From IMG/VR virus record IMGVR_UViG_3300028802_000219, positions 1-46,985 of that record: a stretch of 46,985 nucleotides of DNA; one strand, given 5' to 3'. Positions 1 through 46,985 of the stretch are shown here, piece by piece. The position numbers and the translations under genes are program-made. The notes under the pieces were generated by a model. That model did not search any database, was not told the origin of the DNA, and saw only the letters and a program-made list of their open reading frames with translations. This stretch comes from a virus. Position 1 is the stretch's first letter. Every line of letters begins with the position of its first letter.

Positions 1-1
1 A

Positions 2-319
2 GACGTCCACATCGTGGACGTCAAGTCGGGTAAGAACACGTACCCCGAGCATGCCCTTCAGGCCACGGCGTACTCGCTCGGCGAGTTCATCGGCAAGGAC
101 AACGTCGTGGACAAGGAAGCCACCGAGTTGCTCCACCGGGTGAACAGCATCTCGTTGCTTCACCTCACGCCGATGGGCTGGAAGTGGCAGCACATCGACA
201 TCGACCGTTACATGGTCATCGCCTTCAACGGGCTGCTCGCCTTCGCCAAGTGGGCACACGCGCATCCCGACATGGAAGAGTTGCTGCTCGACGTGCAGGA
301 AGGCAAGGCACCGGCATGA
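2..319 (+). CDS. RecB/Cas4-like PD-(D/E)XK nuclease, 3' part (continues from 46371)
   Basis: This is the C-terminal part of the nuclease whose start lies at 46371; the reading frame is open to the window edge and continues across the circular junction. Joined, the protein is 268 residues (46371-46985 followed by 128-319). The part seen here holds the DVK catalytic pair (joined residues D169 and K171) and the Q-x-x-x-Y motif (Q183, Y187), which define the RecB-like branch of the PD-(D/E)XK superfamily. Such phage enzymes process DNA ends in recombination or replication. The stop overlaps the ATG of the next gene (316). The partial nature is an artefact of where the circle was cut, not a broken gene. 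Confidence 0.85.
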   Translation, partial: DVHIVDVKSGKNTYPEHALQATAYSLGEFIGKDNVVDKEATELLHRVNSISLLHLTPMGWKWQHIDIDRYMVIAFNGLLAFAKWAHAHPDMEELLLDVQEGKAPA

Positions 320-873
320 ACGGACCGACCGACCCCGCGCTGCGGGCGCTAAAGGATGAGGTCGAGGCGCTGCGCTACAAGTACGAGCCGGGAAGCGTGT
401 CCGCTGCCTACGAAAACGGCTGGTATGACGGGCGCGGCGCAGCCCTACAGGTCATCTACGACCGCCTCGCAGCAGCAGAAGCGGCACCGCCTCTCCGTCA
501 GAGATGCACTAACTGCGGCGAAACGGACTACATCGTGGACGACGCAGCAGCAGAAGCGGCACCGCTCGATGACCTGTGTTCGCCGTACTACGAACGCGGC
601 TGGAAGGCGGGCAAGGCAGCAGCAGAAGCGGCACCGCTCGATGTGCTATTCGCACCGTACTTCGAGGCCCACCCCAACGCCGCCGATGACGAGGACAACG
701 AGTGGTGCATGAAGCATCTGCCGCGTATCGCTCAGGTCCGCGTCGCCCTCCGTTCCCCTGACACCGAGACATGCCCCGACTGCGGCCTGACGGCGGAACG
801 TATCGGCCAGATGCACATCACCGCGCAACGTCTTCGGTCCCCTGACACCGAGACGGCGGGAGAGGCGGGATGA
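316..873 (+). CDS. Hypothetical protein with AAAEAAP repeats and two CxxC knuckles
   Basis: Not recognised as a family. The 185-residue product starts at an ATG overlapping the nuclease stop. It has a modular look: three copies of AAAEAAP (residues 52-58, 77-83, 101-107) follow or separate short segments of the type Y-E-x-G-W-x-x-G (around 32-41 and 92-99). Two Cys pairs, CTNC (64-67) and CPDC (153-156), could bind zinc. SPDTET occurs twice (147-152, 175-180). The linker copies are nearly identical at DNA level, so the internal duplication is recent or kept uniform. It lies in the early operon between the nuclease and other orphan genes. Function unknown. Confidence 0.75.
   Translation: MNGPTDPALRALKDEVEALRYKYEPGSVSAAYENGWYDGRGAALQVIYDRLAAAEAAPPLRQRCTNCGETDYIVDDAAAEAAPLDDLCSPYYERGWKAGKAAAEAAPLDVLFAPYFEAHPNAADDEDNEWCMKHLPRIAQVRVALRSPDTETCPDCGLTAERIGQMHITAQRLRSPDTETAGEAG
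469..643 (+). repeat. Three in-frame direct repeats encoding AAAEAAP
   Basis: A 22-base unit beginning GCAGCAGCAGAAGCGG occurs at 469, 544 and 616; copies two and three are identical over 28 bases. The spacings of 75 and 72 bases keep the reading frame. The unit lies inside the gene at 316-873. Confidence 0.9.
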
Positions 874-1175
874 GCGGGCTTGATACCACCGTCCTGAACA
901 ACGTGTTCAAGGTCCACGAACAGGAACAGCACGGCGTAGCCGAGCCACTCGACACCGAAGCCGACTGCTTGCGTGACGTCAAGCAACGCTACGACCGGGT
1001 CGTCCCGCTCATCGACATCAGGATGCTGGCTCAGGCCATCCGCTTCGTTGAAGCAACCCGGGCCAACATCGAGGGCTACGTGTGGGAGGGACCGGAGCCC
1101 GAGTGGTTCGACGGCTACGCCGAGGACATCACCGAGCAGTACGACCTCCTCACCAAGGAGGCGGGCCATGCCTGA
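870..1175 (+). CDS. Hypothetical acidic protein, 101 aa
   Basis: Not recognised. The ATG overlaps the previous stop (ATGA), so it is probably translationally coupled. The product is acidic and predicted mostly helical, with no membrane segment, no Cys cluster and no catalytic motif that I can see. Codon use matches its neighbours, and it overlaps the next gene by 8 bases, so it is very likely a real member of the early operon. Function unknown. Confidence 0.7.
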   Translation: MSGLDTTVLNNVFKVHEQEQHGVAEPLDTEADCLRDVKQRYDRVVPLIDIRMLAQAIRFVEATRANIEGYVWEGPEPEWFDGYAEDITEQYDLLTKEAGHA

Positions 1176-1599
1176 CACCACCCAGTTGGACGCGCTCATC
1201 TACTGGTTCGAACAGTACGACACCATCAACCTCGCTCAGGCCAAGGCTGGCTTGCCCACACGCGAGGACTACAACCACAAGGTGAAGATTGAGCGGGTCG
1301 CACCGCTCATCTTCACCCTCCGTAACTCCGGCTGGGTCATCACGACCGAGAAGGACGAGGCTGGCGTCGCCCACTACCGGGTGGTGTCAAAGCCTGAGAT
1401 GCTGGCACCGGGACAACTCCGTCGAGTGGACCCCAAGCGCCAGCCCGCACCCATAGAAGAGAAGGCCGACCCGCACTGGGAGTGCAGCCGACCCGGATGT
1501 ATCAGTGGCGTCATCCCGGACCAAGTGTCCGGCTTCGACGGCAGGTACACGACGGGCCGTTGCTTCACCCACGGCAAGGTCGTCCTCATGCGTCGATAG
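1168..1599 (+). CDS. Hypothetical protein, possible winged-helix plus zinc site
   Basis: A 143-residue product starting at ATG 1168, inside the end of the previous gene; CAAGGAG at 1154-1160 is a good ribosome site. Residues 5-75 (a helix-rich stretch, then a strand-turn-strand ending in GVAHYRVV) look like a winged-helix fold. This is inference from pattern only. The C-terminal third has Cys/His residues C106, C111, C132 and H135 that could hold a zinc ion. A DNA-binding accessory role is plausible, helped by the neighbouring wHTH gene, but not shown. Confidence 0.65.
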   Translation: MPDTTQLDALIYWFEQYDTINLAQAKAGLPTREDYNHKVKIERVAPLIFTLRNSGWVITTEKDEAGVAHYRVVSKPEMLAPGQLRRVDPKRQPAPIEEKADPHWECSRPGCISGVIPDQVSGFDGRYTTGRCFTHGKVVLMRR

Positions 1600-1608
1600 G
1601 AGACAGCC

Positions 1609-2490
1609 ATGACAGAAGAAGAAGAGAAGCGCCGACCCTACACACGGGTCACACCTGAGATTGAGTCCCGGGTCCTCGCTGCCCGGGAGATACTCGGCCC
1701 GGTGTCGTACACCGACATCGCCGAGCGGGCTGACCTGCCCGAACGCACGGTCAAGTACGTCCTCGTTGAACTCCCCCGACTGCGCCGCATCCACAACGGT
1801 GAGGGCAAGGTCGAGGGCTCGCTGCGACGGCGCATCCTCAACTGCATCACCGACGTCGGCATGTTCAAGGATGTCGGCGACCTGCGCCGTGCCCTTGGCA
1901 TGGCCGACGACGAACACAACGTCCTGCACGTGTTGCACGCACTGCACGCAGCCGGGAAGGTTGAGTTCACGGAGAGGGGCAACGGGATGGGCACGGCAAC
2001 GGTTATCAACATCCGGCTGCCGAAGAAGACGGGCAAGAAGAACGGACTGCATCCGGCTATCGCCGATGCCGTGGCTTCAGTCGCACTGGACCACGACCCG
2101 AAGATGGAGACGCAGTCTGCTCCGATGCCTGTCATCAGCCGACAGGAGTACGAGCAGGAACTGAGTGCCCAAGCCAAGGACATCGAGTCCGAGGCGACTG
2201 CTCCCCTCGCGTCAGCACCCGGACTCGATGACGCAGCATATCCGTTGCTGACTGACCTGTTGGAGCGTGAGCGCAAGCGCACGACCGACGACCCGAAGGC
2301 GCTGGCTTACATCACCGCAGCCGACGCTCTCCGGGGCATCGATGACGCAGCGGCTGATGCCCTGCTGGAGAAGGCGCTGGAGTTCAGCGTCACCTATCCC
2401 TCACCGCTGGAACTGGAGTACGTCCGCTATGCCGAAGCCCACCCCGAAGCCGCTCGACCTGACGTGCAAGCACGGGAGGTACGAGACTGA
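1609..2490 (+). CDS. Winged helix-turn-helix protein, 293 aa
   Basis: The start at 1609 follows the early-gene motif AGGAGACAGCC. Residues 14-65 read as an HTH (GPVSYTDIAERADLPERTV is typical of a wHTH recognition unit), and a second similar segment at about 70-125 (LRRRILNCITDVG to KVEFTER) suggests tandem winged helices. The remaining 160 residues are acidic and helical without a known motif. A transcription or replication regulator is the natural reading. Nothing shows its target; the phage iterons and dyads are candidates. The next gene overlaps its 3' end in another frame. Confidence 0.7.
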   Translation: MTEEEEKRRPYTRVTPEIESRVLAAREILGPVSYTDIAERADLPERTVKYVLVELPRLRRIHNGEGKVEGSLRRRILNCITDVGMFKDVGDLRRALGMADDEHNVLHVLHALHAAGKVEFTERGNGMGTATVINIRLPKKTGKKNGLHPAIADAVASVALDHDPKMETQSAPMPVISRQEYEQELSAQAKDIESEATAPLASAPGLDDAAYPLLTDLLERERKRTTDDPKALAYITAADALRGIDDAAADALLEKALEFSVTYPSPLELEYVRYAEAHPEAARPDVQAREVRD

Positions 2491-2668
2491 GTGCGAGTAC
2501 TGCCTGACGTCCGTGTGCTGGGCCATCGTCAAGGATGCCAAGGGCATGCGCGAGACGGGGCACGGACGCGCCGTGGTCTGGGCTCGTGGCTGGCTGGGAC
2601 TGGACGACCAAGAGACGGTCGTCGGGTCACGCACGGTGCAGGATGCGGATGACCGCGTGACCAGATGA
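2429..2668 (+). CDS. Small zinc-binding protein (overlapping start)
   Basis: A 79-residue product with C13, H15, C22 and C25 (pattern C-x-H-x6-C-x2-C), typical of a small zinc site. The ATG at 2429 lies 62 bases inside the previous gene, with GGAG ten bases upstream; the Cys cluster lies in the overlap, so a later start would lose it. It is the last gene of the rightward block and ends just before the terminators at 2670-2763. Function unknown. The long overlap makes the exact start uncertain. Confidence 0.5.
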   Translation: MPKPTPKPLDLTCKHGRYETECEYCLTSVCWAIVKDAKGMRETGHGRAVVWARGWLGLDDQETVVGSRTVQDADDRVTR

Positions 2669-2669
2669 G

Positions 2670-2706
2670 CGTCATCCCGGTGTCCGGGGGAAGCACCGGG
2701 ATGACG
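2670..2706 (+). terminator. Hairpin terminator at the end of the rightward operon
   Basis: GTCATCCCGGTG (2671-2682) pairs perfectly with CACCGGGATGAC (2694-2705) around an 11-base loop, directly after the stop at 2668. There is no long T run, but a second terminator follows. Confidence 0.75.
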
Positions 2707-2724
2707 TCGTCAATAGGAACGAGC

Positions 2725-2763
2725 GAAGGGGCTGTCCCGTTTGGGGCAGCCCCTTCTTCGTTT
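2725..2763. terminator. Bidirectional intrinsic terminator between converging operons
   Basis: GAAGGGGCTG (2725-2734) pairs with CAGCCCCTTC (2747-2756) and is followed by TTCGTTT. It sits between the converging rightward block and the stop of the last late gene (2762) and can serve both strands. Confidence 0.85.
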
Positions 2764-3142
2764 ACATGGACTGGACGGGGACGGACCCGCCCGCAATCTC
2801 CTCGTTGGGTGCGAAGGCAAAGCGGGTCCCGGCGGTCGCGCCCGGGACGTAGGTGATGATGAGTTTATCCTTGGGCGGAGCAGCGCTGGTCGCCGACGCC
2901 AAGGTGAGGGACAACCGGGTGTTGGTCCCCCACGGCCCGTTGCCGACACTCACTGCCGTGATGCCACGACTGACACCGTTGACGGTGCAGGTGAACTGGG
3001 CGAAGTCGGGGCCAGCCCGCAGCGCCCGGGCGTAATCGAGTTGGACCTGAGACGACCCTCCGCTCTGGAAGGTTGCCTTCTCCCCGGCGAGGCCAGCCCC
3101 GGCCCAGCCGAAGTACCCCGCCCGGACGCCGTAAGCGCTCAT
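2762..3142 (-). CDS. Hypothetical beta-rich virion protein, last gene of late operon
   Basis: A 126-residue product whose ATG overlaps the previous stop (TGATG), with GAAGGGGAA upstream. It is Gly/Ala/Thr/Ser rich and reads as alternating strands (QVQLDYARAL, FTCTVNGV, RLSLTLASAT, LIITYVPG), in the style of a small Ig-like or decoration domain. No signal peptide or catalytic motif is seen. Its place at the end of the structural operon suggests a virion or decoration protein; this is inference. A GTG three bases upstream of the ATG is an alternative start. Confidence 0.65.
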   Translation of the reverse strand: MSAYGVRAGYFGWAGAGLAGEKATFQSGGSSQVQLDYARALRAGPDFAQFTCTVNGVSRGITAVSVGNGPWGTNTRLSLTLASATSAAPPKDKLIITYVPGATAGTRFAFAPNEEIAGGSVPVQSM

Positions 3143-3276
3143 CACTTCCCCTTCTTGCTCTTCCCTGCCTTCCGCATGGCGATGGCTATCGCTTGCTTCT
3201 GCGGCTTGCCCGCGTGCATCTCGGTGCGGATGTTGTCCGAGATGACCTTCTTGGACGAGCCGCTCTTCAGCGGCAT
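3142..3276 (-). CDS. DUF6496-like small basic protein, 44 aa
   Basis: The 44-residue Lys-rich product has the pattern of the short phage family DUF6496: MPL-K[12 protein letters not shown] near the start, then a T-E-x-x-x-GKPQKQA segment and a Lys-rich tail (KAGKSKKGK). Members occur in many tailed-phage structural operons and have no proven function. The stop overlaps the ATG of the following gene. It is short but well supported by family resemblance and tight packing. Confidence 0.75.
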
Positions 3277-3279
3277 GGA

Positions 3280-3762
3280 CTACGCCTCGGGGTGCTTCTC
3301 TTCGAACTCACCGGACCCGGCGAGTTGCTCCTCGACGGTCGGGTTCGGGACTTCCTTGGGCTCACCGGCGTCCTCGACGTCCGTCTCGCCACGGGTCTGG
3401 CTGGTGCTGACGCCTTCGGGCAGTCCGAAGTTGGGCTGGTCAGCCGGGTCGGTCGAGATGGACTCGCCGCCCACGTTCTTGACAGTCAGGTCAGGTGCCT
3501 CTTCGGCAGTCGTGGCCTGACGGCCCTCGGCGCTCTTGTCAGCCTTGGCCTTGGCCTCGGCCTCGTCTGCCTTTTCCTTGTCGGTCTTGGTTGCCATTGT
3601 CTGGGCCTCCTTGCTTGGGTCGTACACGGTGCCGGTCATCCCGGCAGACGTCGTGCCTTCTCTTGATGGTGGGATGGGCTGGTTCTGATTGCCATCCTCC
3701 CACCCTGCTTGACCACCTTGCGAACTGCCGACACCTCCCGGGGTGCCCGGGCCGTTACTCAT
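3280..3762 (-). CDS. Structural protein with a capsid-like N-terminal arm
   Basis: From the ATG at 3762 the product is 160 residues. Its first 45 or so residues match the N-terminus of the major capsid protein (14784): both contain GSSQGG, then GW, QPIP, GTT and a Y-x-P within the same spacing. The rest is acidic and disordered (Lys/Glu/Ala rich, then Pro/Glu rich) with no known domain. The 3762 start overlaps the upstream stop (ATGAGTAA), which favours coupling. An internal ATG at 3597 (MATKTD) has a better site, AAGGAGG, so a short 105-residue form may also be made. Likely a capsid-associated minor protein; the role is inference. Confidence 0.7.
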   Translation of the reverse strand: MSNGPGTPGGVGSSQGGQAGWEDGNQNQPIPPSREGTTSAGMTGTVYDPSKEAQTMATKTDKEKADEAEAKAKADKSAEGRQATTAEEAPDLTVKNVGGESISTDPADQPNFGLPEGVSTSQTRGETDVEDAGEPKEVPNPTVEEQLAGSGEFEEKHPEA

Positions 3763-3898
3763 CCGTGTTCTCGCCAACGTCATCGCCGTCGCTGTCATCG
3801 AGGTCCGCCTCGGTGAGGGGAACCTCCTCCTCGTCCGGGTCGGCGGGGATGGTGTCCTCGTCATCCACGGTGGTGTACTCGGTGTCGTCGGGTCCCAT
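3755..3898 (-). CDS. Small highly acidic protein, 47 aa
   Basis: The product is 47 residues and about 40 percent Asp/Glu, without Cys or hydrophobic segments. It starts at ATG 3898, four bases after the stop of the lysin candidate, and its end overlaps the next ATG. Third-position G/C and tight packing support translation. Function unknown. Confidence 0.55.
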   Translation of the reverse strand: MGPDDTEYTTVDDEDTIPADPDEEEVPLTEADLDDSDGDDVGENTDE

Positions 3899-3901
3899 CG
3901 T

Positions 3902-4429
3902 CTACCTCTTCGTGGTCGTGGTGTTGTGGCCGGAGGACCACAGCGCTTGGTCGATGTCGGTCCACTTGGCCCACGTCCCCTGCGAACCCTGCGAGTAGAG
4001 CGGGTCAAAGAAGCCGACGTACCCGCCGGAGCGATAGCCCTTGAGCGTGACCTTGTGGCCGAAGTCGTTGCTCTGGACCTTCAGGTACCCGGGCAACTTG
4101 GCGTACGAGATGGCGATGGTGACGGCGTAGCCCGCCTTCACCCGGGCAAGGACAGCGCCCGTCGTGATGCCAGTGAGGACAACCCCGTACGCACGCTTGG
4201 CACCGAGCCGCTCTTCGCCCGCGTTGCTGCCCGCGTTGTGCGCACGCCCGCCGCTTGAGCGCACCTTGTGCCCTTCCAACTTGCCGTTGCTGCTGAAGCC
4301 AGCCTTGGCCGCACGCATGGCGAAGTGCGTGGAGCAGTAGCCGCAGCAGACCATCGGCGTTTCGAAGCGCTCCGATATGACCGTGCCCACGCTTGAGGGC
4401 ACCTTGCCATAGGGGTATGAACGTGCCAT
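3902..4429 (-). CDS. Candidate C39-like cysteine peptidase (lysin)
   Basis: A 175-residue product directly after two holin-like genes. The C-terminal half has the layout of C39-like peptidases: GHKVTLKGY (H125) followed by VGFFDPL (D142) in predicted strands. A cluster CCGYC (C28, C29, C32) near the start could supply the nucleophile. Such domains occur in phage peptidoglycan hydrolases. Position beside membrane proteins at the end of the tail-fibre module is the usual place for a lysis cassette. The enzyme call is inference from motif order and context. Alternatively it is a virion component with a structural Cys cluster. Confidence 0.5.
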   Translation of the reverse strand: MARSYPYGKVPSSVGTVISERFETPMVCCGYCSTHFAMRAAKAGFSSNGKLEGHKVRSSGGRAHNAGSNAGEERLGAKRAYGVVLTGITTGAVLARVKAGYAVTIAISYAKLPGYLKVQSNDFGHKVTLKGYRSGGYVGFFDPLYSQGSQGTWAKWTDIDQALWSSGHNTTTTKR

Positions 4430-4603
4430 CTACTCGTCCTTCCTGTGCCTGATGCGCCAGCCGACGGCGAACAGCACCGCAACGATGCCAGCCAGCACCG
4501 TACCACGCTCGGCTATCCCGACGGAACCGGGTGTGAGCAAGGCACCTATCAACACCAAGCAGATGGCGATGAGTGCCCAGAGCGCGGCATCGGCGACGTT
4601 CAC
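4430..4603 (-). CDS. Holin-like membrane protein B, 57 aa
   Basis: The GTG start at 4603 overlaps the stop of the preceding gene (GTGA). The product has two hydrophobic segments (about residues 8-25 and 35-51) and ends in a basic tail, RIRHRKDE. A short two-span protein with a charged C-terminus beside a second such protein and a lysin candidate fits a holin or antiholin. The earlier frame extension is rejected because it would overlap the upstream gene completely. Confidence 0.6.
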   Translation of the reverse strand: MNVADAALWALIAICLVLIGALLTPGSVGIAERGTVLAGIVAVLFAVGWRIRHRKDE

Positions 4604-4755
4604 GAGGGAGCCAGCATCAACCAGATGATGGCGACGGCCAGCAGCACGATGGCCCAGTGCGTGAGCGACTGCGCCTGAGCCCGGGCTTCCTCGACCAGCG
4701 CGATGATGAGCGCGACCGCTGCCAAGATAACGACGACGGCTTCGTTGAAACTCAT
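4600..4755 (-). CDS. Holin-like membrane protein A, 51 aa
   Basis: The 51-residue product begins at ATG 4755 after a strong AGGAGGAGA site. It has two hydrophobic segments (about residues 5-21 and 34-48) split by a short charged loop (EEARAQAQ). It lies just after the tail-fibre gene and is coupled to a second small membrane protein, a common arrangement for phage holin pairs. Which of the two is the active holin cannot be told from sequence. Confidence 0.6.
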   Translation of the reverse strand: MSFNEAVVVILAAVALIIALVEEARAQAQSLTHWAIVLLAVAIIWLMLAPS

Positions 4756-4763
4756 GTCTCCTC

Positions 4764-7541
4764 CTACGTGATACCGATGGCAAGCCAGCCGACCCTGCAC
4801 GCAGCCAGCGTGGCAGTGGTACCAAGCCGGTAGGCGACAACGCAGTTGAAGTAGGACGGCAGCGGGTCCGTGTTGACGACGGCGTACCACCCGTTGTGGG
4901 TGTACATCGACACAATCACGGTTGGTGCCACGGAGAAGGCGAACGGGTAGGTAACGACCCCGCCGTAGGCGCTGGCTCCCGTCCCGCCCGGACAGGCATA
5001 GATACCACGCTGCACAGTCAGGCCCATCGGCTGGAGGACACGGCCAGCCGCCTCAAACAGCCCACCCTGCACCTGAAGCGACCCACCTGCATCGAGCAGT
5101 GCGAGCAAGTTGTCGCTCGCACCACGGAACTCGTGCCCGTTACCCGACTCGTAGTACGAACGCCCGCCGCTGGCGAAGTGGAAGCGGTTGTAGTTGTCGG
5201 TAGTGCGGTGCCACGTGTTGACGCCCGGTCGCAACTCCCCGTCAACTTGGAACGAGTTGGGCGTGCGCAGCATCCCCGCGCCACTGCGATAGAGGGACAC
5301 GTCCTTGTTGCCACCAAGGAAGAACTGCGCGTCGGCAGGGGTGGTGATGCCACGGATACCCATCGCATTCGCAACATCCACGTCGAACAACTCGGCATCG
5401 TCACCGACCTGAACCGCCTCGTCGGACCCCGACCCGCTGCCGATTCGGATGGTGTTGGCCTTCGGGGAGTAGACCGGCGTGTCGCCGCCGAACACCAGCC
5501 CGTTGGCCCCACCCTCGACCACGTCGCGCAGCGCACCGCCCGTGCCCTTGTAACGGAAGACGCCGCCCTTGGGTCCGTCAATCTGGACGCCGCCGGTATC
5601 GACCACCGTTGCCCCCACCGTGGACGGGTTCCACGGGGTAGCGACGATGCTCTCCTCCAACTTGATGCCGTCGAACCACGCCGTGCTTCCGCTCACACTG
5701 GTGTCAGACAGGCACAGCACGAACACGTCCATGTCGGCGGGCGCTTTCCAGACCTGTGTCTTGTATCGCTCCCAGTCGGTCAGCACACCCGGAGTCCACG
5801 TGTTCCCCAAGTTGGGGTTCTTGGGGTCCCTCGATGTGGCATAGACCGTCCCGGCATCCTGAAGCCGGAAGTACGCGCCCGAGTTCCCCTGTGAGCGCAT
5901 CAACCCGGACAAGACATACGACCGCCCTTCGCGGACCTTGACCTTGGTCGAGCAGATGTACCGCAGCCCCCCGTCACAGTCGAGGCGCAACGAGCGGGTG
6001 CCATACACAGCCTCGCCGGGGTCCACACTGAACCGGGCGGGGATGCCACCGTTGGCCTCCCACGGCCAGACCGCTTGCACCCCCCACTTGTCCAGCGTGG
6101 CAACGGTCTTGTCGTAGGCGATGGTGAGGGTATCGAGGGTCGGCCCGGTCACATGGTTGGGGATGAACCACGCACGCCAGTGCAGGTACGGGGTCTTGGG
6201 CACCGACGAGAACGACGTGTACCACCCCGTCGGGACAGCGTCAGCAGCAGCAGCCGCCGTGCCGTACTCCACGATGAGTTGACAGTTACCGTTCGTCGCA
6301 TCCTGCGGCACGGTTGCCACCACCGTCGGCGCTTGCCAGTTGATGGGCGTGTCAGCGAGCGTGCGCTTATGAGTCGTCAGTCCCCAGCGGGGAGTGAAAG
6401 AGCGGCTGGAATAGTTGTACAGACCCTCTGTCGTCCATACCTCCACCGTGACGGAAACTGCACTGCCGTTGGTGAGGGCAAGGTTCAGTGTGTGGCTCTG
6501 GTCCCCGCCGGTCTGGATGCCGCTGGTGTAGCCGCCCGTGGCCGTCACCCGCCACTGATACTGGGGTTGGTCGCACGTCCACTCAACGATGAGTCGGGGC
6601 GCAGTGTCGTACGTCATCTTCCGGGGCGTCTTGACGGTGACGGTCGGGTTGGCCTTGATGCTGAACGACAGGCCGGTGGCCCACGGACCGTAGCCCTCGG
6701 CATCGCTGGTCTGGACCCGCCAGTAGTACGTCGAGCCACGAGACAGTGCGTTCTGAACGACCCGGTTGATGGCAACGCCGTTGGTGAACGGGCCGGTGAC
6801 AGCAAGGTCTTCGTACAGTGAGCCGAATCCGGGGTCGGTCGCCACCTGATAGTGGTAGGCAGCGGCGGCATCACCTTGCGGGTCACTCGGTGTGAAGTTG
6901 AGGGTGGGAGTGGCAGACAGGACGACCGCCCCGTTGGGCGAGTTGAGGGTCGGCGCGTTCGGCGGGGTGTTCGACTCGTAGTCGATGGACAGGTAGGCGA
7001 CGTAGTTGCCGCCCTTGTTGCGCGACCACAGTTCCGTCCACTGGTTCGTGCCGTTGTTGTCGAACACGAAGACGGGCTTGAGCGTCGGGTTCGCGCCGTT
7101 GCCCCAGTAGTAGCGCATCGCTGCCGTGACATCGAGGGTCTTGGCTGCGTTGGCAGTGGTGCCCGACGAGAACGAGACGCGGTCGATGCTGCGCGGGGCG
7201 ATGTCGTCGTACTGGGTGTTGTTGCTGCCGGTAAAGCCCGACTCGCATGACTGGGTGCCCTCGGACTTCGTCCAGATGGGCGCAGTGACGTACATGGGCG
7301 AGCAATAGATGGTGCTGCTGTCCGGGCTGACGTGGTTGAAGTCACTGATGAAGACCGTGATGGTCGCCTTGGTGATAGCGGTCCACGTAGCCCAGCCGGG
7401 AGGAGCCGGGAAGCGGATGGCTGACCGGTAGTCAGCCGTCGAGTAGTCACCGACGGGCAGGTGCAGCCCAGCGCCAGCCGCGATGCCCGACGACCATGTC
7501 GCAACATCGGCCTCTGCGTAGATTTTCCCTGTGCTGGGCAT
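4764..7541 (-). CDS. Tail fibre / receptor-binding protein, 925 aa
   Basis: A large beta-rich protein. The N-terminal 200 residues resemble DNRLRE-type phage tail domains (strand-rich, ending LSIDYESN). Residues about 200-310 form an FN3-like module (PPNAPTLNSPNG to YYWRVQTSDAEG). The middle (about 500-640) resembles a carbohydrate-binding jelly roll (SYVLSGLMRSQG, TAWFDGIKLEE). The C-terminus is Gly/Asn rich with a short repeat-like tip. Its ATG overlaps the stop of the large tail gene (ATGA). It likely binds the host surface. Exact receptor and trimerisation are unknown. Confidence 0.75.
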   Translation of the reverse strand: MPSTGKIYAEADVATWSSGIAAGAGLHLPVGDYSTADYRSAIRFPAPPGWATWTAITKATITVFISDFNHVSPDSSTIYCSPMYVTAPIWTKSEGTQSCESGFTGSNNTQYDDIAPRSIDRVSFSSGTTANAAKTLDVTAAMRYYWGNGANPTLKPVFVFDNNGTNQWTELWSRNKGGNYVAYLSIDYESNTPPNAPTLNSPNGAVVLSATPTLNFTPSDPQGDAAAAYHYQVATDPGFGSLYEDLAVTGPFTNGVAINRVVQNALSRGSTYYWRVQTSDAEGYGPWATGLSFSIKANPTVTVKTPRKMTYDTAPRLIVEWTCDQPQYQWRVTATGGYTSGIQTGGDQSHTLNLALTNGSAVSVTVEVWTTEGLYNYSSRSFTPRWGLTTHKRTLADTPINWQAPTVVATVPQDATNGNCQLIVEYGTAAAAADAVPTGWYTSFSSVPKTPYLHWRAWFIPNHVTGPTLDTLTIAYDKTVATLDKWGVQAVWPWEANGGIPARFSVDPGEAVYGTRSLRLDCDGGLRYICSTKVKVREGRSYVLSGLMRSQGNSGAYFRLQDAGTVYATSRDPKNPNLGNTWTPGVLTDWERYKTQVWKAPADMDVFVLCLSDTSVSGSTAWFDGIKLEESIVATPWNPSTVGATVVDTGGVQIDGPKGGVFRYKGTGGALRDVVEGGANGLVFGGDTPVYSPKANTIRIGSGSGSDEAVQVGDDAELFDVDVANAMGIRGITTPADAQFFLGGNKDVSLYRSGAGMLRTPNSFQVDGELRPGVNTWHRTTDNYNRFHFASGGRSYYESGNGHEFRGASDNLLALLDAGGSLQVQGGLFEAAGRVLQPMGLTVQRGIYACPGGTGASAYGGVVTYPFAFSVAPTVIVSMYTHNGWYAVVNTDPLPSYFNCVVAYRLGTTATLAACRVGWLAIGIT

Positions 7542-10500
7542 CAGATAGTCGTCATGGTGAGGGCGCTGGCTCCGGTCGTGATGTTCGTGTCTGCGCCGTT
7601 GCGAGTGGCGTTCCAGTCAGCCGCGAGGTCCCACGTGTAGGTTGTCACGACGACCTGACCGAAGGCACCCAGTTCGTACGACGAGTTCGGGATGAGGTTA
7701 TGCCCACCACGGGCCGAGCCGAAGGTGATGGACGAAGCATCGATACCAGTGGGAGTGATGCTGACCACAGCGATGGGGTTGAGCGCGTCGCTGATGTCGA
7801 AGATGAACAGACCGGCCTCATCGATGGTCATCTTGTAGTTCGGGTTGCCCGCGTAAGCAGGAGGCACGCCGCCCGGTCCGGCTGCCTGTGGTGGGTCCAA
7901 CAGGGTGATGCCAGTGTTGTTCCACAGACCGATGGTCTGGCCCTTGGCATCCACCACCGTGATGCCCGATGCACCCCCGCTGCCGACCTTCAGGTTGCCC
8001 GCCGTAATCCAGTCGGCGTTGACCTTGCCCGCCATAACAGCGTTGACCTGCGCTTGGTCCCAGAACAGGGTGCTGCCGGGGATGTTGGTGGGGGTAACGT
8101 CGGTTGCCGTCACCCAGCCCTTGTCCGGCTGGTCCGCCACCTGATACGTCAGGCCGTCGGCGTCGAGTGTGTTGCCCGACCGGTCCACCGACCGGAGGCG
8201 CACGTTGTAGAGCGTGCCGTTGGTGAGGCCAACGATGACGATGGACGTACCCGGCACCTCGATGCTGGTCCAGTTACCAGCGGGGGAAGCGACGCGCCAC
8301 TGCACCTCGGTGTAGGCGTAGTCGTCGGCGGTGTTCGCACTCCAGCGCACGCCCGCCACCTGATACCCGCCACCGACGACGATGTCAGCGGGCTGCGGTG
8401 GACCAACAACGTCGCCGAGCGTGGTCATCTGGACAGCAGCCGAGTAGGCCGAGCGATTGTTCGACAGGTCCTGCGCCGCGACCCGCAGCCAGTACGACGT
8501 GGCAGCAAGGGCGTTCGGCTGGACGATGGTGGTGTTGGCCGCACCAGTGAGGTCAAGCGCACCGGTCGAGTCGGCAGCCCTGACCTGCCACTGGGTGGCG
8601 AGCGTCCAGTCAGGCACACCGCCGGTCGCGAAGCGGGTGGACTGGAGGATGTAATAAGCGAGGTCGGTCAGGCCACTGGGCGGCGAGGTGTAGCCGACGA
8701 TGGCGGTGATGGCAACAGCCATCGAGCCATCCGCTTGCTGAGTCAGGGCGCTGGACGGGTTGGGACCGGGAGCCGGTGGCTTGAAGATGGGCACCGGAGG
8801 CGCGGTCGTGTCCCGGGTAGCGTCGGTTCCGGGCACACCGGGCGGTCCCTGCGGACCAGTGATGCCGGGTGGTCCCTGACTGCCGTCGTTGCCCGGAGGC
8901 CCGGGTACACCCGGTGGGCCGTCAGGACCCTCAGGACCGGGCGGGCCGGGGTAGACGAAGGAAACGTCCACCACGGCCAGACTGGGCGGCTGTGAGGGCG
9001 TGGTGGCGGGCCACGGGCCGACAGACACGGAGCGCGTGGTCGTCCCGGTCGGGGCAGCCAGCACCGGCAGACGCAGGACACCGCCCGTCCACTCCAGCAG
9101 CAGGATGTCACCGGGCAGCGCCGCCCCGATGGTCGCGCCCTCGTCCGCCCCGACACTGTTGGTCGTGTGCAGCAACAGCGTGTTGTTGGCACCGGGAGTG
9201 GGCGTGCCCGTGGCCGTCCCCTGCCCCGACGCGACCGTGCCGGACGGTGCCGTCTTCCAGTTGTATGTCCCAATCTTCCCCGTGTCGCCGGGTGGCCCCG
9301 GGACTCCGGGCGGACCCGGCGCACCGATGATGGGCGTGCCCGACACGGACCACGTCCCGTCGGGTTGCTTCACATAGATGATGCCGGTCGAACTATCCAG
9401 CCACCAGTTCTCCGGGTCGGTGACGGTCGGCGGTCGGTCGTCCACGCCCCAGCCCGGGGTGGCAAGGATGGGCACCGACGGGATGAGGTCGGGGTTCGGC
9501 GGGGTGTTGTCCTCACGCGGGAGGATGGTCAGGTTGGTGTCGGTGTGCCCGTCCGGGTAGGACACCCACGACCAGCCCCAGATGGTCCAGTAGCCGGAGC
9601 CGTAACGCGTGGTGTCAACAACACCGCGCTTGATGGTGACCGGGATGCTGTCGCAGATGTCCCAGCCATCCTTGATGTCGAGCGCATCGACACGGATGCC
9701 CAGAGCGATGCGCTTGCCCACCTTGCCGACGTTGATGGCCGCTTGCTTGGTCCGCCGGATGAGGTCGTTCTGGTCGATGATGTCCGGCCACATGTTGATG
9801 CGCGGGAACGCACCCCAGACGGCCTCATCGATGCCCGGTGCGGGCTCCAGCGCGTACGACGGCTTGATGCCCTCGGGCGTGCGCCCGATGCCGTGGACCT
9901 TGGTCCCCCATTCCCCGAACGGGACGACCTGAAAGCCCTGAATGAGTCCGCCGTACTCCAGCCGGATGTTGGGCCGGTCCAGCCCACCGTTGATGACCCG
10001 CCACGTGAACGACGAGTCGGCGTTGCGCTGGCAGATGAGCCGGGTTCGCCGCCCGGTGCCCGCCCGGTGGCTGTCGATGAGCCCGGAGATGAAGCCGAGC
10101 CGCTCCTTGAACGTGGCATGGATGGTGATTTTCTCGGTCATCAGCGACGAGATGTCGCCGACGTTGATGAACCGGAGCGGGTTGTTGACGCCTGTCTTGA
10201 CCCGGTTCAACTGGTCGGTGATGACGTACTGGACGGTGTCGTCCACGTACTTGCCACCACCCTGCTCGACGGGCTTGTCCGGGAGGGCAAGGTCGAAGCG
10301 CTCGTCACTCAGCAGGGCCAAGCAGCCGAGGTAGTCCATGCCGTAGAAGACGACCTCGTCCTCGTCGGCATCGAAGTCCACCATCAAGCCGTTGAGGATG
10401 GGCTTCCAGCCCTCGCCCCGGTACAACTCCAGCGAGAAGTGGGTCTGGAACGGCTCGATGCCAGCAATCTGCGGATGGGTGGCAGGAAGCGTGAAGAAGA

Positions 10501-11992
10501 ACTCGCCGGGAGAGTTGTAGTACTCGCTTGCCCCCACGCTGGCGGCGTCATAGATTTCAGCCCGCAGCGGGCCCGGTGCATGGTTGGCCCCGTGGCCGTA
10601 GATGCGGATGCGGAAGCGATGGGTGCCCCGGTCGTAGCCGGTCAGGAAGTTGGTGTCACCGGGCGCTTCCTCGTAGCCCTTGGTCAGGGTGAACGCGCCG
10701 TACACCCAGCCTGACTGGGCGCTGTACTCGTCAGCGGCCCTCATCCTCCATGAGTAAGCGCCCGCGCCGAGTGCGGCCCCGTTGTACAGGACCTTGATGA
10801 TGTTCTCCGGGACTCCCGGGGGGTATGGCAACAGGTCGCTGTCCCAGAGTGGTGGGGCGCTGTCCCAGATAGGGTCGCCGGGAGGGGTAGTAGCCCTCAC
10901 TTGGACCCGCACCCGCGATGGGTGGGCCGGACCGTCGGGGTCCGAATACGTGGCTTGGAATGTCGCTTCGGCCAAGGTCGCGAAGTTCCCCGCCACCGGG
11001 GAGGGGCTGGTTAGCACTGGTGGGTTTGACAACATGCGGACCGAGAGGAGGCTGGTCCACGGCGTGTCCTCGTTGCGCTGGTTCCTGACCTGCACCTTCC
11101 AGTCGTAGTAGGTCAGCGATTTGAGTGACCCGGGGGGGAGCGGAACCGAAAAAGTGTTCGTTGCCGTATCGTTTCCCGACCCAGCGACCCAGCCTGAGTC
11201 CCATGCGACTCCTCCTCCGGGGTTCATGACCGCGACGTGCGTGTAGGACAGGTGGTCCTCGGGCCGACCCGGCTCGTACGTCCCGGTGAAGTACGTCTGC
11301 TCGACCGGCGAGAAGTCACCGACCGGACCGTCGGCCAGCGTGACCCCGGGCCCACCCTTGGGCTCGTAGGTGATGCGCAAGACCGGGCGCATCGCCACCG
11401 TCGGGTGGTCCTTGGAGGCGAACACGTTGTCGTGGTAGTACGCCTCGGGGACGCTGTGCGCGACGCGCATCAGCAAGCCCCAGTTGGTGAGGCCAAGGCA
11501 CGCCTTGCCGTCGGCACCCAGCACCGTCTTCGGGGCGAGTCCCTTGTAGTGCGACGTGACATTCAGGGCGGTGAGTGCCCCGTTGCCGGTGTTGACCTTG
11601 TACCAGACCTTGTAGTTCGGGTCCTCGGTCAGGTCGTTGGAGTCAACGGTCCCGGTCCAGCCGTTCTCCCCGCCACCCCTCGGTGTCCACGAGTTGGGCT
11701 TGCGCGTAATCATGATGTCGGACTCGGTCGGGTGGCGACTGTCCGGCTTCATCGAGGAGTGGTCGGTCATCGAGTGGAGCAGCAGTTCGACCTTGGTGAT
11801 TTTCCCGACCTGCGCCCAGTCCGGGTCGAACTGCACGATGGAGACGTGCTGGTTGTTGTGGTTGGTTTCGTAGCCCGCGAGCAGGTGCTGTTCGGTCTGG
11901 GCTTGCTTCCACGCACTCCACGCAGCGCCCTCGCTGGAGCGCGTACGGCGCATGGCCGTATCCCGGGTCGCGTTGACCAGCAACTCCGCCAT
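7541..11992 (-). CDS. Large tail protein with collagen-like repeats, 1483 aa
   Basis: A multi-domain minor tail or hub protein. Residues 1-210 resemble the DNRLRE-like start of the fibre gene downstream (LRITYEP). FN3-like segments follow (about 225-320 and 325-430). The central part (about 450-830) holds a hub-like region with [14 protein letters not shown] and [18 protein letters not shown]. Two Gly-X-Y collagen tracts lie at about 887-900 and 1014-1057, and further FN3 modules at about 1065-1265. Collagen tracts form flexible triple helices in phage fibres. The ATG at 11992 starts directly before the Dit-like gene's stop. Likely links the tail tip to the fibre; subunit role is inference. 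Confidence 0.75.
8825..8951 (-). repeat. Collagen-like Gly-X-Y tract
   Basis: About 14 Gly-X-Y triplets rich in GPP and GPQ inside the large tail gene; a shorter tract lies at about 9290-9330. Encoded on the minus strand. Confidence 0.9.
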
Positions 11993-12940
11993 CTAGGCGA
12001 ACGCCTCGTTGTACATCAAGCGACTGCCGGTAGTAGAGCCGTCACCCGTGATGGTGTACGTCCCGGTCTTGGTCAGGGTGTAGGAAGACGACGGGCTGCC
12101 GACGAGCAATCGGTTGGCGTTGCTGGTGGCGGACAGCAGGTCCATCCGCAGCGCCTCGATGGTGTTGGCCTCGACGGTCAGGATGCCGCCGAGCGTGGCC
12201 GAGTAGCGGAATATCTGCTGGACCGCACTGACCGGCACGGTGATGGTCAGGTCAGCCGGACCCAACTGGACGCGCAGGGTTCCGGCCACGGTGCAGGACG
12301 CGACGATGAGCAGGATGTCGAGCGGTGCCGGGTAGTCGCCCCGGTTGGTTAGGACGCCGCTCTTGCTTCCGTTGAAGTACACCCACTGCTGCTGGCGCAG
12401 ATAGATACGCGGGTCCTTGCACTCCAAGTCGCAGGACCACTGGATGGCCCCGCCCTTGTAGTGGTTGCCGCCACTGCCCGCGTCACGCCGGACGGAGAAC
12501 GCGGGCTGGCCCTTGGGGCGGGCATACATCTGCATCAAGCGCCAGCCGTCGCCCTGCCCCTCACCGAAGTTGACGAAGTCCTGCGTCGGGACGTCGAACT
12601 CCAGCGGCAGGTAGCCCTTCTGGCTGGGGCTGGCGGCATAGGCTGCCGTCGGTGTCAGCGCCGAGCGCAGGTCCTGAAGCCGGTCAAAGGCATCGGCTCG
12701 CGTCTCGCCGTAGACGAAGCCTCGCAGCCGTATCTGCCGAGCGGACAGCCAGACATCCGAGGCATCGTTGCCGTCACCTTGGGCCCGCTTCTCGACGTAG
12801 CCGACGCCTTGGACCTGACCGAAGTCGGCCTCTTCCAGAATGACGCCACGACGCTTGCCATCACCGCCCAGAATCTCGACGGTGTTGAGGTCGAAGGCGT
12901 GCGTCGGGTAGCGGTAACGAACTGGGCGCTCAAGGTCCAT
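11993..12940 (-). CDS. Dit-like distal tail protein, 315 aa
   Basis: The 315-residue product has the general form of distal tail (siphovirus tail component) proteins: an N-terminal beta domain (residues 1-110, with RLRGFVYGETRADAFDRLQ) and a C-terminal galectin-like part (about 180-315, GGAIQWSCDLECKDPRIYL then strand-rich). It lies directly upstream of the large hub-like protein, the usual order. The ATG overlaps the preceding stop. A short-tailed phage could use it as a nozzle or adaptor. No metal or catalytic site is seen. Confidence 0.6.
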   Translation of the reverse strand: MDLERPVRYRYPTHAFDLNTVEILGGDGKRRGVILEEADFGQVQGVGYVEKRAQGDGNDASDVWLSARQIRLRGFVYGETRADAFDRLQDLRSALTPTAAYAASPSQKGYLPLEFDVPTQDFVNFGEGQGDGWRLMQMYARPKGQPAFSVRRDAGSGGNHYKGGAIQWSCDLECKDPRIYLRQQQWVYFNGSKSGVLTNRGDYPAPLDILLIVASCTVAGTLRVQLGPADLTITVPVSAVQQIFRYSATLGGILTVEANTIEALRMDLLSATSNANRLLVGSPSSSYTLTKTGTYTITGDGSTTGSRLMYNEAFA

Positions 12941-13671
12941 CAGACGTACTGCGGCCCGATGACGGGCGAGCGCCGGTAGATGGCCGAGCGCTTGCGCTGA
13001 CGCTCGACGTCACTGACCGCCCCGTTGAGCATCCCGTTCAACTGGGTTGGACTCACGTCGGTGTTGTTGGTGGCAGCAAGCCACTGCTGGTACAGAGCCC
13101 GGTCGTTGTTGAGCAGTTGGAAGCCCAGAGCCCTGCACTCCCGGGTCAGGCACAACTGGTCTACCGCGTCCTCAAGGTCGAGGTAGTTGGCGTCGGCGGT
13201 GGCGTCGGGCAGGAGCCGGTCGCGGTAGCCGTACAGGGTGATGGTCAGCGGGACACCGGCCTGTGCGTTCCATGCGTCCAGCCGTGACACCAACCAGCGA
13301 CCGAGCCAGACCCGCCCGCTGTAGAAGTCCCAGCCGTTGGACAGCGCGGACTCGCCCGGGTTGCCGTAGGGCAGGACGCCGCTTGACGACAACTCCGTCA
13401 CGACGTTGTCGTTCGTCGCCACGACCTGCCAGATGTAGGTCAGGACGGCGGGCTCGATGTACTGGACGTCGCCGTAGTTGACGGGGTCGTAGGTCAGCGA
13501 CTCGATGGCCTCGATAGGGCGGTAGCCGGACATCCCGGCCAGCCCCTCGATGATGAAGTCGTTGAGTGCGTCGGTGCCGAAGACAGCGCCATCGGTGTCA
13601 CGCAGGGTGCGGGCAACGATGGCCCGCATCTCGGCGAGCGTGAGCGGACTGTATGTCGGTGACTTCGGCAT
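12940..13671 (-). CDS. Head-tail connector / tail adaptor, 243 aa
   Basis: Start at ATG 13671, chosen because GAGGGAAGG lies five bases upstream; the frame runs 17 codons further back without a better site. The helical N-terminus (TLAEMRAIVARTLRD, then ALNDFIIEGLAGMSGYRP) resembles adaptor proteins that sit under the portal in short-tailed phages, such as the T7 gp11 and P22 gp4 classes. The rest is a mix of helices and strands without a motif. It lies between the capsid and the Dit-like gene, as expected. The assignment is by pattern and position. Confidence 0.55.
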   Translation of the reverse strand: MPKSPTYSPLTLAEMRAIVARTLRDTDGAVFGTDALNDFIIEGLAGMSGYRPIEAIESLTYDPVNYGDVQYIEPAVLTYIWQVVATNDNVVTELSSSGVLPYGNPGESALSNGWDFYSGRVWLGRWLVSRLDAWNAQAGVPLTITLYGYRDRLLPDATADANYLDLEDAVDQLCLTRECRALGFQLLNNDRALYQQWLAATNNTDVSPTQLNGMLNGAVSDVERQRKRSAIYRRSPVIGPQYV

Positions 13672-13691
13672 GACGACCTTCCCTCGTGCTG

Positions 13692-13724
13692 ATGTGGGGG
13701 CAAGGACTGACCCTGCCCCCACAT
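13692..13724 (-). terminator. Perfect hairpin after the capsid gene
   Basis: ATGTGGGGGCA (13692-13702) and TGCCCCCACAT (13714-13724) form an 11-bp perfect stem with an 11-base loop, eight bases beyond the capsid stop. There is no T run on either strand, so it may be a partial terminator or an mRNA-stabilising hairpin that sets capsid expression above the tail genes. Confidence 0.65.
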
Positions 13725-13731
13725 GGTTCGG

Positions 13732-14784
13732 CTACGGGGTCAGGTCGGTCTGGGTCCAGCGCTCGCCCACGAGGTTCGTCGCGGGGCCAACTGCTGGCGT
13801 GCCGCTGAACTTGATGGTCGAGAGTCCCCACATCCCCTTCCAGCCCACCAGTCCACGCTGGGCCAACGGGTCCGCGTGGTCGCCACCGGGAGCAACCCGG
13901 TACGCCTGAATGGTCTGGTAGTCGCCCCAAGCGAAGAACTCGGGGCCGAAGATGATGGACTTGTCGTTGAGGACCCGGGTGGACTCCATGAAGCGGATGC
14001 CCCGGAACTTCCCAATCTCCCCGTTGAGAAGCGCCGTCGTGTTGGCGTACTTCATGGTGTCGGTCCAGCCCAACTCACCGACCTCGGCCATGATGAGGCT
14101 CGCGTCGGTCGGGCTGATGACCGCGTGATAGGTCTGGTCGGGGAACATCGGGACCTCGGCAATCTTCATTGCCGTCACGACGTCCACGATGCGACCGACA
14201 GCGGTCGTCTTGGACGAGGTGATGCCGATGCCGTTGTCCGTGCTGGACAGCAGCGTCGCGATGTCCTTCTCCAGCGTGTCGATGGCGTTCCACGCGACCC
14301 TCTCAGCAGCCTGAGAGTAGAGGTCGAACGGGGAAATCATGTCGGCGAGGTCGGAGATGGCGACCAACTTCCCCTTCTGGGTGCCGAAGAAGGTCTGGCT
14401 GTCGAACTGCATCCGCTCCGACTCGGGCGGGACGCCTTCCAGCAGGGGTACTGCCGGAGAGAGGTCCGCGAAGGCGGAGAAGGTGAAGCCCTTGGTGCCC
14501 GGGACGGACTTGGCCCTGATGTAGGACCCGAACTGCGCGATGACGGGCTTGCTGCGCAGGTTCTCGATGATGTTCTTGACGACGAGGTTCGTGACGATGG
14601 CCGCGAACTTCGCATCGGTGTTGCCACCGGACGAGTTCGGGTTGTACGCCACGCCCGCGACGCCCGCTGCGGTCGTGCCCGCATTGGACATCGGAATGGG
14701 CTGGATGTTTACCGCAGCATCCCAGCCCTGCATACCGCCTTGGCTGGAGCCAGCGCCGCTGGCAGTGCCAGTCGTATTCGCCAT
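13732..14784 (-). CDS. Major capsid protein, 350 aa
   Basis: Size, position after the scaffold candidate and sequence style fit an HK97-fold major capsid protein of the N4-gp56-like kind. An early segment reads VTNLVVKNIIENLRSKPV, followed by an E-loop-like stretch (PGTKGFTFSAFADLSP, then GTQKGKLVAISDLADM). The long helix WNAIDTLEKDIATLL and a P-domain with YHAVISPTDASLIMAEV come next. AGGAG lies eight bases before the ATG. A Gly/Ser-rich N-terminal arm (about 45 residues) is shared with the protein at 3280-3762. No protease or cleavage site is obvious. Confidence 0.85.
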   Translation of the reverse strand: MANTTGTASGAGSSQGGMQGWDAAVNIQPIPMSNAGTTAAGVAGVAYNPNSSGGNTDAKFAAIVTNLVVKNIIENLRSKPVIAQFGSYIRAKSVPGTKGFTFSAFADLSPAVPLLEGVPPESERMQFDSQTFFGTQKGKLVAISDLADMISPFDLYSQAAERVAWNAIDTLEKDIATLLSSTDNGIGITSSKTTAVGRIVDVVTAMKIAEVPMFPDQTYHAVISPTDASLIMAEVGELGWTDTMKYANTTALLNGEIGKFRGIRFMESTRVLNDKSIIFGPEFFAWGDYQTIQAYRVAPGGDHADPLAQRGLVGWKGMWGLSTIKFSGTPAVGPATNLVGERWTQTDLTP

Positions 14785-14796
14785 TGGGTTCTCCTA

Positions 14797-15417
14797 TCAG
14801 AACCCGGAGCCGGTCATCCTTGCACGGTCCCGTGCATCCTGACTGGGGGCGAGGTTCCTCAACTCGTTGAGGAGTTCGTCCTTGGTCATCTCAGCGATGG
14901 GCTTGTTCGTGACGGTCTGCCGCACCGGGTTGTTTGCATCGACGTGACCAGTTGGTTCCGGTCGAGGCGGCGCGGCAAAGGTTGCGTTCAGTCGGGCCAG
15001 CGTCTCGTCGCGGGATGACACCCACATGGGGTCATCGGGTGCGACCTCCCCGGCCAGTGCCGGGAACTTGAGCCTTCGCTCTGTGGTCTGTCGGGCCTGA
15101 CGTTCGACTTCCAGTTCTCGCTGCGTCGCTTCGTAGCGTGCCTTGTACGAGGGCTCCCCGTTGCTCTGAACGGGCTGCCCGTCTGCGCGTGCCTCGACAG
15201 AACGCTGGAGTTGCTCCATCTGCGAACGCAGACTCTCAACCTCGGCGTTGTGCGCACGGTCGCGCTGGCTGAACCGGTTACGCCAGATGGCCTCGACATC
15301 TTCGGGTGTCTGAGGAACGGGGGGAGCGGAACCCTCGGGAGCCGCCTCTGCTGGGGCTGCTGCGTCGGGCTGCGCCTGACCGTTCGTCAGGGCCGGATTG
15401 TCGGGCGATAGGGCCAC
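14797..15417 (-). CDS. Capsid scaffolding protein candidate, 206 aa
   Basis: An acidic, Ala/Pro-rich N-terminus is followed by a coiled-coil stretch (about residues 45-120, RNRFSQRDRAHNAEVESLR then ELEVERQARQTTERRL) and a short C-terminal helix (MTKDELLNELRNL). This is the classic layout of a phage scaffold, and the gene lies 12 bases upstream of the capsid gene. GTG 15417 is preferred because GGAGG lies eight bases upstream; an earlier GTG at 15447 lies inside a dyad. Not assigned to a family by sequence alone. Confidence 0.7.
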   Translation of the reverse strand: MALSPDNPALTNGQAQPDAAAPAEAAPEGSAPPVPQTPEDVEAIWRNRFSQRDRAHNAEVESLRSQMEQLQRSVEARADGQPVQSNGEPSYKARYEATQRELEVERQARQTTERRLKFPALAGEVAPDDPMWVSSRDETLARLNATFAAPPRPEPTGHVDANNPVRQTVTNKPIAEMTKDELLNELRNLAPSQDARDRARMTGSGF

Positions 15418-15430
15418 CGCTGTTACCTCC

Positions 15431-15463
15431 ACTTGATACCACACCACTGGCGTGGTGCCAAGT
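15431..15463. promoter_or_regulatory. Imperfect dyad upstream of scaffold/capsid
   Basis: ACTTGATACCAC (15431-15442) and GTGGTGCCAAGT (15452-15463) form 12-base arms with two mismatches around a 9-base loop. On the minus strand a TAGACT (-10-like) overlaps the giant gene's stop just upstream, so the dyad would lie at the start of a capsid-operon transcript. It could be an operator or hairpin. No good -35 is seen. Confidence 0.5.
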
Positions 15464-15467
15464 GAGT

Positions 15468-18400
15468 CTAACCCCCGCCACCAATACGCTCGACAACATT
15501 CTCGTACTCATCGCCCAGCGTGTTTTGAAGTTCCTGCACGGTGTCGGGCGAGACGTCGCTCGCGGGCTGCTCGCGGTCCGGTGTGACCTGCTGAACGGAA
15601 CTGGACTGCTGGAACTGCTGCTGCTCGGCGGGGACGTGGTTGACGACCGGCGGGTTGAAGTCCGGGTTGGCGTTGATTTCTTCCTCGGTTGCCCGCACGT
15701 TCTCGCCCTGCAACGCACCGACCGTCTTGCCGATGAGTCCCGGGTAGGACAGCAGCGTCTCGGCACCACGGGCCGGACCGGCGGTGTACGACAGGGTGTC
15801 CCCAATCATCCGCTGGTAGTCGATGTCGCTGATGAACGCGTTCCATGCGTTGTAGCCCTCGGGCTGCTCGCCGTTCTGGTCCTTCTGAAGGTTGGTCGCC
15901 ACGCCCTCGATGTAGCGCCGGACCCACAGCGGACTGTTGACCGGCAGGTCCCATGGCACGCCCGGGACCAGCATGCTGATGGCCCGCAGCATGTCCTCGT
16001 TCTCGGCCATGAACGCCCGCAGTTCCTCGTCGTTCTCGATGGCGTTCATCGTGTGCTGGTACATCTTGTTGGTCAGTTGGAAGGCGACCAGCGGGGTCTT
16101 CATCCCGAACGGGCGGGCCATCAGGAACTCGACCATCTCGGGCAGGACCTTGCCCCACATGTAGGACAGCGGGTAGAGCCCGAAGTACGGGTGGTTGAGC
16201 GAGCGCTCCAGCCACGAGCGGTCGCCCTTGAAGTGGACGAGGTCCTTGCTGGTCTGGTCGGCACGCCGATGGGCGGCGTACATCCACTTGATGGCGTTCT
16301 CCTCGTCCACGTCGTAGCCGTACGGGTTCTTGCCCACGGTGGACTGGTCGATGGAGTCGAACAGAGCCTTCGTCTGGGGGTCTAGAGTTACCGGTGCGCT
16401 GGTCGCGCTCGGCCTCACCGGCGCGACTGGCGCTGCTTCCGCGAACTCCCCGATGTCCACCGGGACACGCGCCGGAGCAGCCGGTGCAGCCGGTGGCGGA
16501 GCCATCTCAATGGCCTCCTCGGGGGGATTGTCCAAGACGTGGTTCTCGGCCTTGGAGTCGAGCGAGTCAAGCAGGTCGTCCCACGTGTCGGAGCGGGCTT
16601 GACTGAACTCCTCAGCATCATCGAAGTCCCCGCGCTCCATGCTCCGGTACTCGTCCAGCAGGTTCAGTTCGTCGGTGACGTCGATGCCCTGCTGCTCCAG
16701 CGAGACGAGGTCGTTCTCCATGCGCGGCCCGTTGCGGGCACCAGCGTTGTCCCACTTGGTGTGCATCGCCCGGATAGCGTTGGCCTGAGCGGTGACCTCG
16801 TCCAGCCCAGCACCAGCCGGGGCAGCGGCTGCGACGGGGGGAGCAACCTCCTCGACCGGAGCCAGTTGTCGGGCTCGCTCTGTTTCATGTGCAACACGAC
16901 GGGCCTCGTAGGCACCCATCGCCTCGCGGTGCATCCGCTCCTCGGCGGTGTACTTGGTCAGGTCCGGCTCGATGCGCCGCTTCTTGTCCTTGAGGACCTT
17001 GCTGTAGTAGGCAGCCAGTGGCTCCAAGGCAGGGTTCTTCATGGCCTTCGGGCCAAGGCGCAGATACTCGACCAACTGGTCGGCGAGGTACTCCTGCTCG
17101 TCAGTCGTCAGGACGTGCGAGCGGGACTTGGCCCCCAGTTGCGGCAACGCCCCCTCACGACCGGCGTACGCAGCCTTCGCCCGCCGCAACGCGGACGGGT
17201 GCAGGTAGCGATTGATGAAGTCGTGCGCCTCCTCGTGCGCGAGCGTGTCATCAAGCCGCCGCTTCGGGTTGATGTACACCTGAGCCCGGACCGGACGGCC
17301 CGGGGCACTGGTGCTTAGAGCGCGTCCGGGGTCTGTGATGGCACCGGAAGGAGCGGCTCCTCGGGAGGTTCGCTGGTAGAACCGACGGCCTCCTCGGGTA
17401 GCGTCTCCTGCGGCGGTAGCGGCGGCTCGGGTTCCACGGGGGTGGGATTCGAAATACCCGGCGGGGTTTCCGACGTCAAAGTCGGCGTCTCCTGCACTGG
17501 CTCGGGCTGCTCGGTGGGCGGCAGTCTCCCGGCTTGCCACTCGCTGATAGGCTTCTTCCCGGACCATGCGCCCCCACTGGATACCTTCACGCTCCAAGTC
17601 TCCTCGGACTCGGGTTCCATACTCGTCACCTCCAAGGTGCTGGGTGTAGCCCTCCCCGTTCGGGTTGACCTTCCAGTCGTTCTCCATCTCGATGACTTCG
17701 GCGAAGCCACGGTCCACGTCGTTGGCACGGTTCGGGTCGAAGTGCGGAGAGTACACGCCGTTGTTGCTGCTGAAGTCGTACGCCCCGCCCTCGCGCTCAA
17801 GGACCAACTGCACGGCCTCGACGTCGTCGTACGAGTCAACCACGAGATTGGTGTCGATGTCGATGCGGTTGTGCTTAGGGTCGATGTCGCGGAACACGCC
17901 GAGGTGCGCGTTCGGGCGCTGAAGGTCGCCCCGGTTTGCGGCCACGAAGTCGCGGACCGCTTGCTTGAACTCCTCCTCGCCGACGTTCAGCGGCAGACTG
18001 ATGGTCCCGCCCTTGGGTGTGATGCCGGTCGAGAACGGGCCACCGCCCCGCTTGTCACCGTACGCCTTGGGCCGTGACCCATTGTGGAGGTCGATGGTCG
18101 CCCCGCCCCAGCCACCGTTCTGGTCTGGCTGGACGGCCTTCCACAGGTCGTCGGCGAGGTCCTCGATGTTGTCGTCGGCCCACGTGATGGGCTTGGGGTC
18201 ACGGAACGAGCCGTCGATGACGCCCTGCCCGCGCTTCTGCATCGCCACCTTGCGGGCACCCGTGCCCATCGGCTCGTTCGGGTCGATGTAGCGACCACGG
18301 GCGAAGCCGTCCGCGCCGTAGACCTGCGTATGCCACTCCCGCAACTGGACGTCGTCCATCCGCTTAGTGAAGGCGGGCAGTCCCTCGCCCTTGTTTGCCA

Positions 18401-21400
18401 CCACCCGGATGGCGTACGACCCGTCGGGCCGGACGATAAGGTCGGAGTCACCGAAGAAGTTGACGTCGCCCCTGCCGCCGACGCCCTCGGACAGTGTCTT
18501 GTGGATGGCGTCCATCTCGGCCTTGGGCATCGACGGCGGGAAGGACAACTCGACCATGTGGCGCACGCCGTTGGCAGCCGTCGGCTTGGTCGCCGTGGAC
18601 CGGGTTGCCCGCACTCGGGACTGGTGACCCAGTGAAGCCAAGATGGCGAGGTGATGGCGGATGCCGGTTGGCGAGGCCATGACTTCGAAGTTCGTGGCAG
18701 AGCCCAGCCGTCCGTCCGGCCAACGGACGACTGAGCCGTGGGATGTTATGACGTGGACGCCGGACAGGCGGGCTGCCTCGTCGCTGACCTGACTGCCGAT
18801 GCGACCGGCGATGTTGTTGCTGGTGTCTTCGGCCAGCGACGGGTACATCCGGTCCATGACGGCGTTGCGTGAGGGCAAGGCATCGACCCGGGTCTGATAG
18901 ACGCTGTCGAAGAACGCCGTGCGCGGGTCACCTGTCGGGTCCTTGTAGACCTTCTTGGCCTTGAACCAGCCGAGCGCCTGAGCCTCGGCAGCGACCCAGT
19001 CATTGCGACCGAGGAAGCCCTTGCCGTCGTCCAGCGTATTCAGGTGGTCGGCAGCGTCGTTGTAGAACTCCACGATGTGGTCGTACTCAAGGCTGCTCGG
19101 CTGAGAGTTACCCGCCGGGACGGTGAATGACTCGTTCGTCTCCCGGTCGAAGAAGCGGAAGGTGGTGTTGTTGACCTTGGTGATGTCGTACTGGTCACCG
19201 TACGCAGCCTTCAGGTGGTTGAGCATCTTCTGGTCCACGAAGCCGACGTCGCGCTTGGCCCAGACGTCGCCCGCCGCAGCCGTCCACGTGCCGTTGGGGC
19301 CACGGACCGGTACCGTCCGTCCGTTCACGCCGATGAGCGAGTCCACGAAGTCGATGAGTTTCTGCCCCATCCCGGCTTCGCTGACGTAGCCCGTCTCCAT
19401 CAGGTTCTTGAGGTTCACGCCGTTCAGGCCAGCCACCTTGGTCAGCGCCTTGGCCTCGTCTGGCAGACCCTTGCCAGCCTTCAGACTCTCGACCACGTTG
19501 AGCATGAACTTCATGCCGTCCACCGGGCTGGTGTTCATCTGCGTGACACCAAAGGCCATCAGCAGTTGAGTCGCCAAGTGCTGGTCGTTGTCGTTGAGCG
19601 CCATGAAGCCGCGCCGCATGTCAACGTACCAGCCAGCATGTTCCGCCATCTCTTCGTCGGTCATGTTGGCGCGGAGTTCTCCGACCCATTCGTCCATCGT
19701 CTTGCGCCCACCGATGCGATGGGTCACCACGCCGTCGGCGTTCTTGGCAACCAAGCGCCCACCCGCCACACCACTGATGCTGTCCGGCGTGCCCAGTTCG
19801 GGGTCGGCTGCACGCTTGGCCCGCGCTTGCTGGTACTCGCGACCCTTCTTCTGGCCCGGGGTCAGGTTCTTGACCGCACTGGTCTTGCGGGCTGCCGTCT
19901 CGTGCCGCCGGATAGCCGCCGTCTCAGCGTCACCGATGCCGATGTCCGAGGGACGCAGGTTGTTGGAGATATAGCCGAACTCGTCCGGCTCGATGCCGCG
20001 AACAGCCGTCCCGCCCCGGGCGTACTCCTTGTGCAGGAAGACGGTGGTCGGAACATTGATGCCGGTCAGGGACTCGGGCCTCTCACGCGCCAACTGGAGC
20101 AGACCAGCGACCCGGTGGTTTCCCTCATCCACGGCAACGGTCCGGTCCACGCTGCTGTAGGTCAACTGGATGGGCTCATCCATGCCCCGGCTCTTGATGT
20201 CACGCGCCAGCGTGGTGAGTTCCTTGTCGGTCAGGCGCAGTTCATTGCCGACCTTGATGTCCTTGAGCAGCGACAGTGGGACCAACTCGGTGTGCTGGGC
20301 GAGGGCATGACGCTCCCACGACAGTTCGGCGACGGCATCAGGCAGCCCGATGTCGGGCATGTGCGGGGCACCAATCTGCGACATGGTCCCGCCGACCGCC
20401 ACGTGCATGTGGTTGGCGGGCAGCGTCTCCAGTCCCCGGGCCTCGGTCGCGTCGGCGATGAGTTGGAAGAGCGTCGTGTCCTTCCACTCACCGTGTTCGT
20501 TCAGCACCTGCGGGTGGCCGGAGAACTTGTCGGCCAGCGACTCGATGAGCGGCAGTCCCTCCATCCGGGCGATGGACCGGTGGTAGTCCATGTGCGCCGA
20601 CACCAACTCGCGGTTGCCCTTGTAGAAACTGTCGATGGCCCTCTCCCACTCCTTCTCGTCGGGATAGGTCATCCGCCACTTGGTCCGCTCGATGTACGTC
20701 TCGTCGGCCCCCATCGCCCGGAGCCGCTTGTCCAACCACTCCTCGGTGATGACCGTGTCGTTCGGGTTGAGGTAGCGCTGGCGCAACTGGCGGAAGGACA
20801 TCTTGGAGTACTTCTCGTCCATCTCCCCGCGCAGCGCGAACATGACGACCTTCTCCGACCAGCGTGTCTGGCGACCGACGAACGATGGCCGGAAGAAGTG
20901 ACCCGGTTCGGGGAAGCCACCCTGATGGGCCAGCACGGCGTCGAACGCGCTGTCCGGGTTGTTGCGTGCGAGCAAGTCGTTGAACCAGCGGACGGCCACC
21001 TCGCCGTCGCCCAACTTGGCACCGTCGTTGTAGAACGCACGAGCCGTGGCCCACGACACGGGCGACTCGGCCTTCATCATCCGGGCCATGTCGTCGCCGA
21101 CGGACGAGCGGAAGGCCAGCAACTGCCCGCGTGTCTTGATGCGGGCGACCTTGGTGTCGGTCAACAGCGCCGTCAGGGCACGACCGGGCTCGCTCGATGA
21201 CATCGCACCAGCCGCCGCGCCACCGGCCCGGATGAGGTTGGTGGCCTCAATCATGTCGCCGTTGTAGCGGATGCCCCCACGGAAGGCATCCATCATCACG
21301 GCAGTCTCAAACTCGGCGTTGCGAATCTCGGCGGTGCGCAGCGCCCTGCCCCGCCGGAACGCTTGCGCCCGCTCCATGACCCCGCCACGCTGCCGGATGG

Positions 21401-24335
21401 CCGACTTCACACCAGCCGTCGAACCGGTCAACGGACCGGCGAACTGGCCGGGAGAAATCATCCCGCGTGCGACCAGCAGGACGGGCGTCTCGATGCCTTC
21501 CTGCAACTGGAAGAACAGGTTCCACTTGAAGCGCACCATCGGGTAGTAGCGCTCGGAGATGGTGCCCGCCACGTTCGACCCGATGCGGTTGACTTCGAAC
21601 GCCTTGATGCGCCCGGTCACCTTCTGGCTCAGGCCGACCTTGCCCAACGAGCCCTCGTGCGCGAAGAAGATGGCCCGCTGCACCTCACGCGAGGTGACCG
21701 TGTTCTTCAGGTGGCGCGGGATGGCGACGGCGGCAGCCTGATACAACTCCTCCTGCTCCATGCCACGAGCCGAGGCGACCTTGGCCGTGTTGGCGGCAGC
21801 CCGGACCACGGACATGACCGCGTCCGACTGCTCGCGGGTCATCCCGAACTGCTCGGCCATGCGCTGGGCGAAGCGGCGGTTCTGCTCGATGACAATCTGC
21901 GAACCCGAGATTCTCTGGGTCATCTTGTGCAGGTGCTGGCGCAGGATGTTGGCGGGCATCACGTCGCCCATCCCAATCTGGCCCGCCCGGATGTAGTCCA
22001 TGAACGGGTCAGCCGAGACAATCTGGCCGTCGGCGTTGCGCCCGGTGCTGAACAGGTCCTCGTGACGCACACCGAGTTCGACCGAGTCACCGTACTTGGC
22101 CTTGAACTCACGCATGGCCGGGGTCAGGTTGGCTGGCTCCAGTGCCGTCGGCAACTGGTCGAAGTGCGAGTCGAGCAATCGCTCGATGGACGTCTTCAGG
22201 TCCTTGTCCACCTGCGACAGCGAGATGTTCCACTCCAGCAGGTCGTACTGCTGGACCATGTCACGCACCTCGGCGTACTTCTTGGCCTTGAGCAGTTTGC
22301 GCAGTTCCAGAGCCTTAGCCCGGGTCAACTGGGTGGGACCAAGGAAGATAATGCGGTTCACCCACTCGGGCGACTGCCCCTTCTTGAGCCCGTCGGCGAT
22401 GCTCTTGGCCCGGGCGGTGATGAGGTCATCGGCCATGCTGCCGTAGCGCATGAAGTGGACGACGCCCAGTTCCCGCTCGCCCATGTTCTTGGTGGCAGCA
22501 AGGGCATCATCGATGGAGATGCCGTACATCTTGACGAGGTCGTCGGCTGTCTCGACCCGGACGCGCTTGACGGCATCAGCCATCTTCTCGCCCTGTCGTG
22601 GCTGGATTTGAAGCAGGACCTTGCTGACCTTGTGCTTGGTCATCGTCGCGACGTCCTTGCCGTGGCGCGACAGCATGTCCATACCGAGGTTGGTGAGGGC
22701 AACTTCGTCCAACGAGTCGGCCCCGATACCCAACTTCAGGTGCGAGCGAGCAACCTGCTCACCCCCAATCTGCTGACCGACGTTGGCAAGACCGGTGCCG
22801 AGATGACCGCCCGACCGCTCCTGCGAGATACCGGCCTTCTCCAGCGCCGACATGACCTTGCCAATCTGGCGCTTGCCCAGCGCGTCGGTGCCACCGTTGA
22901 CGATGTGGACGCCGACGGCCTTGTTCGCCATCCGACCCAACTTGTCGCCACCGAACAAGGTCAGCGGGTCGAGCGCAATCTCGACCATCTGCATCCACTT
23001 GAGGACGTGCTGGTTGGCGACGAACGGGCGCTCCACCAGACTCGTCGCTTGCATCGCCTCGCGCACAGCAGCGTCGTTCGCCTTGAGTCCGTACTTGACA
23101 ACGTTCATGTCGGTGGCAGCAACGCCCTCGGGCAGGTGCCCGTACAACTGCCGCTCGGCAGCGGCAATCGCCGTGTTCTCAATCTCCTTGACGGCAGCGC
23201 TCTTGGCCCCGGCCTCGGCTGCTGCCTCGGCGGCGCTGATGATGCCCCGCTCGGCGGCTTCCTTGACGGCCTCCCGGGCAGCGACCTTGCCGACCTGCAC
23301 GATGACCTTGGCCGACCCCTTGGCCGTTATCATCGCCGCCTTGCCAACGATGAGTGGGGTGTAGGTCGTGATGTCAGTCGCAAGGTCCAGTCCCAACGAC
23401 GCCCCGGCGGCGATGGTGTTGGCCGCAATGTCGCCGACCAGTTCGAACGGCGTGTTGTCGCCGAACCCACGGATGGCCCGGATAGGACCGGACTGACCGA
23501 ACGGGTCGGTGATGGCGTGGCCCTCAAGGGTCAGCCGGTCAAGCGCCGTGTCGCGGGTGATGTTCCCCGCCCGGTAGTCCTCCCGAATCTTGATGAGTTC
23601 CTCGTTGCCCTCCAACTGCTCGTCGGTGCGTGACAGCAAGTCCTCGACACGGGTGCCACCAATGGGTCCGAACTGCGCCCCGGCGAGGAGACGCTGGCTG
23701 CTATAGGTCAGGTTCGACAGACCACCGATAACAGACGCCGTCAGGCCACCGAGGTTGTCGTCGTAGGGCGAGAAGGCCATCGCCGCGCCCAACTCGGAGA
23801 TGCGGTGGTCCTTGACCGTCTGCATCCGGGCGAAGTCCACCATCATCCGGGTGTTCTCAAACCAGTTGTTCTGGTCGGGCAGTCCCTGACGCTTGGCCTC
23901 GGCAGCGGCCCATTCGGTGTACTCAAAGCCACGTTCGCGGGCCATGTCAGCAGCGGCCTTGCGCTGCATGGCGATGACCGGCCCGATGCCGGGGACGGCC
24001 TCCAGCGGGAGCGGCATGTTACCCAGATTGCCAATCGCTCCGGCAATGCCCCCGAGAACAGGCACACCTTCGAACGCACCGGGCTTGCCTTGGAGTTCCT
24101 GCGACTTTGCGGTCACGGGACGGCCCATCAGGTTGACCGACATCTTGCCGATGTTGGAGTACGGGCGACGAACGTCGAGCGGCTGGTCGGCTGAACTGGT
24201 ACTCGGGGCGGGCGGCAGGTGCGACGTCGCGGACATCGCGTTGCGCGAGTAGTAGCGCGACGCACTGAACCCGCCGGAGGTCCCCTTGCCCCCACCGACC
24301 TTGCCAATGCGCTGCATCGACTCGTAGATGCCCAT
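15468..24335 (-). CDS. Giant polyvalent-type virion protein, 2955 aa
   Basis: A single open frame of 8.9 kb, about a fifth of the genome. The N-terminus (1-420) is Ala/Gly-rich and helical with possible membrane-active stretches (about 285-345). About 1355-1440 looks like a ParB/Srx nuclease-fold domain: LVPLSLLKDIKV, a helix, then DEGNHR (1403-1408). About 1545-1820 is a helical domain resembling DUF7178 in large phage proteins. Residues 2367-2371 are HEEAH with a downstream EYLADQLVEYL helix, a zincin-like site. The C-terminus (2600-2955) is helical. Such multi-enzyme polyvalent proteins are thought to enter the cell with the DNA. Its ATG overlaps the upstream stop. Confidence 0.75.
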   Translation of the reverse strand: MGIYESMQRIGKVGGGKGTSGGFSASRYYSRNAMSATSHLPPAPSTSSADQPLDVRRPYSNIGKMSVNLMGRPVTAKSQELQGKPGAFEGVPVLGGIAGAIGNLGNMPLPLEAVPGIGPVIAMQRKAAADMARERGFEYTEWAAAEAKRQGLPDQNNWFENTRMMVDFARMQTVKDHRISELGAAMAFSPYDDNLGGLTASVIGGLSNLTYSSQRLLAGAQFGPIGGTRVEDLLSRTDEQLEGNEELIKIREDYRAGNITRDTALDRLTLEGHAITDPFGQSGPIRAIRGFGDNTPFELVGDIAANTIAAGASLGLDLATDITTYTPLIVGKAAMITAKGSAKVIVQVGKVAAREAVKEAAERGIISAAEAAAEAGAKSAAVKEIENTAIAAAERQLYGHLPEGVAATDMNVVKYGLKANDAAVREAMQATSLVERPFVANQHVLKWMQMVEIALDPLTLFGGDKLGRMANKAVGVHIVNGGTDALGKRQIGKVMSALEKAGISQERSGGHLGTGLANVGQQIGGEQVARSHLKLGIGADSLDEVALTNLGMDMLSRHGKDVATMTKHKVSKVLLQIQPRQGEKMADAVKRVRVETADDLVKMYGISIDDALAATKNMGERELGVVHFMRYGSMADDLITARAKSIADGLKKGQSPEWVNRIIFLGPTQLTRAKALELRKLLKAKKYAEVRDMVQQYDLLEWNISLSQVDKDLKTSIERLLDSHFDQLPTALEPANLTPAMREFKAKYGDSVELGVRHEDLFSTGRNADGQIVSADPFMDYIRAGQIGMGDVMPANILRQHLHKMTQRISGSQIVIEQNRRFAQRMAEQFGMTREQSDAVMSVVRAAANTAKVASARGMEQEELYQAAAVAIPRHLKNTVTSREVQRAIFFAHEGSLGKVGLSQKVTGRIKAFEVNRIGSNVAGTISERYYPMVRFKWNLFFQLQEGIETPVLLVARGMISPGQFAGPLTGSTAGVKSAIRQRGGVMERAQAFRRGRALRTAEIRNAEFETAVMMDAFRGGIRYNGDMIEATNLIRAGGAAAGAMSSSEPGRALTALLTDTKVARIKTRGQLLAFRSSVGDDMARMMKAESPVSWATARAFYNDGAKLGDGEVAVRWFNDLLARNNPDSAFDAVLAHQGGFPEPGHFFRPSFVGRQTRWSEKVVMFALRGEMDEKYSKMSFRQLRQRYLNPNDTVITEEWLDKRLRAMGADETYIERTKWRMTYPDEKEWERAIDSFYKGNRELVSAHMDYHRSIARMEGLPLIESLADKFSGHPQVLNEHGEWKDTTLFQLIADATEARGLETLPANHMHVAVGGTMSQIGAPHMPDIGLPDAVAELSWERHALAQHTELVPLSLLKDIKVGNELRLTDKELTTLARDIKSRGMDEPIQLTYSSVDRTVAVDEGNHRVAGLLQLARERPESLTGINVPTTVFLHKEYARGGTAVRGIEPDEFGYISNNLRPSDIGIGDAETAAIRRHETAARKTSAVKNLTPGQKKGREYQQARAKRAADPELGTPDSISGVAGGRLVAKNADGVVTHRIGGRKTMDEWVGELRANMTDEEMAEHAGWYVDMRRGFMALNDNDQHLATQLLMAFGVTQMNTSPVDGMKFMLNVVESLKAGKGLPDEAKALTKVAGLNGVNLKNLMETGYVSEAGMGQKLIDFVDSLIGVNGRTVPVRGPNGTWTAAAGDVWAKRDVGFVDQKMLNHLKAAYGDQYDITKVNNTTFRFFDRETNESFTVPAGNSQPSSLEYDHIVEFYNDAADHLNTLDDGKGFLGRNDWVAAEAQALGWFKAKKVYKDPTGDPRTAFFDSVYQTRVDALPSRNAVMDRMYPSLAEDTSNNIAGRIGSQVSDEAARLSGVHVITSHGSVVRWPDGRLGSATNFEVMASPTGIRHHLAILASLGHQSRVRATRSTATKPTAANGVRHMVELSFPPSMPKAEMDAIHKTLSEGVGGRGDVNFFGDSDLIVRPDGSYAIRVVANKGEGLPAFTKRMDDVQLREWHTQVYGADGFARGRYIDPNEPMGTGARKVAMQKRGQGVIDGSFRDPKPITWADDNIEDLADDLWKAVQPDQNGGWGGATIDLHNGSRPKAYGDKRGGGPFSTGITPKGGTISLPLNVGEEEFKQAVRDFVAANRGDLQRPNAHLGVFRDIDPKHNRIDIDTNLVVDSYDDVEAVQLVLEREGGAYDFSSNNGVYSPHFDPNRANDVDRGFAEVIEMENDWKVNPNGEGYTQHLGGDEYGTRVRGDLEREGIQWGRMVREEAYQRVASRETAAHRAARASAGDADFDVGNPAGYFESHPRGTRAAATAAGDATRGGRRFYQRTSRGAAPSGAITDPGRALSTSAPGRPVRAQVYINPKRRLDDTLAHEEAHDFINRYLHPSALRRAKAAYAGREGALPQLGAKSRSHVLTTDEQEYLADQLVEYLRLGPKAMKNPALEPLAAYYSKVLKDKKRRIEPDLTKYTAEERMHREAMGAYEARRVAHETERARQLAPVEEVAPPVAAAAPAGAGLDEVTAQANAIRAMHTKWDNAGARNGPRMENDLVSLEQQGIDVTDELNLLDEYRSMERGDFDDAEEFSQARSDTWDDLLDSLDSKAENHVLDNPPEEAIEMAPPPAAPAAPARVPVDIGEFAEAAPVAPVRPSATSAPVTLDPQTKALFDSIDQSTVGKNPYGYDVDEENAIKWMYAAHRRADQTSKDLVHFKGDRSWLERSLNHPYFGLYPLSYMWGKVLPEMVEFLMARPFGMKTPLVAFQLTNKMYQHTMNAIENDEELRAFMAENEDMLRAISMLVPGVPWDLPVNSPLWVRRYIEGVATNLQKDQNGEQPEGYNAWNAFISDIDYQRMIGDTLSYTAGPARGAETLLSYPGLIGKTVGALQGENVRATEEEINANPDFNPPVVNHVPAEQQQFQQSSSVQQVTPDREQPASDVSPDTVQELQNTLGDEYENVVERIGGGG

Positions 24336-26983
24336 CAGAACTCCCGGATGCCGGTGGCCTTCTTCTCACGCCGGGGCGGGGCGTACAGCGTGGGCGGAGC
24401 GACGATAAGGTCGTCCTTGCCACCGTCGGCCTTGGCCGACTTCACGGGCGCGAGGGGCGGCGGAGCCTTGGGCGGCGGCGGCGACGTGGTCGGCTTGCCG
24501 GACGCATTCGGGCCCGCCTGTGGACCGGTCGGGAAGGTAGCCGGGATGGTGCCCTGCGAGAGAGCCTTGGCCCAACCGCCCATCACGCCCTGCTGCAAGT
24601 CCTTGAAGTTTCGAATCATCTGGTTCTCGCGGTTCCACTGGTCCATCGTCACGAACCCGGGGCCGAGGTCCTTGACCTGCTGCTGGTGCATCAGGTCCTT
24701 GATGTGGCTGGGCAGCAGGGCATCCGGGTTCTCGATAGCCAGCAGCCGGTTGCGCGTGGCCGGGTCGGCGTCGAGGGCGTCGTGGATAATCTTGTCGCGC
24801 TCGGTCGTCTGGTCACGCGTGAACGCCGCCTCCGCGCCACGCGGGTCCTCCAGCATCTCGCCCTTCTTGCGAGCCTCCAGCCGACCGTAGAAGTCACGCA
24901 CATCGCGGGCCAGACCGGCGGCGTCACCGTAGCCCTGCTTGGTCAACTTGTCGGCGATGGTCTGCGGGTCACCGGCCTTGGCAATCTCCCGGATGCGGCG
25001 GTCCACATCGGTCGTCTTGCGCAGGTAATCGGTCCGGGCACCCTCGGCTTCGTGCAGGGCAGCAGCCAGTTCCAGCGGCTTGGCCGTGCCGACCTCGGCG
25101 GTGATGGCAGCCCGCACGACGTTGGGGTCCATCGCGTAGGCAACGCCGGGGTCGGACTTGTTGGTCCGGTTGCTGTTGAGCCACGTCGCGAACGATGTGA
25201 GCCCAACCTTGTTGACCAACTTGTCGGCCTGACTACTGATGCGGAAGTCGTCATCGATAGCCAAGGTCGGGTCGTACGTCTTCGAACTCTTGTTGGGGTT
25301 CTCGACGGTGATGACGTAGCCCTCACGGGTGAGTTCGGGCTTGGCCCCACCGGTGAACATCCCATCGGGGTCGTTGGTCCAACGCTTCTTGCCGTCGCTG
25401 TCCCAGTACTGGGCCAAGCGCGTGCCGTCGGGCATCTCGAAGAAGTTGGCGATGTTCTCGTTGGACTTGGGCGTCGCCGAACTGCGCGTTGGTCGCCCGG
25501 TGTAGTCAAGTTCACCAGACGCAGTCGCGAACACCCGGGTCGGGATGACCGCCGTCATGACCTGACTGGTCGGGTAATCCTTGCCTTCGAACCTGACGCT
25601 CGCGTCCATGTGCCCGCCAGTCGGGACCCACGCCGCCCCGGCCTCGACATCCTTGCGCGGTACGACGCCGTAGCCAGCCTTCGGGTCGTCGGTCTGCTGC
25701 CCGTTGTTGTCCACGCGCATGATGACCCCGTCACCCGACAGCAGCAGACCCACCTGCTCGCGCAGACCGGCGTACGCCTCGACGTTCTTGGCCGTGTCGC
25801 CCTTGTTCTCGCCACCCAGCGACCCGGCCACGACACCGCGCGACGACTCCCACAGCGTCGGAGCGTTGATGTCGCCCTGCCCCGACAACGAGACGAGTTC
25901 GTTGTTGAGCCGCCCGGTCATGTCACTCAACCGGGGGTCTTGGGAGTTGATGGCCGCTTCGCGCACTTGGTCGTGGATGCCGGTCAGTTTCGCGGCGTAC
26001 TTCTGTGCCGCCATCCACGTATCGAGGGGCGTGACATCCTCGCCGCCCGTGTCAATCTCGTACTCCTTGTGCGCGTTCTCGTAGTCGGCCAGCGGACCGG
26101 CGGCGGTCGCGGTGTTGAACGCCGTGTTGCCCTTCTCGTACTGGGCGAGGAGAGTCTTAGCATCGCCCTTGTTGCCCGCCTTCTGGGCCTTCCTGATGCG
26201 TGCCTCCAAGCCCGCGTCCTTGTTGGTCTTCTCGGCATGCAGGGTGTCCCACGTCAGGACGCCGCTGAAGTTCGGGTTGCCCCACTTCTTGACGTGGGCC
26301 TTCAGGCGGTCGCGCTCGGGGGCGTACTTCGGGTCGGAGTTGAAGACCTCCATCAGTTGCTGCAACCGGGTGGCGTCACCTTCGAACGCACGCAGGTCAC
26401 CGAGGTCTTCCGTGGTCGTCTGGAGGATGCCCTCGCGCAGCGCGACGCCGGTCAGGGTTTCCATCATCGCGTCGTAGGCGACTTCCTTCTTGAGCGGAAT
26501 CTTGTTGGCCTCGCTGTTGTAGGTGGACTTGCGCCCACCACCGCCACCACCACCACCGCCACTGTGGGCCCGGTCCTTGTACTGGGCAGCGAGCGTCTTC
26601 ATCTTCCGCCACGCCTCGGAGTTCTGCGGCAACTTGGTCGCAGCCCGGGCGTAGAACGCAGCCATGCCGCCGTCGCTGACCTTGCCCTCGGCGTACTTCA
26701 ACTCCATCTTGGAGTTGTCCACGGCGAACGTGTACTCGGTCAGGCGCTGGTCCATCTCGTCGTACAGCGGGTCGTCCTTCGCCAGTCCATTGCGCCGGTC
26801 GGCGAGATGCTTGAGCAGGACTTGGTCGGTGACCTGCTTGCCTTCGAACTTGCCGCCCTTGTCCCACGAGTTGAGGATGTTGCGGTCACGGGTGGACTGG
26901 TACTCGCGAGCCATCGACACGATGGTCGCGGTCAGGTCCGGCGATGAGCGGGGGCGGCGACCGAAGCGGCCTCGGCGTGCCAC
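24335..26983 (-). CDS. Large internal virion protein candidate, 882 aa
   Basis: Not recognised. Residues 15-140 are basic and helical, followed by a run of nine glycines (about 142-150). The rest is helical with charged repeats (for example KAQKAGNKGDAKTLLAQYEKG) and a beta-rich middle (about 430-600). There is no transmembrane segment or catalytic motif. GTG start at 26983, overlapping the portal stop region. Between portal and the giant protein, this is the position of internal or ejection proteins in several short-tailed phages. A tape-measure role cannot be excluded, but there is no tail tube gene. Confidence 0.55.
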   Translation of the reverse strand: MARRGRFGRRPRSSPDLTATIVSMAREYQSTRDRNILNSWDKGGKFEGKQVTDQVLLKHLADRRNGLAKDDPLYDEMDQRLTEYTFAVDNSKMELKYAEGKVSDGGMAAFYARAATKLPQNSEAWRKMKTLAAQYKDRAHSGGGGGGGGGRKSTYNSEANKIPLKKEVAYDAMMETLTGVALREGILQTTTEDLGDLRAFEGDATRLQQLMEVFNSDPKYAPERDRLKAHVKKWGNPNFSGVLTWDTLHAEKTNKDAGLEARIRKAQKAGNKGDAKTLLAQYEKGNTAFNTATAAGPLADYENAHKEYEIDTGGEDVTPLDTWMAAQKYAAKLTGIHDQVREAAINSQDPRLSDMTGRLNNELVSLSGQGDINAPTLWESSRGVVAGSLGGENKGDTAKNVEAYAGLREQVGLLLSGDGVIMRVDNNGQQTDDPKAGYGVVPRKDVEAGAAWVPTGGHMDASVRFEGKDYPTSQVMTAVIPTRVFATASGELDYTGRPTRSSATPKSNENIANFFEMPDGTRLAQYWDSDGKKRWTNDPDGMFTGGAKPELTREGYVITVENPNKSSKTYDPTLAIDDDFRISSQADKLVNKVGLTSFATWLNSNRTNKSDPGVAYAMDPNVVRAAITAEVGTAKPLELAAALHEAEGARTDYLRKTTDVDRRIREIAKAGDPQTIADKLTKQGYGDAAGLARDVRDFYGRLEARKKGEMLEDPRGAEAAFTRDQTTERDKIIHDALDADPATRNRLLAIENPDALLPSHIKDLMHQQQVKDLGPGFVTMDQWNRENQMIRNFKDLQQGVMGGWAKALSQGTIPATFPTGPQAGPNASGKPTTSPPPPKAPPPLAPVKSAKADGGKDDLIVAPPTLYAPPRREKKATGIREF

Positions 26984-26984
26984 G

Positions 26985-28958
26985 TCAGCCGACTATCTTT
27001 TGCTGCGACAGCATCCGTGTGCGGGGCTCGCCCTCCGTCGGCGTCATCTGCTGCATCAGGAGTTGACCCTCGACCCCACCGGGCGGAGCGGTCGCTCCCT
27101 CCGGCCCCATCGTCGGTGCGCCCAAGGGAGCGCCCTCCGGCGGTGGCTCGCCCTCCTCGGGCGGTGCCATCGGCTGCTCGCCCTCGGCGTTGAGCATCGG
27201 CTGGCCTTCAGCGCCGCCGCCCAAGACCCGTTCAGCGGACAGCGCTTCCTGCTGCCGCCCTGCGGCTTCGGCGGCGGCTTCTGGTGCCGGAATCTGCAAC
27301 TGCTTCAGGACCGTCAGCATCTGGGCCATCGTCATGACCGCCGCCGGGTTCAGCGTCGCGTCCGTCTGCTCCTCACGGATGATGTCCTGCTCCAGTTCGG
27401 GGTCGTCCACGCCGACCCGGTCCATGCCGCGAGCCATCGACCACAACTTCTGGCCGACGAGGTTGCCAGCCATCGTCGCCGTCTCCATGTCGTCACGCGG
27501 CGTCAGGGTCGGCGGCTGGATGTCGTGCCGGTAGGCGCTGTTCAAAATCTCCTTGATGTCACGTTCCTTGGCACCCCACAGCACCTTGACCAGCGACCAG
27601 ATGTCGCGCCGCCACTGGTAGTAGAGGTCACGCGGCATGCGGATGCGGGCTTCGTAGTTAGCGACAAGCGCGTTGATGGCCTTGCCGGAACTCAGGACCT
27701 GCGGAGGAGCCAACCCGCGTAACAGGTCACTGAGTCCCGAGACATCGGCCAACTCCCGGTCGATACGACCAAGGTGTTGCTCAATCTGGAAGGCGGGCAT
27801 CCACGGGCTGATGGCCTCGATGCGGTTACCCGCACCGGGGGCCACGACTTGGTTCGGCGTTGGCCGCACCGACTGGCCCACGACGTCCGGCGCTTCGGGT
27901 CCGACCAACTGCCAGTACTGGCCGTTGATGGCACGGCTCATCATCTGAGCCGCCTCGGACATGCGCTCGTCCTTCTCCCGGATGAGTTGCTCGATGTCGT
28001 AGAACGCTGGCCGACCGATGGTCGTGCCCGGGATGAACGTGTTGGTGAGGGGAACGTAGGGCAAGCGGCCCTCGTACTCCGAGTGCTTCTTGCGCACGAT
28101 GAGCGCGTTACCCACGAACAGCGCGTTCCACGTCTCCATCTGGATGCCCTTGCCCAGTTCGAAGGTCGCACCCTCGACCGGCTTGCGGTACCAGTAGTCG
28201 TAGACCTCCAACTGGAGTTCGGCCTCGCCGGGGAAGAACGCCCGGGTCGTCTCGTGCGAGCCGACCCCGGCCACGTACGGGTACAGCGAGCCATCGGCCT
28301 CGTTGCGGCCCGTCTCGATGCGCAGCCCGTACTCCTCCTCGGCTGCGTCGGCGCTGATGAGGTAGGTGTAGACCGCCCAACTCAACTTGGTGTGGTCGGA
28401 ACTGGTCCAGCCCAGCCGCAGGTTGCGCGGCTGCTCCACGATGGACATGACCGGACGCTTCAAGTCGTCGGAGAACCAGACCTTGGCGGCGGTCCGGCCA
28501 TAGAGCGCCTTGACGAGGCACGCCATGTGACCCTTGAACTCGACGTTCTCGGTGTCCTTCCACGTCGTGTACAGGCGCTCGGCCATGTTGGCGACGTCGC
28601 GGGCGTGCGAACTCTCCTCGTCCTCCTCGGCAGAAGCGACGAAGTTCTCGACCGGCGGCACCGACGTGAGCGAGGCCGGGATGTCCACGTAACCGGTGTA
28701 GGCGTTGATGGACACGTGCGAGCGCCCGGGTGTGTTGGCGCTCTTGTGGTACGCCCAGTGCGACGCGCCGCCCTCAGTGAAGCCTTGCGGGAAGTAGAGG
28801 TTGTCGTACCTGTCGCACAGATTGCGCAGGACGTTCATCTCGGGGTCGCTGTCCCGGATGCGCCGCCGCATCTGGTCGAACGTCCGCAGTTCGTCTTCCG
28901 ACATCGACCCACCGGCCAGCATCGCTGCCCGATTGATGTCCAGAACGGCGACCGCCAC
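26985..28958 (-). CDS. Portal protein, 657 aa
   Basis: Its size, its place directly after TerL and the segment order fit the dodecameric portal. There is an acidic N-terminal helix, then strands with YGRTAAKVWFSDD and LRLGWTSSDHTKLSWA. The long stem/wing helices follow (EQLIREKDERMSEAAQMM; RIDRELADVSGLSDLLRG; NALVANYEARIRMPRDL). A Pro/Gly/Glu-rich tail (about 575-657) resembles barrel-region extensions. GTG start at 28958 with AGAGGTGA upstream. Five bases separate it from the TerL stop. Confidence 0.75.
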   Translation of the reverse strand: MAVAVLDINRAAMLAGGSMSEDELRTFDQMRRRIRDSDPEMNVLRNLCDRYDNLYFPQGFTEGGASHWAYHKSANTPGRSHVSINAYTGYVDIPASLTSVPPVENFVASAEEDEESSHARDVANMAERLYTTWKDTENVEFKGHMACLVKALYGRTAAKVWFSDDLKRPVMSIVEQPRNLRLGWTSSDHTKLSWAVYTYLISADAAEEEYGLRIETGRNEADGSLYPYVAGVGSHETTRAFFPGEAELQLEVYDYWYRKPVEGATFELGKGIQMETWNALFVGNALIVRKKHSEYEGRLPYVPLTNTFIPGTTIGRPAFYDIEQLIREKDERMSEAAQMMSRAINGQYWQLVGPEAPDVVGQSVRPTPNQVVAPGAGNRIEAISPWMPAFQIEQHLGRIDRELADVSGLSDLLRGLAPPQVLSSGKAINALVANYEARIRMPRDLYYQWRRDIWSLVKVLWGAKERDIKEILNSAYRHDIQPPTLTPRDDMETATMAGNLVGQKLWSMARGMDRVGVDDPELEQDIIREEQTDATLNPAAVMTMAQMLTVLKQLQIPAPEAAAEAAGRQQEALSAERVLGGGAEGQPMLNAEGEQPMAPPEEGEPPPEGAPLGAPTMGPEGATAPPGGVEGQLLMQQMTPTEGEPRTRMLSQQKIVG

Positions 28959-28961
28959 ACG

Positions 28962-30644
28962 TCACCTCTTGAACACACCGCTCAGGGGGACGACAGTCGC
29001 CGTGTCGAGCGTGCCCAGCCGGAGGGCTCGGTCGTCCACGTAACGCTGTGGAACCTCGGGTGCCGTGGGTGACGGCGGGACCCGCGACGGGATGTTCTCA
29101 CCGAAGTAGTCAAAAGGCAAGGGTCGTCCGTCGCCGTAGATGCTGCGAGACGCCATTTTGACCGCCAACATCAGGGCCATGACAGCATCGGTGTCAAGTT
29201 TCCTGTCTGCCAACTTGTAGGCCAGCAGTTGACGGCGCAACAGCAACCACTCGTCGGTCTGGGGGAGGTACAGGCGTCCCGAGTCCAGTGCAGTGCGCAG
29301 ATTCGCGAGCATCTTCTGCTTGACCGACGCTCGACCGCCGAACTCGACCGCTGTGACCGGAACCCGGGCGCTCTGGAGCAGTGAGCGGAAGACCTTGCCC
29401 CCGAAACCGGTCGCGTCGATGGCCGTGGCGCACATCCCGCCCTGTGCGTACTCATGGTGGACGTCAGCACACAGCCCGATGATGCTCTCGGCTGTCTGTC
29501 TGCCCGACTTGCGCCTTGCACTCACACCGACCCACGTCTCCGGGTCGGTGATGTCAAGCACGATGGACCACGTCGAGTCGTAGGAGATGGCCGGGTCCAC
29601 CCCATGAACGTACCTATGCCTTGCAGTCCAAGGCACACGCGCCGGAAGCGTGTGTTTGAAGGCCGCACTCACGCTGACCTTGGCAAAGTAGGACTGACGG
29701 GCCTCGATGAAGTAGCCGTCGATGTTCTGTGGGACCAAACCCTCGGGAATAGTGCGCAGCATCCGGTCGAACTGCTGCTGTGTAATCCCATATCCCACGT
29801 TCTGGCGGGTGGACATCCGCAGACTGGCGTAATCAGGCTGCCGGTCGGGTGCCAGAGGGTCGCCACGGAGGAACAGGTCCTCGTAGGCGACAGAACCCTC
29901 GGTGGCAGTGGCAATCAGGATGGCCTGACCGCCGGTAGACATGCGCCGCAGGTTCAGGACCTCATCGAAGACGAAGGTCAGGTTCGGGTCGAAGGCCGGT
30001 TCGTCCCACGACCAGCCGTTCATGTCACGACCGAGGGTGCTGAGAGCCTTCTCGCCCGTGGTTCGGAAGTGGATTTCTGCCCCGCCGAGGAGCGGAGCCC
30101 ACTTGAACCACGCCCATTCACCGCGTTCCTTGCGGTCGTACTCGGCCACATCGGTGCCGAGAGCCTCGGTGAGCGGGCAACCGGCCCCTTTCTGGGCCTC
30201 ATGCACGCCCAAGAGGATGCGACGGAGTTCTAGGTGCAGCAACTCGGTCACTTCCTGCGAAATGCCGAAGTGATACCAGTCATACGGGGCGTTGGCCCAC
30301 GTTTTGAGGGATGAGTCGTCGCCCAGCACGGGTGCGGGCATGCCCATCTTGTAGAGCGTCTGATGGGCCACGATTATCGCCAGACCCAGCGTCTTTCCGG
30401 CCCGGTTACCCGCACTACAGCACAGAGTCAGGTAGGCGGGGGAGTAACCGTCGGTCAAACGGGCGAGTGCGAGGTCGAAGAGGGCTTGCTGACCGGTGTG
30501 CGCGTCAATGCCGAGGATGTCCGACGCGAACATGCGCATGTTCCAGCGTGCGGCGCTCAGTTTGAACGCGATAGACGACTCAACGAGGGCGGCAACGACC
30601 TCGATGGCGTCTGATACCGGGTCGTCAGGCTCCATCGAGGTCAT
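28962..30644 (-). CDS. terL: Terminase large subunit, 560 aa
   Basis: The ATPase motor and headful or cos nuclease that packages DNA. Walker A is SAGNRAGKT (K84, T85). An acidic hydrophobic stretch ending GWSWDEPAF and FVFDEVLNL supplies Walker B-type residues. The RNase H-like nuclease has VHGVDPAISYD and a second Asp in TAIDATGFGGKVF, and ends with a helix TDAVMALMLAVKMA. The start overlaps the upstream gene by 20 bases; M4 is an alternative start. Length is normal for TerL. Confidence 0.9.
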   Translation of the reverse strand: MTSMEPDDPVSDAIEVVAALVESSIAFKLSAARWNMRMFASDILGIDAHTGQQALFDLALARLTDGYSPAYLTLCCSAGNRAGKTLGLAIIVAHQTLYKMGMPAPVLGDDSSLKTWANAPYDWYHFGISQEVTELLHLELRRILLGVHEAQKGAGCPLTEALGTDVAEYDRKERGEWAWFKWAPLLGGAEIHFRTTGEKALSTLGRDMNGWSWDEPAFDPNLTFVFDEVLNLRRMSTGGQAILIATATEGSVAYEDLFLRGDPLAPDRQPDYASLRMSTRQNVGYGITQQQFDRMLRTIPEGLVPQNIDGYFIEARQSYFAKVSVSAAFKHTLPARVPWTARHRYVHGVDPAISYDSTWSIVLDITDPETWVGVSARRKSGRQTAESIIGLCADVHHEYAQGGMCATAIDATGFGGKVFRSLLQSARVPVTAVEFGGRASVKQKMLANLRTALDSGRLYLPQTDEWLLLRRQLLAYKLADRKLDTDAVMALMLAVKMASRSIYGDGRPLPFDYFGENIPSRVPPSPTAPEVPQRYVDDRALRLGTLDTATVVPLSGVFKR

Positions 30645-30960
30645 CTGGGTCGAACATCTCCTCGCCGTCGGTCAGTAGACGTGACTCGGGGGTGACGTTC
30701 AAGATGACACCCGGCGGCGGTGCCGACCCCCCTAGCATCGCCGCCAGTTTGATGGCGAGTTGCCGGTCGGCGGCTCGTTCCTCGCGCTTGTCAATCATCG
30801 ACTGTGCGAGCAAGCCATGCTGGAGCGTCGGCTTCAACTTGCCGGACTTGACGTCAGCGAGCGTCTTGTCCCGGACCAACTCGGCGAGGTCACCGGTCAC
30901 GCGGCGGATGCGCTTCTGGCCCTTCTTCGCCACTTGTCGGCGGTTGACAGCCTCTACCAC
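30625..30960 (-). CDS. Terminase small subunit candidate, 111 aa
   Basis: A short basic protein directly upstream of and overlapping TerL. The N-terminal half has basic helices (NRRQVAKKGQKRIRRVTGD) that could bind DNA, then an amphipathic stretch (LLAQSMIDKREERAADRQLAI) suited to oligomerisation, and an acidic C-terminus. This matches the small subunit by position and build, but not by a recognised motif. GTG start; its codons overlap the rightward promoter at 30944. The start is the least sure part, since the ribosome site is weak. Confidence 0.5.
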   Translation of the reverse strand: MVEAVNRRQVAKKGQKRIRRVTGDLAELVRDKTLADVKSGKLKPTLQHGLLAQSMIDKREERAADRQLAIKLAAMLGGSAPPPGVILNVTPESRLLTDGEEMFDPDDLDGA

Positions 30961-30972
30961 AACACCTACACT
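30944..30972 (+). promoter_or_regulatory. Strong host-type promoter for the replication genes
   Basis: TTGACA (30944-30949), a 17-base spacer and TACACT (30967-30972) match a housekeeping sigma factor promoter. It reads rightward toward the ssDNA-binding gene at 31109 and overlaps the start of the TerS candidate on the other strand. Confidence 0.8.
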
Positions 30973-31042
30973 CGTCTCAACGACTTACCCACCACGGAGG
31001 AGCCTACCGACCCTACCACGCCGACCCAACCATCTACCCACT

Positions 31043-31089
31043 GTTCCAAACGGAACGCTAGGCGTGCTTACGCCTGTTCCAAATGGAAC
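31043..31089. promoter_or_regulatory. Pair of GTTCC-N4-GGAAC palindromes
   Basis: GTTCCAAACGGAAC (31043-31056) and GTTCCAAATGGAAC (31076-31089) start exactly 33 bases apart in the leader of the ssDNA-binding gene. A second pair with the same 33-base spacing lies at 43576 and 43609. Between the two sites, GGCGT-gctt-ACGCC can form a small hairpin. Likely protein-binding sites on DNA or RNA. Confidence 0.65.
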
Positions 31090-31108
31090 ACCTCAAGGAG
31101 AACCTACC

Positions 31109-31549
31109 TTGCCTCTTGTTGAAGTCCAGCCCCGGGCCGAAGTCCAGCCCGGAACCTACGAAGCAGTCGTCTCCGCCGTGGAGAAGGACATCATCGTCCC
31201 GCGCACTGGTCGCAATGCCGGTCAGGACGTGCCCATCCTGCGATGGGGCTTCACCGTCGATGGCGTCGATGACAAAATCGAGTCCATCACGGGGCGCGAC
31301 CCCTCCTCCGAGAAGTCCAACCTGTTCAAGTACTTCGTCGCCCTGCTCGGGTCGGACAAGAAGGCTTGGCTGGCTGCCGAGACGGAGGACCTCGTCGGGA
31401 AGAAGTGCCTCGTGACCATCTCCATCAATGACGACGGGTGGCCCCGCGTCGATGGCGTGTCCGGGATGCCGGTCCGCCGTCCGGCTGCCGCTGCGGCTCC
31501 GGTCGCCGAAGAGGACGACCTCGCCGCCGCTGGCGACCTCCCCTTCTAG
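31109..31549 (+). CDS. ssDNA-binding-like protein, 146 aa
   Basis: TTG start at 31109 with AAGGAG eight bases upstream; no ATG or GTG fits better. The body reads as an OB-type beta fold (GTYEAVVSAVEKDIIVP, ILRWGFTV, LFKYFVALLG, KKCLVTISIND). The end is acidic and terminates in DLPF, like the C-terminal tip by which bacterial SSBs recruit partners. It heads the replication operon, before the Prim-Pol/helicase gene. Calling it SSB is inference from fold pattern and tip. Confidence 0.65.
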   Translation: MPLVEVQPRAEVQPGTYEAVVSAVEKDIIVPRTGRNAGQDVPILRWGFTVDGVDDKIESITGRDPSSEKSNLFKYFVALLGSDKKAWLAAETEDLVGKKCLVTISINDDGWPRVDGVSGMPVRRPAAAAAPVAEEDDLAAAGDLPF

Positions 31550-31554
31550 TCCAA

Positions 31555-31614
31555 CTGGCCGGGTATCCGGCCAGTGAATGCAGAAGCCCCGACCGGGAAC
31601 GGTCGGGGCTTCTT
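31555..31614 (+). terminator. Two hairpins, the second an intrinsic terminator
   Basis: CTGGCCGG/CCGGCCAG (31555-31574, 4-base loop) is followed by GAAGCCCCGACC (31583-31594) pairing perfectly with GGTCGGGGCTTC (31601-31612), then TTG. It ends the ssDNA-binding transcript. Confidence 0.8.
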
Positions 31615-31710
31615 GCTGCCCATCTCTCTCAGTTCCGGGGGCGGGAGACAGCAACGCTTCCAGCCGAGAACAAGAGAACCACGAAAGGCGAGCCACATCG
31701 TACCACACGC

Positions 31711-31721
31711 GGTGCTAGACT
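31711..31721 (+). promoter_or_regulatory. Weak extended -10 promoter before the helicase gene
   Basis: TGCTAGACT (31713-31721) matches an extended -10 element. No -35 is clear. It lies 65 bases before the helicase ATG and after the terminator, so a new promoter is expected here. GGAGACAG copies at about 31644 and 31750 precede the start but are not next to it. Confidence 0.4.
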
Positions 31722-31785
31722 ACGTGCCGAGACAGCACGCTCAGTCCCGGGAGACAGTCAAAGAACCACCCCAAGAAAGGTCAAC

Positions 31786-33945
31786 ATGGCTTCAAACGAA
31801 CCACCCGACGACGAAGAACGTCGTCCGCCTATCTCGTCGCTCGACTCACCCATTGACGAGTCGGACGCGGATGTTGTCGAGAAGCGCCGCGCCACGCGCA
31901 ACGAGGCTGCACTGCCCGACGTCGCCGTCGAGGCGCTGCGCCTCAAGGGCTGGGGCTTCACGGTCATGCCCCTGCCGACGAACGCCAAGTCGCCGCCACC
32001 GTCGAACTGGGAGTCGGCGGTCAAGAACAACCCGGCGGTGTTCCTCCAGAACCCGGGCACGCATAACTATGCGCTGCTGCCGCCACCGGGTTGCTTCGGC
32101 TGGGACGTTGACAAGACCGCGCCCGAGTTGCTACTCAAGGTGTCGGACTCGCTGGGGCTGGTCCTGCCCGAGACGCTGACGACGTTCACGCCCAACGGGC
32201 AGCACAAGTTCTATCGCTGGCCCGAGGACCTGCCCCGTCCCAAGGGACCGATGTTCGGTGGCGTCGTCACGCGCTGGCCGTTCGGTGACGAGGGGCAGGG
32301 CTACTTGGTCGGGCCCGGGTCCGTCGTCGTGCAGGAGAACGGGACGCTCGGGGTGTATCACTCGTTCGCGTTCGATGACGACGAACCCATCGCCGACTTC
32401 CCGCGCATGTGGGCCGAAGCAGCGCTGGCGTTCAAGGCACCGCGTGAGGTCAAGTCGTCCGGTCCGCTGGTCGAGGTCGGTGCGCCCAAGTACGAACTGC
32501 CGGAGTCGGTCGAGGCCGGTCAGCGCTATGACGCCATCCGGGCGTACACGGCGCACCTGTACAACCGGGGTTTGAGTTCCAACGAGATGTGGCCGCTCGT
32601 TCAGGCCGAACTCGCACCCAAGTTCATCGAAGCACTTTCACTTCGTGAGTTGAAGGACCGCTTCGAACGTGCCGTTCGTGACATCGGCGTGCGACTTGGT
32701 GAGCCCAAAGCGGTGCGTTCTATCATCGACTTTCCGGTTGCCCCGGCGGCGTCATCGGTCAGCGATGCGAGCGATGACGCCGAGTATGACAGCACAAGTC
32801 AAGCCCCCGGTGAGAGCAAGGAGGAGCAAGCGCTGTTTGTGCCGCTTGCGGCGTTCAGCGCTGAGTTGCGGGCGCGTGAGCCCATCGCCTACCTGATTGA
32901 GGGTTGGGTACCGGCGGCGGGCCTGACGGTCCTCGCGGGCCACCCGAAGAGCATGAAGTCGCTGGCTGCGCTCCAGATGCTCGGGGCGTTCGTCGGGGGC
33001 GGGGAGTGGCTCGGACGCGACATCGGCGGGACGGAGGTCCGGGTCGGGCTGTACCTGACCCGCGAGGGCTCGCATTCGGAAATGCTCGCCCGGGCCGACG
33101 CGCTTGATGAGCGGCACGGACTCTCCCTCGGTAATCGCCTCCGGTTTGCGTACGAGCAGCCTATCGAGTTCAACGACGCGTCGTACCGGAAGGTGTCGTT
33201 CGCCTTGTTCGACATCGAGTCCGAGTTCTCGGTCCTCCCGGGCCGGAAGTTGCGGGTCATGCTCGTGCTGGACCCGCTGCGCGACCTGATGCCGATGGAC
33301 GGTGACGAGAACGAAGCCAAGACGATGGCCGTCGTGAAGCGCTGGTGCCGGTCGCTGATTGCGGACTTCCCGTTCCTCGGCATCGTCTTGGTGCATCACC
33401 TGCGCAAGTCGGCGTCCGGTTCGACCGGGTTAGAGATGTCTGGGTCCGGTGCGATGTACGGGGCCGTTGACAGCACCATCATCTGGAAGGCGCGGAAGGA
33501 AGACACCGACGAGGACGAGGACTCACCTGCGCTCGTGTCCGTGTCCGAGATGTTCGGGACCTACCGCGTCGAGTCCCGTGGCGAAGCCCCGTTCAAGGGC
33601 CGCTGGCGCTACGACCAGAGCGAGGGTCGCATCGTGTCCGGTGTCGGGCGGGTCGAGACGGCGACTGGGCGAGCGTTGCCGGGGACAGGGCGCGACGCGG
33701 TGCTTGATGTCGTGCGCGGGTTCGGTGTCGGTGGCGGAACGGTCAAGGTCATCAGCGAGATGTGCGGCATCAGTGACGACAATGCGCGGACGCAGGTCAA
33801 GCGTCTGGAGCGTGCGGGCAAGACCGTGTACGAGAACGGGCTGTGGTTCGCGGACGGGTTCGCTCCGTACCAGCAGCCGGACGTCATCCTCCCGGTTGGG
33901 GACTCGGATGACGAGTCGTGGACGGACCCCATCCACCGGGTTTGA
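31786..33945 (+). CDS. Prim-Pol / RepA-like helicase fusion, 719 aa
   Basis: A replication initiator-type fusion. The N-terminal Prim-Pol (about 40-240) has the metal motif WDVD (106-109) and PNGQH (136-140), so the primase-polymerase site looks intact. The second half is a RecA-fold RepA/AAA_25-like ATPase: Walker A GHPKSMKS (385-392), Walker B ending D496 (MLVLD), and VHHLRKSASG (536-545). The last 100 residues look like a winged helix (VISEMCGISDDNARTQVKRLE). It ends in DPIHRV. Iterons follow at once, and no phage DNA polymerase is present, so it probably opens an origin and hands over to host polymerase. Confidence 0.85.
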   Translation: MASNEPPDDEERRPPISSLDSPIDESDADVVEKRRATRNEAALPDVAVEALRLKGWGFTVMPLPTNAKSPPPSNWESAVKNNPAVFLQNPGTHNYALLPPPGCFGWDVDKTAPELLLKVSDSLGLVLPETLTTFTPNGQHKFYRWPEDLPRPKGPMFGGVVTRWPFGDEGQGYLVGPGSVVVQENGTLGVYHSFAFDDDEPIADFPRMWAEAALAFKAPREVKSSGPLVEVGAPKYELPESVEAGQRYDAIRAYTAHLYNRGLSSNEMWPLVQAELAPKFIEALSLRELKDRFERAVRDIGVRLGEPKAVRSIIDFPVAPAASSVSDASDDAEYDSTSQAPGESKEEQALFVPLAAFSAELRAREPIAYLIEGWVPAAGLTVLAGHPKSMKSLAALQMLGAFVGGGEWLGRDIGGTEVRVGLYLTREGSHSEMLARADALDERHGLSLGNRLRFAYEQPIEFNDASYRKVSFALFDIESEFSVLPGRKLRVMLVLDPLRDLMPMDGDENEAKTMAVVKRWCRSLIADFPFLGIVLVHHLRKSASGSTGLEMSGSGAMYGAVDSTIIWKARKEDTDEDEDSPALVSVSEMFGTYRVESRGEAPFKGRWRYDQSEGRIVSGVGRVETATGRALPGTGRDAVLDVVRGFGVGGGTVKVISEMCGISDDNARTQVKRLERAGKTVYENGLWFADGFAPYQQPDVILPVGDSDDESWTDPIHRV

Positions 33946-33956
33946 ACCGGACGGAC

Positions 33957-34134
33957 ACCGAACGGGGTGCCACAAGTGGCATCCCCGGTTGTTCGGTCAT
34001 GTCCCTGCCCCGTTGTTCGGCGGTGTTCGGTCTGGTTGTTCGGTCCGTTTCACGCACAAACCGGTGAGTTGTCCGGTCTGTTCGGTCTGACACTGCCGCG
34101 AGGTGTCTGAAAGCGTGTTCGGTGCGTGTTCGGT
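33957..34134 (+). repeat. TGTTCGGT iteron cluster
   Basis: Exact TGTTCGGT copies start at 33990, 34024, 34037, 34079, 34116 and 34127. Near-copies are TGTTCGGC at 34014 and TGTCCGGT at 34070; an inverted near-copy lies at 33957. One exact inverted copy, ACCGAACA, lies outside at 34483, next to a promoter. Start-to-start gaps (24, 10, 13, 33, 9, 37 and 11 bases) are irregular, with some near one helical turn. Confidence 0.8.
33964..33986 (+). terminator. Hairpin after the helicase gene
   Basis: GGGGTGCCAC (33964-33973) pairs with GTGGCATCCCC (33976-33986) with one bulged T and a 2-base centre. It could end the helicase transcript or extrude at the origin. No T run follows. Confidence 0.55.
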
Positions 34135-34439
34135 CGGCCTCTTAGGACCCCTCCCCTGCTTTTCAGAGAGGCCCTCATCCCCTTAGCGCTGTCACTCAGC
34201 CGGAAGAGTAGGGGGGGACCGGGCTTCCCCTCGTGGAATGTCACCGGGGGGCGGGGCCATGCACGCACGCCGCCGCACGCAGCACATATAAGAGGGCACC
34301 CACCACCAGCACACACAACCAAGCACGTCCTGACTGCGCGGCTTGACCCCACCCGTGGCACCAAGCGCGGGGAGAAGGCGGACATGCCCCGGCTGGGGGT
34401 CCGACGGCGGTGATGCCCCACGCTCAGGCCACGCTTGAC

Positions 34440-34469
34440 TTGACAACTTGCTACCACATGCCGCATACT
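34440..34469 (+). promoter_or_regulatory. Host-type promoter for the small-gene operon
   Basis: TTGACA (34440-34445), 18 bases, CATACT (34464-34469). An inverted iteron, ACCGAACA, lies at 34483-34490, near the expected start of transcription, so the initiator could repress this promoter. Confidence 0.7.
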
Positions 34470-34551
34470 TCTGGCATCAGCCACCGAACAGCGGTCGCTG
34501 AGGCACCGACGGCCCGAGAGGACCGGCTCGGTCAGGACCCCGAAGGACGGG

Positions 34552-34601
34552 CCTGATTGGGGGAAGGGAGACGCGCCAGCCGCGAACCCGGACCAATCAG
34601 G
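34552..34601 (+). other. Inverted repeat in a long leader
   Basis: CCTGATTGG (34552-34560) and CCAATCAGG (34593-34601) form a perfect 9-bp stem around a 32-base loop. It lies 80 bases beyond the promoter in a leader of about 470 bases, and may be an attenuation or mRNA-structure element. Confidence 0.5.
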
Positions 34602-34679
34602 AACCGCGAGGGGCGATGACAGCAGCAACAGCCAAAGGTGCGGCCAGCCGAAAGAAGGGCACACGAGCAGCGCTCCGGG

Positions 34680-34910
34680 ATGACCGGAACGAAAGCGCTG
34701 CGAGGCCCGAACTCCTCTGCAAGACGACCCGCGAACGGTCCCTCGGTCATCGAGGCTACGGCGCAGGATGCGGACACTGAGGTCAGCAAGGCAATCAAGA
34801 AGCGCACAGTTCCCCGACGGCTAGCAACCGAGCAGCGGGGGGCCAAGACGCGAACATGGAACGATTGGGCGCGACGAATGTCCGGCCAATCGTACGGGTC
34901 TGCAATCTGA
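34680..34910 (+). CDS. Doubtful small basic protein, 76 aa
   Basis: The frame from ATG 34680 encodes a Lys/Arg-rich C-terminal half (KAIKKRTVPRRLATEQRG then KTRTWNDWARRM) that looks protein-like. Against it: no clear ribosome site, third-position G/C lower than in neighbours, and a possible competing frame from ATG 34617. GTG 34638 is an alternative start. I list it because it would fill a leader otherwise oddly long. If not translated, the leader may act as RNA. Confidence 0.3.
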   Translation: MTGTKALRGPNSSARRPANGPSVIEATAQDADTEVSKAIKKRTVPRRLATEQRGAKTRTWNDWARRMSGQSYGSAI

Positions 34911-34952
34911 CCCGCTGATGAGGCGCAGTAGCGCCGATGGAGACAATCCACC

Positions 34953-35198
34953 ATGAAGACACCCGCAGCACGCATCGGCAATCGTGGCCTCTTCTCGGTC
35001 CTGACGCTGAACACGCTGGAGGCCATCAAGGCCGAGGCGATGGAAGTCAGGACGTGGGAGAACGCCAGCGAGGATGCCCTCGCCGTGAGCGACACGCTCG
35101 TCGCGTCAATCGACGCCGAGTGCGAGCGTCGCATCAACTGGGCCGAGACGGTTCAGGAAGCACTCGCCACGACCGGGACCCTGACCGGCGCGTTCTGA
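34953..35198 (+). CDS. Hypothetical protein, 81 aa
   Basis: Not recognised. ATG 34953 has GGAGACAA ten bases upstream, and a small hairpin GGCGC-agta-GCGCC just before that. The product is acidic and helical from about residue 14 to 73 (LFSVLTLNTLEAIKAEAMEV, then DAECERRINWAETVQEAL) without membrane or metal motifs. The stop codon is the first base triplet of a repeated hairpin element. First of four orphan genes of similar size. Confidence 0.65.
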   Translation: MKTPAARIGNRGLFSVLTLNTLEAIKAEAMEVRTWENASEDALAVSDTLVASIDAECERRINWAETVQEALATTGTLTGAF

Positions 35199-35237
35199 CC
35201 CTCACCTGAGCCCTGATGAGGGCTCAAGCGAGCGCCA
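35196..35237 (+). repeat. Intergenic hairpin repeat, copy 1
   Basis: Begins with the TGA stop of the preceding gene: TGACCCTCACC, then stem TGAGCCCT (35207-35214) / AGGGCTCA (35219-35226) with loop GATG, then AGCGAGCGCCA. Copies 2 and 3 lie at 35521 and 35797. Confidence 0.9.
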
Positions 35238-35271
35238 GACTTTGGCCTCACAAACTCAAGGAGACAGCACC

Positions 35272-35523
35272 GTGTGGACAACAATCAAGGACGGGCGTGG
35301 TCGGACCTACGTCATGGAACTGCCCCGGCCAATCATCGTCCAGTACAGCCGTGCGACTCACGTCTGCCGCTGGTTCAACCACACGACCAAAGATTGGGTC
35401 GTGTCCTACTCCGACAGCGAGGGCCATCAGGTCGGCGACTCGACCTACGTCTACTCGGCCAATGAGTCGTACGACGAGGCCGAGGGGCTGTTCACGATGA
35501 GCCTCAACTCCCCCGCTGCTTGA
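35272..35523 (+). CDS. Hypothetical beta-rich protein, 83 aa
   Basis: GTG start at 35272 after AAGGAGACAGCACC. The sequence reads as strands (TYVMELPRPIIVQY, HVCRWFNHTTKDWVVSY, STYVYSANE), with one Cys and no motif that I recognise. Preceded and followed by the hairpin repeat, so it belongs to the three-gene cassette 35272-36057. Function unknown. Confidence 0.7.
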   Translation: MWTTIKDGRGRTYVMELPRPIIVQYSRATHVCRWFNHTTKDWVVSYSDSEGHQVGDSTYVYSANESYDEAEGLFTMSLNSPAA

Positions 35524-35563
35524 CCCTCACCTGAGCCCTGCACAAAGGGCTCAAGCGAGCGCC
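35521..35563 (+). repeat. Intergenic hairpin repeat, copy 2
   Basis: Same TGACCCTCACC start at the stop codon. Stem TGAGCCCT (35532-35539) / AGGGCTCA (35546-35553) with loop GCACAA, then AGCGAGCGCCA. Confidence 0.9.
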
Positions 35564-35598
35564 AATCAGGTTGCTCACAAGCCAATCAGGAGACAGCA

Positions 35599-35799
35599 AT
35601 GTCCGCACTCTTCCCGCTCGTCCTCGCAATCAGCCAGTGGCTGCTCGGTCAGTCCGTGACGGGCTGCCCGGTCGAGGGCATCACCGAGCCGCAGCGCGAC
35701 GGCAGCACCTACGTGGGTGCAATCGCCGAATGCAGCGAGCAGACCTTTGGACTCACGTTCAAGGCTGACGGCAGCATCGTCATCGAGGACCGCCGCTGA
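35599..35799 (+). CDS. Hypothetical small protein with hydrophobic N-terminus, 66 aa
   Basis: ATG 35599 follows AGGAGACAGCA. Residues 2-17 (SALFPLVLAISQWLLG) are hydrophobic and may be a signal anchor or secretion signal; the rest is polar with two Cys (C23, C45) that could pair outside the membrane. No family recognised. An envelope role during infection is possible but unproven. Confidence 0.65.
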   Translation: MSALFPLVLAISQWLLGQSVTGCPVEGITEPQRDGSTYVGAIAECSEQTFGLTFKADGSIVIEDRR

Positions 35800-35837
35800 C
35801 CCTCACCTGAGCCCTGTCGAGGGCTCAAGCGAGCGCC
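35797..35837 (+). repeat. Intergenic hairpin repeat, copy 3
   Basis: Stem TGAGCCCT (35808-35815) / AGGGCTCA (35820-35827) with loop GTCG, again starting at the upstream stop codon and ending AGCGAGCGCCA. Confidence 0.9.
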
Positions 35838-35865
35838 AGACAAGCGCCGACATCAAGGAGAACCA

Positions 35866-36057
35866 ATGGAGCCGACAATCGCCGTCACCCTGAAGCAGGG
35901 CGAAGCGTGGGTCATCTATCAGGCCATGCTGGGCGTCAAGGACGCCGCTGCCCGGGCCATCGTGGAGTCCGGCACGAACGAGTACCGGCGCAGCATCGCC
36001 GAGGCGAAGTACGCCACCGCCGAGCGCGTCATCGTCGCCCTGACCATGGCCGTCTGA
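35866..36057 (+). CDS. Hypothetical helical protein, 63 aa
   Basis: ATG 35866 after AAGGAGAACCA. Mostly Ala-rich helices (WVIYQAMLGVKDAAARAIV; RRSIAEAKYATAERVIVAL). No motif recognised. The next gene starts three bases beyond its stop. Confidence 0.65.
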   Translation: MEPTIAVTLKQGEAWVIYQAMLGVKDAAARAIVESGTNEYRRSIAEAKYATAERVIVALTMAV

Positions 36058-36059
36058 CG

Positions 36060-36257
36060 ATGAGCCGTGACCGCAACCTCGGCAACTGGACCGAGGACAC
36101 GCTCGCCGAGCGCCGAGCCACTGACCAGTGCGCCGTCAACTACGACGACTGGTGCCTCGTTCACGACGTCAAGGCCGACTTCGGCCACTACCTCGACACA
36201 CGGCCCAAGGAAGACCGTGGTCACAACCCGCAGACGGGCATCGCCTACAACGACTGA
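36060..36257 (+). CDS. Hypothetical protein, 65 aa
   Basis: ATG 36060 lies three bases after the previous stop, so reinitiation is likely; there is no strong own ribosome site. The product is polar with C26, C33 and two His (H36, H44), perhaps a metal site but not in a standard spacing. Function unknown. Confidence 0.55.
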   Translation: MSRDRNLGNWTEDTLAERRATDQCAVNYDDWCLVHDVKADFGHYLDTRPKEDRGHNPQTGIAYND

Positions 36258-36266
36258 TGCCCTCGC

Positions 36267-36404
36267 CCGGACCCCAGCGGTCCGGTCAGACCTGACGCAA
36301 GACCGGGTTGAAGTCCCGGGGCGACCGACCGCTCACGTCCCCCGGGGTGGGGGCAACGGGCCGGGGCCGAGTGTCAGTGTGCCGCACGGCGCTCAGGTCT
36401 GACC
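36267..36404 (+). ncRNA. Candidate structured RNA element between genes
   Basis: A hairpin CCGGACC/GGTCCGG (36267-36285) is followed by a closed domain. GGTCAGACCTGA (36284-36295) pairs perfectly with TCAGGTCTGACC (36393-36404), extended by CGC/GCG past one bulge. Inside are CCGGG-ttgaagt-CCCGG (36303-36319) and CCCCC-ggggt-GGGGG (36339-36353). The 180-base gap is unusual in a genome where genes overlap. High G+C makes chance hairpins common, but a 12-bp perfect closure over about 120 bases is not. It is not a tRNA: no acceptor or anticodon layout. Confidence 0.5.
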
Positions 36405-36436
36405 GCACCGCTTGGTGCCACACACAGGAGACAGCA

Positions 36437-36916
36437 ATGCCAGCACTCGCCAAGTACGGGACCGACGTCTCGTCCTACACGGTCAGCCGTGACCGTGACA
36501 TCCAGCGCCGGGTTGAATGCCGCTTCGTCGCGTCAGGCTCCGGCTCGTACTACGCCCGGTCGTGCGACAACCTCGCCCACTGGGCCGAGGCGTGGACCGG
36601 TCAGGACGGCACCGTCCACATCGGGGACTACCCGCAACTGCGCTGCCATCGGCACCGTGCCATCGATGAGCGCACCGCAGCCAACCGTGGCTACGGCGCT
36701 CGTGACTACGCCGTGTTCGATGCGGCACAGGTCGCCAAGGACCGCGAGGCCACCGTCGCCGCCGCTGCCGAGCATCAGCGCCTCGCTGACGTTCACGGCA
36801 AGGTCGAGACGGCCATCGCCTACGTCCTGAAGCACGCCGTCCTCGCCACGGACGAGCGCAACTCACTCCAGCAGGTCATGGCCGACCTGAAGAAGGGCAA
36901 CCTAGAGGTTCGCTGA
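36437..36916 (+). CDS. Hypothetical protein with Cys/His cluster, 159 aa
   Basis: ATG 36437 after AGGAGACAGCA. The first half has C28, C43, C70 and nearby H71/H73 in the context ECRF, SCDNLAHW, LRCHRHRA, a possible zinc site around a small beta domain. The second half is a long Ala-rich helix. Looks like a compact metal-binding protein with a coiled tail. Not recognised. Confidence 0.65.
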   Translation: MPALAKYGTDVSSYTVSRDRDIQRRVECRFVASGSGSYYARSCDNLAHWAEAWTGQDGTVHIGDYPQLRCHRHRAIDERTAANRGYGARDYAVFDAAQVAKDREATVAAAAEHQRLADVHGKVETAIAYVLKHAVLATDERNSLQQVMADLKKGNLEVR

Positions 36917-36917
36917 C

Positions 36918-37181
36918 ATGCAGTTCATGGACATGTCCCCTCGTCCGTGCATCCGGTGCAAGACCCGCCTCGTGAAGGCTGGTGGCATCACCGGGATGTG
37001 CAAGGCATGCCGGGTCGAGGACCCGGCCCTCGCTCAGGTCCAGCGCGACAACCACGCTGCCATGAAGCAGTCGATGGCTGACTGGCTGGACGACAACTTC
37101 GAACCGGACCCGCGCTTCGGCCCGGGCATCGGCGGTGCGGTCGCGATGCGGCCCAAGAAGGGTTCCAAGGTGTTCGGATGA
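36918..37181 (+). CDS. Zinc-ribbon protein, 87 aa
   Basis: ATG 36918, one base after the previous stop. C11-x2-C14 and C28-x2-C31 form a standard four-Cys zinc ribbon at the N-terminus; the rest is helical and then basic (MRPKKGSKVFG). Such small ribbon proteins are common phage accessories with unknown targets. The stop overlaps the next ATG. Confidence 0.7.
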   Translation: MQFMDMSPRPCIRCKTRLVKAGGITGMCKACRVEDPALAQVQRDNHAAMKQSMADWLDDNFEPDPRFGPGIGGAVAMRPKKGSKVFG

Positions 37182-37393
37182 GCGCCACCCTGCACAACCT
37201 CAACGTCGGCCCGTTCATCGTCAGCGCAGGACTGCGCAAGGACGGTGGTCGCAGCGTCGAGGTCAAGTCCGATTGGTCCGACGGCGGGCCAATCATCGCG
37301 GCGCTCATCACGCCCGGTCCCATCGTCGTCGTCTTCCACCGGCCCACGCTCGATGCGTTGGCCGCTCAACTTGATGCCGACGAAGGACGTTAG
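37178..37393 (+). CDS. Hypothetical protein, 71 aa
   Basis: Coupled to the ribbon gene by ATGA overlap. Alternating strands (FIVSAGLRK, SVEVKSDW, PIIAALITPGPIVVVFH) then one helix. No motif. Last gene before the promoter of the MoxR gene. Confidence 0.6.
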   Translation: MSATLHNLNVGPFIVSAGLRKDGGRSVEVKSDWSDGGPIIAALITPGPIVVVFHRPTLDALAAQLDADEGR

Positions 37394-37409
37394 GCACACA
37401 TCAACCCAC

Positions 37410-37430
37410 GGTGGTACACTAGGTGCCACC
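37410..37430 (+). promoter_or_regulatory. Operator-like dyad with extended -10 before the MoxR gene
   Basis: GGTGGTAC and GTGCCACC (37410-37430) form an 8-base dyad with one mismatch around ACTAG. TGGTACACT inside it is an extended -10 element. The same build recurs before the VWA gene (40386), so one regulator may act on both. Confidence 0.6.
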
Positions 37431-37457
37431 GACCTACTCACAAGGAGACAGCACAAC

Positions 37458-38861
37458 ATGGCGAACATCCCGGCCCTTCCGAGCGGCCACATCATCCTGA
37501 CCCGTGGCAAGGCAGTCACGGGCGTCGTCAATCCGTACGGCCCCGGTGGCTGCACGGTCCAACGCACACCCGAGGGTGAGGTTGTTCTCACCAACGAGTA
37601 CAAGCGCATAGTTGCCGTCACGGCAGCCGGTGGGGCGTACGTCGTTCACGCCTCCAACATCGGGCCGAACAACATCGGCTACGTGAACCGCTTCATCGCG
37701 GACTGGGGCCGGGTCGAGCGCAACTGGCGCACGAAGGCGTACAGCGTCAAGTCCGGCATCACCGAGTCGCTCGCGACCGAGGTCGAGGCCGTCGTCGCGG
37801 TGCCGACGCCGGTCAAGCCGGTCGCACCGCAGGTCATCGCACCGGTCGCTGCACCCGTCGTGCAGCAGGTTGCACCCACACCTGTGGTCGCAACGCTGCC
37901 GGTCAGCATCACCGAGGCCATCCCGGCTGTTGCCCCGAAGGTCAAGGTCAAGCGCCGCACCATCGCCGGTCAGGACATGGTCACCGTTGACCGCATCACG
38001 ATGAAGGTCCGCCACTACGACGACGTCCACGATGCGTGGGACGCACGTCAGAACGGCGACACCGCGTCGGTCATCATCACCGGCCCGTCGGGCACGTCCA
38101 AGACGCTGATGGTTCAGGCCATCGCGGCTGAACTTCAGGTCCCGTTCATCAAGATTGACGGCGGGAAGATTAGGACTGCCGACGACTGGTTCGGTGGCCT
38201 CAAGCAGGACCACACGACAGGCCAGTGGCACTTCCGCTGGAACCCGTTCGGTCAGGCGCTCAAGTCGGGCGTCAGGTGCGTCGTCCTGCTGGACGAGGCG
38301 AACCGGGCTGAGACTGCCGCCGCGCTCAACGCGGTGCTGGGTCTGCTCGATGACATGAAGCAGGTCTGGGTGCCGGACGCCGGTGAGTACGTCACGCTGC
38401 CCGATGGGCTGCTCGTCGTGGTCACGGCCAACGTCGGCGCTGAGTACGTCGGCACGCAGGAGATGGACGCGGCAGTGTTGCAGCGTCTGGGCATCGGGGT
38501 TCGCCTCGACTACCTGACTCCGGCGGTCGAGACTGAGGTCCTGCTTGACCTCACCGGGTGCGACAAGGCACTCGCCAAGAAACTGGTCGCGATGGCGAAC
38601 CACCAGCGTCCGCTCAAGGACGACATGATGGCCTTCCCCTCAGGGACGGGCATCTCGACTCGGATGCTGGTCGGTATCGCCGACCGCATCACGAAGAAGG
38701 GTCGCGACCCTCGCGATGTCATCGACAGCGCGTTCGAAGCGCAGTTCAAGGTCGAGGACATGACCCAGTTGACCATCGTGGTTGACACCTACTTCCCCCG
38801 GACCGCGAACGACACGCTCGACGTGGACGTGAGCGCCATCAACGAGGACGACGACCTCTAA
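37458..38861 (+). CDS. MoxR/CobS-like AAA+ ATPase, 467 aa
   Basis: An AAA+ ATPase of the MoxR/CobS group. An N-terminal domain (1-110) and a Pro/Val/Ala linker (about 115-165, VPTPVKPVAPQ) precede the core. Walker A is GPSGTSKT (209-216), Walker B VVLLDEANRA (D279, E280), and a sensor-1 stretch VVVTANVG follows; a C-terminal lid domain ends acidic (NEDDDL). MoxR ATPases work as chaperones with VWA partners; here the next two genes are such partners. ATG 37458 after AAGGAGACAGCACAAC. The phage role is unknown. Confidence 0.85.
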   Translation: MANIPALPSGHIILTRGKAVTGVVNPYGPGGCTVQRTPEGEVVLTNEYKRIVAVTAAGGAYVVHASNIGPNNIGYVNRFIADWGRVERNWRTKAYSVKSGITESLATEVEAVVAVPTPVKPVAPQVIAPVAAPVVQQVAPTPVVATLPVSITEAIPAVAPKVKVKRRTIAGQDMVTVDRITMKVRHYDDVHDAWDARQNGDTASVIITGPSGTSKTLMVQAIAAELQVPFIKIDGGKIRTADDWFGGLKQDHTTGQWHFRWNPFGQALKSGVRCVVLLDEANRAETAAALNAVLGLLDDMKQVWVPDAGEYVTLPDGLLVVVTANVGAEYVGTQEMDAAVLQRLGIGVRLDYLTPAVETEVLLDLTGCDKALAKKLVAMANHQRPLKDDMMAFPSGTGISTRMLVGIADRITKKGRDPRDVIDSAFEAQFKVEDMTQLTIVVDTYFPRTANDTLDVDVSAINEDDDL

Positions 38862-38871
38862 CCGAGGTCGT
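38851..38871 (+). terminator. Hairpin across the MoxR stop codon
   Basis: ACGACCTC (38851-38858) and GAGGTCGT (38864-38871) form an 8-bp stem over the stop. There is no T run; it may slow transcription or protect the message end. Confidence 0.45.
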
Positions 38872-38903
38872 TGCCCCCACCCAGACAGACAGGAGACAGC
38901 AAC

Positions 38904-40379
38904 GTGGGACTAACCATCTTCGAAGAGACGTTCGGCACCGAGCGTGTCCGCTTCGGCAAGGTGTCGAAGCGCGAGGCGAACGCCGAGCATCTCGCCGCCA
39001 TCACCAGCGCCGTGCAGAAGGTCGTGGATACATTCCGTGACCCCAACACCGGCCAGCGGTTCATCGTCGGACTCTCGGCCAACACCGAGGCATGGTCCGA
39101 CCCGACCACGAAGCGCATCGTCGTTTCGTACAAGCCCATCTACGACAAGGGGCTCAAGGTCAGCACGGTCTGCACCGTGATGACCGGCCTCGTGCTGCAC
39201 GAGATTGGGCACACGCTCTACACCTTCCCCAATCACGCGACCATCATCGAGGCGTTCGGTACGCCCGGGACCTACGTCCAGAAGCCCGGGTCGAACTACT
39301 CGTGGGAGACAGAGAAGGGGTGGGACCAACTGGCGTGGACCATGCTGAACATCGGCGACGATGCTCGCTTGGAAGCACGGATGGTGGAGAACCTGCCCGT
39401 TGCGGCGGGCATCTTCCCGACCATGCTCCACTGGGTTGCCATCACCTCCGGGATGGTGGGCGAGGGCTTCCGCTGGAAGGGCAAGGGCATGCCGATGTCC
39501 GACCGGGTCAACTTCGCCGGTCGGTCGGTCCGCTATCCGTGGACGGCACGCTGGGCCACGGACGCCAACACCCGCAGCGAGCGGGCATGGTGGGTCAACT
39601 GGGGCGCTGAGTACATCGCCCTCGATGACCGTGATGCGGACGGCATGGTCGCCCTCATCAAGACCGCAGTCGAGCGACTGCGCAACGCCGAGGACCTCGT
39701 TGATGACGACGAGGAAGACGACGAGCCGACCATCAAGCAGCCCAAGATGCCGCCCGGTCCCGGACCCGAGCCCCAGCGCAAGCCGGGAGTCGAGGACGAG
39801 GACGACGACGAGCCCGACGAGAACCCGCAGCCCGGTGAGGGCAAGGGCGAACCGTTCGGCGACGACTTCGACAAGGACGAGGACGCTGACTCGGACGACG
39901 AGGATGCGGACGAGGACGAGGACGAGGACGGCGAGGACGGCGACGACTTCTGGGACGACAGCGAGGATGCGGACGACGACGAGTCGGACGAGGACGAGCC
40001 CGGTCCCGGTGCGGACGACGACGAGACTGAACCCGGTGAGTCCAAGGTTGATGCCCCCACGGGCAGCGGCAAGGACGAGGCCGGTGACAAGGACGGCGAG
40101 CCCGACGACACCAAGCCCGGTGAGGGCAAGGTGGGTGGTGACGAGAAGGAGCGCGAGGCATCCAAGTTCCCGCAGGACTTCGACGCTCACAACCTGAAGG
40201 GCAACGTCGATGCGATGAACCGGAACGAGGACGACTATCGGGCACAGAACGAGAGCGTCATCGTCCAGCGTCAACTCGACAGCGTCCAGTCAACCGAGCG
40301 CGTGACCACCCTCAAGTGGGGCGCTGCCCGGGTCGAGGTCCGCTCGATGGAACAGTTCATGCAGCGGACCCGCCGCTAA
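38904..40379 (+). CDS. CobT-N-like protein with HEIGH site and acidic linker, 491 aa
   Basis: GTG 38904 after AGGAGACAGCAAC. Residues 99-103 are HEIGH, and NIGDDARLE (150-157) supplies a possible third ligand (E157): a gluzincin-like layout found in proteins paired with MoxR and VWA. A very acidic Asp/Glu/Pro stretch (about 265-420), as in CobT and ChlD/BchD middle regions, leads to a helical C-terminus that ends TLKWGAARVEVRSMEQFM. It probably bridges the ATPase and the VWA protein. Whether the protease site is active is unknown. Confidence 0.75.
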   Translation: MGLTIFEETFGTERVRFGKVSKREANAEHLAAITSAVQKVVDTFRDPNTGQRFIVGLSANTEAWSDPTTKRIVVSYKPIYDKGLKVSTVCTVMTGLVLHEIGHTLYTFPNHATIIEAFGTPGTYVQKPGSNYSWETEKGWDQLAWTMLNIGDDARLEARMVENLPVAAGIFPTMLHWVAITSGMVGEGFRWKGKGMPMSDRVNFAGRSVRYPWTARWATDANTRSERAWWVNWGAEYIALDDRDADGMVALIKTAVERLRNAEDLVDDDEEDDEPTIKQPKMPPGPGPEPQRKPGVEDEDDDEPDENPQPGEGKGEPFGDDFDKDEDADSDDEDADEDEDEDGEDGDDFWDDSEDADDDESDEDEPGPGADDDETEPGESKVDAPTGSGKDEAGDKDGEPDDTKPGEGKVGGDEKEREASKFPQDFDAHNLKGNVDAMNRNEDDYRAQNESVIVQRQLDSVQSTERVTTLKWGAARVEVRSMEQFMQRTRR

Positions 40380-40385
40380 TCCCAC

Positions 40386-40410
40386 GGCGTGGTACACTCT
40401 GTGCCACGCC
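40386..40410 (+). promoter_or_regulatory. Operator-like dyad with extended -10 before the VWA gene
   Basis: GGCGTGGTAC (40386-40395) and GTGCCACGCC (40401-40410) are 10-base arms with one mismatch around ACTCT. TGGTACACT is an extended -10, as at 37410. It gives the VWA gene its own start of transcription. Confidence 0.6.
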
Positions 40411-40435
40411 GCTACATCACAGGAGACAGCACACC

Positions 40436-41278
40436 ATGTCATCGCGCTACGGATACTACGAACCCAAGGTCAACAACGCCGTGGTCAGCGCCGTTCGCAC
40501 GGCGTTCGCCCGGTCCCGCACCTCGCCGTCCAACTGGAAGCATCGCGTCAACGAGGGACGCATCGACCCGCGCAACGTGTGGCGACAACAGGCCACCGAC
40601 CGGACCGACATCTTCCGGGACCGCACCGCACCGGGTGCGACCAAGGTCAACCTGCACATCCTCGTGGATGGCAGCGGGTCGATGACCTCGCCGGACCAAG
40701 TCTCGCCGAGCAACCCCGACGAGAAGGTGCGACGCATCGACGCGGCGATGGACATCACCGCCACCCTGTTCGATGCGTTTCATCGGCAGCCGCAGGTCCG
40801 CATCAACATCACGATGCACAACACGGTGTCGGACAAGGGCAACATCGCCCTCTGGCCCGTCGTCACCGCCGGTCATGGTCGCCAGTACATCGGGCTGATG
40901 GGCATGGCAATCGGTGGTGGCAACGGCGACGGCTACGCCATCAAGGCAGTCGGCGAGAAGGTCAGGCACGGCCATCGCAAGGGCGAGGTTGACCTGCTCA
41001 TCGTCATCAGCGACGGGCTCCCGTCGTGGCTGACCGACGAGGCGTACCGGAACAACCAGTACGACGGCGTGGCCCTCGTCTACAACGTGGTCGAGGACCT
41101 GCGCAAGCAGGGCACGCAGGTGATGGCAATCGCCATCGCCCCCAACGACAACCAAGCCCAGATGTACTCGGAAGAGGGAGTCATCCCGTTCACCGGGGAC
41201 TGGAACAAACTCGCCGTCGAGATTGCGAACACGCTTGGTCGCACGTTGACGGTCGCAGCACGAGGCAAGCGTCGATGA
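40436..41278 (+). CDS. VWA-domain protein, CobT C-terminal type, 280 aa
   Basis: A von Willebrand A domain with an intact MIDAS: DGSGS (D78, S80, S82), GGGNGDGYAI and VISDGLPS. The N-x-DGxA and ISDG-x-P pattern is that of the CobT C-terminal domain, partner of CobS in cobaltochelatase. With the two genes upstream it makes a split CobS/CobT-like set. No chelatase large subunit (CobN) is present, so a chaperone or remodelling role is as likely as cobalamin synthesis. ATG 40436 after AGGAGACAGCACACC; the next gene overlaps its stop. Confidence 0.85.
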   Translation: MSSRYGYYEPKVNNAVVSAVRTAFARSRTSPSNWKHRVNEGRIDPRNVWRQQATDRTDIFRDRTAPGATKVNLHILVDGSGSMTSPDQVSPSNPDEKVRRIDAAMDITATLFDAFHRQPQVRINITMHNTVSDKGNIALWPVVTAGHGRQYIGLMGMAIGGGNGDGYAIKAVGEKVRHGHRKGEVDLLIVISDGLPSWLTDEAYRNNQYDGVALVYNVVEDLRKQGTQVMAIAIAPNDNQAQMYSEEGVIPFTGDWNKLAVEIANTLGRTLTVAARGKRR

Positions 41279-41517
41279 GACAGCGTCACTCCCGGGTCGA
41301 GACGCTCGACCCGGCCAACACATGCAGCCACTGCCCGCATGCAGTCATCGCACTCCCCCGGAGCGGGACGCTCTGGTGTCCGTGTGAAGACTGCCATGCC
41401 GGTGGCCTCATCCAAGGGCGTGAGCCCAAGGACAACCACACCGTGGCCGCAAGGCAGCCAGCGGTGACATCAACCGAGGACAGCCCGCTCTGGGTTGACC
41501 CAATCCACTCGGTCTGA
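41275..41517 (+). CDS. Small zinc-binding protein ending in DPIHSV, 80 aa
   Basis: Coupled to the VWA gene by ATGA overlap. Cys pattern C17-x2-C20 then C35-x-C37-x2-C40 suggests a zinc site. Its C-terminus, W-V-DPIHSV, matches the W-T-DPIHRV end of the Prim-Pol/helicase protein, although the proteins are otherwise unlike. It may be a shared docking tail. Function unknown. Confidence 0.65.
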   Translation: MRQRHSRVETLDPANTCSHCPHAVIALPRSGTLWCPCEDCHAGGLIQGREPKDNHTVAARQPAVTSTEDSPLWVDPIHSV

Positions 41518-41539
41518 CCGAGAGCAAGGAGACAGCACC

Positions 41540-41710
41540 ATGAAGAAGTTCCGCCGACTGAGTCGGGCCGAGATGGCCCGACTCAACAGCACCGACAAGA
41601 CCCACGGGAAGATGGGTCACATCTGCTCCACCCTCTGCGGCGCAGCGATGCTCCGCGTGGTTGACGAGCGCGTCGAGGTCCGCTCGTCGGACCAGTACGA
41701 GGTGCAGTGA
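41540..41710 (+). CDS. Hypothetical basic protein, 56 aa
   Basis: ATG 41540 after AAGGAGACAGCACC. A basic N-terminal helix (KKFRRLSRAEMARLN) is followed by a short segment with H27, C29 and C33. No family recognised. The stop overlaps the next ATG (TGATG). Confidence 0.6.
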   Translation: MKKFRRLSRAEMARLNSTDKTHGKMGHICSTLCGAAMLRVVDERVEVRSSDQYEVQ

Positions 41711-41991
41711 TGCCGCTCGCACTGAAGTACCCGCTCATCGACCTTCAGATACTGGCCGACGCGCTGCCCGAAGAGGGCAACGGTGAGTGGAAGTTGAAGG
41801 TCACCGTCGAGGTCGTCGGACACGGCGACCCGTACGTCAGCCGGGTCAACATCCTCGGCCCCGGCGACAAGTTCGTCGGCGAATGCACCGGCAAGTTCGG
41901 GTTCCGCCCGTCGTCCTCTTGCTCCTACTGGTACATCAAGCAGATGCTCGATGCCGGTTGGGTCGAGGGTTCCATGTTGGAGAAGCAATGA
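41710..41991 (+). CDS. Hypothetical protein, 93 aa
   Basis: Overlaps both neighbours by one to four bases. Mixed strand/helix content (WKLKVTVEVVGHG, YVSRVNILGPGDKFVGEC, SYWYIKQMLDAGW). No motif. Its place within a run of coupled genes leading to the SprT-like gene suggests co-expression. Confidence 0.6.
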   Translation: MPLALKYPLIDLQILADALPEEGNGEWKLKVTVEVVGHGDPYVSRVNILGPGDKFVGECTGKFGFRPSSSCSYWYIKQMLDAGWVEGSMLEKQ

Positions 41992-42260
41992 GCCCCGTCG
42001 TCATCGACAAGTCCACCACGCTGGCTACTGCGGCCAGCGTCATCCGTGAGAACACCGGCACGGTACTGGCTGCCGCTGCCAACCCGGTCATCACCATCGA
42101 GCCGGGGTCCATGCGCCGGGGTGCCGAGGTCAGCCTGACCATCGGCAACCTGACCGTTGAGGTCACGCTCTCCGGGGCCGACCGCCTGTCGCTGGTCGAG
42201 ATGCTTCTCGGTCGGCGCATCACCGAGTCCGAAGCCCGGGCACTGGACGGCGACCGATGA
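41988..42260 (+). CDS. Hypothetical protein, 90 aa
   Basis: Coupled (ATGA) to both neighbours. A helix, then strands (PVITIEPGS, EVSLTIGNLTVEVTL), then a helix with LSLVEMLLGRRI. Not recognised. Confidence 0.6.
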   Translation: MSPVVIDKSTTLATAASVIRENTGTVLAAAANPVITIEPGSMRRGAEVSLTIGNLTVEVTLSGADRLSLVEMLLGRRITESEARALDGDR

Positions 42261-42844
42261 GCGCGACCGTCATCTGGAACAAGGAAGGCACGGGCCTCCA
42301 TCAGGAGACAGTCCGCGCCAACATCGCTCCGATGCTCAAGAGTTTGCTTCGGGCTGGCTTATGTCGCCGATGCCATCGCAAGGATTGCCGCCACGGCTGG
42401 CTACTGAGCGCCGAGGACATCCGGTCCCGGTTGCCCGATGCGATGGCGGTCGGCGGCTGCATCGGCGACCACCCCACCCCGGGCGGGCTGTTCGACCGGG
42501 TCCGGGACGCTCATCCTGACGACCTCGCATCTAATGGCGGGCCGAACTCCGCCCATCACGCGACTCACATCGTCGGGGACTGGCATCGTCGGTTCATCTG
42601 CTTCGACAATGAGACACCCGATGTTGTTGAGGCGGCGCATGAGTTGGCTCATGCACTGGTCAGCGACAGCCACACGCCGTACGACGAGACGGACGGCAAG
42701 TGGTACGCCCCGCACGGTATCCGCTGGCAGCGAACCCTCGCTGCGATGGGCTTTGCGGAGCATGCCAAGTGGTATGCCCGGGTCATCGCCAAGACCGACG
42801 CCGAGTTGCACCGGGAGTACGACGCCAAGTGGGAGGCAGCATGA
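42257..42844 (+). CDS. SprT-like zinc metalloprotease, 195 aa
   Basis: The centre carries HELAH (H128, E129, H132) and a third ligand in HGIRW (H153), with a Trp and a following helix: the SprT/Spartan-like layout, a family that cuts proteins bound to DNA. The N-terminus has another Cys/His cluster (C36, C39, C44, H46) rather than a C-terminal zinc domain. Coupled by ATGA to its neighbours. Phages carry such genes widely; the substrate here is unknown. Intact by all visible ligands. Confidence 0.75.
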   Translation: MSATVIWNKEGTGLHQETVRANIAPMLKSLLRAGLCRRCHRKDCRHGWLLSAEDIRSRLPDAMAVGGCIGDHPTPGGLFDRVRDAHPDDLASNGGPNSAHHATHIVGDWHRRFICFDNETPDVVEAAHELAHALVSDSHTPYDETDGKWYAPHGIRWQRTLAAMGFAEHAKWYARVIAKTDAELHREYDAKWEAA

Positions 42845-43074
42845 ACCGGCTGCTCGTCGTCATCGGTGTCGCCGCACTCGCTTGGATTGCGGTCATCGTC
42901 ACCATCCTGCTGCTCGTCACTGCCCTTGGGTGGGGCGAGCAACAGGAACCAACAACGTGGCGGGAACCACCGTGGTTCCCACCCGACACCATGAACGTCA
43001 CCGTCGAGCGTGACTGCTCGATGGAGCATGGCCTCTACAAGAAGATGTGCGAGACGGGCGCTCTGCCCGACTAG
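42841..43074 (+). CDS. Single-span membrane protein, 77 aa
   Basis: Residues 4-29 form one long hydrophobic segment (LLVVIGVAALAWIAVIVTIL and on), followed by a polar, Pro/Trp-rich tail with C59 and C70. Coupled to the SprT-like gene. It could be an envelope protein expressed early, for example in exclusion of other phages. That is speculation; only the membrane span is seen. Confidence 0.65.
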   Translation: MNRLLVVIGVAALAWIAVIVTILLLVTALGWGEQQEPTTWREPPWFPPDTMNVTVERDCSMEHGLYKKMCETGALPD

Positions 43075-43109
43075 TACTTACCAACAACTTGTCCACAAAG
43101 GAGACAGCA

Positions 43110-43217
43110 ATGGACCCCAAGGTCACCCGTGTCAAAGCAACTTACTACCCCCCGGTGAAGCAAGCCCATCGGATGTCGCTCATCGAGCGCATCAAGCGAG
43201 CATTGCGTTATCGTTAG
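43110..43217 (+). CDS. Small basic peptide, 35 aa
   Basis: Supported mainly by a full AAGGAGACAGCA motif directly before ATG 43110. The product is basic (IERIKRALRYR at the end). A promoter overlaps its last codons. Function unknown. Confidence 0.5.
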   Translation: MDPKVTRVKATYYPPVKQAHRMSLIERIKRALRYR

Positions 43218-43230
43218 TTCCTGATACACT
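43203..43230 (+). promoter_or_regulatory. Promoter before the HTH regulator
   Basis: TTGCGT (43203-43208), 16 bases, TGATACACT with -10 TACACT at 43225-43230 (also an extended -10). It lies 25 bases before the first start of the HTH gene. Confidence 0.65.
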
Positions 43231-43239
43231 GCACACCAC

Positions 43240-43275
43240 ACAAGGAGACAGCACATGACAAGGAGACAGCACATG
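43240..43275 (+). repeat. 18-bp tandem duplication of ribosome site and start codon
   Basis: ACAAGGAGACAGCACATG occurs twice back to back (43240-43257, 43258-43275). Each copy ends in an in-frame ATG, so the HTH gene has two equivalent starts, adding TRRQHM when the first is used. Confidence 0.95.
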
Positions 43276-43869
43276 ACAACGGCACCCATCCCGGATGACG
43301 GGGCCATCATCGATGACCTCGTCGCCGACATCATCGCCACCGCCGGGGCGAACATGAAGATTGCGGAGGACGCGTTCAGGAAACTGGCCGAGGACCCGCG
43401 ACTGCTCGCCCGCTACGGTGACTTCAACCTCGGCCTCACCTTCGGGAGCAAGGTCATCCGGCGTGACGTGCACAAGGCGCTCCAAGCCAAGGGCATGTCC
43501 ATCCGGCAGATTGCCGCCACGACTGGGACGCCGACGACGACGGTCCACGCTGACCTAAGACCGAAGGCCAAGGCTGTTCCGAATGGAACACCTGCCGTGC
43601 TTGCAGCCGTTCCGAATGGAACACCTGCCGAGGACGAGGACGAGGCAACACTCGCCACCGGCACCCCCTACACGCAGGATGACTTGGATGCCGACATCGC
43701 AGCCATCAATGCTGCGCTGGCTCCCGTCGCCGAGGTTACTGCCCCGGTGGCCGTGGCCCCGGTCGAGCGACCCGAGTTGACGGCTCTCGTCAAGTCCGTG
43801 ACCAAGCGCAACCCGCTCACGGACCACGAGTTGAACCGTCTGCGGTCACTCATCCCGCTACGTTCCTAG
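43255..43869 (+). CDS. HTH DNA-binding protein, 204 aa
   Basis: Residues 74-101 (VHKALQAKG-MSIRQIAATTG-TPTTTVHADL) are a clear helix-turn-helix of the kind found in actinobacterial mobile-element regulators. A linker with two VPNGTPA copies follows, encoded by GTTCC-N4-GGAAC palindromes, then an acidic Ala/Pro part and a short helix (TDHELNRLRSLI). It starts at 43255 or 43273. It could bind the palindromes in its own gene and before the ssDNA-binding gene; this is inference. Confidence 0.7.
   Translation: MTRRQHMTTAPIPDDGAIIDDLVADIIATAGANMKIAEDAFRKLAEDPRLLARYGDFNLGLTFGSKVIRRDVHKALQAKGMSIRQIAATTGTPTTTVHADLRPKAKAVPNGTPAVLAAVPNGTPAEDEDEATLATGTPYTQDDLDADIAAINAALAPVAEVTAPVAVAPVERPELTALVKSVTKRNPLTDHELNRLRSLIPLRS
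43576..43622. promoter_or_regulatory. Second pair of GTTCC-N4-GGAAC palindromes, inside the HTH gene
   Basis: GTTCCGAATGGAAC occurs at 43576-43589 and 43609-43622, start-to-start 33 bases, as in the pair at 31043. The codons used (GTT, AAT, GGA, ACA) are unlike the gene's usual GTC, AAC, GGC, ACC, which points to selection on the DNA or RNA. Confidence 0.7.
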
Positions 43870-43874
43870 CCGAA

Positions 43875-43920
43875 ACGCCCCCATCGCGGGGGGGCGTATC
43901 CGTGGGGTGTTTCCCACGGA
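43875..43920 (+). terminator. Double hairpin after the HTH gene
   Basis: ACGCCCCC (43875-43882) / GGGGGCGT (43890-43897), then TCCGTGGG (43899-43906) / CCCACGGA (43913-43920). No T run, but two adjacent strong stems directly after a stop suggest termination. Confidence 0.65.
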
Positions 43921-43993
43921 CTGACGAGGCAGACGACCTCATACCGGGACCGTCACATGCGACAGCCCGGAGAAGTACAGGAGTGGCCCTAGA

Positions 43994-44917
43994 GTGGCCG
44001 GAAAGACCCCCGTGTTGACCGGGTATCAAGTCAACGAAGTGGACTCGGCTTCCTTCAAGCCCGCTGGTTTCCAGCGGAAGGAGAAGGAGTCACGCGTGAG
44101 CCGTATCGCTGCGGGCTTTACGTGGGAGTTGTTCAAGCCCATCACCATCGCCCAGAACGGGACGATGTGGGTCATCGACGGGCAGCACACCTTCAAGGCG
44201 ATGCAGCGCATCCAGAGGACCGACCCGGTGAAGGCTGCCATCTTGGGGATTGACCTCAAGAAGGTGCCGACCCGCATCATCCCGGTCAAGACGTACGCCG
44301 AGGCGGCGGACTGGTATGTCCGCCTGAACGGCGAGCGGTGGGCGTTGTCCCCGTTCGAAACGTACGAGGGCGAACTCGCCGCGAAGAAGCCCGTCGCTCT
44401 TCTGGTCGATGCGACCACGAAGAAGTACGGGCTCGTCATCGGCGAGAAGCAGGGCATCGAGCACATCGCTGCCGTGTCCGCCGCCAAGAAGTTGGCGACG
44501 GGCAAGAGCCCGGTCATCGACCAGACGCTGGGCCTCATCACGTCGGCGTGGCCGTACGTGTCGGGCGACCCGGTGCTCTCGACCCTGAAGCCTCGGACGG
44601 AGGCGGCGTTCCTTGCGGGCGTCGGCAACTACGTCCTGAAGTACCGGGCCGCGATGAGCAAGGACCCGGACGTGTCCGCGTTCGTCGGGCAGGTTGGTTC
44701 TCGTCAGGTGGTCATCGACACTAGCGGTGGGCGTCTCTCGTATGACGTCCAGCCCCTGTCGCTGACCATGCTGGCCCAGTACATCCATGCTGAAGCCGTG
44801 GCGAGGGGGATTGCCTCTCCGCTGTTCGGCAAGGACTTGGGTGCATGGGTGGCTGACGCCATCGGTCGCACGGTCCACACCAAGAAGGTGTGGCAGCACA
44901 CGTTCGGCGGACGCTGA
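43994..44917 (+). CDS. ParB-like nuclease-fold protein (DUF6551-like), 307 aa
   Basis: GTG 43994, with AGGAG eleven bases upstream. The N-terminal 120 residues show the ParB/sulfiredoxin layout: strands (FKPITIAQNGTMWVIDGQ) with IDGQHTF (61-67) in place of the usual G-x-H-R-x-x-A, then a helix and RIIPVKTYAEAADWY. The helical C-terminal part (about 130-300) has no HTH that I can see. Such proteins occur in actinophages and mobile elements; it is not a canonical segregation ParB. A perfect palindrome follows seven bases after the stop. Confidence 0.7.
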   Translation: MAGKTPVLTGYQVNEVDSASFKPAGFQRKEKESRVSRIAAGFTWELFKPITIAQNGTMWVIDGQHTFKAMQRIQRTDPVKAAILGIDLKKVPTRIIPVKTYAEAADWYVRLNGERWALSPFETYEGELAAKKPVALLVDATTKKYGLVIGEKQGIEHIAAVSAAKKLATGKSPVIDQTLGLITSAWPYVSGDPVLSTLKPRTEAAFLAGVGNYVLKYRAAMSKDPDVSAFVGQVGSRQVVIDTSGGRLSYDVQPLSLTMLAQYIHAEAVARGIASPLFGKDLGAWVADAIGRTVHTKKVWQHTFGGR

Positions 44918-44923
44918 ACCCAG

Positions 44924-44947
44924 AGCATTAGCAATATTGCTAATGCT
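44924..44947. promoter_or_regulatory. Perfect 24-bp AT-rich palindrome
   Basis: The half AGCATTAGCAAT is followed directly by its exact complement with no spacer. It is about two thirds A+T in a GC-rich genome and lies between the ParB-like stop and a terminator, 125 bases before the excisionase-like gene. A protein-binding site (operator, centromere-like or recombination site) is likely. Confidence 0.7.
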
Positions 44948-44953
44948 TGAGGG

Positions 44954-44990
44954 CAACGCTTGGTGCCACCGTGGTGCCAAGCGTTGTTCT
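44954..44990. terminator. Intrinsic terminator with GTGG-NN-CCAAG arms
   Basis: CAACGCTTGGTGCCAC (44954-44969) pairs with GTGGTGCCAAGCGTTG (44971-44986) with two central mismatches, then TTCTCTTT. It ends the ParB-like transcript; its inner sequence also matches a repeated dyad motif. Confidence 0.75.
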
Positions 44991-45036
44991 CTTTCCAGCG
45001 CTGTGACAACGGTGTGTCACGGCGTCACCTTTCTGC

Positions 45037-45042
45037 TACACT
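45037..45042 (+). promoter_or_regulatory. -10 element for the excisionase-like gene
   Basis: TACACT at 45037-45042, the same -10 as in other early promoters. A weak GTGTCA lies 17 bases upstream (45014-45019). Confidence 0.5.
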
Positions 45043-45072
45043 CAGACCTATCCCATCCCATAAGGAGACACC

Positions 45073-45285
45073 ATGACAATCGAGCCAAGCAAGCCGCACT
45101 CGCACGAGCGCAGCCCGTATGACTGGAAGACCAGCCATCAGGCGGCGCAGTTCGTCGGCGTTCACGTCAACTTCCTCCGCACCATCCCGCCCGCCGAACT
45201 TCCCTTCTACCTGATTGGCAGGAACCGGCGCTACAAGACGGCTGACCTTGAGGCGTACATCACCAGCCGGGTAGTCAGCCAGTGA
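45073..45285 (+). CDS. Excisionase-type HTH (HTH_17) protein, 70 aa
   Basis: ATG 45073 after AAGGAGACACC. Residues 20-65 follow the MerR/excisionase pattern: TSHQAAQFVGVHVNFLR, then a wing with FYLIGRNRRYKTADLEAYI. These proteins act as recombination directionality factors or small regulators. No integrase is in the window, so a regulator of its own promoter region or the nearby palindrome is more likely. The stop overlaps the next GTG. Confidence 0.75.
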   Translation: MTIEPSKPHSHERSPYDWKTSHQAAQFVGVHVNFLRTIPPAELPFYLIGRNRRYKTADLEAYITSRVVSQ

Positions 45286-45434
45286 CCGAGGAACTGCCCC
45301 ACCGGGACCGCTGCACCTGCGTCAAGGATGGCGTGCGATGCAGCGCCGGTCGGGCATCACCCAAGAACCGGAACGACCGCTGCGAGTCCTGCGCAGCGGG
45401 CCTTCACCAAGGCCACCGCAAGGAGACGGCGTGA
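45282..45434 (+). CDS. Small Cys-rich protein, 50 aa
   Basis: GTG start overlaps the HTH stop (GTGA). C11, C13, C20, C34 and C37 in a basic 50-residue chain suggest a zinc-ribbon fold. Its stop in turn overlaps the start of the RusA-like gene, so the three are coupled. Function unknown. Confidence 0.6.
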   Translation: MTEELPHRDRCTCVKDGVRCSAGRASPKNRNDRCESCAAGLHQGHRKETA

Positions 45435-45907
45435 ACCTGTTCGTGCCCGGTAATCCTGTCCCTCAGGGCAGCAAGCGGGCCATCCTGCGCAAGGGCACGA
45501 ACATCCCCATCGTCCTCGACGCCAACCGCATCGGCCTCGCCCACTGGCGGGCACAGGTGTGCGCCTATGCGATGGAGCGCAAGGCCAAGGACGGGGCATC
45601 AACCATCCACGGACCCGTCGCCATCAGACTTGAGTTCTGGTTCAAGCGTCCCGCCGACCACTACTTCCCGGTGAACTCAAAGCGCACGACACCCGAACTC
45701 AAGCCGGGTGTGCCCGGGTACGTGGCAACGGCACCCGACCTCGACAAACTCATCCGTGCCGTGTTCGATGCACTCACCGACGCCGACGTCTGGCATGACG
45801 ACGGTCAGGTGGTCAAGGCCATCGCCACGAAACTCTACTCGGATGCCTACGACCCGAACGGGCAACAGCCCGGGGTCATCATCACCGTCCAGCCGTGGGG
45901 TAAGTGA
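45431..45907 (+). CDS. RusA-like Holliday junction resolvase, 158 aa
   Basis: Starts PGNPVPQGSKR, the usual RusA opening, and carries the conserved acidic set PDLDKLIRAVFDAL (D103, D105) and WHDDGQVV (D123, D124), which bind metal in the cleavage of branched DNA. Length is near that of E. coli RusA with a small insertion. GTG start at 45431 after AAGGAGACGGC inside the previous gene. It would resolve recombination or replication intermediates before packaging. Confidence 0.85.
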   Translation: MNLFVPGNPVPQGSKRAILRKGTNIPIVLDANRIGLAHWRAQVCAYAMERKAKDGASTIHGPVAIRLEFWFKRPADHYFPVNSKRTTPELKPGVPGYVATAPDLDKLIRAVFDALTDADVWHDDGQVVKAIATKLYSDAYDPNGQQPGVIITVQPWGK

Positions 45908-46143
45908 TGGCAACCTCTGAGATTGAGGAGCCGCGCCTCCCCAACGACAACCCGGTCGTCATCGTCAGTCGGAAGATGCTGCAAGCAGCGGGCACCGACG
46001 AGCGGCTCAACTTCCGGGCCTTGCTCTCGCTTGCACTCACGGGTGCGTGCGTCGTCTTGGCCCCACTCCCGTTCAACATCATCGGCGCAGTTGCCGCCGT
46101 CATCACCGCCATCGAGGTCGCACGCCTTGCGTGGCATAAGTAA
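45907..46143 (+). CDS. Hypothetical membrane protein, 78 aa
   Basis: ATG 45907, overlapping the RusA stop. A polar N-terminal half (1-36) is followed by two hydrophobic segments (about 39-56 and 58-73). It resembles a small holin in size, but it lies among early genes away from the lysin candidate, so an early membrane role is as likely. Not recognised. Confidence 0.6.
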   Translation: MATSEIEEPRLPNDNPVVIVSRKMLQAAGTDERLNFRALLSLALTGACVVLAPLPFNIIGAVAAVITAIEVARLAWHK

Positions 46144-46150
46144 GTGCGTC

Positions 46151-46252
46151 ATGTGCCAGCGCTACATCTGGCCGTGGCAGCACTTCGGTTTCATCGTCCA
46201 ACCCAACGGAACGTGGCGCATCTGGCATACCGGCTGCGCCAAGAAGAGATAG
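46151..46252 (+). CDS. Small aromatic-rich protein, 33 aa
   Basis: ATG 46151, with AAGTAAG seven bases upstream. Trp/Phe/His-rich (WPWQHFGF, TWRIWH) with two Cys (C2, C29) and a basic end (KKR). Too short to classify. The gap to neighbours of 7-11 bases and good codon use support it. Confidence 0.45.
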   Translation: MCQRYIWPWQHFGFIVQPNGTWRIWHTGCAKKR

Positions 46253-46263
46253 GAGACAGCACT

Positions 46264-46374
46264 GTGAACGCACGCACAAGGCGCGAAGTCGCGCACATCA
46301 ACCGTGTCCTCGACCCAAGCGGTCGGGACTTCCGGTCACCTTGGCAGCGACTGCTCGACTGGTTCGGGCTATGA
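46264..46374 (+). CDS. Small basic protein, 36 aa
   Basis: GTG 46264 directly after AGGAGACAGCACT, the early-gene motif, which decides this start over earlier ones in the frame. Arg-rich helix (RTRREVAHINRVL) and an aromatic end (WQRLLDWFGL). Its stop overlaps the nuclease ATG. Function unknown. Confidence 0.5.
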   Translation: MNARTRREVAHINRVLDPSGRDFRSPWQRLLDWFGL

Positions 46375-46985
46375 GTCCACTCGCCGAAGTCGGCCCCGCC
46401 AACGCACGCACCGACCGGGAAACCGGGATGCGTTTCTATGAATGGGACGGCGTCGAGTACCCGTCCGTCACCACCCTGCGTCGCATGGCCGGGATGTCCT
46501 TCCCGCTCCACCAGTGGGCCGTGTCGCAGGTCGTCAACCGGGCCGTCGATAACATCAACGACCTGAACCGGATGCTGACCAGCAACGACCCGCTCGTTGT
46601 CCAAGCGGCCAAGACGTGGCTCCGCGCTGCGCAGACCGAAGAGCGTGACCGGGCAGCCACACTGGGCAAGCGCGTCCACTCCGCCGTCGAGGAGAGCAAG
46701 AACCTCGGCTCGGTGGACAAGGACGTCCTGCCCTACATCAAGCACTACAAGCACTGGCTCGACAGCACCGGCTTCAACGTGTTGCGCAGTGAGGCCCAGA
46801 TTTTCAACCTGTCGAAGGGCTACGCCGGGTCGTTCGACATCCTCGGCTACGCCAACAAGGACGTCCACATCGTGGACGTCAAGTCGGGTAAGAACACGTA
46901 CCCCGAGCATGCCCTTCAGGCCACGGCGTACTCGCTCGGCGAGTTCATCGGCAAGGACAACGTCGTGGACAAGGAAGCCACCGAG
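46371..46985 (+). CDS. RecB/Cas4-like PD-(D/E)XK nuclease, 5' part
   Basis: Begins at ATG 46371 (ATGA overlap) and runs off the window end; it continues at base 128 of the same circle. The catalytic core starts with GSFDIL (D156) and then DVK (D169, K171), with QATAY (Q183 to Y187): the signature of RecB-type nucleases such as Cas4, AddB and many phage exonucleases. A four-Cys iron-sulfur cluster as in Cas4 is absent, so it is better called RecB-like. It likely works with the ssDNA-binding protein and RusA in recombination or end processing. Confidence 0.85.
   Translation, partial: MSPLAEVGPANARTDRETGMRFYEWDGVEYPSVTTLRRMAGMSFPLHQWAVSQVVNRAVDNINDLNRMLTSNDPLVVQAAKTWLRAAQTEERDRAATLGKRVHSAVEESKNLGSVDKDVLPYIKHYKHWLDSTGFNVLRSEAQIFNLSKGYAGSFDILGYANKDVHIVDVKSGKNTYPEHALQATAYSLGEFIGKDNVVDKEATE
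46860..46985 (+). repeat. Terminal direct repeat (circular overlap with 2-127)
   Basis: The last 126 bases equal bases 2-127. Base 1 (A) differs from 46859 (G), a silent change in a Lys codon. A length of 126-127 fits an assembler k-mer overlap at the closing of a circle rather than true phage ends. It therefore shows completeness or circular permutation, not cohesive ends. Confidence 0.9.

What the first reader, a model, noticed from the sequence alone, without database searches (positions are those of the whole stretch)
15468..24335. A 2955-aa polyvalent virion protein takes up a fifth of the genome
The single frame combines a ParB-like fold segment (DEGNHR at 1403-1408), a DUF7178-like helical domain, an HEEAH zinc-protease site (2367-2371) and long unassigned regions. 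It lies between portal and scaffold. This is the style of polyvalent proteins, which are predicted to be injected and to act on host defences. More than half of the chain has no assignment I can make.
Basis: partly seen in the sequence, partly recalled or inferred. Interest (0 to 1): 0.75.

Follow-up and report, generated by a model that had tools for sequence, protein, structure and literature searches.

The report
Giant multi-domain phage polyvalent protein
One gene that fills 19% of a 46.9 kb uncultured phage genome encodes a giant multi-domain protein, with a ParB-type domain and a zinc-protease-type domain, that is probably packed in the virus particle and injected into the host; it is a new, sequence-divergent family of a kind already described as polyvalent proteins.

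Summary
Window 15468-24335 (minus strand) is one intact 2955-codon frame, 18.9% of a terminally redundant, apparently complete genome, in the late module between the portal and capsid genes. It is a real gene family: eight IMG/VR relatives (2402-3474 aa for the seven full-length ones; 23-63% identity by segment), under purifying selection (dN/dS 0.20 for one pair). The ParB call is supported: the predicted fold matches ParB/sulfiredoxin structures, and a relative scores above Pfam's ParB_N cut-off. The zinc-protease call is supported: every relative has exactly one HExxH, at the aligned place, with an invariant downstream glutamate; the profile matches a podovirus protein that carries Pfam LPD22 (large polyvalent protein associated domain). 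The zincin fold itself was not resolved. No DUF7178 match was found. Most of the chain stays unassigned, including a C-terminal module that is its most conserved part. Best reading: a packaged, ejected polyvalent protein, laid out like N4 virion RNA polymerase but without detectable homology to it, processed by its own zincin. Packaging, injection and action on host defences are inferred, not shown. New member of a known kind; no relative detected for it among 50,697 phage records.

The parts
15468..24335 (-). 2955-aa giant polyvalent-type protein gene
   Evidence: Intact frame; eight homologues; dN/dS 0.20 over 1950 codons for the pair P0003/P0006
20331..24335 (-). Residues 1-1335: N-terminal region, alanine-rich near 330-410, mostly helical where modelled (640-1335); proposed ejection part (inferred)
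   Evidence: Predicted helices in residues 640-1300; conserved across full-length homologues; only weakly hydrophobic segments
20013..20297 (-). Residues 1347-1441: ParB/sulfiredoxin-type domain, DEGNHR at window 20112-20129
   Evidence: VIA-align Z 5.3-6.8 to sulfiredoxin, ParB, Noc, KorB and PadC chains; homologue P0007 has PF02195 ParB_N at 1.9e-7 at the aligned place; lowest dN/dS of the segments, 0.105
18846..19883 (-).
   Evidence: 51-64% identity to the window copy among four homologues; no Pfam or NCBIfam match; dN/dS 0.12
17646..18803 (-). Residues 1845-2230: alpha/beta region with ferredoxin-like elements
   Evidence: Model pLDDT near 80 in its first part; matches to ferredoxin-like folds, top phage SAM lyase Z 8.2; BFVD hits of the model include proteins named as large polyvalent protein associated
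16971..17333 (-). Residues 2335-2455: zincin-type metallopeptidase domain; HEEAH at window 17223-17237, third-ligand candidate E2415 at 17091-17093
   Evidence: H2367, E2368, H2371 and E2415 invariant in nine homologues; hhalign probability 92.6%, E 4.5e-7 to UFJF_PfDIW6 gp16
16401..16928 (-). Residues 2470-2645: variable stretch with Pro/Ala-rich parts; homologues carry or lack inserts here
   Evidence: Composition; absent in P0004, expanded in P0002 and P0005
15666..16388 (-). Residues 2650-2890: C-terminal module (RSWLERSLNHPYFGLYPLSYMWGKVLPE), the most conserved part; proposed packaging module (inferred)
   Evidence: About 42 invariant columns in nine homologues, 45-46% identity over 2701-2800 in the two most distant ones; no Pfam or significant PDB match
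26985..28958 (-). Portal protein gene
   Evidence: phrog_156 portal, E 3.7e-12
24335..26983 (-). 882-aa gene of unknown function; its stop overlaps the giant's start codon by one base
   Evidence: No meaningful family match; overlap read directly
14797..15447 (-). 216-aa gene, scaffold candidate by position
   Evidence: Position; weak phrog_1473 head morphogenesis, E 0.057
13732..14784 (-). Major capsid protein gene, N4-gp56 type
   Evidence: phrog_1357, E 2.4e-18; 24-26% identity to podovirus capsid proteins

Best explanation
The gene encodes a virion-associated polyvalent protein of a podovirus-type phage. Proposed working: the protein is made late and packed into the head, the highly conserved C-terminal module serving as the packaging or docking part; on infection it leaves the head with the DNA, the N-terminal helical region taking part in ejection; the zincin (H2367, E2368, H2371, E2415) then cuts the chain, or cut it earlier in the head, in or near the variable stretches that flank it, and so frees the ParB-type domain and the other modules to act on nucleotides, DNA or host proteins early in infection. 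Shown by tools: intact conserved gene, position in the late module, ParB-type fold, conserved zincin residues and profile relation to a podovirus protein bearing an LPD domain, module gain and loss between relatives. Inferred: packaging, ejection, self-cleavage and any anti-defence action.
For: Late-module order portal, 882-aa gene, giant, capsid, with ORFs of matching size around the giant in the relatives whose flanks were read. Family of nine under purifying selection. ParB-type fold and PF02195 in a relative at the aligned place, plus a second copy. Exactly one HExxH in each of nine proteins at the aligned place, plus invariant E2415. Zincin profile matches UFJF_PfDIW6 gp16, E 4.5e-7, a protein with LPD22 at 4.9e-22 that lies in the structural module of an isolated podovirus just after internal virion protein genes; the same profile against three other phage giants gives under 1%. 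Modules come and go: P0002 has an inserted ParB-like domain, P0007 a second ParB, P0008/P0009 lack ParB but keep the zincin residues. BFVD structural hits include proteins named large polyvalent protein associated. The literature defines polyvalent proteins by this style and proposes processing by their zincins (PMC5512222).
Against: No Pfam polyvalent-protein domain matches the window protein directly; the LPD22 protein shares only the zincin with it. The zincin beta sheet was not resolved and no zincin came up in fold searches. No virion or activity data exist for this uncultured phage. Both models have low mean pLDDT (55 and 59).
Confidence: 0.72

Rival explanations
1. It is primarily a structural ejection (internal core) protein of a short-tailed phage, like the large internal virion proteins of other podoviruses; the ParB and zincin modules are accessory or serve only assembly, and no host target is attacked.
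For: No tape-measure-like gene was recognised in the late module, and capsid and portal relatives are podoviral; the N-terminal 1335 residues and the C-terminal module are conserved in all full-length relatives while ParB is dispensable.
Against: ParB and the 1485-1830 domain show the lowest dN/dS of the segments measured (0.105 and 0.121), and some relatives gain extra ParB modules, which suits effectors better than structure alone. The two readings overlap, as N4 virion RNA polymerase is both.
Confidence: 0.2
2. The zincin is mainly a head-maturation protease that cuts capsid, scaffold or giant-protein precursors during assembly, so the giant is an assembly protein and not an injected effector.
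For: The gene lies next to the scaffold candidate and capsid genes; no other prohead protease was recognised among the late genes scanned; P1 DdrB is processed before packaging (PMC5512222).
Against: It would not explain the ParB modules or the module turnover; the profile match is to the zincin of a protein with an LPD domain.
Confidence: 0.08

Closest known systems
Polyvalent proteins of phages (Iyer et al. 2017, PMC5512222), e.g. P1 DdrB
   Same: Large multi-domain late-gene product combining a ParB-type domain and a zincin-type protease
   Different: No match to the Pfam models MPTase-PolyVal, LPD38 or ddrB-ParB; the ParB domain of a relative matches the general ParB_N model instead; most of the chain is unassigned
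Coliphage N4 virion RNA polymerase gp50 (3500 aa)
   Same: Giant single chain in a genome with an N4-type capsid protein; helical N-terminal part, middle enzymatic part, HExxH in the C-terminal part
   Different: No homology by profile comparison; no RNA polymerase found; a ParB-type domain lies in the middle part
Pseudomonas podovirus UFJF_PfDIW6 gp16 (2039 aa, LPD22)
   Same: Related zincin domain; in the structural gene module of a podovirus
   Different: Zincin near residues 808-910, LPD22 at the N-terminus, no detectable match to the helical, ParB or C-terminal modules

Membership tests
Phage polyvalent proteins (class) | Large chain combining domains of disparate activity | tested here: met
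   ParB-type fold (PF02195 in a relative) plus zincin-type site in one 2955-aa chain
Phage polyvalent proteins (class) | Encoded among late or virion genes | tested here: met
   Between portal and capsid genes
Phage polyvalent proteins (class) | Packed in the virion and transferred with the DNA | not testable with these tools
   Needs virion proteomics and an ejection assay
Pfam MPTase-PolyVal (PF18818) | Match to the curated model | tested here: not met
   No match in ten records at E up to 10; the model rang only below its cut-off in 3 of 14 control genomes
Zincin-type metallopeptidase (superfamily) | HExxH plus downstream glutamate, invariant in the family | tested here: met
   H2367, E2368, H2371, E2415 invariant in nine proteins
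Zincin-type metallopeptidase (superfamily) | Zincin core fold with beta sheet and ligands in place | tested here: inconclusive
   Helices with HExxH and E predicted, sheet not resolved, pLDDT about 60-70; weak Peptidase_M78 0.022 and SprT-like 0.079 in P0007
ParB/sulfiredoxin superfamily | ParB/Srx fold | tested here: met
   Model residues 708-802 align to many ParB/Srx chains, Z 5.3-6.8, 74-88 residues, rmsd mostly 2.2-3.7; Z of this size alone can be a common arrangement, but PF02195 above cut-off in P0007 at the aligned place agrees
ddrB-ParB (DdrB-like) | Match to the curated Pfam model | tested here: not met
   No such match among Pfam-A hits for the segment at E up to 5
LPD38 (PF18857) | Match to the curated model | tested here: inconclusive
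   No match in ten records, but the model rang in no control genome
N4 virion RNA polymerase family | Profile similarity to gp50 including the polymerase | tested here: not met
   hhalign probability 0.1-0.7%
DUF7178 | Match to the curated Pfam model in residues 1485-1850 | tested here: not met
   No Pfam match at E up to 5

The most novel reading that the evidence does not exclude
The alpha/beta region 1845-2230 is a SAM lyase-like domain, so that this protein would deliver a ready-made SAM-degrading antirestriction enzyme, together with a ParB-type nucleotide switch, from the virion into the host before any phage gene is expressed.
Probability: 0.04. Interest if true: 0.75.

Novelty: new member of a known kind. 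Interest (0 to 1): 0.42.

Why it matters
It adds a sequence-divergent family of giant polyvalent proteins, with no relative of this protein detected in 50,697 phage records or in PHROGs, to a class whose members are mostly known by prediction. Its nine members show which parts are fixed (N-terminal region, 1485-1830 domain, zincin, C-terminal module) and which come and go (ParB copies, inserts), which gives testable guesses about packaging, cleavage and effector parts. The most conserved part, the C-terminal module, has no known relative and is a candidate packaging part.

Tried and rejected
Chance frame: rejected by nine homologues and purifying selection. RNA polymerase or N4 gp50 homology: no profile match. 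Pfam, PHROGs and NCBIfam scans of the protein or its pieces: no meaningful match in the window copy; MPTase-PolyVal and LPD38 in ten records: none. PDB sequence-profile searches: zincin best E 0.4 (aminopeptidases, aligned on HExxH), ParB best E 1, C-terminal module best E 0.033, none significant. SAM lyase match (Z 8.2): kept only as a lead, since other ferredoxin-like folds follow at Z 5-7, the alignment spans a broken stretch of the model, and function was not tested. ADP-ribosyltransferase-like inserts in P0002 and P0007, seen by eye: no Pfam match, so not claimed. Stand-alone ParB-like gene 43994-44917 as a source of the ParB module: no profile similarity. Search of genome contigs with the alignment: no relative. 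Giants of Streptomyces phage Abafar and Paenibacillus phage API480: no profile match to the zincin. Fold searches named no zincin, but that part of the model was barely tested.

Full report
Observation. The frame 15468-24335 is on the minus strand and codes for 2955 residues with one terminal stop. The contig ends overlap by about 126 bp, so the genome is about 46,859 bp, probably complete, and the gene is 18.9% of it. The start codon overlaps the upstream stop by one base.

Surroundings. Reading along the minus strand: 560-aa terminase candidate by position, without a meaningful family match, portal (phrog_156), 882-aa unknown, the giant, 216-aa scaffold candidate, major capsid protein (phrog_1357; called N4-gp56 family in PMC13299392), 260 and 315 aa (phrog_5577 minor tail), then two large fibre-type proteins. 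Capsid relatives in isolated phages are those of Streptomyces, Bacillus and Paenibacillus phages, including podoviruses, at 24-26% identity; I recognised no tape-measure protein.

Relatives. Eight relatives came from viral contigs (two contigs carry the same protein): 2402-3474 aa for the seven full-length ones, and one fragment. The window protein has no match in 50,697 phage records, and the genome-contig scan found none. Alignment of nine gives 158 invariant positions. For the close pair P0003/P0006 dN/dS is 0.20 over 1950 codons, lowest in ParB (0.105) and the 1485-1830 domain (0.121).

ParB. The window copy has no Pfam hit, but the predicted model (mean pLDDT 59; mostly 65-86 in this segment) aligned over residues 1347-1441 to sulfiredoxin, ParB, Noc, KorB and PadC chains, Z 5.3-6.8. 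That Z range alone can reflect a common arrangement; what settles it is that relative P0007 passes the ParB_N cut-off at the aligned place (1.9e-7) and in a second copy (8.1e-7). P0002 has a further ParB-like insert (hhalign 76%). P0008 and P0009 lack ParB.

Zincin. At least one HExxH would arise in about 9% of shuffles, but each of nine proteins has exactly one, at the aligned place, with E2415 also invariant. The profile matches Pseudomonas podovirus UFJF_PfDIW6 gp16 at 92.6%, E 4.5e-7, across 98 columns including both motifs; that protein carries LPD22 and sits in the structural module after internal virion protein genes. Three other phage giants give under 1%. The beta sheet was not modelled and fold searches named no zincin.

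Other parts. Residues 1845-2230 have ferredoxin-like elements; the top solved match is phage SAM lyase, Z 8.2, which I treat as a fold lead only. Foldseek in BFVD gave eight hits at E up to 0.001, one of them named large polyvalent protein associated, and another so named at 4.3e-3. The C-terminal module is the most conserved and has no significant match. DUF7178 is not supported.

Reading. The layout resembles N4 virion RNA polymerase, which PMC5512222 describes as a helical N-terminal injection part, a middle enzyme and a C-terminal part with HEXXH needed for packaging; but no homology was found. The same paper describes ParB plus zincin in P1 DdrB and proposes self-processing by such zincins. 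I therefore place this protein in the polyvalent class by style and by a related zincin, while noting that no Pfam polyvalent model matches it and that virion presence, injection and action on host defences are untested.

Noticed in passing
window 1-127 and 46860-46985: Contig ends overlap by about 126 bp, so the record is a circularly assembled or terminally redundant, apparently complete genome; relative contig G005 opens inside its giant gene.
   Followed up: partly
window 43994-44917: Separate ParB-like gene (phrog_1033, E 1.1e-6; weak DUF6551) without detectable profile similarity to the giant's ParB domain.
   Followed up: partly
window 37245-38861: ATPase gene matching phrog_249 (porphyrin biosynthesis, CobS-like by my reading; E 1.4e-32) on the plus strand.
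   Followed up: no
window 45338-45907: RusA-like Holliday junction resolvase (phrog_140, E 7.6e-27).
   Followed up: no
window 7541-11992: 1483-aa fibre-type protein with collagen repeats and weak Ig/fn3-like matches.
   Followed up: no
L001 14847-15141 and the P0007 insert in L038: Inserts that look like ADP-ribosyltransferase domains by eye, without a Pfam match.
   Followed up: partly
L051 4446-9380: Streptomyces phage Abafar has an unannotated 1644-aa protein between portal and N4-type capsid genes; no profile match to this family's C-terminal half or zincin.
   Followed up: partly
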